From positions 62,001-126,000 of the forward strand of contig JAFTDE010000056.1 of assembly GCA_017454335.1 (NCBI GenBank): DNA of 64,000 bases. The letters run 5' to 3'. Positions 1 to 64,000 of the stretch are shown here, piece by piece. Every line of letters starts with the position of its first letter. The stretch's first letter is position 1. The notes beneath the pieces are model-generated. The model was given only the letters and a program-made list of their open reading frames with translations, searched no databases and was not told the origin of the DNA. The position numbers and the translations under genes are program-made. The stretch comes from Bacteroidales bacterium (GTDB lineage Bacteria > Bacteroidota > Bacteroidia > Bacteroidales > UBA932).

Positions 1-425
1 ATAGCAATATCTATGCCAAGCGTACGTTGTACAAGCAGGGAAATTTGCTCTTTTGAAGCGGATCCGTTGCCGCAGATGGCCATCTTGGCCTTGCGCGGCG
101 CATACTCGAATACGGGGATGCCGCGGCTGATGGCGGCGGACATGGCCGCCCCCTGTGCCCGGCCCAGTTTCAGGATTACCTGAGCGTTCTTGCCCATGAA
201 CGGGGACTCTATGGCGAAGTCGTCCGGATGGTGAAGGTCGCACAACGCACCGACCTTCTCGTAAATCATGCCCAATTTGGTATAGGGGTCGGACTGCCTG
301 CGCAGGTCCAGGACCCCCATATCCACGAAATTGGCTTTGCTGCGGGCATCAATACGGACAATCCCGAAACCAAGGAGATTGGTTCCGGGATCGATTCCCA
401 GTATGGTTCTGCCCAGCGCGTTCAA
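1..425 (-). CDS. ruvC: RuvC Holliday junction resolvase (partial, C-terminus outside window)
   Basis: RuvC is the endonuclease that resolves Holliday junctions with the RuvAB branch-migration motor. The visible N-terminal ~141 residues begin LNALGRTILGIDPGTNLLGFG, which carries the first catalytic Asp of the RNase-H-like fold (GIDPGT). A downstream stretch with AIESPFMGKNAQ supplies the family's conserved Glu. The reading frame runs off position 1, so the C-terminal third, including the last acidic residues, is not seen. The start is set at TTG (425-423): an in-frame TGA lies a few codons upstream and no ATG or GTG intervenes. It sits 2 nt after the serS stop, so serS and ruvC are probably co-transcribed and translationally coupled. 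Confidence 0.9.
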   Translation of the reverse strand, partial: MNALGRTILGIDPGTNLLGFGIVRIDARSKANFVDMGVLDLRRQSDPYTKLGMIYEKVGALCDLHHPDDFAIESPFMGKNAQVILKLGRAQGAAMSAAISRGIPVFEYAPRKAKMAICGNGSASKEQISLLVQRTLGIDIA

Positions 426-427
426 AA

Positions 428-1699
428 CTAGTCGATCCGGTCAAACCCGGTGTAGGGACGCAGCACCTCGGGGATGATGATGCCGTCCGGGGTCTGGTTG
501 TCTTCCAGCAGGGCCGCCACGACGCGCGGCAGGGCCAGCGAGCTACCGTTCAGGGTATGGGCCAGCTGGATCTTGCCTTCGGCGTCGCGGTATCGCAGGT
601 GCAGGCGGTTGGCCTGGTAGGTCTCGAAGTTGGAAACGGACGAGATCTCCAGCCAGCGCTGCTGCGCCGCGGACCACAGTTCGAAATCATAGGTGATGGC
701 GGAGGTGAAGGACATGTCCCCGCCGCACAGACGCAGGATACGGTACTTCAGCCCGAGCTTGTTGACGATGCCCTCGACATGGGCGACCATGTCGTCCAGG
801 GCCTTGTAGCTGTCCTCCGGACGCTCGACGCGGACGATTTCGACCTTGTCGAACTGATGCAGGCGGTTCAGCCCGCGGACATCCTTGCCATAGGATCCGG
901 CTTCGCGGCGGAAGCAGGGCGTGTAGGCCGTCATGCGCTGCGGAATCTGGTCCTCTGCGAGGATCACGTCACGGAACAGGTTGGTGACAGGGACCTCCGC
1001 CGTCGGGACCATGTAGAAATCGTCCACCTCGGCGTGGTACATCTGGCCTTCCTTGTCAGGCAGCTGGCCGGTTCCGAAACCGGACGCGGCGTTCACCATC
1101 ACGGGCGGCTCGACCTCCTGGTATCCGGCGGCCGTGTTGCAGTCCAGGAAGAAATTGATCAGCGCGCGCTGCAGCTTGGCACCCTTGCCCTTGTAGACGG
1201 GGAAACCGGCGCCGGTCACCTTGACACCCAGGTCGAAATCGATGATATCGTACTTCCTGGCCAGTTCCCAGTGCGGCATCGCCCCCTCGGGCAGCTGCAC
1301 CTCGGGACCGCCGGTCTTGACGATCTGGTTGTCCTCGGCACCCTTGCCGGGAACGATCAGCGAGCAGGGCGTATTGGGCAGCAGGACCAGCTGGTTCTCC
1401 ATCTCCTTGACAGACGCGTCGAACTGGGAGAGGAGCTGGCTGGACTTCGCCTTCAGCTCGGCCACGCGGGCCTTGGCCTGCTCGGCCTTTTCCTTCAGGC
1501 CCTGCTTCATCAGGGCGCCGATCTGGGCGGCGAGCTGCTTCTGCTCGGCGAGGAGGGCGTCGCTCTCCACCTGCAGGGCGCGGCGACGTGCGTCAAGCTC
1601 CAGGACTTTGTCCACGATGGGCTTGGCGTCGAAATTCTTGATTTTCAGTTTGTCGATGACCGCCTGCGGATCATCGCGCAGCGACTTCAGTGTCAGCAT
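428..1699 (-). CDS. serS: Seryl-tRNA synthetase
   Basis: This enzyme charges tRNA-Ser (and tRNA-Sec where present) with serine in the cytosol. The 423-residue protein has the usual class II SerRS layout. Residues ~1-105 form the long antiparallel coiled-coil tRNA-binding arm, rich in Glu, Lys and Ala. The catalytic core follows, with motif 2 around TPCFRREAGSYGKD and motif 3 near the C-terminus (NGSSLALPR). The length is normal for the family. It lies 81 nt downstream of rpmA on the same strand and is followed at once by ruvC, so it may be read from the rplU promoter. Confidence 0.97.
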   Translation of the reverse strand: MLTLKSLRDDPQAVIDKLKIKNFDAKPIVDKVLELDARRRALQVESDALLAEQKQLAAQIGALMKQGLKEKAEQAKARVAELKAKSSQLLSQFDASVKEMENQLVLLPNTPCSLIVPGKGAEDNQIVKTGGPEVQLPEGAMPHWELARKYDIIDFDLGVKVTGAGFPVYKGKGAKLQRALINFFLDCNTAAGYQEVEPPVMVNAASGFGTGQLPDKEGQMYHAEVDDFYMVPTAEVPVTNLFRDVILAEDQIPQRMTAYTPCFRREAGSYGKDVRGLNRLHQFDKVEIVRVERPEDSYKALDDMVAHVEGIVNKLGLKYRILRLCGGDMSFTSAITYDFELWSAAQQRWLEISSVSNFETYQANRLHLRYRDAEGKIQLAHTLNGSSLALPRVVAALLEDNQTPDGIIIPEVLRPYTGFDRID

Positions 1700-1780
1700 A
1701 TTCTTTCCTTGTTAAATCAAAAGGGACCCACACCTGTCTCGAAGTGCAAGTCCCCTCACTGTTATTCGTACCCTCCGAGT

Positions 1781-2041
1781 TTAGTTCTCAAAAGGGATGA
1801 CCGATACGTAGGATTTGTCCTCTCTCTTGCGGGTGAACTTGACCGTTCCGTCTACAAGAGCATACAGGGTGTGGTCCTTGCCCATACCGACATTGCGGTC
1901 CGGGTTGTGGACGGTACCTCTCTGACGCACGATGATGTTGCCGGCCTTAACGACTTCGCCGCCGAATTTCTTGAGGCCCAGACGCTTGCTATGGGACTCA
2001 CGACCGTTCTTCGAACTGGATTGACCTTTCTTGTGTGCCAT
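1781..2041 (-). CDS. rpmA: 50S ribosomal protein L27
   Basis: bL27 is a large-subunit protein whose N-terminal tail reaches the peptidyl transferase centre. The 86-residue sequence starts [22 protein letters not shown], the standard N-terminus without the cleaved extension found in Firmicutes. It also has the conserved [10 protein letters not shown] and the Gly-rich [17 protein letters not shown] core. It follows rplU by 12 nt, the near-universal L21-L27 gene pair. Confidence 0.98.
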
Positions 2042-2053
2042 AATTCTACTGTG

Positions 2054-2365
2054 TTAAGCGATTTCGTTAATCTGGATCTTGGTAAGTCTCTGACGGTGTC
2101 CGTTCGACTTCTGGAATCCCTTGTGGGGAATCTTCTTGAAGACGATGACCTTGTCAGCCCTGACGTCATCGGCGAGAACCGTAGCCTTTACGACTGCGCC
2201 TTCTACATACGGAGTTCCGACCTTCACGTCCCCGTCGTTGTCGACGAGAAGCACCTTGGCGAACTCTACAGCTTCACCTTTGGCCTGAGGAAGTCTCTGG
2301 ACAAAGATTTCATTGCCAGCCTCAACTTTAAACTGCTGGCCTGCGATGTCAACAATTGCGTACAT
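2054..2365 (-). CDS. rplU: 50S ribosomal protein L21
   Basis: bL21 binds 23S rRNA in the large subunit. The 103-residue protein starts MYAIVDIAGQQFKVEAG, the family N-terminus. It ends in a basic region with the L21 signature (KKIPHKGFQKSNGHRQ), which contacts rRNA. It is the first gene of the rplU-rpmA(-serS-ruvC) transcription unit. A clear Bacteroidota promoter lies ~95 nt upstream. The leader between promoter and start contains a small hairpin (CCGTT/AACGG arms at 2401-2415) that might take part in autoregulation, but I do not recognise a known leader motif. Confidence 0.97.
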   Translation of the reverse strand: MYAIVDIAGQQFKVEAGNEIFVQRLPQAKGEAVEFAKVLLVDNDGDVKVGTPYVEGAVVKATVLADDVRADKVIVFKKIPHKGFQKSNGHRQRLTKIQINEIA

Positions 2366-2458
2366 CTATCAAAACTTGTTAAAGTTTCAACCGTAAGCGT
2401 CCGTTCTCCAAACGGCTCTTTTTCAATGGCTTAGCGGTCATACATATTTTTAGGACTG

Positions 2459-2489
2459 CAAAATTAGACATTTTTCGCCGAACTGCAAA
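2459..2489 (-). promoter_or_regulatory. Promoter of rplU-rpmA
   Basis: On the minus strand TTTG (2489-2486) and TAATTTTG (2466-2459) are separated by 19 nt, matching the Bacteroidota primary sigma-factor consensus TTTG / TAnnTTTG. Confidence 0.75.
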
Positions 2490-2498
2490 ATATTTTGC

Positions 2499-2506
2499 TA
2501 TTTTTG
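2499..2506 (+). promoter_or_regulatory. Promoter -7 element for the AAA ATPase gene
   Basis: TATTTTTG fits TAnnTTTG and lies ~20 nt before the ATG at 2527. No exact TTTG is found at the expected -33 spacing, so this promoter may be weak or factor-dependent. A perfect 16-bp palindrome follows at 2511-2526. Confidence 0.55.
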
Positions 2507-2510
2507 CATG

Positions 2511-2526
2511 ATAACATATATGTTAT
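2511..2526. promoter_or_regulatory. Perfect 16-bp palindrome abutting a start codon
   Basis: ATAACATATATGTTAT is its own reverse complement. It fills the gap between the -7 element (2499-2506) and the ATG at 2527, where a bound dimer would block initiation. This makes it a candidate operator; the binding protein is unknown. Confidence 0.45.
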
Positions 2527-3684
2527 ATGGAAACCCAATTCATTTACAGCAAATACGTCACAGGCAAGAACAACATCGGGCGCCGCAGCGAATCCGCCGT
2601 CCTGTCCAACCTGCTGGGCCAGGGCGAGAACGTCGTCCTGTATGAGGCGCCCAAGTCCGGCAAGCGCTCGCTGATCCAGCAGACCTTCTTCAACATGCGG
2701 ATCGCGGGCCAGGCGTTCAGCATCGCGGAGTTGTCGCTGCAGAGCACGCGCAGCGCCGGCGACCTGGCGCTGCGGCTGGGATCCGCGGTCATCGGTGTGT
2801 GCGCCTCCACCCCGGACGAGTACCGCGCGCTCGCGGAAGGCTTTCTGGGCGGGACGCACCTGATCTTCGACGAGGAAGCCTTCTCCTCCGGCGCCCGCAT
2901 CCTCTCCCTGAACTGGGACGTGGACGACGAGGACCTGCTGGCCGTATTCCGGCTGCCTTTCCGCCTGGCCGTCTCCCGCGGCCAGAAAATCTACGTGCTG
3001 GTCGAGGAATTCCAGAACATCATGCAGGTGCCCGAAGGAGAGCATCTGTGCGGCCTGTTCGAATCCGTACTGAAGGAACTGACCCAGGAGCAGCGCGCCC
3101 TGTGCAGCTATATCCTGACCGGATCGCAGGTCAATGCGATGAAGGACATTTTCGAGACCCGGCACCTGTTCCGCCGCTGCGTCGAGCGGGTCCAGCTGCA
3201 GCCCATCGAGACCAAGGACATCATCGAGCACGTCGTGCGGAACTTCCTGTCGAACGGCAAGGTCATCGACCGCGAACTGCTGTTGGGCGTATGCAAGCTG
3301 TTCCGGAACAACATCTTTTATATCAATCACTTCTGCGCGATCTGCAACTCCCTGTCCAAGGGCTATATCATGGAGCCGCTGCTGGTGGAAGCGCTCGACA
3401 TGCTCGTCTCCATCCACGAGCCGCGTTTCCGCGCGACCATGAACGACCTGACCACTTTCCAGGTCAGCCTGCTGCGGGCCATCCTGGACGGGAACACGCG
3501 CTTCAGTTCGACCGAGGTTATCGAGAACTACGGACTGAATTCCTCCGCCAACGTACGGCGCCTCAAGGATGCGCTCAGCAAGAAAGAGATCGTCACCTTC
3601 GGCGAACACGACGAACCCGTCCTGCTGGATCCCCTCTTCGAGTACTGGGTCCGCAAGTATTATTTTGAAATCAAGGAATCATGA
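2527..3684 (+). CDS. AAA-family ATPase with C-terminal winged helix
   Basis: This 385-residue P-loop ATPase resembles the 'archaeal-type ATPase' proteins that are numerous in Bacteroidota. Residues ~38-52 (YEAPKSGKRSLIQQ) form a Walker A loop. IYVLVEEFQN near residue 160 fits Walker B, and LTGSQ near 198 is sensor-1-like. The last ~90 residues look like a winged-helix domain (SSTEVIENYGLNSSANVRRLKDAL). The function of these ATPases is mostly unknown; some act with nucleases or in stress responses. Its stop overlaps the sirtuin start in ATGA, so the two are translationally coupled. The palindrome just before its ATG suggests regulation. Confidence 0.8.
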   Translation: METQFIYSKYVTGKNNIGRRSESAVLSNLLGQGENVVLYEAPKSGKRSLIQQTFFNMRIAGQAFSIAELSLQSTRSAGDLALRLGSAVIGVCASTPDEYRALAEGFLGGTHLIFDEEAFSSGARILSLNWDVDDEDLLAVFRLPFRLAVSRGQKIYVLVEEFQNIMQVPEGEHLCGLFESVLKELTQEQRALCSYILTGSQVNAMKDIFETRHLFRRCVERVQLQPIETKDIIEHVVRNFLSNGKVIDRELLLGVCKLFRNNIFYINHFCAICNSLSKGYIMEPLLVEALDMLVSIHEPRFRATMNDLTTFQVSLLRAILDGNTRFSSTEVIENYGLNSSANVRRLKDALSKKEIVTFGEHDEPVLLDPLFEYWVRKYYFEIKES

Positions 3685-4391
3685 AAAAACGCATTGCAGT
3701 CCTGACGGGCGCGGGGGTCAGCGCCCAGAGCGGCCTGGGGACCTACCGCGACAACGGCGGTCTGTGGGACAATTATGACCCGATGGTCGTCGCCTCCGAC
3801 GAAGGCTGGCGGCGCAATCCCGGCCTCGTGCTGGAATTTTACAACATGCAGCGCGCAAAGCTGAAGGAGGCCCGGCCGAACGCCGCCCACCTGGCGATCG
3901 CCGCGCTGGAGCAGGAATACACCGTGGACGTGATCACGCAGAATGTGGACAACCTGCACGAGCGCGCGGGCAGCACCCACGTCATCCACCTGCACGGCGA
4001 AGCGACCAAGGTCCGGCCGCAGAACTGCTGCAACGAATCCGACGGCTTCTCCGAGCGGAGCGTGATCGACGTCGGCTACGACGAGGTGAAATTGGGGGAC
4101 CTGGCTCCGAACGGAGCCCAGCTGCGCCCGCACATCGTCTTCTTCGGCGAAGCGGTCCCCAAGATGGAAACGGCCATCGAACTCGTCTCGAAGGCGGACA
4201 TCGTGCTGATCGTGGGCACTTCGCTGCAGGTATACCCGGCGGCCGGGCTGTACCGCTACGCCCCCGCCGAAGCCCCGATCTACCTGATCGACCCCGCGGA
4301 AGTGAATCTGTTCGACTCCCGCATCCACCACATACGGAAAGTGGCGACCGAAGGCATGGAAGAATTCATAAAGATTTTGAAATCAAAATAA
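3681..4391 (+). CDS. cobB: Sir2-family NAD-dependent protein deacylase
   Basis: Sirtuins remove acyl groups from lysine using NAD+. The 236 residues carry the NAD-binding GAGVSAQSGLGTYRD near the start, the TQNVDNLH motif, the catalytic His in VIHLHGEA, and the late VGTSLQVYPA and IYLIDPAE segments. Two points stand out. The small-domain zinc ligands (two CxxC pairs) are absent; only an adjacent CC is seen. The CobB/SIRT5-type Y-x-x-R desuccinylase signature reads FYNMQR here, with Gln where the Arg is expected, so acyl preference cannot be assumed. It overlaps the preceding ATPase gene by 4 nt. Confidence 0.88.
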   Translation: MKKRIAVLTGAGVSAQSGLGTYRDNGGLWDNYDPMVVASDEGWRRNPGLVLEFYNMQRAKLKEARPNAAHLAIAALEQEYTVDVITQNVDNLHERAGSTHVIHLHGEATKVRPQNCCNESDGFSERSVIDVGYDEVKLGDLAPNGAQLRPHIVFFGEAVPKMETAIELVSKADIVLIVGTSLQVYPAAGLYRYAPAEAPIYLIDPAEVNLFDSRIHHIRKVATEGMEEFIKILKSK

Positions 4392-4397
4392 TCTTCC

Positions 4398-4405
4398 TAT
4401 CTTTG
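4398..4405 (+). promoter_or_regulatory. Promoter -7 element of rpsU
   Basis: TATCTTTG matches TAnnTTTG. TTTG lies 18 nt upstream, inside the end of the sirtuin gene. Confidence 0.6.
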
Positions 4406-4420
4406 CAGTCCAAAATAAAA

Positions 4421-4431
4421 AAGGGGGTGAT
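4421..4431 (+). promoter_or_regulatory. Unusually strong Shine-Dalgarno sequence of rpsU
   Basis: AAGGGGGTGAT matches the full complement of the 16S 3' end (AAGGAGGTGAT) at 10 of 11 positions, and the difference still allows a G:U pair. It is followed by 6 nt and the ATG at 4438. Most other genes in the window have no comparable site, so this one probably has a regulatory role. Confidence 0.8.
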
Positions 4432-4437
4432 AAAAGA

Positions 4438-4632
4438 ATGATCATAGTACCGGTAAAAGAAGGCGAAAACATCGAACGTGCTCTTAAGAAATTCAAGCGC
4501 AAATTCGAAAAGACGGGTGCAGTCCGTGAGCTCCGCTCCCGCAAGAACTTCGAGAAGCCTTCCGTGAAGAAGCGTGCCGCCAGGATGAAAGCCATCTACG
4601 TACAGCACCTCCACCTTGAGGACGAGAACTAA
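4438..4632 (+). CDS. rpsU: 30S ribosomal protein S21
   Basis: bS21 sits on the 30S platform next to the 16S 3' end. The 64-residue protein begins MIIVPVKEGENIERALKKFKRKF and is rich in Lys and Arg, as expected. In Bacteroidota bS21 is known to help sequester the anti-Shine-Dalgarno, and rpsU mRNA keeps a strong Shine-Dalgarno; the very strong site at 4421-4431 fits that autoregulatory scheme. It is followed by a hairpin with a T-run and then directly by tRNA-Leu. Confidence 0.97.
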   Translation: MIIVPVKEGENIERALKKFKRKFEKTGAVRELRSRKNFEKPSVKKRAARMKAIYVQHLHLEDEN

Positions 4633-4643
4633 ACCTCATACGA

Positions 4644-4668
4644 GCCGCGATTCATTCGCGGCTTTTTT
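4644..4668 (+). terminator. Rho-independent terminator after rpsU
   Basis: A 7-bp stem (GCCGCGA 4644-4650 with TCGCGGC 4656-4662) is followed by TTTTTT. The tRNA-Leu gene begins only 3 nt after the T-run, so some readthrough, or a separate promoter inside rpsU, is needed to transcribe it. Confidence 0.8.
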
Positions 4669-4671
4669 GAC

Positions 4672-4753
4672 GCGGGTGTGTTGGAATTGGTAGACAACCC
4701 AGACTTAGGATCTGGTGCCTCACGGCGTATGGGTTCGAGTCCCTTCACCCGCA
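4672..4753 (+). tRNA. tRNA-Leu (anticodon TAG)
   Basis: The sequence folds as a class II cloverleaf of 82 nt with a long variable arm. Acceptor arms are GCGGGTG (4672-4678) and CACCCGC (4746-4752), with discriminator A at 4753. The anticodon loop reads CTTAGGA within the CCAGA...TCTGG stem, giving TAG. The T-arm GGTTCGAGTCC is canonical. The 3' CCA is not encoded. Confidence 0.95.
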
Positions 4754-4763
4754 CATGACGAAA

Positions 4764-4795
4764 CAAGCCCCCGGGCGTCAGGTCCCGGGGGCTTG
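4764..4795 (-). terminator. GC-rich hairpin between tRNA-Leu and trpB2
   Basis: A perfect 12-bp stem (4764-4775 with 4784-4795, loop 8 nt) lies between the convergent tRNA-Leu and trpB2 genes. On the minus strand it is followed by TTT only, so it is a weak intrinsic terminator. It may insulate both directions. Confidence 0.6.
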
Positions 4796-4813
4796 CCGTA
4801 TCATCAGGTATCA

Positions 4814-6178
4814 CTACTTGTTCAGGGCGTCGGCGCTCTGGATGAACTTGGCGATATCCTCTTCGGAGACGTGGTAGTTCTGCATCTCGCCGGAGAAATA
4901 CTGGTCATACGCGCCCATGTCCACGAAGCCGTGGCCGGAGAGGTTGAACAGGATGGTCTTCTGCTCGCCCGTTTCCTTGCACTTGAGGGCCTCGTTGATG
5001 GTCGCCGCGATGGCGTGGCAGGACTCCGGAGCGGGAATGATGCCTTCGGTCCGGGCGAACAGCACGCCGGCGCGGAAGGAATCCAGCTGCTCGATGTCGA
5101 CCGCCTCCATATAACCGTCCTTCATCAGCTGGCTGAGGATGACGCCGGCACCGTGGTAGCGAAGGCCGCCCGCATGGATGCTGGCCGGCTTGAAGGTGTG
5201 GCCCAGGGTGTACATCGGCAGCAGCGGGGTCATGCCGGCCTCGTCGCCGAAGTCATACTCGAATTTGCCGCGGGTCAGCTTGGGGCAGGAATAAGGCTCG
5301 GCCGCGATGAAACGCGTCTTCTTGCCTTCCTGGATGTTGTGGCGCATGAACGGATAGGCGATGCCGGAGAAGTTCGATCCGCCGCCGAAGCAGGCGATGA
5401 CGATGTCCGGATACTCCCCGGCCAGGGCCATCTGCTTCTCGGCCTCCAGGCCGATGATGGACTGGTGCAGGCAGACATGGTTCAGCACCGAACCCAGCGC
5501 ATACTTGCAGTTCGGCGTGGAAACAGCCAGCTCGATCGCCTCGGAAATGGCGCAGCCCAGGGAACCCCGGTCGTTGGGATTGCGGGTCAGGATGTCCTTG
5601 CCGGCCCGGGTGGACATGGACGGGGACGGCGTGATCGCCGCGCCGAAAGTCTGCATGATGCTGCGCCGGTAAGGCTTCTGCTCGTAGCTGACCTTGACCA
5701 TATAAACAGCGCAGTCGATCCCGAATTTCTTGGTCGCGTAGCTGAGCGCACCACCCCACTGGCCGGCGCCGGTCTCGGTGGTCAGGTTGGTGATGCCCTG
5801 CTCCTTGGCATAGTATGCCTGGGCGATGGCCGAATTCAGCTTGTGACTGCCGGCGGGGCTGACGCTCTCGTTCTTGAAATAGATGTGGGCGGGCGTACCG
5901 AGCGCTTCCTCCAGCTCGTAGGCGCGGACAAGCGGCGTGCAGCGGTAGGCCGCGTACTGCTCGCGGACGGCCTCCGGGATGGGAATCCATTCATCCGTCT
6001 GGTTCATCTCCTGGTCGGCGCAGGCCTTGCAGAAGATCGGGTACAGGTCCTCGGCCTTCAGCGGCTGGTGCGTAGCGGGATGCAGGAAAGGTTGCGGTTT
6101 GTTGGGCATCACCGCCTGGATGTTGAAATAGTGGGTCGGAATCTCAGACTCCGGGAGGAGGAATTTTTTCTGTTTCAT
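4814..6178 (-). CDS. trpB2: Tryptophan synthase beta-like protein, TrpB2 type
   Basis: TrpB2 is a PLP enzyme that condenses indole with serine to form tryptophan; unlike TrpB1 it often works without TrpA. The 454-residue length exceeds TrpB1 (~400) and matches the TrpB2 group, as does the N-terminal extension. The PLP lysine is in SPAGSHKLNSA (K113), followed by TETGAGQWG. The Gly-rich phosphate loop is CFGGGSNFSG. No trpA or other trp gene is near, so it may salvage indole. A leader peptide with two Trp codons and a terminator lies directly upstream, evidence of attenuation by tryptophan supply. Confidence 0.9.
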   Translation of the reverse strand: MKQKKFLLPESEIPTHYFNIQAVMPNKPQPFLHPATHQPLKAEDLYPIFCKACADQEMNQTDEWIPIPEAVREQYAAYRCTPLVRAYELEEALGTPAHIYFKNESVSPAGSHKLNSAIAQAYYAKEQGITNLTTETGAGQWGGALSYATKKFGIDCAVYMVKVSYEQKPYRRSIMQTFGAAITPSPSMSTRAGKDILTRNPNDRGSLGCAISEAIELAVSTPNCKYALGSVLNHVCLHQSIIGLEAEKQMALAGEYPDIVIACFGGGSNFSGIAYPFMRHNIQEGKKTRFIAAEPYSCPKLTRGKFEYDFGDEAGMTPLLPMYTLGHTFKPASIHAGGLRYHGAGVILSQLMKDGYMEAVDIEQLDSFRAGVLFARTEGIIPAPESCHAIAATINEALKCKETGEQKTILFNLSGHGFVDMGAYDQYFSGEMQNYHVSEEDIAKFIQSADALNK

Positions 6179-6214
6179 ACTACTAAACTATTACGATTAA
6201 CATGAATGGTATTC

Positions 6215-6244
6215 AAAAAAAGGACTGCCCAATCCGGACAGTCC
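6215..6244 (-). terminator. Attenuator terminator of trpB2
   Basis: On the minus strand GGACTGTCC (6244-6236), a 5-nt loop and GGGCAGTCC (6230-6222) form a 9-bp stem with one G:U pair, followed by seven T (6221-6215). It ends 36 nt before the trpB2 ATG, with no gene end immediately before it, so it sits as a leader terminator. Confidence 0.85.
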
Positions 6245-6308
6245 ATAATTCTTACACAAACTATTGTGATGAAAACGAGAGAAGACCTGCCCGGATTATC
6301 CGATCAGG
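6231..6308 (-). promoter_or_regulatory. Alternative RNA structures (pause and antiterminator) of the trpB2 attenuator
   Basis: Segment 1 (CCTGATCGG, 6308-6300, inside the leader ORF just after the Trp codons) can pair with segment 2 (CCGGGCAGG, 6294-6286). Segment 2, extended as AATCCGGGCAG (from 6297), pairs over 11 contiguous positions (one G:U) with segment 3, CTGTCCGGATT (6241-6231), and weakly further. Segment 3 is the 5' arm and loop of the terminator, so the 2:3 and 3:4 pairings exclude each other, as in classical trp attenuation. A ribosome stalled at the Trp codons would cover segment 1 and free segment 2. Confidence 0.8.
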
Positions 6309-6349
6309 CGCCACCAGAAGAACTGGAACATATTACTCTTCGTCGTCAT
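6296..6349 (-). CDS. trpL: Trp leader peptide
   Basis: This short reading frame encodes MTTKSNMFQFFWWRLIG and stops at TAA 6298-6296. It has two consecutive TGG codons (6316-6311) followed by three codons and the pairing segment of the attenuator. The promoter's -7 box ends at 6357, so the transcript may start close to the first ATG. The internal ATG at 6331-6329, which gives MFQFFWWRLIG, is an equally good start. The stop codon overlaps the beginning of the antiterminator segment, so a ribosome that finishes translation would mask it. I found it by reading the gap; it is too short for ordinary gene calling. Confidence 0.8.
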   Translation of the reverse strand: MTTKSNMFQFFWWRLIG

Positions 6350-6356
6350 TCTTCAG

Positions 6357-6387
6357 CAAATATAGGGATCTTTTCCGACTATGCAAA
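6357..6387 (-). promoter_or_regulatory. Promoter of the trp leader-trpB2 transcript
   Basis: TTTG (6387-6384), 19 nt, TATATTTG (6364-6357) on the minus strand is an exact match to the Bacteroidota consensus. It lies between the DUF2490 gene end (6404) and the leader peptide. Confidence 0.8.
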
Positions 6388-6403
6388 CAATTCTGAAAAA
6401 AAA

Positions 6404-7036
6404 TTACAGATTCAGCACCAGCCCCACGCCCAGGGTATGCACATACGGTCCTCCCTGCTGCAGGTGGTAGAGGTAGAAGAGATCCAGCGCGACGTTCTTG
6501 CCCAGCACGATGTCGGTTCCGGCATAGTACAGGCTGCGTTTCCAGGCGCCCCAGGTAAAGACTTCGGCCATCATGTAGGGCCGGAAGGCACTGTCGGGAA
6601 TGGCGTATTGCGCGCGCAGGCGCACACGCAGATTGGAATAGGTCCCGCCGCCGGGCGCGAAGGTGTATTCGTATTTCTCCCGCAGCGTGACCGAGAGATT
6701 CCCCTGCCGGAGTGCTTCCGAGGCGGTCAGGACCAGGCGGTGGTGCTGCGCGCCGGCGATGTTCCACAATTCATAGCTGGCGTCGGAGCTCAGCCAGTCC
6801 GTCAGGCGGTATCCGCCCGAAGCCAGCAGGAACCAGCACTCGGTGTTGCTGAGGCTCTGGTTGGAACGGTGTTCCGCCCGGAAGGCCATATAGGGTTTTC
6901 CCCAGGATTTGTTCACGTGTACGCTCACCCACGATCCCAGGTCATGGGAATCGGGTACAGTCTGGCCCGACAGATTCGTCGGGACCGCAAGGAGGATGGC
7001 GGCTGCGATCAGGCAGCCCAGAAAAGGTTTACACAT
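6404..7036 (-). CDS. DUF2490 family predicted outer-membrane protein
   Basis: The 210-residue product starts MCKPFLGCLIAAAILLAV and has a signal peptide ending near SGQ. The rest alternates short amphipathic strands rich in Tyr, Trp and Arg and ends in a hydrophobic strand (LGVGLVLNL), as expected for a small beta-barrel. This fits DUF2490, whose function is unknown. The start at 7036 is the first ATG after the upstream gene stop at 7057, with no alternative start between. It is the last gene of a deoR-glycosidase-DUF2490 unit, 20 nt after the glycosidase. Confidence 0.75.
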   Translation of the reverse strand: MCKPFLGCLIAAAILLAVPTNLSGQTVPDSHDLGSWVSVHVNKSWGKPYMAFRAEHRSNQSLSNTECWFLLASGGYRLTDWLSSDASYELWNIAGAQHHRLVLTASEALRQGNLSVTLREKYEYTFAPGGGTYSNLRVRLRAQYAIPDSAFRPYMMAEVFTWGAWKRSLYYAGTDIVLGKNVALDLFYLYHLQQGGPYVHTLGVGLVLNL

Positions 7037-7056
7037 ACCAACTATGAATGGTTTGA

Positions 7057-8454
7057 CTAAAATTCCGTTACGACGGGCCGTCCTTCCAGCCAGTCGATCA
7101 TATTGATCACCAGGTAATTCCAGTTCTGGAATCCCTTGTTCAGCACCGGTTCCCCGTTGTCCGGCAGGTAGTATTCGTGCAGCGCGCCGAAGCGTTCGAG
7201 ATCCCGGCCCAGCAGGATGACCGTCTTCTCGGCCAGCTCGCGCGCATCGTCCAGGAATCCGTAACGGACCAGCCCGCGGAACACCAGCCAGTTGACATTG
7301 ATCCAGACCGGGCCCTGCCAGGACGAAGGATTGCCCGAAGCCCGCACATCGTACATCTTCTCCAGCGGCGAAAGCGAACGGACACCGGCGGCGCAGTTGA
7401 AGGATTCGGGATTGCGGTAGTGCCTGCGCACGATCTCCTCCGCCTGCTCCGGCGTGGCGATTCCGGCCCAGAGCGCCATGAAACCGCTCCAGACGTCGAA
7501 GCGCTGGATCAGGCAGTCGTAGTTGCGGGGCTGGCCGGTGTGGTAGAAGAAGGTACCCGGTGCCGAGCCGGCGACGTCCGGCTTCTCCACCGGCAGCAGG
7601 TTCAGGTCGACGCTGTAGAAGAAGCGGTCGCGCGGATCCCAGCAGTGCCGCTGGACCGCAGCCTTCAGCTCTTCCGCCTTGCCCGCATACAGGCGGGCGA
7701 TGTCCTCCATGGACAGGCATCCGGCCAGGTACACCATGGACTCCAGCTCTTTGTACATCAGCGCATTCAGGAAAATGGAACCGGAACTCTCCGCCGGGCG
7801 GTAGAAGGTGCTGGGATCATTGTCCACCCCGATGGCACGGTCATCTTCCCAGTACAGCAGCCCGGTTTCCCGGTGCCGGTGGTAGTTCAGGTATTTGTCC
7901 ACGAAGGCCTGCAGTTTATAGAAATCCTCCCGCAGCCACTCCGCATCCCCGTCCATGTTCCGGACGATGAAGGCGGCGTGCTGGGCCAGGGTCGGCTTGT
8001 GCATGTTCGTGTGCCAGGGATCGATCTGCGCGAGCATTTCCGCGCGGCTGGGCTGGTTCCTTTCGATCCAGTACGGGATCCAGCCGTCCATGCCGCCGTA
8101 GTTGAGCGAATTCAGCACGCAGCCCTGCTCGTAGGGCAGCGCCTCGGCGAGGTCCTTCCGGCTGCCCCGGTCCAGCAGGATCTGCCGCAGGGCCACGTCG
8201 CTCAGCCAGGAATCCCAGTCCCAGAGGATGTCCGCATACTGCTCGCTGCCGGGGGTCAGGAAAGGATAGGCCAGCGATCCGCCCGCCTCGCGGTACATGC
8301 CCTTGACATCGCGTCCGATCTGTTCGCGGCAGATGCGTTTGTACCGGGCCAGGTTGGCTTCGGTACGTTCCGGCAGCTGGGCGGACAGTCTCACGGCCGT
8401 CCCGCATAGGAGCGCGATCCCGCACAGGACGGCGCGTATCAGCATTCTTCTCAT
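7057..8454 (-). CDS. Exported GH63/MGH1-like (alpha/alpha)6-barrel glycoside hydrolase
   Basis: This 465-residue exported enzyme has a signal peptide (about residues 1-25, ending LSA-Q). It has the Trp- and Asp-rich helical-barrel motifs of the GH63/GH37-like clan: LWDWDSWL near residue 78, WEDDRAIGVDNDPSTF near 200 and GPVWINVNWLV near 390. GH63 relatives hydrolyse alpha-glucosidic bonds, including trehalase-like and mannosylglycerate hydrolase-like activities; the substrate here is unknown. Asp and Glu in these segments are likely catalytic by family analogy. It follows deoR by 4 nt and sits opposite the sugar operon, so it probably supplies a sugar to it. Confidence 0.75.
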   Translation of the reverse strand: MRRMLIRAVLCGIALLCGTAVRLSAQLPERTEANLARYKRICREQIGRDVKGMYREAGGSLAYPFLTPGSEQYADILWDWDSWLSDVALRQILLDRGSRKDLAEALPYEQGCVLNSLNYGGMDGWIPYWIERNQPSRAEMLAQIDPWHTNMHKPTLAQHAAFIVRNMDGDAEWLREDFYKLQAFVDKYLNYHRHRETGLLYWEDDRAIGVDNDPSTFYRPAESSGSIFLNALMYKELESMVYLAGCLSMEDIARLYAGKAEELKAAVQRHCWDPRDRFFYSVDLNLLPVEKPDVAGSAPGTFFYHTGQPRNYDCLIQRFDVWSGFMALWAGIATPEQAEEIVRRHYRNPESFNCAAGVRSLSPLEKMYDVRASGNPSSWQGPVWINVNWLVFRGLVRYGFLDDARELAEKTVILLGRDLERFGALHEYYLPDNGEPVLNKGFQNWNYLVINMIDWLEGRPVVTEF

Positions 8455-8458
8455 GGGA

Positions 8459-9217
8459 TCAGTAGATGACTTCGAGTTTGAGTTCTTTCAGGGACTCCAG
8501 GGCATGCTGGGAGATGCCGCTGTCCGTGATCAGCGTGTCCACCAGCGAGATGCGGCCCAGGCTGGCGAAGGCCGCCTTGCCCATCTTGGAGGAATCCGCG
8601 AGGAGGTAGATCTTGCCGGCCGCGCGCATCATGGCGGACTTGACGACCAGGTCGCTCAGCGACGGATAGGTCAGCATCATGTCCGACGAAATGCCCGCCG
8701 TGGCCAGGAAGAGCTTGGAAACATGCAGCCCGCGGAAGGAATTGGCCGCCATGTCCCCCGTCAGCGACAGGGTCGGCGCCTTGAATTCCCCGCCGGACAC
8801 GATCAGGTTGATGCTGGGGTTCTCACCCAGGATGAAGGCGATGTTGAGCGCGTTCGTGATGACCGTCAGGTTCTTGTGCCCCACCAGGAGCCTGGCCAGT
8901 TCGGTCGTCGTGGATCCCGAGTCCAGGATGATGTCGTCCCCGTCCTCGACCAGCGCGGCCGCCTTGCGGGCGATTTCCGCCTTCTGTTCCATGTGGGTCT
9001 GGTTGAACAGGCTGCCCGTCTTGGCAAAGTCACCGACATCCTTGAGGAAGGCACCGCCGTACTCCCGCTGCACATAGCCCATTTCTTCGAGAACCTGCAG
9101 GTCCTGGCGGATCGTAACCTCGGACACGTTGAACGCCTTCGAGAGTTTGTTCACCTTGGCATGTCCGTCTTCCTGAATCAGGTTCAGGATCTTGAGTCTT
9201 CTTTGATTAAGCGACAT
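8459..9217 (-). CDS. DeoR-family transcriptional regulator
   Basis: DeoR-type repressors bind DNA through an N-terminal helix-turn-helix and sense a sugar phosphate through an ISOCOT-fold C-terminal domain. Here residues ~1-57 include VNKLSKAFNVSEVTIRQDLQVLEEMGYVQREYGGA, the classic DeoR HTH. The effector domain includes DGDDIILDSGSTTTELAR and LTVITNALNIAF. The start at 9217 (MSLNQRRLK) is preferred over an upstream ATG at 9271, because the -7 box lies at 9241-9248 and the family starts near this point. It is divergent from the transketolase operon and is its likely regulator. Confidence 0.9.
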   Translation of the reverse strand: MSLNQRRLKILNLIQEDGHAKVNKLSKAFNVSEVTIRQDLQVLEEMGYVQREYGGAFLKDVGDFAKTGSLFNQTHMEQKAEIARKAAALVEDGDDIILDSGSTTTELARLLVGHKNLTVITNALNIAFILGENPSINLIVSGGEFKAPTLSLTGDMAANSFRGLHVSKLFLATAGISSDMMLTYPSLSDLVVKSAMMRAAGKIYLLADSSKMGKAAFASLGRISLVDTLITDSGISQHALESLKELKLEVIY

Positions 9218-9240
9218 ATTCTGCACGTTTATCCACTTTA

Positions 9241-9248
9241 CAAAGGTA
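9241..9248 (-). promoter_or_regulatory. Promoter -7 element of deoR
   Basis: TACCTTTG on the minus strand fits TAnnTTTG, 23 nt before the deoR ATG. At the -33 position only TTGG is seen. Confidence 0.5.
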
Positions 9249-9302
9249 AAAAAACCTCGCAAAAAAACCAATTTGCGCTCATTTCGTTTTCTTTCGTTTC
9301 TT

Positions 9303-9334
9303 TTTGTTTTTTTGGCCGCCTTTTGTTATTTTTG
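9303..9334 (+). promoter_or_regulatory. Promoter of the transketolase-ABC-kinase operon
   Basis: TTTG (9303-9306), 20 nt, TATTTTTG (9327-9334) lies 18 nt before the ATG at 9353. The 85-bp T/A-rich space shared with the deoR promoter is where DeoR is expected to bind. Confidence 0.75.
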
Positions 9335-9352
9335 CACAAACTAAGACCTGAC

Positions 9353-10198
9353 ATGGATTCACCGTCCCTCTCACTGAAACTGGCCGCGGAACGCAACCGG
9401 CTCCGGCTGATGGAAATCATCCGGAACGCCGGGGCAGGCCACACAGGCGGAGACCTCTCCTGCCTCAACATGCTGACCGTTCTGTACGAAAAATATCTCC
9501 GCATCGACAAGGATCACCTGGACGACCCGGACCGGGACCGTTTCATCCTCAGCAAGGGCCACTGCGCCGAAGCGCTGTACGCCGTGCTGGAGTCCCGCGG
9601 CATCCTCGCGAAGGAAACCGTGGACAGCCTGGGGCAGTACGGTTCGCCGCTGGCGGGTCATCCGCTGCATGAGATCCCGGGCATCGAAGTCAACAGCGGC
9701 GCCCTCGGCCACGGGCTGTCAATCGGCATCGGCATGGCGCTCGCCGCCCGGATGGACGCCCGCAGCTACCGCACCGTCGTGCTGATGGGAGACGGCGAGC
9801 AGGCGGAAGGATCCATCTACGAAGCCGCCATGGCCGCCGCACACTACCGGCTGGGGAACCTGATCGCCGTGATCGACCGCAACATGCTGCAGATCAGCGG
9901 CTGCACCGAAGACGTGATGGCCCTGGAAGACATGCGCGGGCGCTGGACCGCCTTCGGATGGGAGGTCGTCGAAACCGACGGAAACGATCCCGCCGCCATC
10001 CTCGCGACGCTGGAGGCACTCGATACGGCGGCTCGGCACCCGCACCTGGTCATCTCCCACACGACCAAGGGATACGGTGTCTCCTTCATGGAAGGCGTCG
10101 CCAAATGGCACCACGGCGTGCCCGACGAGGCCCAGTACGCCCAGGCACGCGAAGAAATCACCCGACGCATCAAAGCACTGGAGGAGGAAATACGATGA
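9353..10198 (+). CDS. Transketolase, N-terminal (TPP-binding) subunit
   Basis: Split transketolases transfer two-carbon ketol units using thiamine diphosphate. This 281-residue subunit has the active-site histidine region GAGHTGGDLSCLNMLTVLY near residue 26, the SKGH motif, NSGALGHGLSIGIGMALAARM, and the TPP/metal-binding GDGEQAEGS...IDRN (roughly residues 145-180). It overlaps the C-terminal subunit gene in ATGA. It is placed first in a catabolic operon with a kinase and an isomerase rather than with pentose-phosphate genes. That suggests a dedicated pathway transketolase, as in the known D-apiose route (apulose-4-phosphate transketolase); the substrate is inferred, not shown. Confidence 0.9.
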   Translation: MDSPSLSLKLAAERNRLRLMEIIRNAGAGHTGGDLSCLNMLTVLYEKYLRIDKDHLDDPDRDRFILSKGHCAEALYAVLESRGILAKETVDSLGQYGSPLAGHPLHEIPGIEVNSGALGHGLSIGIGMALAARMDARSYRTVVLMGDGEQAEGSIYEAAMAAAHYRLGNLIAVIDRNMLQISGCTEDVMALEDMRGRWTAFGWEVVETDGNDPAAILATLEALDTAARHPHLVISHTTKGYGVSFMEGVAKWHHGVPDEAQYAQAREEITRRIKALEEEIR

Positions 10199-11121
10199 CT
10201 GACTGCAGAAAGAGTTTTACGGCCGAGCTGCTGCGCTGCGCCCGCGCCGACAAGGATATCGTGGCGGTGACCACCGACGCCCGCGGCTCCGTGACCCTGG
10301 GCGATTTCGCCCGGGAACTGCCCGGCCAGTTCGTCGAATGCGGCATCGCCGAGCAGAATGCCGTCGGCATCAGCGCCGGCCTCGCCCACAGCGGCAAGAA
10401 GGTGTTCTGCTGCGGACCGGCCTGTTTCTACGTCGCCCGCAGCCTGGAACAGGTCAAGGTGGACCTGGCCTACAGCGGCAATCCCGTCAAGCTGCTGGGC
10501 GTCAGCGGCGGCGTCGCCTACGGGCACCTGGGCGCCACGCACCACAGCCTGCATGACATCGCCGTCCTGCGCACCTTCCCGGGCATGAACATCATCCTGC
10601 CCAGCGACGGCCGGCTGACCGAACGGGTGGTGGACGCCCTCATCGACTGGCCGGCCCCCGTGTACGTCCGCGTCGGCCGCGGCGAAACCGAAGACATTTA
10701 CGGAGAAGACTGCCGCTTCGAACCCGGCAAGGCCAACACCCTGCTGGAGGGGGACGACATCACCCTCATCGGCACGGGCGAAACCGTCTGGCACTGCCTG
10801 CAGGCCGGCCGGCAGCTCCGCCAGGCGGGCATCCGTGCCCGCGTGCTGGATTTCTCCAGCCTCAAACCCTACGACGCCGAGGCCCTGGAAAAGGCCGCCC
10901 GCGAAACCGGACACATCGTCACGGTGGAAGAGCACAGCATCTTCGGCGGGCTGGGATCCCTGGTGACCGAGGCGCTCAGCGAGCATCCGGTCCCCGTCCG
11001 GATCCTCGGCATTCCGGACGAGAATGCCGTACACGGCACATCCCGTCAGATCTTCCACCATTACGGCCTGGATGCGGAAGGCATCACCGCCGCCGCGCTG
11101 GCCCTGCTGAAAAAAGACTAG
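10195..11121 (+). CDS. Transketolase, C-terminal subunit
   Basis: The 308-residue partner carries the pyrimidine-binding and C-terminal domains. It has VTTDARGSV near residue 25, the catalytic Glu in VECGIAEQNAVGISAGLA near residue 50, and THHSLHDIAVLRTFPGMNIILPSD near residue 115. PVYVRVGRGE leads into the C-terminal Rossmann-like domain (VTVEEHSIFGGLGSLV). The start is the ATG at 10195 that overlaps the previous stop. Both subunits are needed for a whole active site. Confidence 0.9.
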   Translation: MTDCRKSFTAELLRCARADKDIVAVTTDARGSVTLGDFARELPGQFVECGIAEQNAVGISAGLAHSGKKVFCCGPACFYVARSLEQVKVDLAYSGNPVKLLGVSGGVAYGHLGATHHSLHDIAVLRTFPGMNIILPSDGRLTERVVDALIDWPAPVYVRVGRGETEDIYGEDCRFEPGKANTLLEGDDITLIGTGETVWHCLQAGRQLRQAGIRARVLDFSSLKPYDAEALEKAARETGHIVTVEEHSIFGGLGSLVTEALSEHPVPVRILGIPDENAVHGTSRQIFHHYGLDAEGITAAALALLKKD

Positions 11122-11125
11122 ACCC

Positions 11126-12076
11126 ATGAAACGCGCGCTCCCCTTCCTCCTTGCTGCCATCCTGACCTGCTGCCTGAGCGCCTGCGTCAAGCGGGCGGAT
11201 TCCGGCAAGGGACGGATCGCCGTGGTCATCTCCACCCTGAACAACCCCTGGTTCGTCGTCCTGGGCGAAGCTGCCGTCCAGCGGGCGGAGGAACTGGGAT
11301 ACGAAGCGGTCCTGTTCGATTCGCAGAACAGCCCGTCCAAGGAAGCCGAGCACTTCGACAACATCCTCTCCTCGGGTTACAAGGCCATCCTGTTCAATCC
11401 GACGGATGCGGACGGTTCCACCGTCAACGCCCGGTCCGCCATGGCCCGGGGCGTGCCCGTCTTCTGCATGGACCGGGAGATCAACGAACCCGGCGCCGCC
11501 GTCACCCAGATCCTGTCGGACAACTACTCGGGCTGCATCGCGCTGGGCCAGTATTTCGTCCAGTCCGTCGGCAGGCAGGCCAACTACGTCGAGATTCTCG
11601 GACTGGTCGGCGACAACAACACCTGGGCCCGGTCCCGGGGTTTCCACTCCGTCGTGGACTGCTTCGAAGGCCTGCACATGCTGTCCCAGCAGACCGCGGA
11701 CTTCGACCAGAACAAGGCGATGGAAGTCATGGAATCGATGATGCAGGCCCATCCGGACATCCAAGCGGTGTTCTGCGGCAACGACGCGATGGCGATGGGC
11801 GCCTACCAGGCCATCCTGGCCGCCGGCAAGAGCGGGCGGATCAAGGTCTTCGGCTTTGACGGCGCGGACGACGCGGTGAACGCCATCCGGGAAGGCAAGG
11901 TCGAGGCCACCGGCATGCAGTTCCCCAAGACCATGGCCGAGACGGCAGCCACCTTTGCGGACCGCTACCTGGCCGGTGAACGGAACCTGCCCGGGAAGAT
12001 TCCCGTGGCGGTCGAACTCGTCAATGCGGAAAACGTCAGCCAATTCGGCAATTTCGGAAGGAGGGAGCCGCGATGA
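11126..12076 (+). CDS. Sugar-binding lipoprotein of a ribose-type ABC importer
   Basis: This periplasmic substrate-binding protein (type I fold, RbsB/AlsB-like) has a lipoprotein signal: MKRALPFLLAAILTCCLSAC, with the lipobox LSAC. The mature domain starts GRIAVVISTLNNPWFVVLGEAA and includes the hinge and sugar-binding segments NPTDADGS, CMDREIN and VFCGNDAMAMGA. FGFDGADDAVNAIREG is typical of the family. It opens the ABC cassette and overlaps DUF2291 by 4 nt. Ribose-type ABC importers are uncommon in Bacteroidota, which usually rely on TonB/SusCD systems, so lateral acquisition is possible. Confidence 0.9.
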   Translation: MKRALPFLLAAILTCCLSACVKRADSGKGRIAVVISTLNNPWFVVLGEAAVQRAEELGYEAVLFDSQNSPSKEAEHFDNILSSGYKAILFNPTDADGSTVNARSAMARGVPVFCMDREINEPGAAVTQILSDNYSGCIALGQYFVQSVGRQANYVEILGLVGDNNTWARSRGFHSVVDCFEGLHMLSQQTADFDQNKAMEVMESMMQAHPDIQAVFCGNDAMAMGAYQAILAAGKSGRIKVFGFDGADDAVNAIREGKVEATGMQFPKTMAETAATFADRYLAGERNLPGKIPVAVELVNAENVSQFGNFGRREPR

Positions 12077-12684
12077 AAAAAGCCGTCAAAATCCTCCTCG
12101 CCGCCGCGCTCTGCATCCCGGCCGTCGTCTTCGCCGTCTATACCGAACCCCTGGACGCCCACCGCGAAAAGGAACGGATGGCGCAGTTCAAGCCCGAAGA
12201 AAGGGCCGATTACCACTGGGAGCATGACCGGCAGGCGCTGCGCGACGCCGCGCTCGGCGTCGGCGAACTCTCCCGGGGACTCGCCGGGGACGCCCAAAAC
12301 TTTGCCGACGCGCACGGACGCGTGCTGGGCATCGGGTCCAAGACCTTCTTCGTGGTCAAGGGAACCCTCCCCCGCTTCGATGCGGATGAAGAATACATCC
12401 TGGGCACCTGCGACGGACACGCCGTACGCATCCCCGTCAAATACATCTTCGGCAACCTGGCCCGGGACGCTTCCGGCTGGTTCGATATCGATGATTTCCA
12501 GAACACGATGGCTTTCAACGAGATTTCCTCGTACCTGAACGGACGGATACTCGCGGAGGTCATCCCCGCCAGCATCCCCGAGGCGGGCAGCTGCTTCTTC
12601 TGCGGAGCCGTGGAGATCGATCCCGCGGCCCCGGATCCGGAATGCTACACGGTCATCCCCTATCTGCTGGACTTCCATGAGTAG
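12073..12684 (+). CDS. DUF2291 family protein
   Basis: DUF2291 proteins are small exported proteins usually encoded beside ribose-type ABC importers for sugars or sugar alcohols; their role is unknown. The 203-residue protein has an N-terminal membrane or signal segment (residues ~5-22). A conserved-looking central region includes HGRVLGIGSKTFFVVKG and the repeat-like VRIPVKYIFGNLARDASG. It ends ECYTVIPYLLDFHE. It overlaps both neighbours (ATGA-type at 12073, 8 nt at 12677), so it belongs to the importer. Confidence 0.8.
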   Translation: MKKAVKILLAAALCIPAVVFAVYTEPLDAHREKERMAQFKPEERADYHWEHDRQALRDAALGVGELSRGLAGDAQNFADAHGRVLGIGSKTFFVVKGTLPRFDADEEYILGTCDGHAVRIPVKYIFGNLARDASGWFDIDDFQNTMAFNEISSYLNGRILAEVIPASIPEAGSCFFCGAVEIDPAAPDPECYTVIPYLLDFHE

Positions 12685-14158
12685 CGACGGGGTGCTGATC
12701 CAGGCCACGGGAATCACCAAACGCTTCCCCGGCACCGTCGCACTGGACGGTGTGGATTTCTGCGTCCGTGCCGGGCGGGTCCATTCCCTCGTCGGCGAGA
12801 ACGGCGCCGGAAAATCCACCCTGATGAACATCCTGTCCGGGGTGTACGGCGATTATGAGGGGAAGCTGGACATCCGTGCCCGGGGGGTCGCCATGATCCA
12901 CCAGGAGTTGAACCTGGTCCCGGAGATGACGGTTGCCGAGAACATCTTCCTCGGACGCGAGCCCCGTACCGCCCTGGGGCTGGTGGACCGCCGGCGGATG
13001 GAGCGGAACGCCGCAGCGCTCCTGCAACAGTTGGGCGCACCCATCCGGCCCGGCCAGGCGGTCCGGGAACTGCGCGTCGGCGAACAGCAGATCGTCGAAA
13101 TCGCCAAGACGCTCTCGCAGGAGGCCGAAGTGCTGATCATGGACGAACCGACTTCGTCCCTGTCTGAGCGCGAGACCCGGACGCTGTTCGACCTGATCCG
13201 AGATCTGAAGGCCAAAGGAAACGGCATCGTCTATATCACGCACAAAATGTCCGAAGTCAGCGCCCTCTCCGACGAGGTCACCATCCTGCGGGACGGACGT
13301 CTGGTCAAGAGCGTTCCCTTCTCACAGACCAGCATCGCAGAAATCATCCGCGGCATGGTCGGGCGCGAAGGCAAGGACTTCTTCGTCAAGAATCCCCACG
13401 GCATCGGCGACTGTGTCCTGGAAATGGAAGGACTCTGCCTGGACGATACGCAGCGCAGGGGGCGGCGCTTGCTGGAAGACATCAGCCTGCAGGTACGCGC
13501 CGGTGAAGTGCTGGGCATCTACGGCCTGATGGGCGCCGGCCGCAGCGAACTGCTGGGATCGGTCTTCGGGCTGTACCCGGATCAGGTCAGCGGAAAGGTC
13601 CGGATCGGAGGGACTCCCGTACGGATCCGCTCGCCGCGCGATGCCGTCCGCTGCGGGATGGCCCTGCTGCCCGAGGACCGCAAACAGGATGGGCTGGTGA
13701 TGGGCATGGACATCACCCGCAACACCACCCTCGCCGCCCTGGAATCCCTCTGCCGGCACGGCCTGACGGACACGCGCGCCGAAAAGGCGCGGACGGACGA
13801 ATACCGCAGCCGGCTGGGCATCCGATCCCATTCGAACCGGCAGACAGCCGGCGAACTCAGCGGGGGCAACCAGCAGAAGGTCGTCCTCGCCAAATGGCTG
13901 CTGACCAACCCCAGGGTCCTGTTCCTGGACGAACCGACCCGGGGCATCGACATCAGCGCCAAGAACGAAATCTACAAACTGATGGACGAACTCTCCGCGT
14001 CCGGCATGGCCCTGGTCGTGGTATCCTCCGAACTGCCGGAGATCATGGCCGTTTCGGACCGCATCGTCACGCTGCGGGACGGACGGATCGGCGCAGAGTT
14101 TCCCCGGGAACGGTTCACGGAAGAGTCCATCCTCAAAGCCGCCCTGCCGGCCACCTGA
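12677..14158 (+). CDS. Sugar ABC importer ATP-binding protein (two ABC domains)
   Basis: This 493-residue RbsA/MglA-like protein fuses two ABC domains. Domain 1 (residues ~1-235) has Walker A GENGAGKST, the Q-loop region VAMIHQELNL, signature LRVGEQQIVEIAK and Walker B VLIMDEPTSSL. Domain 2 (~250-493) has the usual degenerate Walker A GLMGAGRSELLG, signature LSGGNQQKVVLAKWL and Walker B VLFLDEPTRGID. It energises import with the permease at 14166. Confidence 0.95.
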   Translation: MSSDGVLIQATGITKRFPGTVALDGVDFCVRAGRVHSLVGENGAGKSTLMNILSGVYGDYEGKLDIRARGVAMIHQELNLVPEMTVAENIFLGREPRTALGLVDRRRMERNAAALLQQLGAPIRPGQAVRELRVGEQQIVEIAKTLSQEAEVLIMDEPTSSLSERETRTLFDLIRDLKAKGNGIVYITHKMSEVSALSDEVTILRDGRLVKSVPFSQTSIAEIIRGMVGREGKDFFVKNPHGIGDCVLEMEGLCLDDTQRRGRRLLEDISLQVRAGEVLGIYGLMGAGRSELLGSVFGLYPDQVSGKVRIGGTPVRIRSPRDAVRCGMALLPEDRKQDGLVMGMDITRNTTLAALESLCRHGLTDTRAEKARTDEYRSRLGIRSHSNRQTAGELSGGNQQKVVLAKWLLTNPRVLFLDEPTRGIDISAKNEIYKLMDELSASGMALVVVSSELPEIMAVSDRIVTLRDGRIGAEFPRERFTEESILKAALPAT

Positions 14159-14165
14159 TACCGCC

Positions 14166-15146
<981 letters not shown>

Positions 15147-15147
15147 T

Positions 15148-16569
15148 ATGAAAAGACTCCTCTCCATGGCCGCATGGGCCGTCCTCTGCCTGACGCTCGC
15201 CCAGTGCACCCCGAAAACGCGGCCGGACACCCGAACCCGCGTCATCGTCACCTCGGACGGTGAGATCGACGACGAATGCTCGATGGTCCGCTTCATGCTG
15301 TACATGAACGAATGGGACGTCGAGGGCATCGTCACTTCCAGTTCCCAGTATCACTGGCACGGCCACAGATGGGCCGGCGACGACTGGATGGAGCCCTATC
15401 TGGAGGCGTACGCGCAGGTCTATCCGAACCTGATCCGGCACGACAGCCGCTATCCGACGCCGGAATACGTGCGCAGCATCACCAAACTGGGCAACGTGGA
15501 GACCGAAGGCGAGATGGACCAGGTCACGGCGGGATCGGAACTGATCGCACGCGTGCTGCTGGACGAGACGGACGACCGGCCGGTCTGGCTGCAGGCCTGG
15601 GGCGGGACGAACACCATCGCCCGCGCCCTCAGGACCATCGAGGAGACCCACCCGGAGAAGATGGACTACGTCGCCGCCAAGGCGCGTCTCTTCTGCATCT
15701 GGGAGCAGGACAGCACCTACCAGGCCTACATCCGGCCCGTCTGGGGCAAGATCAAGACGATCATCTCGGACCAGTTCGTCGCCTACGACTATTTCTGGCC
15801 CTACTACAACATCCCCGTGGAGGACAGCCGCTATTTCGGCGCCGAATGGATGAAGGAGAACATCCTCGAAGGCCACGGCCCGCTGTGCGGCGCCTACAAG
15901 GCCCTGGAGGACGGCGCTTTCCGTTCCGAGGGGGACTCCCCTTCGTATTTCTACGCCATTCCCACCGGTCTGTCCGACCTGGAGCACCCGGACTGGGGGA
16001 ACTGGGGCGGACGCTATGTCAACGTACGCGAGAACCAGTGGCTGGATCCCGTTCCGGAAGCGGACTATGTCTATCCGGAGGGCCGCTATTACACCCGCAG
16101 CGCCTGGGGACGCGCCCGGCTGGATCCGCTGCGCAAAGCCGGCATCTACGACGATCCCCTGATCTACGAATACCTGCAGGACATCCTGCGCTGGCTGCCC
16201 GACGTGCAGAACGACTTCGCCGCCCGCGCCGACTGGTGCGTCAAGTCCTTTGAGGAGGCCAACCACGCCCCCGTCATCGATCCCGCCGCGCCCCAGACCG
16301 TCCGCGCCAAGGCCGGAGATACCGTCTCCCTGGCGGTCCGGGCCAGCGATCCGGACCGGGACGCGCTCAGCTACGACTGGTGGTACTACGCCGCTCCCGG
16401 CAGCTATCCGGGTTCCTGCGAGGTCCCCGATGCCGCCCGGGCCACGACGAGCGTCCGGATTCCCGCCGACGCCGCGAGCGGCCAGACCCTGCATTTCATC
16501 TGTACCGTCCGGGACGGCGGGACACCGCAACTGACCCGCTACAAACGGATTGTCGTGGAAATAGAATAG
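15148..16569 (+). CDS. DUF1593 (nucleoside-hydrolase-like) lipoprotein
   Basis: The 473 residues start with a signal peptide and lipobox-like LAQC (residues ~16-19). The next ~340 residues match DUF1593, which has a nucleoside-hydrolase-like fold; RVIVTSDGEIDDECSMVRF near residue 32 gives the Asp cluster (DGEIDDE) that binds calcium and ribose in nucleoside hydrolases. WLQAWGGTNTIARAL follows near 150. The last ~90 residues look like an Ig-like domain (VSLAVRASDPDRDALSYDWW). It could release a furanose (ribose- or apiose-like) from a glycoside outside the inner membrane for the importer just upstream; that is inference. It starts 1 nt after the permease stop. Confidence 0.8.
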   Translation: MKRLLSMAAWAVLCLTLAQCTPKTRPDTRTRVIVTSDGEIDDECSMVRFMLYMNEWDVEGIVTSSSQYHWHGHRWAGDDWMEPYLEAYAQVYPNLIRHDSRYPTPEYVRSITKLGNVETEGEMDQVTAGSELIARVLLDETDDRPVWLQAWGGTNTIARALRTIEETHPEKMDYVAAKARLFCIWEQDSTYQAYIRPVWGKIKTIISDQFVAYDYFWPYYNIPVEDSRYFGAEWMKENILEGHGPLCGAYKALEDGAFRSEGDSPSYFYAIPTGLSDLEHPDWGNWGGRYVNVRENQWLDPVPEADYVYPEGRYYTRSAWGRARLDPLRKAGIYDDPLIYEYLQDILRWLPDVQNDFAARADWCVKSFEEANHAPVIDPAAPQTVRAKAGDTVSLAVRASDPDRDALSYDWWYYAAPGSYPGSCEVPDAARATTSVRIPADAASGQTLHFICTVRDGGTPQLTRYKRIVVEIE

Positions 16570-16588
16570 GAATCCGCCGGGTTTTTGT

Positions 16589-16596
16589 TACCTTTG
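16589..16596 (+). promoter_or_regulatory. Possible internal promoter before the FGGY kinase
   Basis: TACCTTTG fits TAnnTTTG but no TTTG is found at -33, and the ATG follows 4 nt later. It could give a leaderless transcript for the kinase-isomerase-MFS-GH78 half of the operon. Confidence 0.35.
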
Positions 16597-16600
16597 GAGT

Positions 16601-18088
16601 ATGAGCAATCACACCGTCATCGCCATAGACCAGAGCACCGCCGGAACCAAGCTGATGCTGTTCGACGAACAGCTGGTGATGCGCAGGCGCGTCACGCTCC
16701 CCCACCGGCAATACTATCCCCGTCCGGGCTGGGTCGAGCACGACGCCGAGGAGATTTACGACAATGTCCTCCGGGGCATCCGGGAACTGGTCCGGGACGA
16801 AAAGCTGGACGCAGCCCGCTGCTCGCTGGCTATCACGAACCAGCGCGAGACCGTCGTGGTCTGGAACCGGGAGAGCGGCCGCCCCATCGCGAACGCCGTC
16901 GTCTGGCAGTGCATGCGCGGCGCAGCGTACTGCGATGCGCTCAAGGCCCAGGGCCTGGCTGACACGGTGCGGGAACGCAGCGGCCTGCTGATCGATCCGT
17001 ACTTCTCCGCCAGCGGCGCCAAATGGCTGCTGGACAACATCCCCGGCGCCCGCGAGGACGCCCGGGCCGGACGCCTGCTGCTGGGCACGATGGACAGCTG
17101 GCTGATCTGGAAACTCACCGACGGGCGGGTCCACCGCACCGACGTGACCAACGCCAGCCGGACCCTGCTGATGAACATCCACACCCGCAGCTGGGACGAA
17201 GAACTCCTGCGTATCTTCACCATCCCCGCTTCGATGCTGCCCGAGATCCTGCCCTGCGACAGCGTGTTCGGGCTTACGACCATTGGCGGGCTGTTCCCCG
17301 AAGGCATTCCCATCGCCGGTGTGCTGGGCGACAGCCACGGCGCCCTGGCGGGCCAGATGTGCTTCGAACCGGGCATGGGCAAGGCCACCTACGGCACCGG
17401 ATCCAGCGTGATGGTCAACATCGGCGAGACCTTCGCCGCCGCCCCGCAGGGGCTGGTGACCAGCGCCGGCTTCTCCGCCCTGGGCCGGCATTTCTACGCC
17501 TTTGAAGGCAACATCCACTGCACCGGCGCCACCCTCAAGTGGCTGCAGCAGCAACTCCGCCTGATCGAGGATCCCGCCGAGACCGAAGCGGCCGCCCAGC
17601 GCGTTCCGGACACCGGCGGCGTATATCTGGTTCCGGCTTTCGCCGGGCTGGGCGCTCCCTGGTGGGACGCCGGCGCCCGCGCCGCCCTGGTCGGCATGAG
17701 CCTCGCCACCACCCGGGACCACGTGCTGCGCGCCGCCCTGGAGAGCATCGCCCTGCAGGTGGGAGACTTGGTTTCCGCCATGACGCGCCAGGCGGGCGTC
17801 GCCCTGAAGGAGCTGCGCGTGGACGGCGGACCGACCCGCAACGCCACCCTGATGCAGATGCAGGCCGACCTGACCGGCGCCCCGGTCACCGGATCGGACA
17901 TCGAAGAGGCCAGCGCCCTGGGCGCCGTCGTCATGAACGTCCTGGCCCGCGGCGTGTACGGATCCTTCGACCAGGTGGCCGCCCTGCGCCGCAGCAGCTG
18001 GACACGCACCCCCGGACGGGACCGCGCCGAGGTCGACGCCTGGATCGCCGGCTGGCACGCGGCCGTCAGACAAGTAATCAACAGATAA
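16601..18088 (+). CDS. FGGY-family carbohydrate kinase
   Basis: FGGY kinases phosphorylate sugars, ketoses or polyols. The 495-residue protein is most like glycerol kinase in its N-terminus: DQSTAGTKLMLFDE, then QYYPRPGWVEHDAEEIYDNVL. The second domain has the catalytic-base segment GDSHGALAGQMCFEPGMGKATYG and the ATP-binding DGGPTRNATLMQMQAD. The glycerol-kinase N-terminus reads DQGTTSSR in the classic enzyme, so this is a divergent member. Its place next to an isomerase and behind a transketolase and sugar importer argues for a ketose kinase rather than GlpK. Confidence 0.88.
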   Translation: MSNHTVIAIDQSTAGTKLMLFDEQLVMRRRVTLPHRQYYPRPGWVEHDAEEIYDNVLRGIRELVRDEKLDAARCSLAITNQRETVVVWNRESGRPIANAVVWQCMRGAAYCDALKAQGLADTVRERSGLLIDPYFSASGAKWLLDNIPGAREDARAGRLLLGTMDSWLIWKLTDGRVHRTDVTNASRTLLMNIHTRSWDEELLRIFTIPASMLPEILPCDSVFGLTTIGGLFPEGIPIAGVLGDSHGALAGQMCFEPGMGKATYGTGSSVMVNIGETFAAAPQGLVTSAGFSALGRHFYAFEGNIHCTGATLKWLQQQLRLIEDPAETEAAAQRVPDTGGVYLVPAFAGLGAPWWDAGARAALVGMSLATTRDHVLRAALESIALQVGDLVSAMTRQAGVALKELRVDGGPTRNATLMQMQADLTGAPVTGSDIEEASALGAVVMNVLARGVYGSFDQVAALRRSSWTRTPGRDRAEVDAWIAGWHAAVRQVINR

Positions 18089-18094
18089 CGCGAT

Positions 18095-19525
18095 ATGAAC
18101 AAGGTAAGCAAGAAACAGTGCTTCGGCATCATCATCGGAACCCGCGCCTACTTCAACTCCGAACTGGCCAAGGATGTCCGCAAGGAACTGCTCCGCATCA
18201 TGGATGCATGCGGATACGACTACGTCATCCTGCCCGAGGACGCCACCGTCACCGGCAGCAGCTCGATCGAGACCCGCGAGGACGGCCTGAAGGTGGCCGC
18301 GCAGTTCAAGGAGAACCGCGAGCGGATCGACGGCATCATCGTCGCCCTGCCGAACTTCGGATACGAGATCGGCATCATCAACGCCATCAACGAGGCGGAC
18401 CTGGGCGTGCCCGTGCTGGTCCAGGCCTACGACGACTACAACGACAAGGTCGATCTCGACCAGCGCCGGGACGCCTTCTGCGGCAAGATCTCCGTCTGCA
18501 ACAACCTCTACCAGTACGGCATTCCCTTCAGCGACACGACCTACCACACCTACGACATCTACGACCCGCTGGTCCAGGCCGACATCGTCCGCTTCGCCGC
18601 CATCTGCCGCGTCGTGAACGGCCTGCGCCACTGCCGCCTGGGCCAGATCGGCACGCGCCCGCTGGGCTTCAACACCTGCCGCGCCTCGGAAAAGCTGCTG
18701 CAGCGCAGCGGCATCACCGTCGTGCCCGTGGACCTGTCGGAGATCCTCTGCGCCGCCGAGCGGATCGCGGACGACGACCCGAAACTGCTGGACAAGCTCG
18801 CCACCATCCCCGCCTATGCGAAGGTCCCCGACGCCTACCAGGACAAGCTGCGCATCCAGGCCAAATTCGGCGTGGCCGTCGAGAACTGGGTCGAAGCCGA
18901 ACAGGTGGACGCCGTCGCCATCCAGTGCTGGGACAGCCTGGAGCTGAACTACGGCTGCGCGCCCTGCATCACGATGTCGATGCTGTCCGACAAGCTGATC
19001 CCCGCCGCCTGCGAGACCGACCTCGCCGGCGCCGTCTCGATGTACGCCCTGTCCCTCGCGACACAGCAGCCCGCCGCCCTAGCCGACTGGAACAACAACT
19101 TCGCCCAGCAGCGCGACAAGTGCGTCTGCACGCACTGCGGCAATTTCCCCAAGGGCTTCGTCGGCAATGACGAGCTGAAACTCGGCCCGCTGGGCGTGCT
19201 GGGCCGGACCCTGGGCAAGGTCCGCACCTTCGGCGCCGTGTACGCCAAGGTCTCGGAAGGTCCCTTCACCTTCTTCCGCATCTCCACGGACGACCCGAAG
19301 GGCTGCATCAAAGCCTACCTGGGCAAGGGAACCATCACCAGCGAGCCCTATGGCATGGACGGCTGCATCGCCGTCACGCAGGTGGACGGCCTGCAGAAGC
19401 TGATGAAGCACATCTGCCGGAACGGATTCGAGCACCACGTGGCCCTGGTCCGGACCGACGCCGTCGAAATCGTCCGCGACGCAGTCGAGAACTACCTCGG
19501 CTGGGACCTGTACGTTCACGAATAA
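18095..19525 (+). CDS. L-fucose/L-arabinose isomerase superfamily protein
   Basis: Members interconvert aldoses and ketoses with a divalent metal. The 476-residue protein begins with a Rossmann-like domain (FGIIIGTRAYFNSELAKDVRKEL) and includes DGIIVALPNFGYEIGIINAI near residue 95. A central region CWDSLELNYGCAPCITMSML near 290 is in the place of the metal-binding Glu/Asp area of the family. It ends in a beta-rich C-terminal domain (FFRISTDDP..., HHVALVRTDAVEIV). Cys-rich stretches are notable (CVCTHCGNF). The aldose cannot be named from sequence. It would feed its ketose to the FGGY kinase 6 nt upstream. Confidence 0.82.
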   Translation: MNKVSKKQCFGIIIGTRAYFNSELAKDVRKELLRIMDACGYDYVILPEDATVTGSSSIETREDGLKVAAQFKENRERIDGIIVALPNFGYEIGIINAINEADLGVPVLVQAYDDYNDKVDLDQRRDAFCGKISVCNNLYQYGIPFSDTTYHTYDIYDPLVQADIVRFAAICRVVNGLRHCRLGQIGTRPLGFNTCRASEKLLQRSGITVVPVDLSEILCAAERIADDDPKLLDKLATIPAYAKVPDAYQDKLRIQAKFGVAVENWVEAEQVDAVAIQCWDSLELNYGCAPCITMSMLSDKLIPAACETDLAGAVSMYALSLATQQPAALADWNNNFAQQRDKCVCTHCGNFPKGFVGNDELKLGPLGVLGRTLGKVRTFGAVYAKVSEGPFTFFRISTDDPKGCIKAYLGKGTITSEPYGMDGCIAVTQVDGLQKLMKHICRNGFEHHVALVRTDAVEIVRDAVENYLGWDLYVHE

Positions 19526-19537
19526 ACCCATACGACC

Positions 19538-20881
19538 ATGGCCAATCAGAAAGGAAGCCTCAAGAGCACGATCACCGTCTCGCTGACCAATTACCTGGAC
19601 GCCGGCGCCATCGTGGCCGGTGCCAGCGGCCTGTCCCTGTGGCAGAACTACCTGGGACTGAGCGAGAACCACCTGGGATGGCTGAACGCCATCTCCGCCA
19701 ACTGCCTGGGTGCCGCGATCGGCGCCATCATCGGCGGATTCCTGGCGGACCGTTACGGCCGCAAGACCATCTACACCTACAACATGCTGATCTACATGCT
19801 GGGCGTGCTGCTGATCTGCTGCACGGTCAACTTCCCCATGCTGCTGGCCGGATTCCTGATCACCGGCATCTCCGTCGGCGTGGGCGTACCCGCATCGTGG
19901 ACCTACATCGGCGAGAACTCCGAAGTCCACAACCGCGGACGGAACATCGCCATCTCGCAGGTGGCCTGGGGCATCGGGCCCACCGTCATCCTGATCCTGG
20001 GCTGGCTGCTGGCCTCCGACGGCGCCCTGTACGGTTTCGTCAAGAACGTGGCCGCCTGGTTCCAGGGAACCACCGCCGCCCGCGAAGTCGCCGTCAACGT
20101 CTTCTCCTCCCGCATCGTCTTCGCCTCGCTGTTCATCGTGGCCTTCATCGCCTGGCGGCTGCAGCGCCAGCTGGACGAATCCCGGGAATGGCTGGAGCAC
20201 AAGGCCTCCGACAGCGCGCAGAAGAGCGTCTTCTCTTCTTTCGGCGTACTGTTCAAGAACAAGGTCAACGTCAAGACCCTGCTGTTCCTGGCCGGCATGT
20301 ACCTGTCCTGGAACCTCGTCGCCTCGGTGATGGGATTCTTCCAGCAGCATATCTACGAGACGGCCGGCGGCCTGACCAACGGCCAGGCGAACCTGCTGAC
20401 CGTGGGCCAGTGGCTGATCATCATCTTCACCACCTGGTTCTTCTCGACCATCGTGGACAAAGTCAACCAGCGCTGGCTGTATTTCACGGGCGTTTTCTTC
20501 GCCGTGGCGGCCTGGCTGCTGGTGGTCACGGTCGGTATCAACAACCTGACGGGCCTGCTGGTCTTCACGGTGCTGTGGGGCCTGCAGGCGGGTATTTCCG
20601 TCCAGTCCTTCTATGCCCTGTGGGCGTCCGAGCTGTTCCCGGCCAAATACCGTGCAGCCGCCCAGGGCGTCATGTTCTTCATCGTCCGCGGCCTGTCCGC
20701 CGTCTGGGGCCTGGCCTTTACCGGCATCTACGGCGACAACGGGGAAGGATTCACCCTGGCGGCCTTCCTGATGCTGGGCCTGCTGACCATCTCCCTGCTG
20801 ATCGGCACCATCGGGGCGCCGCAGACCCGCGGCAAGTCCCTTGAACAGATTACCCGCGAACGCTATGGCGAAGACATTTAG
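19538..20881 (+). CDS. MFS sugar porter
   Basis: This 447-residue major facilitator has 12 predicted membrane segments. The sugar-porter signature LADRYGRKTIYTYN lies between helices 2 and 3. PASWTYIGENSEVHNRGRNIAISQ near residue 120 resembles the PESPR/RG loop, and WASELFPAKYRAAAQG near residue 370 is the second such site. It is a second importer, besides the ABC system, in the same operon, and could carry a related monosaccharide or work under a different supply. It overlaps GH78 by 17 nt. Confidence 0.88.
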   Translation: MANQKGSLKSTITVSLTNYLDAGAIVAGASGLSLWQNYLGLSENHLGWLNAISANCLGAAIGAIIGGFLADRYGRKTIYTYNMLIYMLGVLLICCTVNFPMLLAGFLITGISVGVGVPASWTYIGENSEVHNRGRNIAISQVAWGIGPTVILILGWLLASDGALYGFVKNVAAWFQGTTAAREVAVNVFSSRIVFASLFIVAFIAWRLQRQLDESREWLEHKASDSAQKSVFSSFGVLFKNKVNVKTLLFLAGMYLSWNLVASVMGFFQQHIYETAGGLTNGQANLLTVGQWLIIIFTTWFFSTIVDKVNQRWLYFTGVFFAVAAWLLVVTVGINNLTGLLVFTVLWGLQAGISVQSFYALWASELFPAKYRAAAQGVMFFIVRGLSAVWGLAFTGIYGDNGEGFTLAAFLMLGLLTISLLIGTIGAPQTRGKSLEQITRERYGEDI

Positions 20882-22943
20882 GGAAAAGGCGACCTGGATC
20901 TGGTATCCGGGCGATTTCGAAATCTGGCTGGGCAACCGCTTCAACAACCGGCGGACCGAACGCGGAGCCGTTTTTCCGCCGTTCTGGAAGCAGGACAGCC
21001 CCTGGGCGACCGTAACCTTCTGCCTGCGGGTGGACCTCGCCCGGAAGGAAAGCGTCCGCCTGCGCGTGGACGGGCGGTTCAGCCTGTCCCTGGACGGGAA
21101 ACTCCAGTTCGGCCAGCCCGCGGAATTCACTGTTCCGGCCGGACGGCACGAGATCGCAGTCAAGGTCCACAATCCCAACACGCCGCCCGCCCTGTTCGCG
21201 GAAGGGACCACCATCCGTTCCGGCAAGGACTGGACCGTCACCTACGAGGACAAGATCTGGATCGACGAAAACGGCGTGGCGCACGGATCGGGCGTCTATG
21301 TCCCGCCCGGACAGTGGAACTTCGACGATCCGGACCGCTCCCCCGCCTCGTTCCGCCTGCCTTGCGAGTACCATGCGCCCGCATCGGTGCAGCGCATCGA
21401 ACGGGAGGAAGGGACTTCCCTGCTGCTGGATTTCGGAAGCGAGACATTCGGATACCTCCAGCTGGACGGCATCAGCCGGCCCGGAAGCATCGACGTTTTC
21501 TACGGCGAGAGCCGCGAGGAGGCCTGCGACCGGGATTTCTGCGAAACCCTGGACCGCTTCGAGCTTGGTAAAGGCGATTTCACCGCACCCGACAGCAAGG
21601 CCTTCCGCTTCGTGCTGGTGGACCTGCCCGCCGGGATGGAGATCGCGCGCGCCGGGATGCAGTTCGAGTATCTGCCCCAGGACGCCAGTTCCTCCGGCAC
21701 TTTTGCCTGCAGCGACGAAGAACTCAACCGCATCTGGGAGGTCTCGGCCTATACGCTGGACCTGACCACGCGCGAATTCATGACGGACGGCATCAAGCGG
21801 GACCGCTGGACCTGGTCCGGCGACGCGATCCAGTCCTACCTGATGAACTATTACCTGCATTTCGACGTGCAGACCGTCAAGCGGACCATCCGCCAGCTGC
21901 GCGGCAAGGATCCGGTCACCTCGCACATCAACACCATCCTGGACTATACCTTCTACTGGTTCAAATCCATCTGCGACTACTACCTGTACACGGGCGACGA
22001 GGCCTTTGTCCGCGAGATCTATCCCCGGATGAAGACCCTTGCGGACTATGTGCTGGGAAGGCTGGACTCCGACGGACTGGCCGTCGGACAGCCCGACGAC
22101 TGGGTCTTCGTGGACTGGGTGGACTTCCCGATGCACAAGCGCGGCGTGCTGTGCTTCGAGCAGTTCCTGCTGGCCAAGAGCCTGGAGACCATGCAGTTGT
22201 GCAGGGACCTGGTCGGCGATACCGGAGCCCCCGACTACGGCGCAATGGCGCGCGAGGTGCTGCGCAAGACCGACGAGCGCTTCTGGAATTCCGGAGCTCA
22301 CGCCTACATGCACGCCCTCGAGCCGCAGGACGGCCGGATGGTGCTGAACCCGCAGATCACCAAGTTCCCCAACATGTTCGCCGTGAACTACGGTTTCGTT
22401 TCGGAGGAACGCGCCGAGGAGATCCTGGAGCATGTGCTGCAGAACCCCGACGTGCCCGCCATCACGACCCCCTACATGCGCTTCTACGAACTGGAAGCGC
22501 TGTGCTCGCTGGGCTGCAAGGACGGCGTGATCCCCCAGATTAAGGCCTACTGGGGCGGCATGCTGCGCGAAGGCGCGACCTCGTTCTGGGAGAAATACAA
22601 TCTGGAGATGCACGGCGCCGAGCACCTGGCCATGTACGGACGTCCCTACGGGAAATCCCTCTGCCACGCCTGGGGCGCCTCGCCCCTGTACCTGATCGGG
22701 CGCTACTTCCTGGGCGTCGAACCGACCGCACCCGGATACGCCGCCTGGACGGCACGCCCCTGCCTGGGCGGGCTGGAATGGATGAAGGGGGATGTACCCA
22801 CTCCCCACGGCCTGATCCACATCGAAATGGACCGCAGCCAGCTGCGCATCAGCGTCCCGAAGGGCATCGGCGAAGGGACCGTCTTCCTGGACGGCCAGCA
22901 ACTGCGCATCCGCGGCGGCGAGACCGCCACGATCGGATACTGA
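20865..22943 (+). CDS. GH78-like alpha-L-rhamnosidase (cytoplasmic)
   Basis: The 692-residue enzyme has an N-terminal beta-sandwich followed by an (alpha/alpha)6 barrel. GH78 hallmarks are DGIKRDRWTWSGDAIQSY near residue 310 (general acid region), DDWVFVDW near residue 410 and TSFWEKYNLEMHG near residue 570. No signal peptide is seen in MAKTFREKATWIWYPGDF, so it should act in the cytoplasm on an imported rhamnoside. The start at 20865 overlaps the MFS gene and gives the better N-terminus than an ATG at 20841. As last gene of the operon it hints that the natural substrate is a small rhamnose-containing glycoside. Its stop abuts the fumarase stop. Confidence 0.88.
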   Translation: MAKTFREKATWIWYPGDFEIWLGNRFNNRRTERGAVFPPFWKQDSPWATVTFCLRVDLARKESVRLRVDGRFSLSLDGKLQFGQPAEFTVPAGRHEIAVKVHNPNTPPALFAEGTTIRSGKDWTVTYEDKIWIDENGVAHGSGVYVPPGQWNFDDPDRSPASFRLPCEYHAPASVQRIEREEGTSLLLDFGSETFGYLQLDGISRPGSIDVFYGESREEACDRDFCETLDRFELGKGDFTAPDSKAFRFVLVDLPAGMEIARAGMQFEYLPQDASSSGTFACSDEELNRIWEVSAYTLDLTTREFMTDGIKRDRWTWSGDAIQSYLMNYYLHFDVQTVKRTIRQLRGKDPVTSHINTILDYTFYWFKSICDYYLYTGDEAFVREIYPRMKTLADYVLGRLDSDGLAVGQPDDWVFVDWVDFPMHKRGVLCFEQFLLAKSLETMQLCRDLVGDTGAPDYGAMAREVLRKTDERFWNSGAHAYMHALEPQDGRMVLNPQITKFPNMFAVNYGFVSEERAEEILEHVLQNPDVPAITTPYMRFYELEALCSLGCKDGVIPQIKAYWGGMLREGATSFWEKYNLEMHGAEHLAMYGRPYGKSLCHAWGASPLYLIGRYFLGVEPTAPGYAAWTARPCLGGLEWMKGDVPTPHGLIHIEMDRSQLRISVPKGIGEGTVFLDGQQLRIRGGETATIGY

Positions 22944-24563
<1,620 letters not shown>

Positions 24564-24564
24564 A

Positions 24565-25633
24565 TCAGTTGTTCATTAAAAATTCCTTCATGAAGGGATT
24601 GAGGTCCCCGTCCAGTACACCCTGCGTGTCGGCCGTCTCGTATCCGGTGCGCAGATCCTTGACCATGCGGTACGGATGCAGCACGTACGAACGGATCTGC
24701 GATCCCCACTCGATCTTCTTCTTCTGGCCCTCGAGTTCGTCCTGCTTTTCCTTGCGTTTCTTCAGCTCGATATCGTACAGGCGGGATTTCAGGATGCGCA
24801 GTGCATTCTGGCGGTTGTCCTGCTGGCTGCGGGTTTCGGTATTCTCGACCATGATGCCCGTCGGGATGTGGCGGACGCGCACACCCGTCTCCACCTTGTT
24901 GACGTTCTGGCCGCCGTGGCCGCCGGAACGGAAGGTATCCCACTCGATGTCCGAAGGGTTGATCTCGATGTTGATCGTATCATCCACCAGCGGATAGACG
25001 AACACCGACGAGAAGGTGGTCTGGCGCTTGCCCTGGGCGTTGAACGGCGAGATGCGCACCAGGCGGTGCACGCCGCTCTCGGCCTTGAGGTAACCGTAGG
25101 CGAAATCGCCCTCGAACTCGATCGTGGCGGACTTGATGCCCACCTCGTCGCCCTCCTGGTTCTCGGTCACCGTCATCTTGTACCCGTTCCGCTCGCCCCA
25201 GCGCATGTACATGCGCATCAGCATCGCGGACCAGTCGTTGGCTTCGGTTCCGCCGGCGCCGCTGTTGATCGTCAGCACGGCCCCCAGCGAGTCCCCTTCC
25301 TCGCCCAGCATGTTCTTGAGTTCGAGATCCTCGACAGCCGAAAGCGCCTGGGCATAGGCCTGTTCGAGTTCTTCCCCTTCGGGCTCGAACTCAAACAACA
25401 CGTCCAGGTCCTCCACCTGCGTGGCGACCCGGTCAAAATCGGTAACCCATATTTTCAGTTTGCTGATTTGCTTGAGGAAGGCTTCAGCTGCCTTCGGATC
25501 ATCCCAGAAATCCGGAGCCTGGCTCCGCTGCTCCATTTTTGTCACTTCATCCCGCTTCGCAGGGATGTCAAAGACACCTCCCCAGCGTTTCCTTACGCTG
25601 ATGCAGAGCTTTGATCTGATCTTGTGTTATCAT
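24565..25633 (-). CDS. prfB: Peptide chain release factor 2, made by programmed +1 frameshift
   Basis: RF2 recognises UGA and UAA stop codons. The zero frame starts at ATG 25633 ([12 protein letters not shown]...) and reaches CTT TGA C at 25573-25567 after 21 codons. Skipping one T (25570) continues into the 334-residue main frame, for 355 residues in all. The main frame has the SPF stop-codon recognition tripeptide ([10 protein letters not shown]) and the catalytic GGQ loop ([15 protein letters not shown]). A GGGGAGG stretch just upstream of the slip site acts as the internal Shine-Dalgarno. The coordinates span both frames. A reader that ignores the shift would start wrongly at the GTG at 25545. 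Confidence 0.95.
25567..25573 (-). other. Programmed +1 ribosomal frameshift site in prfB
   Basis: CTTTGAC on the minus strand is the canonical RF2 autoregulatory slip site. It is preceded by GGGGAGG at Shine-Dalgarno-like spacing. When RF2 is scarce the in-frame TGA is read slowly and the ribosome shifts +1. Confidence 0.95.
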
Positions 25634-25645
25634 AGGCTCTCCATG

Positions 25646-26419
25646 TTAGATTTGCTCTTGCAAAATTAGCATTATTCTCCGAATTGCCGCATCCGGACCG
25701 GAAGAAAGCGTCTCCAGGGAGCCGCTTCCGGCGGGTTCCCGCGCGATCCCCTCCTGCTGCATGACCTGGACCAGCCGGCGGGCGACCGCCGGGGCCGGAT
25801 CGATGAAGCGCACGCCGGGTGCGCCCAACTGCGCCGCAACGCGCTGCAGCACCGGCAAGAGGAAAGGATAGTGGGTACAGCCCAGCACGACCGTATCCGC
25901 TCCGGCATCCAGCAGCGGCTGCAGGCTGGTCCGGACCACCGCCTCGGCATGCGGTCCCGCCAGTTCGCCGGACTCGACCAGTTCCACGAAGCCCTGGCCG
26001 ACGGATTCGACGATGCGGACATCGTCTTCGAAGCGTCCCCGCGTCATCAGGTATTTGGACGCCTTGAGGGTTCCGGCCGTAGCCAGCACGCCGATCACCC
26101 CGCTGCGGGTGTTCATCGCCGCGGGTTTGACCGCCGGCTCCATGCCGATGAAGGGGATGTCATAATGCGCGCGCAGCGCGGCGATGGCCGCCGCCGTGGC
26201 GGTGTTGCAGGCCACCACGACCACCCGGGCGCCCCGCCCGATCATCAGGTCGACGATGCTGAACGCCCTGTCGATGATGTACGCGGCCGTTTTCTCGCCG
26301 TAGGGGCAGTGCGCGTTGTCCGCATAGTAGATATAGTGCTCGTCAGGAAGCAGTTTGACGACCTCCCTGTAAACAGAGAGGCCGCCAACACCTGAATCCA
26401 TGATGCCGATAACAGCCAT
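25646..26419 (-). CDS. murI: Glutamate racemase
   Basis: MurI makes D-glutamate for peptidoglycan. The 257-residue protein starts AVIGIMDSGVGGLSVYREV. It has both catalytic cysteines, in VACNTATA (C71) and LGCTHYPF (C181), the usual length, and NAHCPYGEK near residue 38. It lies between a DUF6515 gene (abutting) and prfB (12 nt), in a run that also contains muramidase and muropeptide-transport genes. Confidence 0.96.
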   Translation of the reverse strand: MAVIGIMDSGVGGLSVYREVVKLLPDEHYIYYADNAHCPYGEKTAAYIIDRAFSIVDLMIGRGARVVVVACNTATAAAIAALRAHYDIPFIGMEPAVKPAAMNTRSGVIGVLATAGTLKASKYLMTRGRFEDDVRIVESVGQGFVELVESGELAGPHAEAVVRTSLQPLLDAGADTVVLGCTHYPFLLPVLQRVAAQLGAPGVRFIDPAPAVARRLVQVMQQEGIAREPAGSGSLETLSSGPDAAIRRIMLILQEQI

Positions 26420-27982
26420 CTACGCGGTCTGTTCGTACAGGGCTGCGAGTTCACCCGTCAGCTGTCCGAGCACTTCGAAGTAGGCGGAACCGTCCACGAC
26501 GGTCAGTCTGAAGACCGTGTCATCGACCTTGAAGTATTCGTTGTCTCCGATCGTAATCGTATCGTAGTCATCCGGAAGTTCCGGGACCAGCGCGCCGGCC
26601 GGAGGAACGATCACTTCGTATTTGCCATCCTGGTTCTTGACGAAGAACACACCGTCATCGTAGAAATACTCGACCTGAGCGTCGGCGTATTTCTGGACGA
26701 GACCCAGTTCGTTCGCCTTGTTGTAGGAGGCCTGGGCCTTGGTGGCGTTCAGCGCGATCTGCGCATTCTGTGCCGCTATCGTGGCATTGTTCTGCGCGAT
26801 GATCCGGTTCTGCTCGGTGATGATGGCCGCATTGTCATTGATCGTACGGTACGTCTGGTAGACGTTGTTGTAGTACGCGAAGCGGCAGGCGGCCAGTTCC
26901 ATCTCGTACAGATCCGGGGCGAAGACCACGCCCACGGGCGGACGGCAGATGTAGTAGGAGTTACCGTACATCCTGTAGTACACATTGTCCCACAGGTAGT
27001 ATTCGATTCCCATGCAGATCAGGCGCGTGATCGCGGCCGGCAGGGAGAGGATGCGGTATCCGTAGTAGTGGATGCCCGGGCGGAAGAAGACAACCGGACG
27101 GTTGTACTCCATCGGCGGACGCATCCGGGGCGGAACCCGGTGGATGTCCCTGTGCTCGTCCATGCGGACGACACCGCGCGGCGGTTCACCTCCCCGGTAG
27201 TTCTGCGGGACATCGCCCGGACGGGGACGGTCACTGCGGCGATCGCTGGTCGCGGGCGTCCTTCCGGAAGCCGCGGGGGTGCGGTCGGACACGGCGGGCG
27301 TGCGCTCGTTCGTAGCCGGGGTGCGGTTGCTGGCAGCCGGAGTGCGGTTGCCGGAGGCCGGGGTACGGCTGCTCGCAGCAGGCGTGCGGCTGCCGGTCGC
27401 AGGGGTGCGCTCCGTCGTCGAAGGCGTGCTGTTGCTGGCAGCAGGGGTCCTGCTGGCGGAAGGCGTTCTGCCCGCCGACGTCGAAGGCGTGCTGTTGCTC
27501 GCGGCAGGGGTCCTGCCGGTGGAAGGGGTGCGGGATGCGCTCGCCGCATTGCGGTTATCGCCCTGCACGCTGCCTGCGGTCGTATTCGGACGGGCCGAGA
27601 TCTGGCCGCTGGCCGCGTTGCTGGAAGCGCGGTTGGCCGCATTGGACGGCGAGGTACGCGTCGCGGAACCGGTCCGCGGCGGCGTGGTGGTCGTGCTGCC
27701 AAGTCCCTTGGAAGTCACGGTATTGCTGTTCCGGTTCACCTGTGCGCCGGAGCTGGGAGCAGCCTGACGGTTGCTGCCGCTGCTGCGGCCCACCTGGGCG
27801 GAAGAGGAGGAAGTACGTCCGGCAGAGGAACTACTGGAGGTGCGGGGAGCAGAGGAGGAAGAAGCAGCTCCTCCCGTCCGGCTGGCGCCACCACCGCGTG
27901 CCTGGGCTCCCAGGCCCAGCGGGGTCGCAACAAGCGCTATCGCGATCGTCGCGAGGATTTTCATACGGTTTGTGTTTCTCAT
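26420..27982 (-). CDS. DUF6515-like exported protein with RTP heptad repeats
   Basis: The 520-residue exported protein has three parts. First, a signal peptide (MKILATIAIALVATPLGLGAQA from the second Met; the start may be 27964 rather than 27982). Second, a Ser/Thr/Pro/Arg-rich low-complexity region to about residue 260, which ends in eight 7-residue RTPA-type units (residues 192-247). Third, a C-terminal half with Tyr-rich strands (YYLWDNVYYRMYGNSYYICRPP), an Asn/Ala/Gln-rich coiled stretch (AAIITEQNRIIAQNNATIAA) and a beta-rich end (EYFYDDGVFFVKNQDGKYEVI). The last part resembles DUF6515 proteins of Bacteroidota; function unknown. It sits between namZ and murI, so a cell-envelope role is likely. 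Confidence 0.7.
   Translation of the reverse strand: MRNTNRMKILATIAIALVATPLGLGAQARGGGASRTGGAASSSSAPRTSSSSSAGRTSSSSAQVGRSSGSNRQAAPSSGAQVNRNSNTVTSKGLGSTTTTPPRTGSATRTSPSNAANRASSNAASGQISARPNTTAGSVQGDNRNAASASRTPSTGRTPAASNSTPSTSAGRTPSASRTPAASNSTPSTTERTPATGSRTPAASSRTPASGNRTPAASNRTPATNERTPAVSDRTPAASGRTPATSDRRSDRPRPGDVPQNYRGGEPPRGVVRMDEHRDIHRVPPRMRPPMEYNRPVVFFRPGIHYYGYRILSLPAAITRLICMGIEYYLWDNVYYRMYGNSYYICRPPVGVVFAPDLYEMELAACRFAYYNNVYQTYRTINDNAAIITEQNRIIAQNNATIAAQNAQIALNATKAQASYNKANELGLVQKYADAQVEYFYDDGVFFVKNQDGKYEVIVPPAGALVPELPDDYDTITIGDNEYFKVDDTVFRLTVVDGSAYFEVLGQLTGELAALYEQTA
27242..27409 (-). repeat. Tandem 21-bp repeats coding RTP heptads
   Basis: Eight consecutive 7-residue units (RTPATGS, RTPAASS, RTPASGN, RTPAASN, RTPATNE, RTPAVSD, RTPAASG, RTPATSD) lie inside the DUF6515-like gene. 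Looser copies continue upstream (residues 151-191). The repeat number is likely to vary between strains. Confidence 0.85.
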
Positions 27983-27993
27983 AATCGTGCGGT

Positions 27994-29262
27994 TTAATCG
28001 TAAATATAATACTTTTTGGATAAAGATCTGAAATCGTCAACATCCTTGTCCCAGTACGGGAAGAGGTCTTTCACGTTCAGACTCTTTCCAAATACAGTTC
28101 TGACATAATCCGTGCCACAAACTTTGTCGAACATGGCCAGACGTCCTTCGGACATCTCGAAAGGGTTCTTTTTGTACAGTTCCCACACCGCCTGGATGAC
28201 GTAGAACTGGAGTTTGGTCAGCGGCGCGGCGTCATAGTCGGTGAAATGGAACTGGACGCCGTGGATGAGTTTTCCGGCGCTGCTGCCGTAGGAAGGGGTG
28301 TAATGGATGGGACGCCAGGCGACCCCGGGCACGCCGAAGGCGTCCAGGCGCTTTTTCAGCGCGTCCGCATCGATCCACTCCGCTGCGAAGGTACTGAACG
28401 GCAGCGTATATCCGATCCCGATGTTCAGGTAACCGTAGAACTCGCCCGCCAGGCCCGCACAAGGATAATTGACGGCATTCTGCGGATACGGGATGTTCGG
28501 GGACGGCGGGACCCAGGGCAGGCCCGTCTTGTCGAAAGTCATGTCCCGGTGCCATCCCTCCATCGGAATGACGGTCAGGTTACAATGCAGGGGCGCTTCC
28601 TTGCCGTTCTGGCCCCGGTTCAGCCCCTCTTCGTTGATTAGCGTCGCCAGTTCACCCACCGTCAGGCCGTAGATGTACGGGATGCGGTACTGCCCGACGA
28701 AGGAATGGAAGTCGCTCTGCACGTACGCCCCCTCGATCTTGCGGCCGCCCAGCGGATTGGGACGGTCCAGGACCATCACCTCGATGCCCATCGTGGCGCA
28801 GCTGCGCATCATCAGGCCCAGGGTGCTGATGAAGGTGTAGGAACGGGAGCCCACATCCTGGATGTCGTACACCACCACGTCGATCCCCTCCAGCATCCGG
28901 GCCGTCGGCTGGCGCGTGGACCCGTACAGCGAATGCACGGGCAGGCCGGTGCATTCGTCGCGGGTGTCGTCCACCTTGGCCCCGGCATACACGTTCCCCC
29001 GCACCCCGTGCTCGGGTGCGAACAGGGCCACCAGGTTGACCTGCGGCGCATCGTACAGGATGTCCGCTGTCGATCGGAGTTCGCGGTCCACCCCGCTGGG
29101 ATTGGTCAGCAGGGCGACCCGCTTGCCTTCCAGGCCGGCGAAACCCCGGTCGCGCAGCACCTCGATGCCCGGACGGACCGGGCCGGTGACGACGGCCTGG
29201 GCCCGCACACAGGACAGCAGGGCCAGCGGCAACAGCAGTTTAATCCACATTCTCATGTTCAA
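27994..29262 (-). CDS. NamZ-like exo-beta-N-acetylmuramidase (DUF1343, GH171)
   Basis: DUF1343 proteins include NamZ, which removes terminal MurNAc from peptidoglycan fragments. The 422-residue protein has a signal peptide (residues ~5-22, ending VRAQA). The conserved N-terminal domain contains GKRVALLTNPSGVDRELRSTAD, LFAPEHGVRGN and VYDIQDVGSRSYTF (residues ~50-150). LDRPNPLGG follows, and a C-terminal domain has WVPPSPNIPYPQNAV. The motifs EHG, QDVG and RPNP are family hallmarks. It overlaps the AmpG-like permease gene by 23 nt, which strongly supports a cell-wall recycling unit. Confidence 0.9.
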   Translation of the reverse strand: MNMRMWIKLLLPLALLSCVRAQAVVTGPVRPGIEVLRDRGFAGLEGKRVALLTNPSGVDRELRSTADILYDAPQVNLVALFAPEHGVRGNVYAGAKVDDTRDECTGLPVHSLYGSTRQPTARMLEGIDVVVYDIQDVGSRSYTFISTLGLMMRSCATMGIEVMVLDRPNPLGGRKIEGAYVQSDFHSFVGQYRIPYIYGLTVGELATLINEEGLNRGQNGKEAPLHCNLTVIPMEGWHRDMTFDKTGLPWVPPSPNIPYPQNAVNYPCAGLAGEFYGYLNIGIGYTLPFSTFAAEWIDADALKKRLDAFGVPGVAWRPIHYTPSYGSSAGKLIHGVQFHFTDYDAAPLTKLQFYVIQAVWELYKKNPFEMSEGRLAMFDKVCGTDYVRTVFGKSLNVKDLFPYWDKDVDDFRSLSKKYYIYD

Positions 29263-30517
29263 GCGGTATTTTGTTCCGTGCGATCAGCACTGCAGCAAAC
29301 GTGCCGAGACAGCTGACCATCACCAGGATGAAGAATCCGACATAGCCCAGCCCCTGCTGGAGGTAACCGGCCACCAGGGCGGGCAGTTTCATCGACAGCC
29401 ACATGAAGGCCGTGCAGATGGCATAGTGCGAGGTCTTCAGCGGCCCGTCCACGTACTGCATCATGAACAGGGTGTAGGCCGTGAAACCGAATCCGTATCC
29501 GAACTGGTCCAGCACGACGAAGCCGCCGATCACCCAGACGCTCTCCGGGCGCAGGACGGCCATCAGCAGGTACACCGCGCAGGGCAGCGCCAGCGCCAGG
29601 GCCATCGGCCAGTAGGAGGCGCGCAGCCCGCGTTTGGCGGCATACAGGCCGCCCAGGATGCCGCCCAGCAGCAGGGCGACGACGCCGAAGGTGCCGTACA
29701 CCAGGCCGTACATGCTGGTCCCGGCGCCCAGTCCCCCGACCTCCACCGGATCCTTGAAGAAGGGATACAGCAGGTTCAGCGAGAGCGCCTCCGGCAGGCG
29801 GTACAGCAGCATGAAGGCGATGGCCCAGCCCACGGCGGGCTTGGCGAAGAAGGTCTTGAACGAAGCGCCGAACTCCGCCATCACCTGGCGGGCCGTCCGG
29901 GCGTCGCGCCGGTCGCGGTCCTCGCCGGGATGCGGCAGGAAGAAGAAATGGTAGAGCGAAATCAGGGTCATCAGCCCCGCCGCGATGCCCAGCACCCAGG
30001 CCCAGGCGCGCGGGATGTCGCCGCTGCGCTGCTGCAGCAGGCCGGCCAGCATCACCAGCAGGCCCTGGCCCAGCACCAGGCCGCCCCGGTAGAAGGTATT
30101 GCGGATGCCCACGAAGGACGACTGCCGCTGGCGGTCCAGCGCCAGCATGTAGTACCCGTCCGCCGAGATGTCGTGCGTCGCCGAAGCGAAGGCGACGATG
30201 ATGAACAGGATGATGAGGGCCGTCAGGCCGCAGAAAGGCAGGCACAGGGCCGTCGCCAGCACGGTCACCGCCATCAGGATCTGCGTCAGCAGGATCCACC
30301 AGCGTTTCGAACGGAAAATATCCATGAAGGGGCTCCAGAGGGGCTTGATCAGCCAGGGCAGGCTGATCAGGGTCGTCAGTGGCCCCAGGGTACCGTTGTC
30401 GATACCCAGGTCCTTGAATACAGCCAGCGCCACCGTATTGACGATCGCGTACGGCAGGCCCTCGAAGAGGTACAATGTGGGCACCCAGGCCCAGGGAGTC
30501 TTACTTAATTTCAGCAC
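29240..30517 (-). CDS. ampG: AmpG-like MFS permease
   Basis: AmpG carries anhydro-muropeptides from the periplasm to the cytoplasm. The 425-residue protein has 12 hydrophobic segments and AmpG-type features near the N-terminus: TLYLFEGLPYAIVNTVA, then DNGTLGPLTTLISLPWLIKPLWSP, and ATHDISADGYYMLAL near residue 110 (the AmpG TQDIAVDAY-like motif). VWVIGGFVVLDQFGYGFGFTAYTLFMM near residue 320 is also typical. It overlaps the next gene (namZ) by 23 nt and the SpoIID fusion by 17 nt. Confidence 0.85.
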   Translation of the reverse strand: MLKLSKTPWAWVPTLYLFEGLPYAIVNTVALAVFKDLGIDNGTLGPLTTLISLPWLIKPLWSPFMDIFRSKRWWILLTQILMAVTVLATALCLPFCGLTALIILFIIVAFASATHDISADGYYMLALDRQRQSSFVGIRNTFYRGGLVLGQGLLVMLAGLLQQRSGDIPRAWAWVLGIAAGLMTLISLYHFFFLPHPGEDRDRRDARTARQVMAEFGASFKTFFAKPAVGWAIAFMLLYRLPEALSLNLLYPFFKDPVEVGGLGAGTSMYGLVYGTFGVVALLLGGILGGLYAAKRGLRASYWPMALALALPCAVYLLMAVLRPESVWVIGGFVVLDQFGYGFGFTAYTLFMMQYVDGPLKTSHYAICTAFMWLSMKLPALVAGYLQQGLGYVGFFILVMVSCLGTFAAVLIARNKIPLEHENVD

Positions 30518-32576
30518 CGGGATAATAATGATTCAGGATTTGTCTGTAGCTGTATCCGCGGCAAGCCATGACGGCGGCGCCGATCTGGCACAGGCCAACG
30601 CCGTGTCCCCAGCCGCGGCCGTCCAGGATCAGTTCCTCCCCTTCCCAGCGGATGTCGAAGGCGGAACTCTTGAGGTGGGAATCCGACAGCAAGCGGCGGA
30701 TGGCCAGTTCTTTGCCGACGGTCATTTCGCCGCGGCTGCCCACGACGCGCAGGAACTTGATCCGCCCGGAAGGACCGCGCTCGACGGGTTCCAGGGCCTG
30801 GATCTCGCCAAGGTCCTTCCCGCCGCGCGTGCGGACCAGCTCGCTGACCCGCGCCCGGTCATACCGGGCCTGCCAGCGGTAGAAATCCCGCGTGCGGAGG
30901 TCGTAATCGTTCAGGATGGTGCCCAGGATGGCCTCGTCCCGGCAGTTGCAGAAGTCCTCCCCGCCCTCCTCGGGCCGGTCGGCGACGGACTGCAGGTACG
31001 GATAGTCCCGGTCCTCCCAGCAGGTGCTGAACAGTTCGGTCCGTCCGCCGCAGCACTTAGAATAGCGGGTGTCGCAGATCTGGCCGTCGTATCGCAGCAT
31101 CTGGCCCCAGGTCTCGTCGATGACGGTGCGCACGTTCTGGCCCACCGCCATCGTCAGGCCCTGGTAGCGCTGGCAATGGTCGTCCGCGCAGACGTCGAAG
31201 AGCTTGTGCGAACGCAGGTTCGTCATTACCCACGAGCGGGATATGACCGCATGGGCCTTCAGGGACTCGATCGGCGTGGTGGACTTCATCTCGGAAGAAA
31301 TGACGCTCAGCAGGTAATCCTCCAGCCCGACACGGTTGATGGCGACGACCCGGTCCCCGTCCGCGACGAAGCGCAGGGATCCGGCGAACTTCTGGTCCAC
31401 CTGCTGCTGCCAGTGGAAATCCACCCCGATCGTCACCCCGTACAGGATGAAGGAGGGTTCGGCGAACAGCGTCGAACGGGTGACGGCGTCGAAATGCAGT
31501 TCGTCGTAGAGGACGCCGTTGTAGTTGATGCGCCCGTCATAGATGCTGACCTTCTGCGGACCGGCCCCGTCTGAGATGATTTCAAAGGTGATTTCCTCGC
31601 CGGACATGATGCCCACGTCGATCTTGGGCTGGCGGCGCGTCAGGCGCCAGCGGATCTTTGCGTCGTCCTCGGAGGAGATGGTCACCTCCGCGATCATTTC
31701 GGACAGCAGGCGCGCATCCACCTTGTCGAAGTCCCCGCGGACCGGCGCGACGAACACGCCCGCCATGTCGGCGGCACCGGGACTCATCGTCAGGTGGTCC
31801 GGACCGTCCGTAAAGTAATGGTGCGAACGGATTTCCGAACGGAAGATCACGAAGGCCCGGTATTCCCTGCCCGTAAAAAACAGGTACAGGTTGAAACGCG
31901 GTTCGACATCCTCCCCGACGTGCGGGGCGCATTCCAGCAGGCGGTAGAAGAGCTTGGTCAGCGACTTCGAAGTCGTGGATTTGAGCGCATAGATGCCGTG
32001 CGCGTAATGGTCGTAATGGTACAGGCTGGCATCCTGGACCCGGGCGAGTCGCTCGCCGGGATCGTCCAGGAAGGCATCGACGGCGCTTTCCAGGGGCAGG
32101 CGGTGCCGGGGACAGGCCTGGAAATGCAGGTGGTCCGGAGCCGAGGCGCCGCTCTTGGGCCCGTTGTAGAACACCAGGAAGTTGCGGTTGTCCCGCACGA
32201 AATCCAGCATGTCCGGCAGGTGGTGCCAGATGGCCTGGGGGATGTGTTCGTCCCGGACGATGACCAGGTGCTTGGGGAAGATCGGATACGGATTCAGCTG
32301 GATGTTGTAGCGGCGGCCCTTGCGCCCGTCGAATTTCAGGTGGAACTGCTCTGGGGGACGGTTGGCCGGGCAGAGGAAACAGGGCCGCGCCGCGATGTGG
32401 GCGGCATCCGTCTGTGCCGTGGACGAGACGATGCGACCGGGGTTGTGCTGGACCCGCACCTCCATCCCGTTCACGGTCAGCACGCGGGTCTGGGCCTGCT
32501 TGAGCGAGCGGAAATTGGCCGCGGCGAGGGGCCAGACGGACAGCTGGTCCGTAACGAATTTGTCGATCGCGTTCAT
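30501..32576 (-). CDS. Fusion of DUF4922 (HIT/GalT-like) and SpoIID/LytB domains
   Basis: The 691-residue protein has two unlike halves. Residues ~1-300 match DUF4922, a HIT/GalT-like fold. A CxxC (C66, C69) could bind zinc as in GalT, and the histidine triad is H149-x-H151-x-Q153 in DHLHFQAC. Residues ~330-691 are a SpoIID/LytB domain, a lytic transglycosylase acting on denuded glycans; NRVGLEDYLLSVISSEM, AVISRSWVM and GRGWGHGVGLCQIGA are its signatures. No signal peptide is seen, odd for a SpoIID enzyme, so it may act in the cytoplasm on imported muropeptides. It is co-transcribed with ampG and namZ. Confidence 0.8.
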   Translation of the reverse strand: MNAIDKFVTDQLSVWPLAAANFRSLKQAQTRVLTVNGMEVRVQHNPGRIVSSTAQTDAAHIAARPCFLCPANRPPEQFHLKFDGRKGRRYNIQLNPYPIFPKHLVIVRDEHIPQAIWHHLPDMLDFVRDNRNFLVFYNGPKSGASAPDHLHFQACPRHRLPLESAVDAFLDDPGERLARVQDASLYHYDHYAHGIYALKSTTSKSLTKLFYRLLECAPHVGEDVEPRFNLYLFFTGREYRAFVIFRSEIRSHHYFTDGPDHLTMSPGAADMAGVFVAPVRGDFDKVDARLLSEMIAEVTISSEDDAKIRWRLTRRQPKIDVGIMSGEEITFEIISDGAGPQKVSIYDGRINYNGVLYDELHFDAVTRSTLFAEPSFILYGVTIGVDFHWQQQVDQKFAGSLRFVADGDRVVAINRVGLEDYLLSVISSEMKSTTPIESLKAHAVISRSWVMTNLRSHKLFDVCADDHCQRYQGLTMAVGQNVRTVIDETWGQMLRYDGQICDTRYSKCCGGRTELFSTCWEDRDYPYLQSVADRPEEGGEDFCNCRDEAILGTILNDYDLRTRDFYRWQARYDRARVSELVRTRGGKDLGEIQALEPVERGPSGRIKFLRVVGSRGEMTVGKELAIRRLLSDSHLKSSAFDIRWEGEELILDGRGWGHGVGLCQIGAAVMACRGYSYRQILNHYYPGAEIK

Positions 32577-33145
32577 CAGAGCAGGGCTAGCAATTGGTCT
32601 TTGATCTGCTGGAATTCGGACTCGAAATTCGGGGTCAGCACCCCGGTTCCGTAGCTGCGCTCGATCTCGTCGATGCTCCAGTAGCGGGCGTCCGCCACCT
32701 CGTACGGATCGGGATGCAGTTCGAAACTGCCCACGACGGCATAGACATTGACTAGTTCGCGCTCGACCGCGGATTCAAAAACATAGGAAGTCAGCAGCAC
32801 GGGGTTGAAATCCCGCAGTCCCAGTTCCTCGGAGGCCTCGCGGAACAACGCCTCCTCGAAATATTCGCCGTACGAGACGTGCCCGCCGACGGCCGTGTCC
32901 CAGCACAGGGGGCAGATGTCCTTGTCAGAGGGACGTTTCTGCAGGAAAATGCGGGAAAAACGATTGATGATATGCAGGTGCACCACCGGGTGCAGGGGTT
33001 TCGTCCCGGCATGGCAGAAGGCGCGCGGCGCCTGCGCGACGACCAGTCCGTCCGGTTCCACGACCGGAAAGATCTCGGTGGCCCCTTCCAGGGTGCAACC
33101 TTTCAGCAGCGGTGCCGGGGAGAGCGGATAGACCAGTTCCAACAT
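32576..33145 (-). CDS. NUDIX hydrolase
   Basis: The 189-residue protein has a complete Nudix box (residues 88-110) that fits Gx5Ex7REUxEExGU: it begins GHVSYGE and ends REASEELGL. The ~50 N-terminal residues (ATEIFPVVEPDGLVVAQAPRAFCH) and the RFSRIFLQKRPSDKDICPLCWDTAVG segment resemble isopentenyl-diphosphate isomerase-like Nudix proteins found in Bacteroidota. The substrate is unknown. The stop shares one base with the next gene's ATG (TGATG), so translation is coupled to the SpoIID fusion. Confidence 0.88.
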   Translation of the reverse strand: MLELVYPLSPAPLLKGCTLEGATEIFPVVEPDGLVVAQAPRAFCHAGTKPLHPVVHLHIINRFSRIFLQKRPSDKDICPLCWDTAVGGHVSYGEYFEEALFREASEELGLRDFNPVLLTSYVFESAVERELVNVYAVVGSFELHPDPYEVADARYWSIDEIERSYGTGVLTPNFESEFQQIKDQLLALL

Positions 33146-33151
33146 GGCAGG

Positions 33152-33940
33152 CTAGTAATTGATGATGGCCAGTTCCTCCGGCGTGTACAGCAGCCGGTCC
33201 ACCAGCTCGGGCTGGGTCTTGACAAGGATCATGAAAACGGCGAGGAAGACTGCGGCGGCCCCGACCAGCGAAATGGCCGTGATCCACGCAGGATGCAGTT
33301 TTTTCCGGACCCTGGCCGGTTTCGCCGCTTCCGGCTCAGGCGTGGGTACGGGAGCTGGGGTGGGTGCAGGAGTGGGTGTGGGTTCCGGAGCGGGTGCGGG
33401 TTCGGGAGCGGGTTCCGGCGCGGGTTCCGGCGCGGGCGACGTCATGCCAGGCTCCGACCGGGCATCCCTCTCCCCCTTCGGCCGCAGGTCCAGCACGATG
33501 TTCTCCGCCACGGGCCGCGAATGCGACTTCAGGGAGATCGGCTCCAGCCCGAAACCCTCGGGGAAAATGTCCAGCGACTCGTCCGGAACGAAGAAGAAGG
33601 TATTGTCACGCGTCGCGCGCAGCAGCCCCAGCTCCGGCAGCACGACGGTCTTCCGCTCTACCAGCACATCCTTCACTTCCCCCAGGAAACGCCGCACCAG
33701 CGTATCGGCCGCCGATACGGATAGTCCGTTGCTGGTCGCGTAGAACTCGCCCAGCAAGCCATCCTCTCCCCGGCCGGAATGGAACGACAGCCGCCTGTAC
33801 GGCGGGTTGATCGTGTATCCCCGGTCCGAGAAACTGGCCGGGATGTTCTCGGCGACAAAGGTTCCCAGACCCGGCAGCCCCACGGTGTCGTGATCAATGA
33901 TCAGGGTTTTGATCATCTTGGAAAGCAGAATGACATCCAT
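33152..33940 (-). CDS. HU-CCDC81-domain membrane protein
   Basis: Residues ~1-150 resemble the HU/IHF-like CCDC81 fold of Bacteroidota: GLPGLGTFVAENIPASFSDRGYTINPPYRRLSFH, then VVLPELGLLRATRDNTFFFVP. A linker of Pro-Glu/Pro-Ala repeats follows (residues ~175-210), then one membrane helix (ITAISLVGAAAVFLAVFMILV) and a ~20-residue tail. Other members carry a SPOR domain after the helix to bind denuded peptidoglycan; here it is missing. The start at 33940 (MDVILLSK) is chosen because a -7 box lies just upstream at 33959-33966. It heads the minus-strand run that continues with NUDIX and SpoIID genes. Confidence 0.78.
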   Translation of the reverse strand: MDVILLSKMIKTLIIDHDTVGLPGLGTFVAENIPASFSDRGYTINPPYRRLSFHSGRGEDGLLGEFYATSNGLSVSAADTLVRRFLGEVKDVLVERKTVVLPELGLLRATRDNTFFFVPDESLDIFPEGFGLEPISLKSHSRPVAENIVLDLRPKGERDARSEPGMTSPAPEPAPEPAPEPAPAPEPTPTPAPTPAPVPTPEPEAAKPARVRKKLHPAWITAISLVGAAAVFLAVFMILVKTQPELVDRLLYTPEELAIINY

Positions 33941-33958
33941 AACTCGTCCTTTGATTTT

Positions 33959-33966
33959 CAAAGATA
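33959..33966 (-). promoter_or_regulatory. Promoter -7 element of the HU-CCDC81 gene
   Basis: TATCTTTG on the minus strand fits TAnnTTTG, 18 nt before the ATG. The -33 box is not clear. Confidence 0.55.
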
Positions 33967-33986
33967 CGAAGTTTTTGCGATTTTTT

Positions 33987-34017
33987 TTTGCACAATCCAG
34001 TTTTTGTCGTACCTTTG
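33987..34017 (+). promoter_or_regulatory. Promoter of tRNA-Asn
   Basis: TTTG (33987-33990), 19 nt, TACCTTTG (34010-34017) matches the consensus; the tRNA begins 30 nt later. Confidence 0.75.
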
Positions 34018-34047
34018 TCCTCCGCAAACAAAACTGCGAGCAAACAT

Positions 34048-34121
34048 TCCTCCTTAGCTCAGTTGGTTAGAGCACCTGACTGTTAATCAGGGGGTCCTGG
34101 GTTCAAGTCCCCGAGGGGGAG
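34048..34121 (+). tRNA. tRNA-Asn (anticodon GTT)
   Basis: A 74-nt cloverleaf. Acceptor arms TCCTCCT and AGGGGGA pair (one T:G), followed by discriminator G. The D-arm is AGCTCAGTTGGTTAGAGC. The anticodon stem CTGAC/ATCAG region holds GTT, and the T-arm is GGGTTCAAGTCCC. CCA is not encoded. Confidence 0.95.
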
Positions 34122-34129
34122 CAAAAAAG

Positions 34130-34158
34130 CACCGGTAGCAATGCCGGTGTTTTTTTTT
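34130..34158 (+). terminator. Terminator after tRNA-Asn
   Basis: CACCGG (34130-34135) and CCGGTG (34144-34149) form a stem with an 8-nt loop, followed by nine T. Confidence 0.85.
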
Positions 34159-34175
34159 GCTTATCTTGTAAACAA

Positions 34176-34207
34176 TTTGTTTTTGTTATAATATTGTTAT
34201 ACATTTG
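34176..34207 (+). promoter_or_regulatory. Promoter of the toxin-antitoxin pair
   Basis: TTTG (34176-34179), 20 nt, TACATTTG (34200-34207); the antitoxin ATG is at 34227. The spacer is an AT-rich imperfect palindrome (GTTATAATATTGTTAT), a plausible site for antitoxin autoregulation. Confidence 0.75.
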
Positions 34208-34226
34208 CGGTACAAAATATAACGAA

Positions 34227-34475
34227 ATGATTGGACCATCAGCAACAAAGGTGCAAACCGCCTTCCGATTAAACAAGGATTTGATTCGCCGTCTGAAGAT
34301 GAAGGCGAAAAAGGAGAACAGGAGCCTCAACAACTATGTTGAGACTGTCCTGATGGATATCGCTTATAACGAACCTAACGATGAAACAATAGCGGCCATT
34401 GAAGAGGCTCGTTCCGGGAAGCCGATGGATAAACTTGACGTGGATAACTTGGAGAGATTTGTAGCAGAATTGTAA
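34227..34475 (+). CDS. Ribbon-helix-helix-type antitoxin
   Basis: The 82-residue protein has an N-terminal ribbon-helix-helix pattern: TKVQTAFRLNKDLIRRLKMKAKKENRSLNNYVETVL gives a beta strand and two helices with the NRSLNNYVE turn. An acidic C-terminal half (NDETIAAIEEARSGKPMDKLDVDNLERFVAEL) is typical of an antitoxin arm that wraps the toxin. The start at 34227 is preferred because it follows the -7 box by 19 nt. The toxin gene follows after 1 nt. Base composition is more AT-rich than neighbouring genes, consistent with acquired DNA. Confidence 0.85.
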   Translation: MIGPSATKVQTAFRLNKDLIRRLKMKAKKENRSLNNYVETVLMDIAYNEPNDETIAAIEEARSGKPMDKLDVDNLERFVAEL

Positions 34476-34476
34476 T

Positions 34477-34749
34477 ATGTGGGAAATTGTCTATTCTACA
34501 AGGTTTAGGAAGGATTTGAAGCGATATAAGGGGCAACCTGATAGAATAAGCGCTCTCAAGACCGTACTTCAGCAGCTTCGGGATAATGGTAAAGTTGACG
34601 CATCCTATAAGCCGCACAGACTCAGCGGAGAATACAATGATTGCATGGAATGCCACATCCAGAATGATTTCCTGCTGATCTGGATTGATGAAACCCGGCA
34701 ACAGATCAAACTGGTCCGGTTGGGTTCACATTCGGACCTCTTCAAATAA
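34477..34749 (+). CDS. YafQ/RelE-family mRNA interferase toxin
   Basis: This 90-residue toxin is of the RelE superfamily. The start MWEIVYSTRFRKDLKRYK and the end IKLVRLGSHSDLFK are characteristic of YafQ, where the C-terminal GSHSxLF supplies the active-site His. The middle YKPHRLSGEYNDCMECHIQNDFLLIWID also fits. YafQ-type toxins cut ribosome-bound mRNA. It is coupled to the antitoxin gene by a 1-nt gap. Confidence 0.9.
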   Translation: MWEIVYSTRFRKDLKRYKGQPDRISALKTVLQQLRDNGKVDASYKPHRLSGEYNDCMECHIQNDFLLIWIDETRQQIKLVRLGSHSDLFK

Positions 34750-34800
34750 CAGCTTCAGCCTCACCATTTCGGGCGACAGCACGGGCAACAGTCGGCCGCG

Positions 34801-34940
34801 GATGTGACACCCCTTCCACCCCAAGTGCGCCTACCGTCCCGAAAACATGGACGGTAGGAGCGAAATACCCCCTAAAACGCGCTTGTCGTCCCTTCTTTCG
34901 GGACGGTAGGCGCACTTGGGGTGGGAAGGAGCATCACATC
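34801..34940. repeat. 140-bp palindromic intergenic element
   Basis: Arms 34812-34842 and 34898-34929 are inverted copies of each other over 31 bp with one extra base in the right arm. The match resumes outside as GATGTGA (34801-34807) and TCACATC (34934-34940). Each arm can also form its own hairpin: CCTACCGTCC (34830-34839) with GGACGGTAGG (34849-34858), and CGTCCC (34887-34892) with GGGACG (34900-34905). So either one long cruciform or two local stems can form. It fills most of the 303-bp gap between the toxin gene and the next gene; I see no ORF in it. It may be a mobile miniature element, a terminator pair or a structured RNA. Confidence 0.85.
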
Positions 34941-34999
34941 ATGAACTCCGAGTCAAGCCTTTTAACGATATCAGCTAACAAATAAAAATGTACATTATA

Positions 35000-35031
35000 T
35001 TTGCATAATTGTAAAATATACTTTACTTTTG
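35000..35031 (+). promoter_or_regulatory. Promoter of the membrane protein-XRE pair
   Basis: TTTG (35000-35003), 20 nt, TACTTTTG (35024-35031). The -33 TTTG is itself the end of TATATTTG (34996-35003), so two overlapping promoters are possible. Confidence 0.75.
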
Positions 35032-35052
35032 TAGTACCAAACTTTACATATT

Positions 35053-35505
35053 ATGAACACAAATCATCATTTTCTCCTGCTTCCGCACCGGTTTCAGACA
35101 GTTGGTTGGATCCTGGCAGGAGTGTCCGCGGCAGGACTTGCCGGGGCCCTTCTGTTTGTACACGCGCCATTTTCGGCCAATTCCTTTGCGCTTATCGCCT
35201 ATCTCCTTCTCCTGGTGGGATTGTTCGTGGTCGGATTCTCCCGCGAACAAGTGGAGGATGAATTCACGATGAATCTGCGGTCGTCTTCCGTGTTGACGGC
35301 ACTGCTTGTCATCTTCGGCCTTCATCTTGTCTATCAGCTCGCGTTGTTCATCCTTCCCAGGATTCTTAACCCCAGCCAGTTTGCGGAAATCGCACTGACG
35401 GCTAGCCGGCTGACCGGATTTACAGCCGTATTCGTGCTGTACCTGGTGCTTTTCAAGATCCGTCTTGCCCGTTTCACGCAAAAAGAAGGTACGCATGAAG
35501 AATAA
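35053..35505 (+). CDS. Small integral membrane protein, function unknown
   Basis: The 150-residue protein has four hydrophobic segments (about residues 16-36, 43-61, 80-99 and 117-137). A charged loop between segments 2 and 3 reads FSREQVEDEFTMNLRSSS. I do not recognise a named family. It overlaps the following XRE regulator gene by 11 nt. This arrangement, a small membrane protein followed by a YozG-like XRE protein, is common in gut bacteria and suggests a signalling or self-regulated pair. Confidence 0.75.
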   Translation: MNTNHHFLLLPHRFQTVGWILAGVSAAGLAGALLFVHAPFSANSFALIAYLLLLVGLFVVGFSREQVEDEFTMNLRSSSVLTALLVIFGLHLVYQLALFILPRILNPSQFAEIALTASRLTGFTAVFVLYLVLFKIRLARFTQKEGTHEE

Positions 35506-35686
35506 TCTCCGGGTCGAGCGGGCCGTGAAGCGCATTACCCAGCAGGATCTTGCCGAAGCCGTCGGCGTGTCCCGCCAGACCATCTACGCCATCGAAAACG
35601 GCAAGTTCATCCCCTCCACGGAACTTGCCCTGAAACTCTCCGCCTATTTTGGAAAGACTGTCAACGAACTTTTCTCCCTTAGCTGA
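35495..35686 (+). CDS. Small XRE-family HTH regulator
   Basis: This 63-residue protein is almost entirely one helix-turn-helix: LRVERAVKRITQQDLAEAVGVSRQTIYAIENGKFIPSTELALKLSAYFGKTVNELF. It belongs to the YozG-like group of minimal regulators. The start at 35495 is chosen because it overlaps the previous stop and gives the standard MKNNLRVERA N-terminus; an ATG 10 codons upstream would add a basic tail. It probably regulates the membrane protein operon. Confidence 0.88.
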   Translation: MKNNLRVERAVKRITQQDLAEAVGVSRQTIYAIENGKFIPSTELALKLSAYFGKTVNELFSLS

Positions 35687-35757
35687 CAGCATCGCCGATC
35701 CACGCCAGCGCTTCCTCAAACGGAGGATCGGGCATGACGGGGAGGCAAACACGCAGC

Positions 35758-36516
35758 CTATTCCCGGAGAGAGACGGTCATGGTGCCGGAGCCGAGGGAG
35801 GCCTCGAGGCCGAGGATGCGGCGGTCGTGGCCGGGACTGCGCCAGATGACCAGGACATTGCCGCTGCCGTTTTCCATCAGTCCGTCCCCGTGCATCGTCA
35901 ACTGCAGCCGCTCGGCCTCCCGGCCCGGGAAGCGTTCCGTGTCCCGGCCGAAGAAATCCACTGTCGTCGGAATCGCCTTCCCGCCTTTCAACAGGTTCAG
36001 GGAGAGGGGCTTTCCCTCCGCCAGACCGGCGAAACGGACATACTGCAGCGTGGAGAGCAGGTCCATGGTCCTGCCGTCCAGCGGGAACGAACCGGTGGCC
36101 GTGTCCGCGGGCGGCCGGACGGCCACGAAGTTGATCTTCCCGCCGCCCCGGTCATACGTGAACTCGACCATCCCGTCCTTGCCTCCCTTCTTGAATGGAT
36201 TGATGTAATACAGCGGTTCGGCCTTTTCCGGGGTCAGGTACAGGTCCACGATATACGACGCGTTCATGAACAGTTTGAAAACCGACTTCGCTTCGATGAC
36301 CGCACTGGAATGCAGGGCAGGACGGCCCTGCCACTCCCCTTCTTCGAGGGTGATGGTCGCATCGGCGACCGCGGTATTAAGAATACCCAGTTTGTAACGG
36401 ATATCATATCGGACAGCCCCCAGGGCCTCCGGACTGACGATGTTCTGTGCAAAACCGTTCAGGCTGCACAGAAATACGGCAAACAGGATGTTGAATCGTC
36501 GGATTCCGTCGATCAT
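35758..36516 (-). CDS. DUF3108 domain exported protein
   Basis: The 252-residue exported protein has a signal peptide (FNILFAVFLCSLNGFAQ). Beta-rich repeats fit DUF3108: GAVRYDIRYKLGILNTAVADATI, YLTPEKAEPLYYINPFKKGGKDGMVEFTYDR and DLLSTLQYVRF. DUF3108 proteins are periplasmic and of unknown role. The start at 36516 overlaps the dtd stop in ATGA, so it is preferred over an upstream Met. It ends convergent with the XRE gene. Confidence 0.78.
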   Translation of the reverse strand: MIDGIRRFNILFAVFLCSLNGFAQNIVSPEALGAVRYDIRYKLGILNTAVADATITLEEGEWQGRPALHSSAVIEAKSVFKLFMNASYIVDLYLTPEKAEPLYYINPFKKGGKDGMVEFTYDRGGGKINFVAVRPPADTATGSFPLDGRTMDLLSTLQYVRFAGLAEGKPLSLNLLKGGKAIPTTVDFFGRDTERFPGREAERLQLTMHGDGLMENGSGNVLVIWRSPGHDRRILGLEASLGSGTMTVSLRE

Positions 36517-36968
36517 AATCCCTTGTTTTTGGAATCCATACAAATGGTGACCGGCCCGTCATTGACCAGTGCTACCTGCATGTCGGCACCGAACTCCCCC
36601 GTTCCGACGGGACGGCCGACGGCCTCGGACAGCCGCCGGCAGAACGTCTCGTACAGGGGGATGGCCGTGCCGTGGCCGGCCGCTTCGATGTAGGAGGGCC
36701 GGTTTCCCTTTTTCGTCTGGGCCATCAGGGTGAACTGGCTGACCACGATCACGTCACCGCCCACATCGACCACGCTGCGGTTCATCACCCCTTCGTCGTC
36801 ATTGAAAATGCGGAGTGCGGCGGTTTTCTTCACCAGATATTCGACGTCCGAGTCGTCATCTTCGTGGCCGATGCCCAGCAGCACCAGCAGGCCTGCGCCG
36901 ATGGACGATTTGACCACGCCGCCGATGGTGACGGACGCAGATGAAACCCGTTGGATGACGACGCGCAT
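36513..36968 (-). CDS. dtd: D-aminoacyl-tRNA deacylase
   Basis: Dtd hydrolyses D-amino acids from mischarged tRNAs. The 151-residue protein starts MRVVIQRVSSASVTIGG and has the SQFTLMAQTKKGNRPSY active-site segment. The Gly-cisPro motif is replaced here by GPVTICMDSK near the C-terminus (VNDGPVTICM, the family's NDGPVT motif). The length is normal. It overlaps the DUF3108 gene by 4 nt. Confidence 0.95.
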   Translation of the reverse strand: MRVVIQRVSSASVTIGGVVKSSIGAGLLVLLGIGHEDDDSDVEYLVKKTAALRIFNDDEGVMNRSVVDVGGDVIVVSQFTLMAQTKKGNRPSYIEAAGHGTAIPLYETFCRRLSEAVGRPVGTGEFGADMQVALVNDGPVTICMDSKNKGL

Positions 36969-36971
36969 GGG

Positions 36972-37559
36972 CTAGTCCTTGAACTTCTTCCCGGCTGCCC
37001 AGGCACCGCCGACGACATCGCCGATGGCACGGTAGCACATGCCGGAGGCATCGAAGACAATGGGCTGGAGCTTGGCCAGATCCACCTTCCCGTCCGTGAG
37101 GATGCGCTCGTCGGCGCTCTGGTTCACCACCTCGCCGACCAGGATCCCGTTCGCCCAGCTGACTACCTTGCATTCCAGAGTCAGCGGATATTCGTTGATG
37201 ATCGGGGCGTCCACATTGGGGCTGGGCGTGACCGTGAAGCCGACCTTCGCCACCTTGTCCGGCACCTGGCTGCCGCTCGCGAGGCCGAAATAGTCGGACT
37301 CGGCCACCGTGCGGATATCCGCGAACGATACGGTGAAGGCACCGGTGCGTTCCAGGTTCTCCGTGGTCTTGTGCTTGGACATGGACACCACGATCTGGTT
37401 GTGGTCGTACTGGCCGGCCCAGGCGGCCATCATCACGTCGGGGGTATGATCCTTGTCCCAGGTGGCGATCATCACGCAGGGCTGGGGCGTTGTCATCAGG
37501 GCGTGGCTGGCACCGAAATTCCTGCGTCCGGCCACTTCTTTCAGGGGTTCGTTGTACAT
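36972..37559 (-). CDS. Flavin reductase-like FMN-binding protein
   Basis: The 195-residue protein fits the flavin reductase/split-barrel group. PCVMIATWDKDHTPDVMMAAWAGQYDHNQIVVSM forms the first strands with the FMN-binding loop. HKTTENLERTGAFTVSFADIRTVAESDYFG is the typical following motif. ECKVVSWANGILVGEVVNQSADE gives the C-terminal strands. It probably uses NAD(P)H and FMN. The start at 37559 (MYNEPLKEV) is preferred over an in-frame codon 15 residues upstream. It lies 17 nt from the SGNH hydrolase gene. Confidence 0.85.
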   Translation of the reverse strand: MYNEPLKEVAGRRNFGASHALMTTPQPCVMIATWDKDHTPDVMMAAWAGQYDHNQIVVSMSKHKTTENLERTGAFTVSFADIRTVAESDYFGLASGSQVPDKVAKVGFTVTPSPNVDAPIINEYPLTLECKVVSWANGILVGEVVNQSADERILTDGKVDLAKLQPIVFDASGMCYRAIGDVVGGAWAAGKKFKD

Positions 37560-37576
37560 TTCAGTCTTATTTGGGA

Positions 37577-38299
37577 TTATTCGTTTTCCTGCGGACAGAA
37601 CCATTTGAGCGCCTCCTGGGCGACGACGGCGTGGCCGCGCTCGTTCGGGTGGTTCACCTGGGCCATGTACGAGGCGATGTTCTCCCCCGCCTCCGCCTTG
37701 GCGCGGAAGCAGGCGTAGGAATCCACCAGCCCCAGATGGAATTCTTCCGCCAGGCGGCGTATCATCTGGACATGGGCATACAGGCGCGCATCGTTCGAGC
37801 GGATGTCCTCGCTCAGGTCGGGCGTCGGCGTCATCAGGATGACCATGACGCCCTGGTAGATGGCTTCCTCGATCATGGAGCGCCAGGCAGCCTCGCTGCG
37901 CGTCCCCCCGATCGTGCGGTCATTGAGGGCGTAATCGATGAACAGAACGTCCGGCCTGTGCGTCAGCACTTCCTTCTCGAAGCGGGCGGCGCCCTGTTCG
38001 GACTGCTCGCCCCCGATGGCCGTCGTGATGACGTTGACCACGGCGTTGGGATAATGCTCCTTGATGCCGCACAGGATCTGGTGCGGATAGGCCTGCAGGG
38101 TATTCACGACGGGCGTGCGGGCGTATCCGGCCGGCACGCTGTGGCCGTGGAACACGACGTTGACCGTCCGGTTGTCCGGCCAGCGCTTGCCCAGTTCGGC
38201 GATGACATCCATCAGATAGTCCTGCGGATCCGCCACCTGGGCGTTCAGGACCGCCGCCTGCAACAGCAGCGGCAGCATCAGCAAAAAGAGTCTTTTCAT
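37577..38299 (-). CDS. SGNH/GDSL-type hydrolase, exported
   Basis: The 240-residue protein has a signal peptide (MKRLFLLMLPLLLQAAVLNAQ). SGNH-like blocks follow: VNVVFHGHSVPAGYART holds the nucleophile region (His-Gly-His-Ser), VNVITTAIGGEQSEQGAARFEK gives the Gly block, DVLFIDYALNDRTIGG the Asn block, and NHPNERGHAVVAQE the catalytic His block. The GDS motif reads GHS here. Likely an esterase on an acylated glycan; the substrate is unknown. It overlaps the preceding lipoprotein gene in ATGA. Confidence 0.85.
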   Translation of the reverse strand: MKRLFLLMLPLLLQAAVLNAQVADPQDYLMDVIAELGKRWPDNRTVNVVFHGHSVPAGYARTPVVNTLQAYPHQILCGIKEHYPNAVVNVITTAIGGEQSEQGAARFEKEVLTHRPDVLFIDYALNDRTIGGTRSEAAWRSMIEEAIYQGVMVILMTPTPDLSEDIRSNDARLYAHVQMIRRLAEEFHLGLVDSYACFRAKAEAGENIASYMAQVNHPNERGHAVVAQEALKWFCPQENE

Positions 38300-39177
38300 A
38301 TCTTCAGCAATTCTCGGGCGGCGGGGGTCAGGAAAGGCGCGACGTCCTTGTAGGGAATCACCATCGAAGGCATGCCCTCGGCATAGCTGGCGATTTCGTA
38401 CTGTTGGTAACACAGGTCCAGCCCGTCTTCCGACGGCATCGGATACCACTGCGGCAGCGGGATCACGCCGTCCTCGATGAACAGGTGGTCCAGCAGCGCT
38501 TCCCGAGTCATTTCTCCTTCGACTCCGGAGTAATAGTCCAGCAGGCCCGCCACCAGCAGGTCCTGCATCTTCTCCTGCGCATCCGGCAGGAACCAGTCCG
38601 TGAGCAGGGCTCCGCTGCGCTTGTCCACGGTCAGCGGACCGGCACCGGCCACTCCCCCGTGGGCGCCGCCCAGGTAGATGAAGGCCAGGGAGCGGAACAC
38701 GACGTAGCGGGGGGTCTGGCAGACCAGCTCGAACTGATAGTCGTAATCCCAGCGGGGAACCGATTCCAGCATGTCCTTTTTCTCCTCCGGGCTCAGATCC
38801 GCATCCGAGAGGATCAGGGCCTCCCGCTCGGAAACCTCTTCCAGGGCCATCTGTTCCAGGCGTTTCCGGGTGTTGTCGCGGTAGTATTCAAACCAGTCGT
38901 CTGTCCGGGCGGCATCCCCGGCGTAGGCGGGGAAAACCCGTTCGCCCTCGTACGAGAGCATGTAGGCGAGTTCGCTGTCCACGACGTCCATCACCGTATT
39001 CCGGATCTCCTCCAGGGCGCCCTTGCCGCCGCGGGGCAGATCGATCATCAGGCTGAAATCCGCATGGTCCAGCACGTCTTCACTTTGCAACTGTACCGTT
39101 TCGACCTCCCGGGTCGACGTGCAAGCCGAAAACAGGCCCAGCACGAGTGCGGCAAAAATGGCAAAAATCTTTTTCAT
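38296..39177 (-). CDS. DUF3298/RsiV-like lipoprotein
   Basis: The 293-residue lipoprotein (MKKIFAIFAALVLGLFSAC, lipobox FSAC) has a C-terminal DUF3298 domain: VVFRSLAFIYLGGAHGGVAGAGPLTVDKRSGALL is its signature, ending in WYPMPSEDGLDLCYQQYEIASYAEGMPSMVIPYKDVAPFL. DUF3298 occurs in anti-sigma factor RsiV and in deacetylase-associated proteins, and in RsiV it binds lysozyme. No transmembrane anti-sigma part is present here. The start at 39177 is set by the lipoprotein signal and the -7 box at 39186-39193. Confidence 0.82.
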   Translation of the reverse strand: MKKIFAIFAALVLGLFSACTSTREVETVQLQSEDVLDHADFSLMIDLPRGGKGALEEIRNTVMDVVDSELAYMLSYEGERVFPAYAGDAARTDDWFEYYRDNTRKRLEQMALEEVSEREALILSDADLSPEEKKDMLESVPRWDYDYQFELVCQTPRYVVFRSLAFIYLGGAHGGVAGAGPLTVDKRSGALLTDWFLPDAQEKMQDLLVAGLLDYYSGVEGEMTREALLDHLFIEDGVIPLPQWYPMPSEDGLDLCYQQYEIASYAEGMPSMVIPYKDVAPFLTPAARELLKI

Positions 39178-39185
39178 AGTAACAA

Positions 39186-39193
39186 CAAAGATA
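39186..39193 (-). promoter_or_regulatory. Promoter -7 element of the DUF3298 gene
   Basis: TATCTTTG on the minus strand fits TAnnTTTG, 8 nt from the ATG, so the mRNA may be nearly leaderless. Opposite it, TAACTTTA (39227-39234) could serve the plus-strand gene at 39240. Confidence 0.5.
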
Positions 39194-39239
39194 CGCAATA
39201 GATTTTGTAAAAACTGCAAGAAACCGTAACTTTACGCAA

Positions 39240-40016
39240 ATGAACAAAAAGACTAAGGTACTGATCCTGATCCTGGGAACCCCGTTCGTCATCGGTTTCC
39301 TGCTGGGCCTGCTGGTCGGCGGATCCTGCAGCGCCCGCCGCAGCGGAAAACCCGTTCCGGAAGAGCCCGTTGAAATCCCCGCCGAGGTCGCTGAAACCCC
39401 TGAAATCGAGGACGATGCGGACGGAACCGGCGTCCTGCAGCAGCGCGAGATCATCTACTACACCAAGATGATCCCCTACGCCCGGACCTTCGCCGACATG
39501 AACGAAACCCATCTGGAGAAAGCGCGCGCGATCGGGCTGAAAAGCATTCCGTCCAAACGCGATGACATCGATACGTCCCGGCTGGAACGCATCGATGACG
39601 ACGACTTCCTGATCGTGGACAAACTGCGCTACTCGGTCCCCTACCTGACCCGGGGCGCCGCCGCGGAACTGCACCGGATCGCCCGGGCCTTCAGCGACTC
39701 GCTGGACGCCAAGCATTTTCCGGACTACAAGCTGGTCGTCACCTCGGTCCTGCGCACCGAAGAGGACGTGAACCGCCTGCGCCGCAGCGGCAATCCGAAC
39801 GCCTCCGACAACTCCGCCCACTGCTACGGGACGACCTTCGACATCACCTATACGCGCTACTGGCGCGAACTGGAGACCGAAGAGTTCATGCAGCCTTACG
39901 AACTGACCAAGGTCCTGGCAGAAGTGCTGCGCGACGAGAAGAATGCCGGCCGCATCCTGGTCAAGTACGAGAAACAGGAGCACTGCTTCCACATCACAAG
40001 TTGCCTAACCAACTAG
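39240..40016 (+). CDS. DUF5715 family protein, M15-peptidase-like
   Basis: The 258-residue protein has an N-terminal membrane anchor (VLILILGTPFVIGFLLGLLVGG), an acidic linker and a C-terminal domain that resembles zinc D-Ala-D-Ala carboxypeptidases of family M15. NASDNSAHCYGTTFDITY has the SxHxxGxxxD metal motif and EKQEHCFHIT the ExxxxH motif. VTSVLRTEEDVNRLRRSGNPN precedes the first motif, as in M15. It is probably a periplasmic enzyme on peptidoglycan. Only 6 nt separate it from the aldolase gene, so it may share a transcript with the catabolic operon by chance. Confidence 0.8.
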   Translation: MNKKTKVLILILGTPFVIGFLLGLLVGGSCSARRSGKPVPEEPVEIPAEVAETPEIEDDADGTGVLQQREIIYYTKMIPYARTFADMNETHLEKARAIGLKSIPSKRDDIDTSRLERIDDDDFLIVDKLRYSVPYLTRGAAAELHRIARAFSDSLDAKHFPDYKLVVTSVLRTEEDVNRLRRSGNPNASDNSAHCYGTTFDITYTRYWRELETEEFMQPYELTKVLAEVLRDEKNAGRILVKYEKQEHCFHITSCLTN

Positions 40017-40022
40017 TCCCAT

Positions 40023-40919
40023 ATGAAAAAGCATTTCCAAGGCGTGGTGGTCCCCATGGCCTCCCCCTTCACCCCTGACTGCAAGGCCGACACCGCGGCC
40101 GTCGGGCGCATCATCGCCGCGTTCGCCCGAAACGGCCTGCACGCCCTGGTCCTCGGCACGACCGGCGAATCCGCTTCGGTCGGCGCGGACGAAGCCTTCC
40201 GGATGATGGAAGCCGCCGTTGCTGCCCGCCAGAACGGCCAGCAGATCTACGCCGGACTGGTCGGCAACGACGTCGCCGCCCTGGTCGCCCTGGGCAAACG
40301 CTATGCGTCGCTGGGCGTGGACGCCGTCGTCTCCACCCTGCCCGCCTACTACGCGCTGACCCCGGACCAGATGAAGCGCTTCTACATGACCCTCGCGGAC
40401 AGCATCCCGGCGCCGGTGATGATGTACAACATCAAGGCGACGACCCAGATGTCCATCCCGCTGGAGCTCGTGGAAGAGCTCAGCCACCATCCCAACATCG
40501 CCGGGCTCAAGGATTCCGAGCGCGACGAGGACAAGCAGAACCGCAGCATCGAGCTGTTCCGGGACCGCGAAGACTTCTCCTTCTTCTGCGGATGGGGCGC
40601 CCGCGGCGCACGCAGCCTGCAGCTGGGTGCGGACGGCATCGTCCCCAGCACCGGCAACGTCGTCCCGGAACTCTACGGCGCCCTGTACCGGGCCTTCCTG
40701 CGCGGCGACGATGCCGAAGCGGAACGCCTGCAGGCCCTCACGGACCAGGTCGGCGCCGTGTACCAGAAGGGGCGCACCCTGGGCCAGTCCCTCGCCGCCC
40801 TGAAGGTCCTGATGCAGGAACTCGGGCTGTGCGGCACCACCATGATGCCGCCGCTGAGTGAATACGGTCCCGAAGAATCCCGACAGATCATTTCCAACTT
40901 CAAAGCCTTATCCCTATGA
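40023..40919 (+). CDS. DHDPS/N-acetylneuraminate lyase-family aldolase
   Basis: These TIM-barrel aldolases form a Schiff base with pyruvate and cleave or make 2-keto-3-deoxy acids. The 298-residue protein has VLGTTGESASVG (the GTTGE pyruvate loop, residues ~41-45), the Tyr in MYNIKATTQMS and the Schiff-base Lys in GLKDSERDEDK (residue ~162). The Arg found in true DapA (YNVPxRT) is replaced by Ala-Thr, so lysine synthesis is unlikely. In this operon it fits a retro-aldol step that releases pyruvate from an imported 3-deoxy-2-keto acid. It overlaps the symporter gene by 4 nt. Confidence 0.88.
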   Translation: MKKHFQGVVVPMASPFTPDCKADTAAVGRIIAAFARNGLHALVLGTTGESASVGADEAFRMMEAAVAARQNGQQIYAGLVGNDVAALVALGKRYASLGVDAVVSTLPAYYALTPDQMKRFYMTLADSIPAPVMMYNIKATTQMSIPLELVEELSHHPNIAGLKDSERDEDKQNRSIELFRDREDFSFFCGWGARGARSLQLGADGIVPSTGNVVPELYGALYRAFLRGDDAEAERLQALTDQVGAVYQKGRTLGQSLAALKVLMQELGLCGTTMMPPLSEYGPEESRQIISNFKALSL

Positions 40920-42472
40920 GCCAAGCCGCCATCCACTGGATCGACATCGCCATCATCCTGGTCACGCTGGTCTTCACGATCGGCGTGGGCGTATGGGTCG
41001 CACACCGGAACAAGACCTCCGACGCCTATTTCAAGGGCGGCAAGAAGGCCCCCTCGTGGGTCATCGGCCTGTCCATCTTCGCCACGCTGATCAGCTCGGT
41101 CACCTTCCTTTCCTACCCGGCCGCCGCCTACAAGGGCAACTGGATCCTGCTGGTCCAGGGCCTGATGGTTCCCGTCGTGCTGATCTTCCTGATCTGGGCC
41201 ATCGTGCCGCTGTTCCGCAAGATGATCCGGCTGAGCACCTACGAATACTTCGAGCGCCGTTTCGGCCTCGGGGCGCGCATCTACTCCTCGCTGGCCTTCC
41301 TGCTGACCCACTTCTCCAAGATGGGTACGGTGCTGTACCTGATCTCGCTGGCCCTGGCCAGCATGATGGGCACCGACGCGTTGTGGATCATCATCGTGCT
41401 GGGCGTCGTGATCGTGGCCATCACCTATGTCGGCGGCATGGAAGGCGTGATCTGGATGGATGTCATCCAGGGCCTGCTGCTGATCCTGGGCGGCGTGCTG
41501 TGCGTCGTCGTGCTGGCGGTCAAGCCCGAACAGGGCGTCCTGCAGGTCTTCCACGACGCCGTCGCCATGAAGAAGATCGGATTCGGCCCGTACAATTTCA
41601 GCTTCGCCGAGCTGACCTTCTGGGTCATGGTCATCAACGGCGCATTCTACGCCCTGCAGAAATACGGCACGGACCAGACCATCGTCCAGCGCTACCTGAC
41701 CGCCAAGACCGACCGCGACGCCAAGAAAGCCGCCTACATCGGCGTGGGGCTGAGCGTCCCGATCTGGACCCTGTTCATGCTGGTCGGATCGCTGCTGTTC
41801 GTCTTCTACAACAGCGGCGGCGCATCCCTGCCGGCGGGCATGAAGGCCGAGGAAGTCTTCCCCTATTTCATGATGAACGAACTGCCGGTCGGCATCGCGG
41901 GCCTGGTCATCGCCGCCCTGCTGGCCGCCGCCATCTCCTCGCTGGACGCGGACATGAACTGCCTGTCCGCCATCATCGTCGAGGACTACTACCAGCGTTT
42001 CAAGAAAGACTGCACAGACCGCCAGCGACTGAACATGGGCCGCGCGATGGTGGCCGTCAGCGGCCTGCTGACCGTCGGCGTCGCCGCCCTGTACTATGCC
42101 TGGAACGGCGAGGGCGTGCTGGGCGTCGTCTTTGAACTCTACGCCATCTTCTCCGCCGGCATCGTCGGCATCTTCCTGCTGGGCCTGTTCAGCCGGCGCG
42201 CCAACAAGCAGGGCCTGTACATCGGCATGGCCGCCTGCGTGCTGTTCACGGCCTATGCCGTGCTGACCACGACCAGCATCGAGACCGGTGCGGGCAAGCA
42301 GCTGATCCTGGATCTGGGCAAGTGGAACTTCCCGCACCACAAATACATGCTGGGCGTGTACAGCCACCTGATCGTGCTGGTGGTCGGATACTTCGCCAGC
42401 CTCCTCTTCCCCGCCCCGAAACTGGAACCGGGCCTGACGATCCACGACTACTCCAAAGAAAAGGCCGCCTGA
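40916..42472 (+). CDS. Sodium/solute symporter (SSS family)
   Basis: The 518-residue inner-membrane carrier has about 13 hydrophobic segments. SSS motifs include YFKGGKKAPSWVIGLSIFATLISSVTFLSYPAAAYKGNW near residues 36-75, and AALLAAAISSLDADMNCLSAIIVEDYY near 340-365, where the Ser/Asp of the Na2 site lies. SSS carriers import sugars, sialic acid or carboxylates with sodium. With the aldolase and acid-sugar kinase it probably imports an acidic monosaccharide. It overlaps both neighbours. Confidence 0.9.
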   Translation: MSQAAIHWIDIAIILVTLVFTIGVGVWVAHRNKTSDAYFKGGKKAPSWVIGLSIFATLISSVTFLSYPAAAYKGNWILLVQGLMVPVVLIFLIWAIVPLFRKMIRLSTYEYFERRFGLGARIYSSLAFLLTHFSKMGTVLYLISLALASMMGTDALWIIIVLGVVIVAITYVGGMEGVIWMDVIQGLLLILGGVLCVVVLAVKPEQGVLQVFHDAVAMKKIGFGPYNFSFAELTFWVMVINGAFYALQKYGTDQTIVQRYLTAKTDRDAKKAAYIGVGLSVPIWTLFMLVGSLLFVFYNSGGASLPAGMKAEEVFPYFMMNELPVGIAGLVIAALLAAAISSLDADMNCLSAIIVEDYYQRFKKDCTDRQRLNMGRAMVAVSGLLTVGVAALYYAWNGEGVLGVVFELYAIFSAGIVGIFLLGLFSRRANKQGLYIGMAACVLFTAYAVLTTTSIETGAGKQLILDLGKWNFPHHKYMLGVYSHLIVLVVGYFASLLFPAPKLEPGLTIHDYSKEKAA

Positions 42473-43620
42473 TGAGACCGATCGAAATCGTCACCCCGCG
42501 CCAGCTCGTCCTGGGCAGCGGCAGCATCGTCCGCTGGGCGGAACTGGCCGCCCGGGAAGGATGGAAGCGCATCGCCGTCCTGTCCGTCACCCCGGTCTGG
42601 CCCCTGCTGGAGGAAGCCCTGGCCGAAGGTGAACGGCAGGGACTGGACATCCGGAAAATCGACTATACCCTTCCGGGCGAGCCCACCACGGACTATTTCG
42701 AGCAGCTGCGCGCGCAGGCCGCAGCATTGCAGCCCGACGCCATCCTGGGCGTGGGCGGCGGCAGCGTGCTGGACATCGCCAAACTGCTCGCGGCCCTGAC
42801 GGACCAGGCCGGCCACGTCAGCGCCTTCTTCGGCAAAGGGCTGGTCCCTTCGCGCCGGATCGGGCTGGTCTGCGCCCCGACAACGGCCGGCACGGGCAGC
42901 GAAGTCTCGCCGAACGCCATCCTGCTGGACTCCGCGGACGGTGAGAAGAAAGGCATCATCAGCCCCTTCCTGCTGCCCGACTGCACCCTGATCGACCCCG
43001 CGCTGACCCTGGGCCTGCCGCCGCGCATCACCGCGGAAACGGGCATGGACGCGCTGTGCCACTGCCTGGAAGCCTATATCAACAAGTTCGCGCATCCGCT
43101 GGTCGATACCGCCGCCCTGCGCGGCATCGAACTGGTCGGCAAATACCTGCTGCGCGCCTGCCGAAACGGAGCGGACAGGGAAGCGCGGGAAGCGCTGGCC
43201 ACCGCATCCATGCTGGGCGGGCTGTGCCTGGGTCCGGTCAACACCTGCGGCATCCACGCGCTCTCCTACGGCCTGGCGGGCAAATACCACCTCTCCCACG
43301 GACTGGCGAACGCCCTGCTGGCGGCCGAGGTGATGCGCTTCAACCGCCCGGCCTGCCTGGAACGCTATGCCGCCATCGCCCGCGCACTGGACCTTCCAGT
43401 CAGCGGCGACGCCGGGCACGACGCGGACCTGGCCATCGATTATGTCGCCGCCCTGTCCGCCTCCTGCGGCATTCCGCAGCACCTCGCGGAAGTCGGCATC
43501 CGCGCCGAAGACATCCCGGAAATGGCCGCCATGGCCATGAACGTCACCCGCCTGCTGCGGAACAATCCCCGGGAAATCCAACTTCAGGACGTCATCGAAA
43601 TCTACCAAAACATCTACTGA
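42472..43620 (+). CDS. Iron-containing alcohol dehydrogenase
   Basis: The 382-residue protein is a group III (Fe-ADH) dehydrogenase. The NAD-binding GVGGGSVLDIAKLLAAL is near residues 87-105. PTTAGTGSEVSPNAIL follows, and the metal-binding region is GMDALCHCLEAYINKFAHPLVD, then HALSYGLAGKYHLSHGLANALL (the two His of the HxxxxxxxxxxxH pattern). Its start overlaps the symporter stop (TGATG). In the proposed pathway it would reduce an aldehyde acid, the other aldolase product, to an aldonic acid for the kinase. Confidence 0.9.
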   Translation: MRPIEIVTPRQLVLGSGSIVRWAELAAREGWKRIAVLSVTPVWPLLEEALAEGERQGLDIRKIDYTLPGEPTTDYFEQLRAQAAALQPDAILGVGGGSVLDIAKLLAALTDQAGHVSAFFGKGLVPSRRIGLVCAPTTAGTGSEVSPNAILLDSADGEKKGIISPFLLPDCTLIDPALTLGLPPRITAETGMDALCHCLEAYINKFAHPLVDTAALRGIELVGKYLLRACRNGADREAREALATASMLGGLCLGPVNTCGIHALSYGLAGKYHLSHGLANALLAAEVMRFNRPACLERYAAIARALDLPVSGDAGHDADLAIDYVAALSASCGIPQHLAEVGIRAEDIPEMAAMAMNVTRLLRNNPREIQLQDVIEIYQNIY

Positions 43621-43621
43621 T

Positions 43622-44647
43622 ATGTCTCTTCCGATCGTCAGCATCAGCATGGGTGATCCGGCCGGCATCGGTCCCGAAATCACCGTCATGGCCCTGCAGC
43701 AGCCGTCCGTGTACGCGCAGTGCCGGCCCCTGGTGGTCGGCGACGCCGGCGTGATGGCCCGGGCCGTCGCGCTGCTGGGCGCTCCCCTGCAGATCCACCC
43801 CGTCCATGCCGTCGGCGACGCGCTGTTCAAGTACGGCACCATCGACGTCTATGACCTGCAGAACGTGGACTGCAGCCAGCTGGTCTACGGCCAGGTCAGC
43901 GCCATGTGCGGCCATGCCGCCTTCGAGGCCGTCCGCGTGAACATCGACCTGGCGATGCGGGGCGAGGTGGACGCCACGGTCACGGCCCCGATCAACAAGG
44001 AAGCCATCCACCTGGCCGGTCATGATTTCTCCGGCCACACTGAGATTTACGCCCATTACACGGGCACGCGCAACTATGCCATGCTGCTGGCGGACGAGTC
44101 GCTGCGCGTCATCCACGTCAGCACGCACGTTTCGCTGCGCGAAGCCTGCGACCGGGCCAAGAAGGCGCGCATCCTGGATGTGATCACCCTGCTGGATGGT
44201 GCCTGCCGGCAGTTCGGCATCCCGCAGCCGCGGCTGGCCGTCGCCGGGCTGAACCCGCACAGCGGCGAGAACGGGCTGTTCGGACGCGAGGAGATCGAAG
44301 AGATCATCCCCGCCGTCGAGGAGGCCCGCGCGCGCGGATTCAACGTCGAGGGGCCCGTCCCGCCCGATACCATCTTTGCCAAGGCCGTCCAGGGAAAATA
44401 CGACGGCTGCGTGGCGATGTACCACGACCAGGGGCACATCCCCTTCAAACTGGTCGGATTCAAGTGGAACAACGAAAAACAGAAGATGGACAGCGTCAAG
44501 GGCGTCAACATCACCCTCGGCCTGCCGATCATCCGGACCTCCGTCGACCATGGCACCGCCTTCGAGATCGCCGGCAAGGGCATCGCCAGCCCCGACGCCA
44601 TGCTGATCTCGATCGACTATGCCCTGAAGATGGCCCGGAACCGTTAG
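43622..44647 (+). CDS. pdxA2: PdxA2-type 4-phospho-threonate/erythronate 3-dehydrogenase
   Basis: PdxA2 oxidises 4-phospho-D-threonate or 4-phospho-D-erythronate, and the product decarboxylates to dihydroxyacetone phosphate. The 341-residue protein starts PIVSISMGDPAGIGPEI. It has the PdxA zinc histidines in FSGHTEIYAHY, VSTHVSL and MYHDQGHIPFK, plus TAPINKEAI and GLNPHSGENGLFG. It is next to a DUF1537 kinase rather than the pdxJ/ksgA partners of vitamin B6 PdxA, which is why PdxA2 is preferred. Confidence 0.9.
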   Translation: MSLPIVSISMGDPAGIGPEITVMALQQPSVYAQCRPLVVGDAGVMARAVALLGAPLQIHPVHAVGDALFKYGTIDVYDLQNVDCSQLVYGQVSAMCGHAAFEAVRVNIDLAMRGEVDATVTAPINKEAIHLAGHDFSGHTEIYAHYTGTRNYAMLLADESLRVIHVSTHVSLREACDRAKKARILDVITLLDGACRQFGIPQPRLAVAGLNPHSGENGLFGREEIEEIIPAVEEARARGFNVEGPVPPDTIFAKAVQGKYDGCVAMYHDQGHIPFKLVGFKWNNEKQKMDSVKGVNITLGLPIIRTSVDHGTAFEIAGKGIASPDAMLISIDYALKMARNR

Positions 44648-44651
44648 GAAT

Positions 44652-45785
44652 ATGACAGCCGTAATTGCCGACGACATCACCGGCGCCGCCGAAGTGGCGG
44701 GCGTCTGCCTGCGCAAGGGGATTTCCGTGCGCCTGCTGATTGGCGTACCCGCTCCGGAAGCGCTGGGCGGGGCCGAGGTGCTGGTGCTGGCCACCAACAC
44801 GCGCGCCGGCAGCCGGGAGGAAGCCTGCGCTGCCATGCAGGAAATCGCCCTGCAGCTGTGCCGCGCCGGCATTACGCAGATTTTCAAGAAAACCGATTCC
44901 GCCCTGCGCGGCTGGGTGCTCGCGGAAATGGGCACCCTGGCGCACGCATTCGGACGCCGGAGCCTGCTGATCCAGCCCGCCAATCCGGATACGGGACGCT
45001 CCGTCCGGAACGGCATCTATTACGTCAAGGGGCTTCCCCTTGCGCAGACGCCTTTCCGGGACGATCCGGAGTTTCCGGCCACCACTTCCGACGCCGCGGA
45101 ACTGCTGCGCCTGCGGGGCGCCGGGCTGGACATTCCCTTCCGCATTCCGGACGCACAGGGTCCGGAGGACCTGCGGGAAAGCGCCGCACAATGCCGCCCG
45201 GAGGAACTGCCTGGAGGCAGCGCCGCCTTCTGGCAGGCCTGCCTGGAAAGCTGCGGCCCGCATGCGGCGGCTGCCGGAGCGACAGAAGCCGGCGGCCTGG
45301 ACCTGTCCGGATCGCTGGTGATCTGCGGCAGCGCCCATCCCGCCAGCCATGCCTGGTGCCGGGAGCTCGCCGCAGCGGGTTTCCCCGTCCGGGAAATGCC
45401 GGAAGCGCTCTGCCGCATCGGCCAGGACGGATCGGCCCCGGCCCGGGAATGGACCCGGGAATGCATCGAAGCCTGGCACGAAAACGGGCGCCTGCTGGTC
45501 CGCAGCGCGGAAAAGCAGCTCCCCCTTCCGGACGATCCCGGCCGCCCGGGCAGGCGCCTCGCCGAATGCGCCGCGAGGCTGCTGGCCGCCACCCGGCCCG
45601 CCGGCGTACTGGTCGAAGGCGGCGCGACGGCCTGGGAGATCCTGCAGCGCCTGGGATGGAATGCCTTCACCCCCCTGCGGGAATGGAGCCCGGGCGTCGT
45701 CAGCCTGCGCCTGGACGCCGCTCCCCACTGCACAGTAACCCTGAAACCGGGCAGTTATGCCTGGCCCCATATCAAGCGACTATGA
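44652..45785 (+). CDS. DUF1537 four-carbon acid sugar kinase
   Basis: DUF1537 proteins are kinases for four-carbon sugar acids; the best known are D-threonate and D-erythronate kinases that work with PdxA2. The 377-residue protein has the N-terminal MTAVIADDITGAAEVAGVCLRKG with the substrate-binding DD. FKKTDSALRGWVLAEMG is near residue 75 and NPDTGRSVRNGIYYV near 110. The nucleotide-binding C-terminal half includes VLVEGGATAWEILQRLGW. The N-terminal half is typical; the linker is Ala/Glu-rich. It overlaps the GH28 gene by 4 nt. Confidence 0.9.
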   Translation: MTAVIADDITGAAEVAGVCLRKGISVRLLIGVPAPEALGGAEVLVLATNTRAGSREEACAAMQEIALQLCRAGITQIFKKTDSALRGWVLAEMGTLAHAFGRRSLLIQPANPDTGRSVRNGIYYVKGLPLAQTPFRDDPEFPATTSDAAELLRLRGAGLDIPFRIPDAQGPEDLRESAAQCRPEELPGGSAAFWQACLESCGPHAAAAGATEAGGLDLSGSLVICGSAHPASHAWCRELAAAGFPVREMPEALCRIGQDGSAPAREWTRECIEAWHENGRLLVRSAEKQLPLPDDPGRPGRRLAECAARLLAATRPAGVLVEGGATAWEILQRLGWNAFTPLREWSPGVVSLRLDAAPHCTVTLKPGSYAWPHIKRL

Positions 45786-47932
45786 TGAAGAAATTGATCC
45801 TCCTGCTGATCGGGACCGTCCTGATCCTCCCCGCCCGCGCCGAGACCCTCAACATCCTGAAGATCGGCGGCAAGAACGACGGCAAGACCCTGAACACCAA
45901 GGCGATTGCCAAGGGCATCGAGCGCCTGTCCGCCCAGGGCGGCGGCACGCTGTATTTCCCCGCCGGCACCTACCTGACCGGCCCTATCACGATGAAGAGC
46001 AACATCACCCTGCACATCGACGCCGGCGCAGTGCTGTCCTTCACCGATGATTTCGACGCCTACATGCCCTATGTGGAAATGCGCTTCGAGGGTGTCGTGA
46101 TGAACAGTTTCCATCCGCTGATCGGCGGCTGGGACGCCGAGAACATCTGCCTGAAGGGCGAAGGCATCCTGGAAGGCAACGGGAACGCCTGGTGGCAGGA
46201 GCACTACCGCGTCGAGACCGAGGTCGCCCAGGGCGGGGCCAAGAATCCCACCCGCTGGCAGAAAGCCTTCCTGGAAGCCAACCCCGACCTGACGCTGGAG
46301 CCGCAGTCCGACTGGAAGAACACCCTGGCGCGCCACTTCTTCCGTCCGCCCTTCGTCCAGTTCTTCCGCTGCAGGAACATCCGCATCGAGGGCCTGCATT
46401 TCCAGAATTCCCCGTTCTGGACCATCAATCCGGAATTCTGCGACAACCTCACCATCGATGGCGTCACCATCAACAACCCGCACTCCCCCAACACGGACGG
46501 CATCAATCCCGAATCCTGCCGGAACGTGCACATCTCCAACTGCCACATCAGCGTCGGGGATGACTGCATCACCATCAAGTCCGGCCGTGACCTGCAGGGA
46601 CGGCAGTACGCCACGCCCTGCGAGAACATCACCATCACCAACTGCACCATGCTGAACGGGCACGGCGGCGTGGTGATCGGCAGCGAGATGTCCGGCGACG
46701 TGCGCAAGGTCACCATCAGCAACTGCGTCTTCGACGGGACGAACCGCGGCATCCGCCTGAAATCCTCCCGCGGCCGCGGCGGCATCGTCGAGGAGATCCG
46801 CGTCAACAACATCGTGATGAAGGACATTCAGGACGAAGCCATCATCCTGACCCTGTTCTACGGACGTTCCACGGAAGAGCCCGTCAGCGACCGCACCCCG
46901 ATCTTCCGGAACATCCACATCGCCAACATGACCGGATCGGAGGTCAACTCACTGGGCAGCATCGTCGGCATCCCCGAGATGCCCATCTCCAACATCAGCA
47001 TCTCCAACGTCAACATCGACGCCAAGTCCGGCATGCGCATCCGCGATGCGGAGAACCTGACTTTCAACGACTTCACCCTCAGCACCCAGCAGGGTCCCGC
47101 GCTCAGCATGGAGAATGTGCGGGAAGTGTATATCGACAATGTACGCACGTACAAGCCCAACGCCGACGCGCCCGTGATGAGTTTCCTGAACGTCCGGGAC
47201 GTGCTGATCCGCGGCTGCTTCCCCATGCCGGGCAGCAAGGCCCTCGCCGAATTTGCCGGACCCCGGACCCGGGGCATCGTCCTGATGGACAACCACACGG
47301 AGCGCCTGGCGACGCCGTTCATCATGGGTCCGGACCTGAATGCGGACGCCATCGACGCCAAACTGGAGGAGAAAGCCGCCGGCTGGGTGGCCGGGCTGAA
47401 TCTGGGCGATCCGGCCAAGGAAGCCCGCGTGACCCGGGTCATCGCCACGCACCTGCAGGCCATCTCCGACTGGCATGACAGCCATGCCACCCTGCTGCCC
47501 GCCGGCACCATCAATCCCCGCACCGGGCAGGAGCTGTCCGCCGTCGAACGGCAGGTGGCCGCCGACTCCGCCATGCCCAAAAGCGTCAAGCAGGCCCTGA
47601 TGGACGGGCTGAACGCCGACCTGAGCCCGGAGCAGGTGGAATATATCCTGGACCAGTACACCGTCGGCAAGGTCGAGTTCACGATGAATGGATACCGTTC
47701 CATCGTCCCGGACATCACGCCCGAGGACGAGGCCGTGCTGTACAAGAACCTCAAGGAAGCCCGCCTGCGGGCCGTTGATTACAAGGAGATGCGCGAGATT
47801 TCCGCCATCTTCGAGATCTACAAGACCCTCAACGAACAATATTTCACGAATTCAGGCCGGGACTGGAGAACCATGTACCAGGCCTATTACAACAAAGTCC
47901 AGGCGGAGAAAGCCGCCGCTGCCAAAAACTGA
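45782..47932 (+). CDS. Exported GH28 polygalacturonase-like enzyme fused to DUF3826
   Basis: The 716-residue protein has a signal peptide (residues ~3-20, ending PARAE) and a right-handed beta-helix of family GH28 (~20-470). Catalytic motifs are NTDGINPESC, VGDDCITIKSG, GHGGVVIGSEMSG and RGIRLKSSRGRGG, equivalent to the family NTD, DD, GHG and RxK. From about residue 540 a DUF3826-like domain follows (HLQAISDWHDSH, TINPRTGQELSAVERQV, KQISAIFEIYK-like end EISAIFEIYKTLNEQYF). These are usually separate genes in Bacteroidota pectin loci. The start could also be the next Met at 45785. It fits pectin backbone cleavage outside the inner membrane. Confidence 0.88.
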   Translation: MMKKLILLLIGTVLILPARAETLNILKIGGKNDGKTLNTKAIAKGIERLSAQGGGTLYFPAGTYLTGPITMKSNITLHIDAGAVLSFTDDFDAYMPYVEMRFEGVVMNSFHPLIGGWDAENICLKGEGILEGNGNAWWQEHYRVETEVAQGGAKNPTRWQKAFLEANPDLTLEPQSDWKNTLARHFFRPPFVQFFRCRNIRIEGLHFQNSPFWTINPEFCDNLTIDGVTINNPHSPNTDGINPESCRNVHISNCHISVGDDCITIKSGRDLQGRQYATPCENITITNCTMLNGHGGVVIGSEMSGDVRKVTISNCVFDGTNRGIRLKSSRGRGGIVEEIRVNNIVMKDIQDEAIILTLFYGRSTEEPVSDRTPIFRNIHIANMTGSEVNSLGSIVGIPEMPISNISISNVNIDAKSGMRIRDAENLTFNDFTLSTQQGPALSMENVREVYIDNVRTYKPNADAPVMSFLNVRDVLIRGCFPMPGSKALAEFAGPRTRGIVLMDNHTERLATPFIMGPDLNADAIDAKLEEKAAGWVAGLNLGDPAKEARVTRVIATHLQAISDWHDSHATLLPAGTINPRTGQELSAVERQVAADSAMPKSVKQALMDGLNADLSPEQVEYILDQYTVGKVEFTMNGYRSIVPDITPEDEAVLYKNLKEARLRAVDYKEMREISAIFEIYKTLNEQYFTNSGRDWRTMYQAYYNKVQAEKAAAAKN

Positions 47933-47937
47933 CTGCC

Positions 47938-49857
47938 ATGAAGCACCCGATCCGTCTGTGCGCCGCCCTGGCGCTGACCGCCTCCCTTGTCGCCTGCGCT
48001 CCCTCCAATGGGGAAATCGACTGGCGGAAGGGCATCGTCGAAAGTGAATTCGTCTATGACGAGGCTCCCTTCCGGGAGTGTCATTCCGCCACCATCGCCG
48101 AGACCCCGGCCGGACTGGTCGTCGGGTATTTCGGCGGGACCGTCGAACGCCATCCTGATGTCTGCATCTGGGTCTCCCGCCAGGAAAACGGCGGCTGGGT
48201 GGGCCCGGAACTGGTTGCGGACGGCATCCAGAACGACACCCTCCGCTATCCCTGCTGGAACCCGGTGCTGTACCAGGTTCCCGGCGGCGAACTGATCATG
48301 TTCTACAAGGTCGGTCCCAGCCCTTCGACCTGGAAGGGCTTCCTGAAGCGTTCCTACGACAACGGCCGGAGCTGGGGCGAGGCGGAAGCACTGCCGGATG
48401 ACATCGTCGGTCCGGTCAAGAACAAGCCCGAACTCATCGACGGACGCCTGTTGTGCCCGTCCAGCAAGGAGGGCGGCCCGGGCTGGCGCCTGTACATGGA
48501 GGAGACCTCCGACGGCGGCCGGACCTGGACCAGCACTGCCGCGCTGAACGAAGCGCAGCCCTGGTGGTCCGGCATCCAGCCCAGCATACTCAAGCACAGA
48601 CGGGGCCGCCTGCAGATCCTCTTCCGCACCCGCAACCGCCGCATCGGAACGGCCTGGTCCGACGACCGCGGGCGGACCTGGTCGCAGCTGGACAGCACCA
48701 TGCTGCCCAACAACAATTCGGGACTCGACGCCGTGACCCTCAGGGACGGCCGCCACCTGCTGGTGTACAACCATGTCCTGCCCCCGGGCGAGGAAGTCAA
48801 GGGTCCCCGCACGCCGCTGAACCTGTCCCTGTCCCGCGACGGCGTGCACTGGTACGCCTCCGCCATCCTGGAGAACTCCCCCGTCAGCCAGTACTCCTAT
48901 CCCGCCGTCATCCAGGGCGAAGACGGATACGTCCACGTCGTCTACACCTGGCGCCGGCGCCGCATCAAATACGCCAAGATCGACCCCAAGCAGCTGCAGA
49001 TGATCAAGATAGAAGACATCGAGTGGCCGCGAAATCCGGGGCTGGACGCCCAGCCGGAAGCTCCCATGTTCCAGATTTCGGTCTGCGACTGGATGATGCT
49101 CAAACGCCAGAAGGACGGCGCCGTGACCCTGGCCAGTGAACTGGGATATGACGGACTGGAAGTCGATATGAACTCGCTGGGCGACAACCCCACCTTCCAG
49201 AGCCGCTTCAAGGACAATCCCGAAGCCCTGCAGGCCTTCAAGGCCCTGGCCGAACAGAACGGCATCCGGATTTCGTCCGTGGCCATGTCCGGATTCTATG
49301 CCCAGTCCATCGCCACGCGCGAGAGCTGGATCGAGCCGGTGGCCGACTGCATCGAGGTGATGAAAGGGCTCGGCGTCCAGGTCGCGTTCCTGCCGCTGGG
49401 CGTCAACTCCGACATCAAAGCCCATCCGGAGCTGCGCCCCGCCGTGGTGGAGCGCCTGCGCACCATCGGCCGCATGGCGGAGGAAGCCGGTGTCGTGATC
49501 GGCATCGAGACCTCGCTGGACGCAGCCGGGGACCTGGCGCTGCTGGAAGAGATCGGCAGCCCCGCCATCAAGATCTACTTCAAGTTCCAGAACGCCGTGG
49601 AGAACGGGCGGAACCTGTACAAAGAACTCCGCACCCTCGGCGCGGAGAACATTTGCATGATCCATTGCACGAACACGGACGGCGTGTTGATCGAGAACGA
49701 TCCCCAGCTGGACATGCAGGCGGTCCGTTACGTCCTGGAAGACATCGGCTACCACGGCTGGCTGGTTGTCGAGCGCTCGCGTGACGCCAGCGACGTGCAC
49801 AACGTCCGGTACAACTACGGCGCCAACTGCGCCCACCTGCACAAGGTCTTCAACTAG
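47938..49857 (+). CDS. Lipoprotein fusing a sialidase-like beta-propeller and a TIM-barrel isomerase/epimerase domain
   Basis: This 639-residue lipoprotein (lipobox LVAC, residues ~17-20) has two parts. Residues ~30-365 are a sialidase-like six-bladed propeller related to predicted neuraminidases (COG4692). Asp-box-like blades are seen: SYDNGRSWGE, TSDGGRTWTS, SDDRGRTWSQ and SRDGVHWYAS. Residues ~370-639 are a sugar-phosphate isomerase/epimerase-type TIM barrel: SELGYDGLEVDM, GVVIGIETSLDAAGD, ICMIHCTNTDG and GYHGWLVVERS. A normally cytosolic fold on an exported lipoprotein is odd but occurs in Bacteroidota. The propeller could release a ulosonic acid from pectin, as sialidase-fold hydrolases do. 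Confidence 0.78.
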   Translation: MKHPIRLCAALALTASLVACAPSNGEIDWRKGIVESEFVYDEAPFRECHSATIAETPAGLVVGYFGGTVERHPDVCIWVSRQENGGWVGPELVADGIQNDTLRYPCWNPVLYQVPGGELIMFYKVGPSPSTWKGFLKRSYDNGRSWGEAEALPDDIVGPVKNKPELIDGRLLCPSSKEGGPGWRLYMEETSDGGRTWTSTAALNEAQPWWSGIQPSILKHRRGRLQILFRTRNRRIGTAWSDDRGRTWSQLDSTMLPNNNSGLDAVTLRDGRHLLVYNHVLPPGEEVKGPRTPLNLSLSRDGVHWYASAILENSPVSQYSYPAVIQGEDGYVHVVYTWRRRRIKYAKIDPKQLQMIKIEDIEWPRNPGLDAQPEAPMFQISVCDWMMLKRQKDGAVTLASELGYDGLEVDMNSLGDNPTFQSRFKDNPEALQAFKALAEQNGIRISSVAMSGFYAQSIATRESWIEPVADCIEVMKGLGVQVAFLPLGVNSDIKAHPELRPAVVERLRTIGRMAEEAGVVIGIETSLDAAGDLALLEEIGSPAIKIYFKFQNAVENGRNLYKELRTLGAENICMIHCTNTDGVLIENDPQLDMQAVRYVLEDIGYHGWLVVERSRDASDVHNVRYNYGANCAHLHKVFN

Positions 49858-50984
49858 ACCTCGTCCCGGCGTTTCGAGAATCCCGTCACCAGGGAAATGA
49901 CCTCCGCGACACTGTCCGTCACGGACAGGTGGAGGTTCCTGTAGCGTCCCCGGTGGCTGAGATCCGTCAGGAAGGGATACACCGGCACCTGGTCGATGTA
50001 GAAGTCCCGGTCCAGGAAGATCATCTGGCCGACGTTCCCGTCCTTGTCATAATGCAGCTTGGAGGCGTCCTGAAAGATTTCCTGGACGGTTCCGGCCGAT
50101 CCCGGGGCGAAGATGATGCCGCCTTCGGCCGACGCCAGGATCATGTCCTCCCGTACGCTGTTCATGAAGAACTTGGCGATGTGCGTGGCGAAGGGCGTCG
50201 CGGGCTCGTGCCCGTAGAACCAGGTCGGGATGGCCAGGCTCTCGAAATGCCGCTGCGGGAAACGCTCCATCACTTCGAAGGCGCTCCGCAGCCAGTCCCA
50301 GGTCGTCTCCTCCCCCGCTTCGACCAGCAGGTCCAGGGCTTGCTGGAATTCCGACTCGCTGCGGCCGGCCATCCAGGCGCCGACATGCGTGGCCTCCATC
50401 GCCCCCGGACCGCCGCCCGACAGCATCAGATAGCCTTTTTCCGTCAGCGTCTTGCTGATCCGGGCGATCTTCGCGAACATCGGATCCGAGCGTTTCAGCC
50501 CGTGCCCGCCCATGATGCCATAGGTTTCGTGCGGGTCATAGCGGTGCAGCATGCCCACCATCGCATCGTACATCGAATGGTCGTGCAGCGAACGGGCCAG
50601 GGTCACCCGGATGTCGTCCGGATAGTCCCCCGCCTCCTGATAGTCCTTGTACACGCGGGCGTCGTAGCTGCGCCCGACACTGGCCTCGTCGGCGGGATTG
50701 AACCCCTCGTACAATGTCGCGGCATTGTACAGGTCCGGGTGGAAGACGGAGAAGACCATCCCCATGCGGGGCAGCACCAGGCAGTCCCGCATCATCCGGT
50801 TCATGCCGGGCAGGAACTCACAGCCGAAGAAGATGCAATCCACGAAGCGGTGGGACATGGCGTACTCCGCCGCTTCGCGGAAATCGACATACAGGAACGC
50901 ATAATGGCCGATCAGGTTGGTTCCGTCTTCGGGGGCGGGCAGATCGGCGATGTCGTAAATCTGCAGGTAAGGGTATTTCTTCAT
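49854..50984 (-). CDS. LOG/PpnN-like nucleosidase
   Basis: LOG-family proteins cut nucleoside monophosphates to ribose phosphate and base. The 376-residue protein is long for LOG (~200) and closer to PpnN-type proteins. GIMGGHGLKRSDPMFAKIA is near residue 160, SGGGPGAMEATHVGAWMAG near 190 and the catalytic-loop motif FAPGSAGTVQEIFQDA near 300. The classic motif is PGGxGTxxE; here the second Gly is Ser, while GT and E remain. It shares four bases of its stop with the plus-strand fusion gene. Confidence 0.85.
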   Translation of the reverse strand: MKKYPYLQIYDIADLPAPEDGTNLIGHYAFLYVDFREAAEYAMSHRFVDCIFFGCEFLPGMNRMMRDCLVLPRMGMVFSVFHPDLYNAATLYEGFNPADEASVGRSYDARVYKDYQEAGDYPDDIRVTLARSLHDHSMYDAMVGMLHRYDPHETYGIMGGHGLKRSDPMFAKIARISKTLTEKGYLMLSGGGPGAMEATHVGAWMAGRSESEFQQALDLLVEAGEETTWDWLRSAFEVMERFPQRHFESLAIPTWFYGHEPATPFATHIAKFFMNSVREDMILASAEGGIIFAPGSAGTVQEIFQDASKLHYDKDGNVGQMIFLDRDFYIDQVPVYPFLTDLSHRGRYRNLHLSVTDSVAEVISLVTGFSKRRDEV

Positions 50985-51610
50985 TATTTGACCAGGTATC
51001 CGACCGGGTTGTTCAGCAGCGGCAGCTGGGCCTCGCCCAGACCGAGGAGTTTCTGTATGCCGGCGGCATCCATCGTGGCGCGGGTGACCGTGGCCAGCCC
51101 GGCGGCGGCGCAGTAGATATTGATGTTCTCGCTGACGATACCGGCGTCGAAGGCGCCCAGCATGGCGGCACGGGCATTGTCACCGAACAGGCCGACATCC
51201 GCGACGATCACCAGGCTGAGGGGGGCAGCAGCCGCGAAATCCTGGTTGGCGGCGACCATTTTGCGGTAATCTCCGGAAACGCAATGTTTCAGCTGGTTGG
51301 TCTTCGGAAGGTACTCGCTGACACCCTCGGCGGTGAAGACGAAGAGGCGGATTTCCTGCTTGTTCTGGGCGGTCGGGGCGGTCAGGCGGCCGTCAGGCCG
51401 GCTGACACCGCCGGCAGCCCACAGCAGGTCGGAAAGGTCCTGCTGGCTGAGCATCTTCGGGCTGTATTCCCGGATGGACTTGCGCTCGGCGAGCGCCTGC
51501 ATCACTTTGAGGGTTTTATGCTTCATGTTGGGTTTGGGCAGGGCAGTGACCTGGGCGGAAGCGGCCGTTGCGAGCAGCGCCATGGCTGCGATGAGGATCC
51601 ATTTTTTCAT
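50984..51610 (-). CDS. Exported nitroreductase-family (SagB-type) protein
   Basis: The 208-residue protein has a signal peptide (MKKWILIAAMALLATAASAQ) and a nitroreductase fold of the SagB/ThcOx type. RKSIREYSPKMLSQQDLSDLLWAAGGVSRPDGRLTAPTAQNKQEIRLFVF gives the FMN-binding N-terminus. GAFDAGIVSENINIYCAAAGLATV is the central helix, and LGLGEAQLPLLNNPVGY the end. An FMN enzyme outside the inner membrane is unusual but such proteins are common in Bacteroidota. The substrate is unknown. Confidence 0.85.
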   Translation of the reverse strand: MKKWILIAAMALLATAASAQVTALPKPNMKHKTLKVMQALAERKSIREYSPKMLSQQDLSDLLWAAGGVSRPDGRLTAPTAQNKQEIRLFVFTAEGVSEYLPKTNQLKHCVSGDYRKMVAANQDFAAAAPLSLVIVADVGLFGDNARAAMLGAFDAGIVSENINIYCAAAGLATVTRATMDAAGIQKLLGLGEAQLPLLNNPVGYLVK

Positions 51611-51616
51611 ATCGAT

Positions 51617-52849
51617 TTATGTTTTAAAAATGTATTTCTTGCCGAAGATATTGGCAGCGATGATGATGCCCAGTACGATGGCGATCGTGACCTCGAAGGC
51701 CAGCAGCCCCGTCTGGAGCGAGGCGCGCATCTGTTCGGAAACGACGTAGTACGAGGTCCAGAACACCCCGGCGCCGGGGATCAGCGGGAAAATGCCGCAG
51801 ATCAGGAAAACCGTGCTGGGACAGCGCAGCATCCGGGCGGACCAGCGGGAGAGGAAGGCCACCAGGGTCGCCGCGACGAAGGTGCCGCCGACCACCGCCA
51901 GCGGCGTGTAGCGCACGGTCATCAGGTAAGCCAGCCAGCCGAGCATCCCGACGGCACCCGCCGGCAGGCAGAAGCGCCGCGGCACGCCGAACAGCACGGC
52001 GAAGGAGGCCGTACCGACCAGGGCGGCCGCCAGCTGGATCGGCAGCCGGGCCGTCACCGGATCGGTCAGGGTCCCCTTCAGCTGGATCATGCCGCCGGCG
52101 ATGAAACTGTGCGCGATGAAGGCGAGGCACACGCCGATCGCGATCGAAAGGAAGACCAGGACGGCATCCAGCAGACGCGTGATGCCGGCCAGGTAGTCTT
52201 CGTTGGCGATGTCGCGCAGCCCGTTGGTGAAGGCGACACCGGGAATCAGCGGGATCAGCGCCCCGACCATCATGTTGCCCAGGTGGGCACCGAAGCCCAG
52301 GCTGTGGAAGAGGATGCACGCCGCCGTGCCCAGCAGGCCCGAGAGGATGTTCCCGAGGGTCTTGGACATGTACGGGATGCAGACCAGCAGCAGGAAGAGA
52401 TAGACCAGCGTGCCCGCGACCAGCGAGGCGGCGCAGTCCAGGAAACTTCCCCCGAAGATGGCGCAGAAACCGCCGCTGCCCAGCGCCGCGCCAAGGACCT
52501 GCTCCCAGAGCGGCTTCGCGGGCATGTTCCGGATCTGATCCAGGCGTTCCCGCGCCTGGGGCAGGCTGTACCGGCCCGCCGAGATGTCGCGCGAGAGCTG
52601 GTTGATGGCGACGACCTTGTCCAGACGCGCTCCCTTGATGGGGATGAAATCCACGTTGGCGTATCCATGTCCGGTCGTGAAAATGCCGTTGCTGAGGACG
52701 AAAAAATGGTCCTTCTCCTCGCCGTAATGGGTCGTGATCCGCTCCATGGTCTCTTCCACGCGGGAAATCTCCGCCCCGTTTTCGAGGAGGACATGTCCCG
52801 CATCCGAGGCGAAGGACAGGATCTCAGCCGATTGTTCCGCCGTGTTCAT
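51617..52849 (-). CDS. ThrE-family threonine/serine exporter
   Basis: The 410-residue membrane protein joins the two ThrE parts. Residues ~1-250 (DUF1212/YjjP-like) start with a cytosolic region containing GHVLLENGAEISRVEETMERI and then five helices. Residues ~260-410 (DUF3815/YjjB-like) include five more helices with FGVPRRFCLPAGAVGMLGWLAYL and STVFLICGIFPLIPGAGVFWTSYYV. YjjP and YjjB in E. coli export succinate together. With the Dcu carrier 4 nt upstream a dicarboxylate role is possible, although amino-acid export is the usual call. Confidence 0.85.
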   Translation of the reverse strand: MNTAEQSAEILSFASDAGHVLLENGAEISRVEETMERITTHYGEEKDHFFVLSNGIFTTGHGYANVDFIPIKGARLDKVVAINQLSRDISAGRYSLPQARERLDQIRNMPAKPLWEQVLGAALGSGGFCAIFGGSFLDCAASLVAGTLVYLFLLLVCIPYMSKTLGNILSGLLGTAACILFHSLGFGAHLGNMMVGALIPLIPGVAFTNGLRDIANEDYLAGITRLLDAVLVFLSIAIGVCLAFIAHSFIAGGMIQLKGTLTDPVTARLPIQLAAALVGTASFAVLFGVPRRFCLPAGAVGMLGWLAYLMTVRYTPLAVVGGTFVAATLVAFLSRWSARMLRCPSTVFLICGIFPLIPGAGVFWTSYYVVSEQMRASLQTGLLAFEVTIAIVLGIIIAANIFGKKYIFKT

Positions 52850-52853
52850 GGTT

Positions 52854-54230
52854 TCAATGCAGGAACTGCAGGAAATAATTGTGCAGCACGACGTTCGAGA
52901 GGATGTATCCGACTACCGTGGACACCGACACGCTGATCAGTCCGGGCATCATGAAAGAGTGGTTCAGCAGGTACTTGCCGATGACGGTCGTACCGGAGCG
53001 GTCGAAGTTGACCGTCGCGATGTCCGAGGGATAGTTCGGGATGAAGAAGTATCCGTACACGCTGGGCAGCACGCCCAGCAGCACCGGACCGGCGATGCCC
53101 AGTTCATAGGCCAGCGGCAGCATCGCGACGACCACCGCCCCCTGCGAATTGATCAGCACCGAGACCAGGAAGAACACGAAGGCGATCGACCAGGGATAAT
53201 TCGAGACGAGATCCGCCAGCATCAGCTTCATCTGGTCCATGTAGTTTCCGAAATAGGTATCGGCCAGCCAGGCGATGCCGTAGATGGCCACGACGGCCAC
53301 CATGCCGGACTGCCAGACGGCTCCGCCGACCGCCTTCTTGGGCTGGGCCTTGCAGAACATGATGTTGCAGGCGGCCGCGGTCAGCATGATGATCTGGATG
53401 ATGATGTTCATTTTCGGCAGGCTGATCGCTTCGGCGATGGTCCGGCCGTCGGAGACATGGAACATCTGGCAGAAGGCAAAGAGGACGATGACCAGCAGGG
53501 CGCTGAGGAAGATGAACACCGAAGCCTTCGCCTCGCGGCTGATTTCCTTGTCCAGGGTGGTGGCGCTGTTGCCGTACATGTACTGGTACATCTCGGGGTC
53601 GCTCTTCCGCCTGAGGACTTCGGGATCCGTGTCCAGGTCCTTGCCGCGTTTGAAAGAGGCCAGCGCAGCGCACATCAGGCCGCAGAGGCAGGCCGGGATG
53701 GTGACCATCAGCACCTGCGGGATCGAAACCATGAATCCGTTGGCGTTGGAGATTGTCACGAAGGCGACGACCGCCGCCGCGATCGGCGAACAGGTGATGC
53801 CCACCTGCGAGGCGATGGAAGCCACGCCGCAGGGTCGTTCGGGCCGGATGTTCTTCTTCAGCGAGATGTCGCAGATGATCGGCATGATCGTATACACCAC
53901 GTGGCCCGTCCCGACCAGCACGGTCAGGAAGAAGGTCACCAGCGGTCCCAGGAAGGTGATGTGTTCGGGGTGTTTGCGCAGCATCCTTTCCGCCACCTGG
54001 ATCATCCAGTCCATGCCCCCGGACGCCTGGAGCGTACCGGCGCAGGTGACGGCCGCGATGATGATGTAGATCACGTCCGTCGGGGGCGTTCCGGGCTTGA
54101 GCCCGAAGCCGAAGACAAGAATGGCCAGTCCGATTCCGGAGATGGCACCAAGCGCGAGACTGCCGTAGCGCGAGCCGACGTACAGGGCGGCCAGCACGAT
54201 GAGCAGCTGGATGATCATGGCAAAGGTCAT
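52854..54230 (-). CDS. dcuB: Anaerobic C4-dicarboxylate carrier (DcuA/DcuB-like)
   Basis: Dcu carriers exchange fumarate, malate, aspartate and succinate across the inner membrane under anaerobic conditions. The 458-residue protein has 11-12 hydrophobic segments and family motifs: GSRYGSLALGAISGIGLAILVFGFGLKPGTPP, then QVAERMLRKHPEHITFLGPLVTFFLTVLVGTGHVVYTIMPII. PNYPSDIATVNFDRSGTTVIGKYLLNHSFMMPGLI is at the end. It pairs with the fumarase at 22944 for succinate fermentation. The A/B distinction is not certain. Confidence 0.9.
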   Translation of the reverse strand: MTFAMIIQLLIVLAALYVGSRYGSLALGAISGIGLAILVFGFGLKPGTPPTDVIYIIIAAVTCAGTLQASGGMDWMIQVAERMLRKHPEHITFLGPLVTFFLTVLVGTGHVVYTIMPIICDISLKKNIRPERPCGVASIASQVGITCSPIAAAVVAFVTISNANGFMVSIPQVLMVTIPACLCGLMCAALASFKRGKDLDTDPEVLRRKSDPEMYQYMYGNSATTLDKEISREAKASVFIFLSALLVIVLFAFCQMFHVSDGRTIAEAISLPKMNIIIQIIMLTAAACNIMFCKAQPKKAVGGAVWQSGMVAVVAIYGIAWLADTYFGNYMDQMKLMLADLVSNYPWSIAFVFFLVSVLINSQGAVVVAMLPLAYELGIAGPVLLGVLPSVYGYFFIPNYPSDIATVNFDRSGTTVIGKYLLNHSFMMPGLISVSVSTVVGYILSNVVLHNYFLQFLH

Positions 54231-54245
54231 AGCTTTCGTTATTAG

Positions 54246-54258
54246 TTAGGACTCCTAA
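54246..54258. promoter_or_regulatory. Short inverted repeat between dcu and GH106 genes
   Basis: TTAGGA-C-TCCTAA is a perfect 6-bp inverted repeat with one central base, 16 nt upstream of the dcu start in the 83-bp divergent gap. It could be an operator; no known family's site is recognised. No exact TAnnTTTG is seen here for either gene (TATATTCG lies at 54287-54294). Confidence 0.35.
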
Positions 54259-54313
54259 TTTACGAAGAAATCGCGATACTTTCGTATATTCGCAGACAGC
54301 AAATACAAAAGAA

Positions 54314-57295
54314 ATGCATCTGTCCCACATCCTGACCCTGCTCGTAACGCTCGTCCTGCCGCCCGCACAAGCCCGGGCGGACGGCATCCAGAACGCCCTG
54401 GAACGTTTCCGCCAGCCCGATGATGCCGCCCGGACCAAGGTCTGGTGGTTCCATGGCGAGACCGAGACCACCCGCGAAGGCATCACGGCCGACCTCGAAG
54501 CCTACAAGGCCGCCGGAATCGGCGGGGTCGTGTACTACGACCAGGTCCACGGCAGCGCGGAGAACGCGCTGGACGCCCTCAGCCAGCCCTGGTGGGAGAT
54601 GCTGAAATTCGCCGCTGCCGAAGCCCGGCGCATCGGGCTGAGCTTCGAGATCAACCTCTCCAACGGCTATGTGGCGGGCGGTCCCTGGATCAGCAAGGAA
54701 TACAGCATGCAGCGTCTGGTGTCAGCGGACACCCTGGTCCGGGGCGGCAGGCATCTCGATACGCCACTGCCCCGCCCCTCGTCCGACGACTGGTCCGCCG
54801 AGGTCGCGGTCCTGGCCTTCCCGGTGGACGCCGCCTGGCGGAGCGTACCCATGGACGGGCAGCTGGACTTCGACGCCCCTTTCAACGCCTGCAGCATCAC
54901 CTACACCGCACCCAAGGGGCCCAAGGCCCGCAGCAGTGCGATGAATTACCCGGACGGACCGGCCGAACGCTTCTACGGCATGATGTACGTCTGGCCGGAC
55001 GCGGCCGGCATCCTGGAATACTCGCAGGACGGGATCCTGTGGCGGCAGGCGGCTGAACTGCCTTCCCCGGACGGGGCCCCCGGACTGGCCCAGCGCACCG
55101 TCGCCTTCCCCCCGGTCAGCGCCCGCCACTGGCGCATCCGCACCGACAAGGCGCTGCGCGACGTGACGCTCTCCTCCCGGCCGCACACCGGCCTCTGGGA
55201 GGTCAAGGCCGCCCTGTTCTCCGACTTCACCGACATCGGTCCGACCCCGGACTACCCCGCCGGCGTCATCGATCCGGCCTCGGTCCTGGACCTCAGCGGG
55301 CAAATGGATAACGACGGAATCCTGCACTGGGACGCCCCGGAGGGCGACTGGTTCATCCTGCGTTTCGCCCGGGAATCCACCCGGGGCGCCACCAAGCACG
55401 GCCGTCCCAATCTCAAGGGCCTGGAATGCGACAAGATGTCGCGCGAGGCGGTCCGCCTGCACTGGGACCACTATGCCGCACGCATCCTGGACACGCTGCG
55501 CACGGCCGGGCTGCTGCCGCAGGGCGTGACCATGGACAGCCACGAGGCCGGTCCGCAGAACTGGACCGCCGGTTTCGAGACGGTCTTTGCCGAGCGGAAC
55601 GGATATGACATCCGTCCCTGGCTGCCCGCCATGGCGGGATACATCGTCCAGAGCCCCGCCGCCACCGAACAATTCCTGCTGACCCTGCGCCAGACCATCA
55701 GCGAAACCATTGCAGACCGGTATTACGGCGAACTGGACCGGCTGTGCCGCGAAGCGGGCGTCGCGTTCACCGCCCAGGCGGCCGGGAACGGGCTGAGCCT
55801 GGTCGCGGACAACATCCAGGTCAAGGGCCGCCCGGGCAAGCCCCAGGGCGAATTCTGGGCCCGCGACGTACACGGCAGCTATGACATCGTCGAGTGCGCC
55901 TCCGCCGCCCACATCTACGGACGTCCGATCGCGTCGGCCGAGGCGTTCACCGATGCCAGCTACGCCCATTCACCGGCCACGCTCAAGGCCCTGGCCGATT
56001 TCGCCTTCGCCAGCCAGATCAACGAATTCGTCGTCTGCGCCTCCGCCTACCAGCCCCGCACGGACATCGTCCCGGGAAACGTGGCCGCCGGACGGCAGTA
56101 CTGCCTGAACCGCAACAACCCCATCTGGCCCTACTCCAGGCCCTTCTGGGACTACCAGGCCCGCTGTGCGAGCATGCTGCGCGAAGGGAAACCCGTCGTG
56201 GACATCCTGGTGTACCTGGGCGACAATCCGCCCGTCAAGACCCTCGCCTACCGCCTGCCGGTCATCCCGGCGGGATACAACTTCGACGTCAGCTCCGCGG
56301 ACGCCCTGCGCGGCGCCCGGGTCCGGGACGGGGAACTGGTGCTGGCCAGCGGCATGCGCTACCGGATGTTCGTCGTCCAGCGCGGCGTGACACTCAGTAT
56401 GGAACAGCAGGCGCGACTGGCCGCCTGGCAGGCCCAGGGCCTGCCCGTTTTCCGCGCCCGGGACGTTTATGAGACGCTTTCCATTCCGTTCGAACCGGAC
56501 CTGAGCATCCAAAGCGCGGGCCTGCTGACGGACTGCGTCCGCTTCTGCCACCGGCGCCTGGAGGATGCAGATGTCTATTTCCTGTACAATCACAGCCCCC
56601 GCCGCACCGAGCAGCCGCTCACGCTGCGCAGTCCCTACCGGAACACCTACCTGCTGGATCCGCTGGACGGCAGCTGCCGCAAACTTGCCGCCGGCAACCG
56701 GGTCGTGCTGGAACTGGATCCGGACGAATCCGCCTTCCTGGTCGCGACGGATGCGGAACTCGCCGAGACGCCCCGGCGGGACAGCGCCGGCGGGAACGGG
56801 AAGAACCTGTTGCCGCAGACGGGATGGACCGTGCGTTTCAACCCGGCCATGGGCGGACCGCAGGAGGCCCTGCAGATGGACCTGGGCGGGGACTGGACGG
56901 AAAGCGAAGACCCGCGGATCCGCTTCTATTCGGGCACCGCGGTCTATGAGAAGGAATTCCGACTGGACAGCGGGTCGCTGCGGCGCCTGCGCCGCGGAGC
57001 GGCAGCCCGGCTGCACCTGGACGGAGCGCAGTGGATGGTGCGTGTGACGGTGAACGGCCGCGAGGCCGGCACAGTCTGGTGCGCGCCCTGGTACCTGGAA
57101 ATCGGGGACCTGCTGCGAGCGGGGCGGAATACCATCCGCCTGGAAGTGACCAATTCGCTGTACAACCGGATGATCGGGGACGCTCCCCTGCCGGAAGAGC
57201 AGCGGTTCACGCACGCCTCGCACCAACTGGTCACGGAGGAAACCCCGCTGGTCCCGTCCGGACTGACCCGGGGCGCAAGCCTGGTGATCGACTAG
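54314..57295 (+). CDS. GH106-like alpha-L-rhamnosidase, exported
   Basis: GH106 enzymes remove rhamnose from pectins and other glycans by inversion. The 993-residue protein has a signal peptide (residues ~1-22, ending ARADG). The (beta/alpha)8 catalytic core carries family features TKVWWFHGETETTREGITADLEAYKAAGIGGVVYYDQ, NLSNGYVAGGPWISKEYSMQRLV and GVTMDSHEAGPQNWTAGFE. A C-terminal beta-sandwich ends the protein (VRVTVNGREAGTVWCAPWYLEIGDLLRAGRN). The D/E in SHEAGPQNW is the likely general acid by family analogy. It ends in CTAG, shared with the transposase stop. Confidence 0.85.
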   Translation: MHLSHILTLLVTLVLPPAQARADGIQNALERFRQPDDAARTKVWWFHGETETTREGITADLEAYKAAGIGGVVYYDQVHGSAENALDALSQPWWEMLKFAAAEARRIGLSFEINLSNGYVAGGPWISKEYSMQRLVSADTLVRGGRHLDTPLPRPSSDDWSAEVAVLAFPVDAAWRSVPMDGQLDFDAPFNACSITYTAPKGPKARSSAMNYPDGPAERFYGMMYVWPDAAGILEYSQDGILWRQAAELPSPDGAPGLAQRTVAFPPVSARHWRIRTDKALRDVTLSSRPHTGLWEVKAALFSDFTDIGPTPDYPAGVIDPASVLDLSGQMDNDGILHWDAPEGDWFILRFARESTRGATKHGRPNLKGLECDKMSREAVRLHWDHYAARILDTLRTAGLLPQGVTMDSHEAGPQNWTAGFETVFAERNGYDIRPWLPAMAGYIVQSPAATEQFLLTLRQTISETIADRYYGELDRLCREAGVAFTAQAAGNGLSLVADNIQVKGRPGKPQGEFWARDVHGSYDIVECASAAHIYGRPIASAEAFTDASYAHSPATLKALADFAFASQINEFVVCASAYQPRTDIVPGNVAAGRQYCLNRNNPIWPYSRPFWDYQARCASMLREGKPVVDILVYLGDNPPVKTLAYRLPVIPAGYNFDVSSADALRGARVRDGELVLASGMRYRMFVVQRGVTLSMEQQARLAAWQAQGLPVFRARDVYETLSIPFEPDLSIQSAGLLTDCVRFCHRRLEDADVYFLYNHSPRRTEQPLTLRSPYRNTYLLDPLDGSCRKLAAGNRVVLELDPDESAFLVATDAELAETPRRDSAGGNGKNLLPQTGWTVRFNPAMGGPQEALQMDLGGDWTESEDPRIRFYSGTAVYEKEFRLDSGSLRRLRRGAAARLHLDGAQWMVRVTVNGREAGTVWCAPWYLEIGDLLRAGRNTIRLEVTNSLYNRMIGDAPLPEEQRFTHASHQLVTEETPLVPSGLTRGASLVID

Positions 57296-58968
57296 GGTTT
57301 CACCAGCCCGAATGCCTGGCAGACGGCCAGCTGGTCCTGGCTCATGGGACCGGGGATGCAGTTCCCCTCCGCATCCGGCATGCAGCCCACCCGGTGCATC
57401 TCGTCCGTCATGGCCTGGACGTCCCGGAACATTCGCCGGATGACGGGATCGCGGTGCCCCTCCCGAAGGCGGGTATCGATCAACAGCATCAGGAACTGGA
57501 TCAGCGCAAGTCCCGCCGCCGCTTCTTCAGGGCCGCCGCCGCACAGCGGCAGGTCGATCAAAGGGCGAAAGCGCCGGAAGAACTTCTCCTGATCATACTT
57601 CATGCTGTACATATCCGCCGCCCCAACCGCTCCGATATCCAGGGCGGAAGTCACGTTGGCATAGTAGCCAGCCGCGGTCCGCAGCCGGGCGATGGCCTGC
57701 CCGGACGGAGCGAAAGAACGGATTTCCTGGCCCGAAGCATCCAGTTCCAGATCATAGAGATAATAATTGCGCCTGGCAGAGCGTTTGTCGTCCATCAGCA
57801 AGGCATAGCGCCGGATTTCCTCAAGGTCACGGCCCTGCGCCGCGATTTCCGCATCGATCTGGGCCAGTTCGGCCGCACGCCTGTCGGGATTGAAAAACAG
57901 ATTCAGCCGGCATCCGTCCAGCCATCCGTCCAGCAGGTACTGGCGGAAAAAACGGGCATTCCGCCCGTCCGCCTCCATGTCGACGGGCTTGTCTCCCAGG
58001 AACTGCAGGTCCTGGATCCGCTTTTCGACAAGGGACTGCTTGGCATCCACGCACATCACCATGGGCACCCGGGCGGCAATGTAGCGGCCCAGGCTGCGCA
58101 GTGTGTCATAGCCCCGGTCCGTTACGAGAACAGGAGATGAAAACCCGGCCCGGGACAGTTCCGAACGCAGGATGCCGATGCCGCGTGAATCTTCAACGGC
58201 ACAGGGGAATGAACGGAAATACACCGGCAAGCGGCTGCACATGCAGTAAACGGCGGCATCGAACTGCATCTGCACATGGAAGCGCTCGAGCTTCTGGCCC
58301 CATTTCCGGTCCGCAGTAAAACCGCCGGCCGAACCGCGCGAAACCGAATCGACGGCACAGAAATCGGAACAGTGGATGCGTCGGCGCCGCAGGGCCATGA
58401 AGCGGGCCAGTTGGTCCGATGTGACGGACTGGATGCAGGCATCCACATCCCGTTCCGTCTGCAGCGCGCGGGAAGGAATCCTGCTGAGCTGGCTCCAGGG
58501 CAGGAAACGGCGGAAATTCGTGCCCGTCAGCAACGGGAAATACACCAGGCTCAAGAGGCCGTCCACCTGCGCCGTATCTCCGTTGAAGGCCCGTTCCAGG
58601 TCCTCGCGGATCCCGAGTTTCTCCGCAATCCGCTCCAGCAGCCAGACGGCGCCGTACGACTTGCCCGCATCGGAAAGATCATAGGGGGTGCCGGCACGGT
58701 GCGGCTCAGCCACGGACACGGACTGCAGGGCGGACAGGTCCCAGCCGACCGGAAAGATCAGGCGGGAACGCTCTTCCTCCGCAGCCTGGAAATATTGTTT
58801 GCCGGGGATGAATTTCCGGTCCGCCGTCAGCGTCCCCCAGTGCAGGACACGATACCTGCGACGCCCGTCGGCGTCCAGGGTATAGGGATGCGTTGCTGCA
58901 TAGGAATATTTTCCCAGCCGGTGTTCGGACACGCGGTAAACGCTGTCTTCGTGGGTTTTCCGTGCCAT
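57292..58968 (-). CDS. IS4/IS1634-like DDE transposase gene
   Basis: The 558-residue protein resembles large IS4-superfamily transposases. The start of the catalytic domain has FCAVDSVSRGSAG (first Asp) and SSPVLVTDRGYDTLRSL (second Asp in the TDRGY motif). The YSMKYDQEKFFRRFRPL segment near residue 465 has the Y-x2-E-type spacing seen around the third acidic residue. The start at 58968 is chosen because TATCTTTG at 58973-58980 would place a promoter between it and an upstream ATG at 58986. The stop shares CTAG with GH106. I see no terminal inverted repeats or target-site duplication, so it may be immobile or domesticated. Confidence 0.8.
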   Translation of the reverse strand: MARKTHEDSVYRVSEHRLGKYSYAATHPYTLDADGRRRYRVLHWGTLTADRKFIPGKQYFQAAEEERSRLIFPVGWDLSALQSVSVAEPHRAGTPYDLSDAGKSYGAVWLLERIAEKLGIREDLERAFNGDTAQVDGLLSLVYFPLLTGTNFRRFLPWSQLSRIPSRALQTERDVDACIQSVTSDQLARFMALRRRRIHCSDFCAVDSVSRGSAGGFTADRKWGQKLERFHVQMQFDAAVYCMCSRLPVYFRSFPCAVEDSRGIGILRSELSRAGFSSPVLVTDRGYDTLRSLGRYIAARVPMVMCVDAKQSLVEKRIQDLQFLGDKPVDMEADGRNARFFRQYLLDGWLDGCRLNLFFNPDRRAAELAQIDAEIAAQGRDLEEIRRYALLMDDKRSARRNYYLYDLELDASGQEIRSFAPSGQAIARLRTAAGYYANVTSALDIGAVGAADMYSMKYDQEKFFRRFRPLIDLPLCGGGPEEAAAGLALIQFLMLLIDTRLREGHRDPVIRRMFRDVQAMTDEMHRVGCMPDAEGNCIPGPMSQDQLAVCQAFGLVKP

Positions 58969-58972
58969 ATGG

Positions 58973-58980
58973 CAAAGATA
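58973..58980 (-). promoter_or_regulatory. -7 element of the transposase gene
   Basis: TATCTTTG on the minus strand lies 4 nt before the ATG at 58968, so a transcript from it would be leaderless or nearly so. No TTTG at -33. Confidence 0.4.
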
Positions 58981-59128
58981 GGACAATCGGCGAATAAATT
59001 ATATATTTTCTGTTTTTTAATTACAAAAAAATATCGGACGAATCGCCAGTCGACTAATATACAGCATATTTTGCATTTATTATTTATATATAAATTCGCA
59101 TGATGTTTTTTCTCGCGCGCACATGGAC

Positions 59129-59136
59129 TATTTTTG
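59129..59136 (+). promoter_or_regulatory. -7 element of the TonB receptor gene
   Basis: TATTTTTG fits TAnnTTTG, 28 nt before the ATG. The -33 region has TTTT rather than TTTG. The AT-rich 195-bp gap to the transposase gene holds no other recognisable feature. Confidence 0.5.
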
Positions 59137-59164
59137 AAATCGTAATTTGAATTCAACCATTGCA

Positions 59165-61039
59165 ATGAAAAAAACAGTTTTCGCTCTTTGTGCTTTGTTC
59201 CTGACCGGCCTGGCGGGATCCCTCTCGGCCCAGACTGACACCCTGCAGGTTCCTGAGGTCGTCGTGACCGGTTCACGGGAAGCCGTCGACGTCCGCCATC
59301 TTCCCATGACCGTTTCCGTCATCGGACGGGATGAACTGGTCGAAAAGCACCAGACTTCCGTCCTGCCCACCGTCATGCAGCAGGTCCCGGGCCTGTTCGT
59401 TACCAGCCGTTCCACGATGGGTTACGGCGTATCCACCGGAGCCGCCGGCGGTATCAACCTGCGCGGCATCTCGGGAGGCGCCGGCCAGCTGCTGGTCCTG
59501 ATCGACGGCCATCCCCAGTACCAGGGCATTTACGGCCATCCCATCAGCGACAGTTACCAGACGCTGATGGCGGAGCGGGTGGAAGTCCTCCGCGGACCGG
59601 CCTCCGTGCTGTACGGCTCCAACGCCATGGGCGGCGTCCTGAACATCGTCACGCGCTCGATGCAGGAAGACGGCGTCAAGACGACCTTCAATTTCGGCGC
59701 CGGCAGTTACGGTACGGTGCAGGCGGAAGCGTCCAACCAGGTGCGTAGCGGCAAGTTCAGCAGCACGGTGTCCGCCCAGTACAACCGCACGGACAACCAC
59801 CGTCCCCGCATGGGATTCGAGCAGTTCGGCGGCGACCTGAAGCTGGGATATGACATTTCATCCCACTGGAACACCTACCTGAGCGCAAACATGACCCATT
59901 TCAACGCCAGCAACCCGGGGCCCGTCAGCGCCCCGTTGTACAGCGCCGACCAGTGGATCACCCGCGGCGTGGCTTCCCTCGCCCTGGAGAACCACTATGA
60001 CAATACCAGCGGTGCCCTGAGCCTCTATTCGACCTTCGGCTGGCACAAGATCGACGACGGTACGACCAATCCCGATGCCCCGACCCAGCGCTTCTTCCGT
60101 TCCGAAGACGCCCTGACCGGCATTTCGCTGTACCAGAGCTTCCAGTTCTTCGAAGGCAACCGCATCACGGCCGGCCTCGATTACCAGCACATCTACGGCC
60201 ATGCCTACTATACCTCCAAGAAGACGGGCGAGGTGCTGGATACGCCCAACAAGCAGAGCGGCGAATCCCACCGCAACGAAATCGCGGCTTACGTGGACTT
60301 CCGTCAGGATCTCCTCTCCTGGATGACCGTCGATGCCGGTCTGCGCGTCGACCACCACTCCATCACGGGTACCGAATGGATCCCCCAGGCCGGACTGGTC
60401 TTCCGCCCGATTCAGACCGGCGAGATCAAGGCCATGGTCAGCAAGGGATTCCGGAACCCGACCATGCGGGAGATGTACCTCTATCCGCCTTCCAACGAAG
60501 ACCTGAAGCCCGAACGGATCTGGAACTACGAACTCTCCTGGCGCCACCGCGTCAACCGGGTGAAATACGGTGTGAACCTGTTCTACCTCAAGGGTGACAA
60601 CATGATCCAGACGGTTCCCGTCGGCGGCAAGCCCAGGAACGTCAATACGGGCAAGATCGAGAACAGCGGCGCCGAACTGGAGGCCTCCTGGTTCATCGAT
60701 TCCCACTGGACCCTGAACACGAACCACTCCTACCTGAAGATGCGGAATCCCATCATCGCCGCCCCCACCTACAAGGGTTACCTCGGCGTGGATTACAACA
60801 TCAACAAATGGGTGGCCAACCTGGGACTGCAGTACATCCACGGTCTGTACACGGCTGTCGGTGCCCAGGAGAAGAAGGAGAACTTCTGCCTGCTGAACCT
60901 GGCTGTGTCCTACCGCCTGAACAATACGATCACCCTCTGGGTCCGCGGAGAGAACCTCCTGGCCCAGCAGTACGAGATCAACCTGGGCTTCCCCATGCCC
61001 GGCGCCACCTTCATGGGAGGAGTATCCATTTCGCTCTAA
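59165..61039 (+). CDS. TonB-dependent outer-membrane receptor (BtuB-like)
   Basis: The 624-residue receptor imports a ligand across the outer membrane with TonB energy. A signal peptide ends near LSAQ and is followed by a TonB box-like stretch (DTLQVPEVVVTGSREAVDV). The plug domain (~45-160) has MQQVPGLFVTSRSTMGYG, INLRGISGGAGQLLVLIDGHPQYQG and AERVEVLRGPASVLYGSNAMGGVLNIVT. The 22-strand barrel ends GATFMGGVSISL. It has no N-terminal carboxypeptidase-like domain, so it is not SusC-type. A BtuG-like lipoprotein gene at 61461 suggests a cobamide or related ligand, but no cobalamin riboswitch is seen. Confidence 0.88.
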   Translation: MKKTVFALCALFLTGLAGSLSAQTDTLQVPEVVVTGSREAVDVRHLPMTVSVIGRDELVEKHQTSVLPTVMQQVPGLFVTSRSTMGYGVSTGAAGGINLRGISGGAGQLLVLIDGHPQYQGIYGHPISDSYQTLMAERVEVLRGPASVLYGSNAMGGVLNIVTRSMQEDGVKTTFNFGAGSYGTVQAEASNQVRSGKFSSTVSAQYNRTDNHRPRMGFEQFGGDLKLGYDISSHWNTYLSANMTHFNASNPGPVSAPLYSADQWITRGVASLALENHYDNTSGALSLYSTFGWHKIDDGTTNPDAPTQRFFRSEDALTGISLYQSFQFFEGNRITAGLDYQHIYGHAYYTSKKTGEVLDTPNKQSGESHRNEIAAYVDFRQDLLSWMTVDAGLRVDHHSITGTEWIPQAGLVFRPIQTGEIKAMVSKGFRNPTMREMYLYPPSNEDLKPERIWNYELSWRHRVNRVKYGVNLFYLKGDNMIQTVPVGGKPRNVNTGKIENSGAELEASWFIDSHWTLNTNHSYLKMRNPIIAAPTYKGYLGVDYNINKWVANLGLQYIHGLYTAVGAQEKKENFCLLNLAVSYRLNNTITLWVRGENLLAQQYEINLGFPMPGATFMGGVSISL

Positions 61040-61431
61040 AGTACGGCCCGGATGAGCGGCAGCAGCCCCTCGTCCGCCGGCAACCACCGAAGTTCACCGA
61101 GGCTGTCCGCATCCAACCAGCGGGCGGCCTCGTGTTCATTCAGGTGCACTTCTTCGCTCAGCAGGGAACACAGGTAACAGTGCATCGTCAGATGGAAGGC
61201 GGGATAGTCCCAGTCCACCGTGCACAGGAACGTGTCCACGCGGATCTGCGCGTCCAGTTCTTCCCGGATTTCCCGGACCAGGGCCTGCTCGGGGGTCTCC
61301 CCCGCCTCGACCTTGCCTCCGGGCCATTCCCAGAAATCCTTCCAGTCGCCGTACCCGCGCTGGGTGGCGAAAAAAACGTCACCCCTGCGGATGATGGCGG
61401 CGGCTACTTCTACGGTCTTCCTCTCTGACAT
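61036..61431 (-). CDS. MutT-type NUDIX hydrolase
   Basis: The 131-residue protein matches MutT/NudG-type enzymes that clean oxidised nucleoside triphosphates. VEVAAAIIRRGDVFFATQRGYGDWKDFWEWPGGKVEAGETPEQALVREIREELDAQI holds a full Nudix box (GKVEAGE...REIREEL). HEAARWLDADSLGELRWLPADEGLL is the usual C-terminus. The start at 61431 is preferred, with in-frame ATGs at 61440 and 61455 as alternatives. Its stop shares CTAA with the receptor stop. An unrelated housekeeping gene inserted between receptor and lipoprotein genes. Confidence 0.9.
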   Translation of the reverse strand: MSERKTVEVAAAIIRRGDVFFATQRGYGDWKDFWEWPGGKVEAGETPEQALVREIREELDAQIRVDTFLCTVDWDYPAFHLTMHCYLCSLLSEEVHLNEHEAARWLDADSLGELRWLPADEGLLPLIRAVL

Positions 61432-61460
61432 GGTGGCCATACCTGCTGATCGCGACATAC

Positions 61461-62594
61461 TCAAAACAGTCGCTGCCTGGTAAAAACGATGCGGGAAGGG
61501 ATAAAACCCGTAGTTTCCGTCCATTTCAGCCGGCCTTCCGGAGAATAACAATAGATTTTTCCCGGGGTGACGCCGTCGAAGGCGTCGGTGACGTAGAACT
61601 CGTGGCTTTGGGGATTGACGGCAATGGCATAGGGGTTCTCCATAAAGGTGTCCGTGCCGTCCACAATGAATTTGCGGGTGACAATCTGCCGGAACTTCAC
61701 GTCCACGAGGGCATAGCTGACCGTGCTGCTTTGGGTGAACTCACTCCAGTTGTTGCCCAGGACATAGAGTGTATCGCCGCAGATGGTCATGTCAGAGCAG
61801 GTCAAAAGATCCATTACATCGACCACGCACTCACGTTCCGAGTCGACGACATGAACCGTCGAAGGGATATCGTAATAATCGCCCCTGGACGAAACCCAGA
61901 TGTTACCGTATGCGTCAATTTCCATCCGGTGCAGATTGGGCGCCACGTCGATTGTCCGAAGTTCCTGGAAAGACTCCAGATCGACCACGGAAACCGTATG
62001 CTCGTAATCATGATCGCGACAGGCACCTGAATTGGCTACGAAGAGTTTGCCGTTCGAGATGACCATTTCCTCCGGCTGGTATCCCACTGTGCAGGTATCG
62101 ACGATCTGCAAGGATGCCGTATCTATCTTCGCGACATAACCGAGAGGGTAATCGGAATCGTTTTCCTTAGGAGCCGCATAGGAACTGACATAGGCATAAG
62201 CGTCATGAAAAACGATGTACCGGCAGTTCGGGATCTTAACCTCTCCGATGTGCCGGGCCGATGCAATGTCCATCACTTCAACGCGGTTCGAACCGCTGAC
62301 CACGGCGTACAGCCGGGCCCCGTAACATTGGAGATCGTTGCCGGCATCACCCAGATCGTTGCCGGGATTGGAAACAGGGAATGCATCCCTCCAGTATAAG
62401 CCGATGACATCATTGTAGTAGTCGAGCGAGCAGGTGTTGCTGCCCTCGAGACCTTCATTGAGCAGGAAAAAGCCGGCGATGCCATCCTCCCGGCTGCTGC
62501 CCGCGGAAGGAGGATCTTCGACCTTTTTTTGGCAGGCGATTGCGCTCAGGAGCAAAACCGCCGCGACGAGTCTGAGTATACTGTTTGTACGCAT
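61461..62594 (-). CDS. YncE/DUF5074-like surface beta-propeller lipoprotein (BtuG-like)
   Basis: The 377-residue lipoprotein (lipobox SAIAC near residue 20) folds as a beta-propeller of YncE/DUF5074 type. FFLLNEGLEGSNTCSLDYYNDV near residue 42 is the characteristic DUF5074 start, and blades repeat as GSNRVEVMDIASARHIGEVKI, LGYVAKIDTASLQIVDTCTVGYQPEEMVI and HTVSVVDLESFQELRTIDV. In Bacteroides, BtuG proteins of this fold sit on BtuB and capture vitamin B12. A BtuB-like receptor is encoded nearby on the other strand, but the pairing is not operonic, so the ligand is uncertain. It starts 4 nt after the GH2 gene stop. Confidence 0.75.
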   Translation of the reverse strand: MRTNSILRLVAAVLLLSAIACQKKVEDPPSAGSSREDGIAGFFLLNEGLEGSNTCSLDYYNDVIGLYWRDAFPVSNPGNDLGDAGNDLQCYGARLYAVVSGSNRVEVMDIASARHIGEVKIPNCRYIVFHDAYAYVSSYAAPKENDSDYPLGYVAKIDTASLQIVDTCTVGYQPEEMVISNGKLFVANSGACRDHDYEHTVSVVDLESFQELRTIDVAPNLHRMEIDAYGNIWVSSRGDYYDIPSTVHVVDSERECVVDVMDLLTCSDMTICGDTLYVLGNNWSEFTQSSTVSYALVDVKFRQIVTRKFIVDGTDTFMENPYAIAVNPQSHEFYVTDAFDGVTPGKIYCYSPEGRLKWTETTGFIPSRIVFTRQRLF

Positions 62595-62598
62595 GGTG

Positions 62599-64000
62599 CT
62601 ATTTGCGCTCCGGGACGGGCTGCGACTCCACTTTGCCGCGCCAGGGTTCAAAGAAACGGTAGAGCAGGCCATAGACCTCTTCCGCCTTGGCCTTGATGTC
62701 GTGGCCGTACCACTGGGCCGTGATCTGTTCGCCGTTGTCGTACTCCACGTGGATGCGGTAAATGGTCCCGCCCAGGATGCGCTCGTCCACCAGATACCCG
62801 TCCAGACGTTTGACATGGGCCTGGTCCAGGGCCGCCTGGATGGCCTGTACATCCTTGGCGGCAGCCTTGAATTCCCCGTTGCGCTCGGGCGCGTAGAAAC
62901 AGTCCTCGTCCAGCACGACATGCACTTTCGGCGTCTTCCCCGAATCGGCGGTCAGCTCGCAGTAGGACTTTCCCTGCCCCGCCACGCGGGTCGCGGAATA
63001 ACTGCAGTAGACCAGTTTCTTTCCGGTGCCGGGCGTAACGGCGCCTTTGCCCTCGTACCAGTCCTGAAGGACATAGAAGGCTTTTTTCTTCTCTCCATTG
63101 TCGGAAACGAGGCCCTTGCGGTTGTAGTAGTCCTGGATTCCGACCAGCACCCGGCGCGGCGAACGGAAGTCCTTGAGGATCCAGGGCGTGGTGCCGACCA
63201 GGCCATCGACCTTGTCCAGCATGTCCAGGTTCTCTTCGTACAGGCGTTGCTGGAACTCTTCGGTCCAGCGCTGGTTCGCCTCGCCGTGGAGGCCGGCGCG
63301 CGCACCGCCGCCGAATTCGCTGACGATGACGGGCTTGTCATACGGAATCTCCCACTCCATCTTCGGAGCGTCGTTCACATCCCGGTACCATCCGACGTAC
63401 TCGTTGAACGAAATGACATCAACATACTGGTTCATATTGTCCTGCAGGCGATTGTGATAATTCGAAGCGGAAGTCACCTCCATCGCCATCGAGATCAGCC
63501 GGCTGTCGTCCAGCGCACGGGCGTGACGGGCGAGGCGGGACAGGAAGTCGTCGCGTTCCGGGGAATGCGGCGTCTCGTTCGCGATGGACCAGATGATGAT
63601 GTTGGCCCGGTTCCGGTCGCGCGCGATCATCTCGTCGAGCTGTTTCTCGGCATTGGCATAGGTGTCCGGATTGGTCCAGGAAATCGTCCAGTAGCAAGGC
63701 AGTTCGCTCCAGACCAGGATACCCAGGCGTTCCGCTTCCCGGACCATATGCTCGTTGTGCGGATAATGGGCCAGGCGGACGAAATTGCACCCGAGTTCCT
63801 TTGCCCATCCCAAAAGGACGGACGCATCCTCGGCAGAATTGGCCCGGCCGCCGCCAAAGGCTTTTTCCTCATGGATACTGATGCCGCGCAGGAAAACGGG
63901 CTCGCCGTTCAGCAGCAACTGCTTGCCCCGGGTCTCGACGGTGCGGAAACCGATCGAATCCACGACGGCTTCGTTGTCGCCCAGGCTCAGTTCAACCCGG
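62599..64000 (-). CDS. GH2 beta-glucuronidase-like enzyme (partial, N-terminus outside window)
   Basis: This GH2 enzyme is seen from its second domain to the C-terminus (~467 residues); the reading frame is open to position 64000, so the start and N-terminal jelly-roll are missing. The TIM barrel has LNGEPVFLRGISIHEEKAF and FVRLAHYPHNEHMVREAERLGILVWSELPCYW. The acid/base Glu is in IIWSIANETPHS and the nucleophile Glu in VIVSEFGGGA. The order and NETPHSPERDDFL resemble UidA-type beta-glucuronidases. A C-terminal extension (~120 residues) with KVHVVLDEDCFYAPERNGEF follows. It probably forms an operon with the lipoprotein gene. Confidence 0.88.
   Translation of the reverse strand, partial: RVELSLGDNEAVVDSIGFRTVETRGKQLLLNGEPVFLRGISIHEEKAFGGGRANSAEDASVLLGWAKELGCNFVRLAHYPHNEHMVREAERLGILVWSELPCYWTISWTNPDTYANAEKQLDEMIARDRNRANIIIWSIANETPHSPERDDFLSRLARHARALDDSRLISMAMEVTSASNYHNRLQDNMNQYVDVISFNEYVGWYRDVNDAPKMEWEIPYDKPVIVSEFGGGARAGLHGEANQRWTEEFQQRLYEENLDMLDKVDGLVGTTPWILKDFRSPRRVLVGIQDYYNRKGLVSDNGEKKKAFYVLQDWYEGKGAVTPGTGKKLVYCSYSATRVAGQGKSYCELTADSGKTPKVHVVLDEDCFYAPERNGEFKAAAKDVQAIQAALDQAHVKRLDGYLVDERILGGTIYRIHVEYDNGEQITAQWYGHDIKAKAEEVYGLLYRFFEPWRGKVESQPVPERK

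What the first reader, a model, noticed from the sequence alone, without database searches (positions are those of the whole stretch)
40023..49857. Candidate catabolic pathway for Dha (3-deoxy-D-lyxo-2-heptulosaric acid) from rhamnogalacturonan II
The operon encodes a pyruvate aldolase, sodium symporter, Fe-alcohol dehydrogenase, PdxA2, DUF1537 kinase, GH28 and a sialidase-fold lipoprotein. Known: aldolases of this family cleave 2-keto-3-deoxy acids; DUF1537 plus PdxA2 turn D-threonate or D-erythronate into dihydroxyacetone phosphate and CO2. Worked out here: retro-aldol of Dha between C3 and C4 gives pyruvate and a four-carbon aldehyde acid. Its C5 and C6 centres are threo, and reduction of the aldehyde gives D-threonate, the known DUF1537/PdxA2 substrate. 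Every gene then has a step, and the two exported enzymes fit pectin. I know of no described Dha catabolic route of this kind.
Basis: partly seen in the sequence, partly recalled or inferred. Interest (0 to 1): 0.88.

Follow-up and report, generated by a model that had tools for sequence, protein, structure and literature searches.

The report
Operon for eating pectin sugar Dha
A tight seven-gene bacterial operon is very probably a missing pathway for burning Dha, a rare acidic sugar of plant pectin, because related operons keep company with the enzyme that cuts Dha out of pectin; the idea is untested at the bench.

Summary
The Dha interpretation survived tests that could have broken it. In 393 genomes of the same order, 12 of 12 with this kinase type carry a BT_1020-type propeller (GH143, the Dha hydrolase, recalled), against 8 of 381 others; genomes with only other DUF1537s carry it in 1 of 7. 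In 9 of 9 named relatives its gene lies 2.6-7.3 kb from the aldolase. The host genome has its own GH143-GH142 protein and an RG-II-methylesterase-like gene, both on other contigs. Against it: 2 of 5 phylum-sample genomes with the module lack GH143; kinase and PdxA fall far below curated D-threonate cut-offs; no assay exists. My searches of the held open-access library found no described Dha catabolic route; two key papers were not held. Best reading: a new pathway built from known enzyme families.

The parts
40023..40919 (+). Class I pyruvate aldolase of the DHDPS/NAL superfamily; proposed Dha aldolase (Dha to pyruvate + D-threuronate)
   Evidence: PF00701 2.4e-42; below the cut-offs of all 7 NCBIfam models matched, DapA, NAL, KDG aldolase and KdgD among them; Y135 and K163 invariant in 22 of 22 full-length module aldolases, R167 in 21 of 22
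40916..42472 (+). Na+/solute symporter (SSF); proposed Dha importer
   Evidence: PF00474 2.5e-41, TIGR00813 218.5 bits over cut-off 184; fused to a methylesterase-like (GCE) domain in L014-L017; 128 of 518 positions invariant in 20 sequences
42472..43620 (+). Fe-containing alcohol dehydrogenase; proposed D-threuronate reductase giving D-threonate
   Evidence: PF25137/PF00465; all 17 NCBIfam matches below cut-off, sulfoacetaldehyde reductase, lactaldehyde reductase and 4-hydroxybutyrate dehydrogenase among the best; D193, H197, H262, H276 invariant in 21 of 21
43622..44647 (+). PdxA-type dehydrogenase; proposed 4-phospho-D-threonate dehydrogenase/decarboxylase giving DHAP + CO2
   Evidence: PF04166 1.9e-108; passes TIGR00557 pdxA (352.1 over 290.35); best model is NF002992 pdxA (398.5, cut-off 470), D-threonate-4-P dehydrogenase model 345.8 (cut-off 583)
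44652..45785 (+). DUF1537 kinase (SBD_N + NBD_C); proposed D-threonate 4-kinase
   Evidence: PF07005 1e-32, PF17042 5.2e-10; best NCBIfam match D-threonate kinase 94.5 bits (cut-off 450), then 3-oxo-tetronate kinase 73 (cut-off 350)
45782..47932 (+). Exported GH28 fused to DUF3826; likely RG-II backbone galacturonidase (BT1018-like by locus position, inferred)
   Evidence: PF00295 5.9e-44, PF12875 1e-55; matched by RG-II-type-locus GH28s at 1e-185 (L091) and 3e-170 (L094), whereas the other two GH28s found near the window in this genome reach 5e-58 and 3e-37 against it
47938..49857 (+). Lipoprotein: sialidase-like BNR_2 propeller fused to an AP_endonuc_2 TIM barrel; candidate side-chain C (Kdo) hydrolase, TIM role open
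   Evidence: PF13088 1.4e-80, PF01261 1.3e-24; propeller and TIM are separate genes in Spirosoma/Fibrella; propeller fused to GH78 in L096, L107, L116
54314..57295 (+). GH106 alpha-L-rhamnosidase 4.5 kb downstream; associated context, not part of the operon
   Evidence: PF17132 7.6e-130; PDB 5mqm/5mqn and 5mwk at 1.2e-97 and 3.2e-97

Best explanation
[quoted passage not shown] Proposed route: a GH142 enzyme removes the terminal L-arabinose and a GH143 (BT_1020-type) enzyme, both encoded elsewhere in this genome as one protein, releases Dha (these two activities are recalled); the Na+ symporter imports it; the DHDPS-family aldolase cleaves C3-C4 to pyruvate and D-threuronate; the Fe-dehydrogenase reduces the aldehyde to D-threonate; the DUF1537 kinase makes 4-phospho-D-threonate; the PdxA-type enzyme oxidises C3 and decarboxylates to DHAP + CO2. 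Net: one C7 aldarate gives pyruvate + DHAP + CO2. Shown here: gene content, conserved neighbourhood, conserved presumed catalytic residues, co-occurrence with the GH143-type gene. Inferred: every substrate and every step.
For: Order sample n=393: 12 of 12 module-type kinase genomes have PF24067 at E below 1e-80, against 8 of 381 others (Fisher 5e-18, not corrected for phylogeny). Control: 7 genomes with only other DUF1537s, 1 with strong PF24067. Phylum sample n=395: 3 of 5 against 18 of 390, p 0.0012. Named loci: 9 of 9 have PF24067-type genes 2.6-7.3 kb from the aldolase. L104 is one array: DUF6298-GH143-GH142-aldolase-symporter-ADH-PdxA-kinase-GH28-GCE/methylesterase-like-apiosidase/DUF3826-propeller/TIM. 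The symporter is fused to the same GCE/methylesterase-like domain in L014-L017 (PMC7939467 section 8 reports symporter fusions of the BT1017 domain). Own genome: GH143-GH142 protein matches PDB 5mqr over residues 75-1147, 1459.8 bits; methylesterase-like protein matches 6goc, 1.5e-93. The chemistry gives each of the five core genes one step.
Against: No enzyme assayed; no growth or expression data. G074 and G176 carry adh-ald-pdxA-kin with no match for GH143, apiosidase or the propeller protein, and only a faint GH142 match in G176 (21% identity, 3.5e-6). 8 order-level genomes have strong PF24067 without the module, including L094 and L101 with B. theta-like gene order. In 9 of the 12 order-level module genomes, the window's own among them, the PF24067 gene is on another contig. 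Kinase and PdxA are far below the D-threonate cut-offs, and the PdxA scores higher on a general pdxA model than on the D-threonate one. Co-occurrence marks RG-II use as a whole; singling out Dha rests on chemistry and on the GH143/GH142 neighbours. The authors of PMC7939467 read the varied fusions of the BT1017 domain as a sign that it may act on other substrates than methylated pectin. The aldolase tree does not resolve the module aldolases from the L117 paralogue.
Confidence: 0.72

Rival explanations
1. The operon serves Kdo from RG-II side chain C: the aldolase cleaves Kdo to pyruvate and D-arabinose, and the other genes handle something else.
For: Kdo and Dha share C4-C6 configuration (recalled), so one aldolase might take both; the propeller domain of the operon is fused to GH78 in L096, L107, L116, pointing to the Rha-Kdo chain.
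Against: D-arabinose is not an acid; a DUF1537 kinase and a PdxA-type oxidative decarboxylase would have no step. A separate symporter-aldolase pair sits in the same locus as the propeller and TIM genes in L117 and is a better Kdo candidate.
Confidence: 0.08
2. The substrate is aceric acid: ADH reduces it, the kinase phosphorylates C1, the PdxA-type enzyme oxidises C2 and decarboxylates C3 to a 5-deoxypentulose 1-phosphate.
For: Chemically possible on paper (my derivation); aceric acid is an RG-II sugar, so co-occurrence with RG-II genes would look the same.
Against: The next step would need a DHAP aldolase, whereas the operon's aldolase is of the pyruvate class (PF00701) with invariant presumed Schiff-base Lys and Tyr. 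Direct neighbours in L010, L011, L012, L023 and L104 include the side-chain D pair GH142/GH143.
Confidence: 0.06
3. Ordinary D-threonate or D-erythronate catabolism (kinase + PdxA2) placed next to an unrelated aldolase and dehydrogenase.
For: Kinase and PdxA families match that module; kinase-PdxA pairs without a module-type aldolase or ADH nearby exist (L031, L109).
Against: Aldolase and ADH stay with the kinase and PdxA in both gene orders seen, across several families. Genomes with only other-type DUF1537 proteins lack strong PF24067 in 6 of 7 (order sample) and in 2 of 2 (G203, G352; phylum sample).
Confidence: 0.08
4. The module acts on another 2-keto-3-deoxyaldarate, with RG-II genes linked only through a general pectin lifestyle.
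For: G074 and G176 have the module without matches to the RG-II-type genes tested.
Against: Strong PF24067 is rare (20 of 393; 21 of 395), yet sits near the module in 9 of 9 named loci; Dha also occurs in green-algal scales (PMC10762512 passages), which could explain the exceptions.
Confidence: 0.06

Closest known systems
DUF1537 kinase + PdxA2 module for four-carbon acid sugars (DtnK/PdxA2, DenK; Zhang et al. 2016, recalled; not held)
   Same: A DUF1537 kinase gene next to a PdxA-family gene, expected to end in DHAP + CO2
   Different: Here kept together with a pyruvate aldolase, an Fe-ADH and usually an SSF symporter; kinase and PdxA far below the D-threonate curated cut-offs
RG-II utilisation loci of Bacteroides thetaiotaomicron (BT1012-BT1021 region; partly seen in PMC7939467 passages, otherwise recalled)
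   Same: GH43, GH143-GH142, GH78, GH28, methylesterase-like, DUF3826 and apiosidase homologues surround the module in various relatives
   Different: The B. theta-like loci seen here (L094, L101) lack the aldolase-kinase module; the module adds what happens after Dha is released
Sialic acid catabolism with N-acetylneuraminate lyase (NanA) and an SSF sialate transporter (recalled)
   Same: SSF import of a 2-keto-3-deoxy acid, then a DHDPS/NAL-family retro-aldol to pyruvate
   Different: Aldolase 81.6 and 72.3 bits against NAL models with cut-offs 281 and 382; a four-carbon acid aldehyde is expected instead of ManNAc
KDG and 5-keto-4-deoxyglucarate routes of pectin catabolism (recalled)
   Same: 2-keto-3-deoxy acids handled by DHDPS-family enzymes
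   Different: They do not call for a C4-acid kinase or a PdxA-type enzyme; aldolase below the KDG aldolase and KdgD cut-offs

Membership tests
DUF1537/PdxA2 D-threonate pathway | DUF1537 kinase gene adjacent to a PdxA-family gene | tested here: met
   43622-44647 and 44652-45785, 4 bases apart
DUF1537/PdxA2 D-threonate pathway | Kinase passes the curated D-threonate kinase cut-off (NF047819, 450 bits) | tested here: not met
   94.5 bits, best stretch residues 4-155
DUF1537/PdxA2 D-threonate pathway | PdxA passes the curated D-threonate-4-phosphate dehydrogenase cut-off (NF002891, 583 bits) | tested here: not met
   345.8 bits; it passes the general TIGR00557 pdxA cut-off (352.1 against 290.35) and scores 398.5 on NF002992 pdxA (cut-off 470)
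DUF1537/PdxA2 D-threonate pathway | Kinase phosphorylates D-threonate | not testable with these tools
   Needs an assay
DHDPS/NAL class I pyruvate aldolases | Family profile and Schiff-base Lys with catalytic Tyr | tested here: met
   PF00701 2.4e-42; K163 and Y135 invariant in 22 of 22; roles of these residues recalled from DapA/NAL
N-acetylneuraminate lyase, DapA, KDG aldolase or KdgD equivalogs | Passes the curated cut-off | tested here: not met
   All 7 NCBIfam matches below cut-off
RG-II utilisation gene set | Genome carries a BT_1020-type GH143-GH142 enzyme | tested here: met
   G000:C3, PF24067 8.4e-114, 1459.8 bits to PDB 5mqr; another contig than the operon
RG-II utilisation gene set | Operon beside RG-II enzymes in the same genome | tested here: inconclusive
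   GH28-DUF3826 in the operon, GH106 4.5 kb and a GH78 of RG-II-locus type about 15 kb downstream; GH143, the methylesterase-like gene and a weakly apiosidase-like gene (5.7e-14) lie on other contigs of a 78.8% complete MAG
Sialidase GH33 (propeller domain) | Sialidase-like propeller profile | tested here: met
   BNR_2 1.4e-80; a profile of 9 propellers reaches PDB sialidases at 4.2e-8
Sialidase GH33 (propeller domain) | Arginine triad, Tyr/Glu nucleophile, Asp acid | not tested

The most novel reading that the evidence does not exclude
A dedicated, complete catabolic pathway for Dha, not described in anything my searches found: SSF uptake, retro-aldol to pyruvate + D-threuronate, reduction to D-threonate, phosphorylation and oxidative decarboxylation to DHAP. 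It occurs in RG-II-degrading Bacteroidota beyond one order, and in a few lineages without the RG-II enzymes tested that may take Dha from algal scales.
Probability: 0.65. Interest if true: 0.8.

Novelty: new variant of a known kind. Interest (0 to 1): 0.72.

Why it matters
RG-II occurs in all plants in a highly conserved form (PMC12168206, abstract opening), and enzymes that take it apart are known (recalled; PMC7939467 passages), but the fate of its odd sugars after release is not described in anything my searches found. Genes with predicted steps make the fate of Dha directly testable with four small enzymes. A Dha aldolase would also be a tool: PMC12168206 (passages) notes the lack of a Dha standard and that its nucleotide form is undefined; run in reverse, the aldolase might make Dha. 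The module is a genomic marker that would split RG-II degraders into those predicted to use Dha and those, such as G238 and G394 with B. theta-like RG-II loci, in which the kinase search found no module.

Tried and rejected
Rejected: the propeller protein as the Dha hydrolase (L013-L017, L010 with L084, L104 and L117 carry both it and GH143). Rejected: apiose as substrate (the beta carbon of apionate is a tertiary alcohol, so PdxA chemistry cannot work; my derivation). Rejected: any DUF1537 as marker (genomes with only other DUF1537s have strong PF24067 in 1 of 7; one more, G417, has a weak match of 7.5e-5).

Led nowhere: structure prediction of the aldolase and of the propeller/TIM protein (jobs interrupted), so a role of Arg167 in binding the far carboxylate and the sialidase Arg triad stay untested. 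Promoter/terminator scan: 1 promoter-like and 3 terminator-like hits, below the shuffle means of 1.7 and 8.1. NCBIfam gives no RG-II-specific name to 10 relatives' proteins scanned. The aldolase tree (28 rows) left one origin of the 22 module aldolases neither shown nor ruled out (2 changes needed). Ndeh et al. 2017 and Zhang et al. 2016 are not held; that GH143 is the Dha hydrolase, GH142 the matching arabinofuranosidase, that 5mqr is BT_1020, 5mqm/5mwk an RG-II rhamnosidase and 5msy an apiosidase, and the DtnK/PdxA2 chemistry, are recalled. PMC7922503 passages say that GH137-139, 142 and 143 co-occur and may work together in RG-II debranching.

Dropped before counts: 5 of 14 loci (L018-L022, 26-30% identity, no module found); 4 weak PF24067 matches in the order sample (G411, G417, G595, G690; E 1.6e-6 to 5.3e-4, three of them labelled over cut-off) and 4 in the phylum sample (G118, G134, G214, G297; one labelled over cut-off); G576 from the 13 order-level kinase hits, because its neighbours are of another type (L109). 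With the weak ones kept, the order table is 12 of 12 against 12 of 381. Of the 12, 9 show all five core genes (G000, G409, G466, G509, G512, G608, G611, G619, G755); 3 (G681, G699, G782) show them in part, on stretches that end at a contig end. L011 and G509 appear to be the same genome. 5 of the 9 named loci are Spirosoma/Fibrella, so they are not independent. Flank genes: 30 chosen ORFs went to Pfam; the rest were labelled only by likeness to chosen reference proteins.
Full report
WHAT IS THERE. Two domains were missed: DUF3826 at the end of the GH28 protein and an AP_endonuc_2 TIM barrel at the end of the lipoprotein. The gene upstream (39240-40016, DUF5715) ends 6 bases before the aldolase. 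No NCBIfam cut-off is met by the aldolase, ADH or kinase; the PdxA passes only the general TIGR00557 pdxA model. D193, H197, H262, H276 of the ADH (21 of 21) and Y135 and K163 of the aldolase (22 of 22) are invariant in module relatives (roles recalled).

CONSERVED MODULE. One aldolase scan of the genome collection, which reaches close relatives only, gave 14 loci; 9 are true relatives (44-74% identity) and 9 of 9 carry adh, ald, pdxA and kin as neighbours, with sss seen in 8 (L013 ends at a contig end). Two gene orders recur: ald-sss-adh-pdxA-kin (window, L010, L011, L012, L023, L104, L108, L110, L111, L114) and adh-ald-pdxA-kin, followed by sss where the stretch shows it (Spirosoma/Fibrella L013-L017, L024-L027, L105, L106); L112, L113 and L073 are fragments. 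In Spirosoma/Fibrella the propeller gene (5 of 5), DUF3826 (4 of 5) and TIM (3 of 5) are separate genes nearby; in the window they are parts of fusions, which ties these exported domains to the catabolic genes.

LINK TO DHA RELEASE. PF24067 (BT_1020-like N-terminal propeller; GH143, the Dha hydrolase, recalled) was found beside the module and then tested. In 393 genomes of the order, the window kinase hits 13; by neighbours 12 are this module and 1 (G576, L109) is another kinase-PdxA pair. Strong PF24067 matches (E below 1e-80) occur in 20 of 393: 12 of 12 module genomes and 8 of 381 others (Fisher 5e-18; not phylogeny-corrected; the 12 lie in 8 families). Control: PF07005 finds 19 DUF1537 genomes; of the 7 without the module kinase 1 has strong PF24067. 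In the phylum sample (395) 5 of 7 kinase hits are the module; 3 of 5 have PF24067 against 18 of 390 others. Physical linkage: 9 of 9 named loci have the gene 2.6-7.3 kb from the aldolase, L104 1.7 kb; G466 (about 16 kb from the kinase) and G031 (about 9 kb) are further cases. In 9 of the 12 order-level genomes it is on another contig, the window's own among them; several of those contigs are short.

RG-II CONTEXT. L104 holds DUF6298-GH143-GH142-ald-sss-adh-pdxA-kin-GH28-GCE-apiosidase/DUF3826-propeller/TIM in one array. GH142-type genes lie beside the module in 4 of the 9 named loci (L010, L011, L012, L023). The GCE genes (Pfam names them after a glucuronyl esterase) are like the window genome's own copy L121, which matches PDB 6goc at 1.5e-93; that 6goc is BT1017 is inferred from its DUF3826 name and PMC7939467. 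PMC7939467 (passages and section 8) says that BT1017 is the RG-II methylesterase with a C-terminal DUF3826, and that its catalytic domain occurs joined to GH28, solute symporter and xylose-isomerase TIM families; its authors take this to mean that the domain may serve other substrates too. The module symporter of L014-L017 is such a fusion. The host genome has a GH143-GH142 protein on C3, the methylesterase-like gene on C59, a GH28 of RG-II-locus type in the operon, a GH78 of that type about 15 kb downstream (L029) and a GH106 in the window. So it has much of an RG-II gene set, scattered.

CHEMISTRY. Dha is C7: COOH-CO-CH2-C4(L)-C5(L)-C6(R)-COOH in Fischer terms. Retro-aldol at C3-C4 gives pyruvate and OHC-C(L)-C(R)-COOH; reducing the aldehyde and reading from the carboxyl end gives L,R = D-threonate. 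D-threonate kinases and D-threonate-4-phosphate dehydrogenases exist as curated families, and DtnK is described as a D-threonate kinase in PMC10971088 (passages). The ADH's nearest curated families include small-aldehyde enzymes such as sulfoacetaldehyde reductase, lactaldehyde reductase and 4-hydroxybutyrate dehydrogenase. Of the RG-II sugars that I worked through (Dha, Kdo, aceric acid, apiose), only Dha gives all five core genes a step.

SIDE FINDINGS. The propeller domain is fused to GH78 rhamnosidase in L096, L107 and L116. Since BT_1020 fuses the two side-chain D enzymes (recalled), a GH78-propeller fusion suggests the two side-chain C enzymes (Rha, then Kdo); I propose the propeller as a Kdo hydrolase (inference). 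In L117 a second symporter-aldolase pair shares a locus with TIM, GCE, propeller, DUF3826, GH142 and GH143 and is a Kdo candidate.

AGAINST. G074 and G176 carry adh-ald-pdxA-kin (sss seen only in G074) with no match for GH143, apiosidase or propeller and at most a faint GH142 match (one search warns that its empty answer without a positive control shows nothing). 8 order-level genomes have strong PF24067 without the module, so Dha may be wasted or used otherwise there. Scores are far from the D-threonate models, and the PdxA prefers a general pdxA model. Co-occurrence alone cannot tell Dha from Kdo or aceric acid.

LITERATURE. Searches of the held library: rhamnogalacturonan II + DUF1537, 0 papers; at least 2 of heptulosaric acid, RG-II and aldolase, 45 papers, 20 seen as listing; DUF1537 + threonate, 8 papers; at least 3 of RG-II, Bacteroides, heptulosaric and catabol-, 20 papers as listing; PdxA2 + threonate, 1 paper, on growth temperature; GH143/GH142/rhamnogalacturonan, 17 papers; heptulosaric + aldolase, 2 papers, one looked at in passages (PMC6353982: heptulosaric acid appears once, in a list of RG-II sugars), the other (PMC6854810) seen only in the listing; rhamnogalacturonan II + threonate + kinase, 2 plant ascorbate papers seen only as listings; a five-term search, 0. 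I found no described Dha catabolic route there; subscription papers are mostly not held, so this is weak evidence of absence.

VERDICT. A real operon and a well-supported, untested pathway: a new variant built from known enzyme families.

Noticed in passing
L117:665-3145: A second symporter-aldolase pair (aldolase 9e-37 to the window's) in one locus with TIM, GCE/methylesterase-like, propeller, DUF3826, GH142 and GH143; candidate Kdo uptake and aldolase.
   Followed up: partly
L096:504-4328, L107:16799-19900, L116:12685-16485: The propeller domain of the window's lipoprotein is fused to GH78 rhamnosidase, hinting at a Kdo hydrolase.
   Followed up: partly
L014:13431-16424, L015:13373-16339, L016:13516-16491, L017:13267-16245: The module's Na+ symporter is fused to a GCE/methylesterase-like (BT1017-type) domain in Spirosoma and Fibrella.
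   Followed up: partly
G000:C57:5517-6248 (L001, L028): A second, different DUF1537 protein in the same genome (8.8e-42), with no window-type PdxA or aldolase found in L028.
   Followed up: no
L109:4642-10354: G576 has strong PF24067 and another kinase-PdxA pair, with a putative isopropylmalate-dehydrogenase-like gene near it (my reading of the translation); possibly a different Dha or C4-acid route.
   Followed up: no
L024:2148-6131: In G074 the module follows FGE-sulfatase/BNR_2 and sulfatase genes, suggesting a sulfated, perhaps algal, glycan.
   Followed up: no
window 39240-40016: A DUF5715 gene (2.8e-50) ends 6 bases before the aldolase and may be co-transcribed; role unknown.
   Followed up: no
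window 57292-58986, 29259-30299, 557-2434, 4715-6205: Long ORFs with no Pfam match at 0.001; some may be false frames in this GC-rich genome.
   Followed up: no
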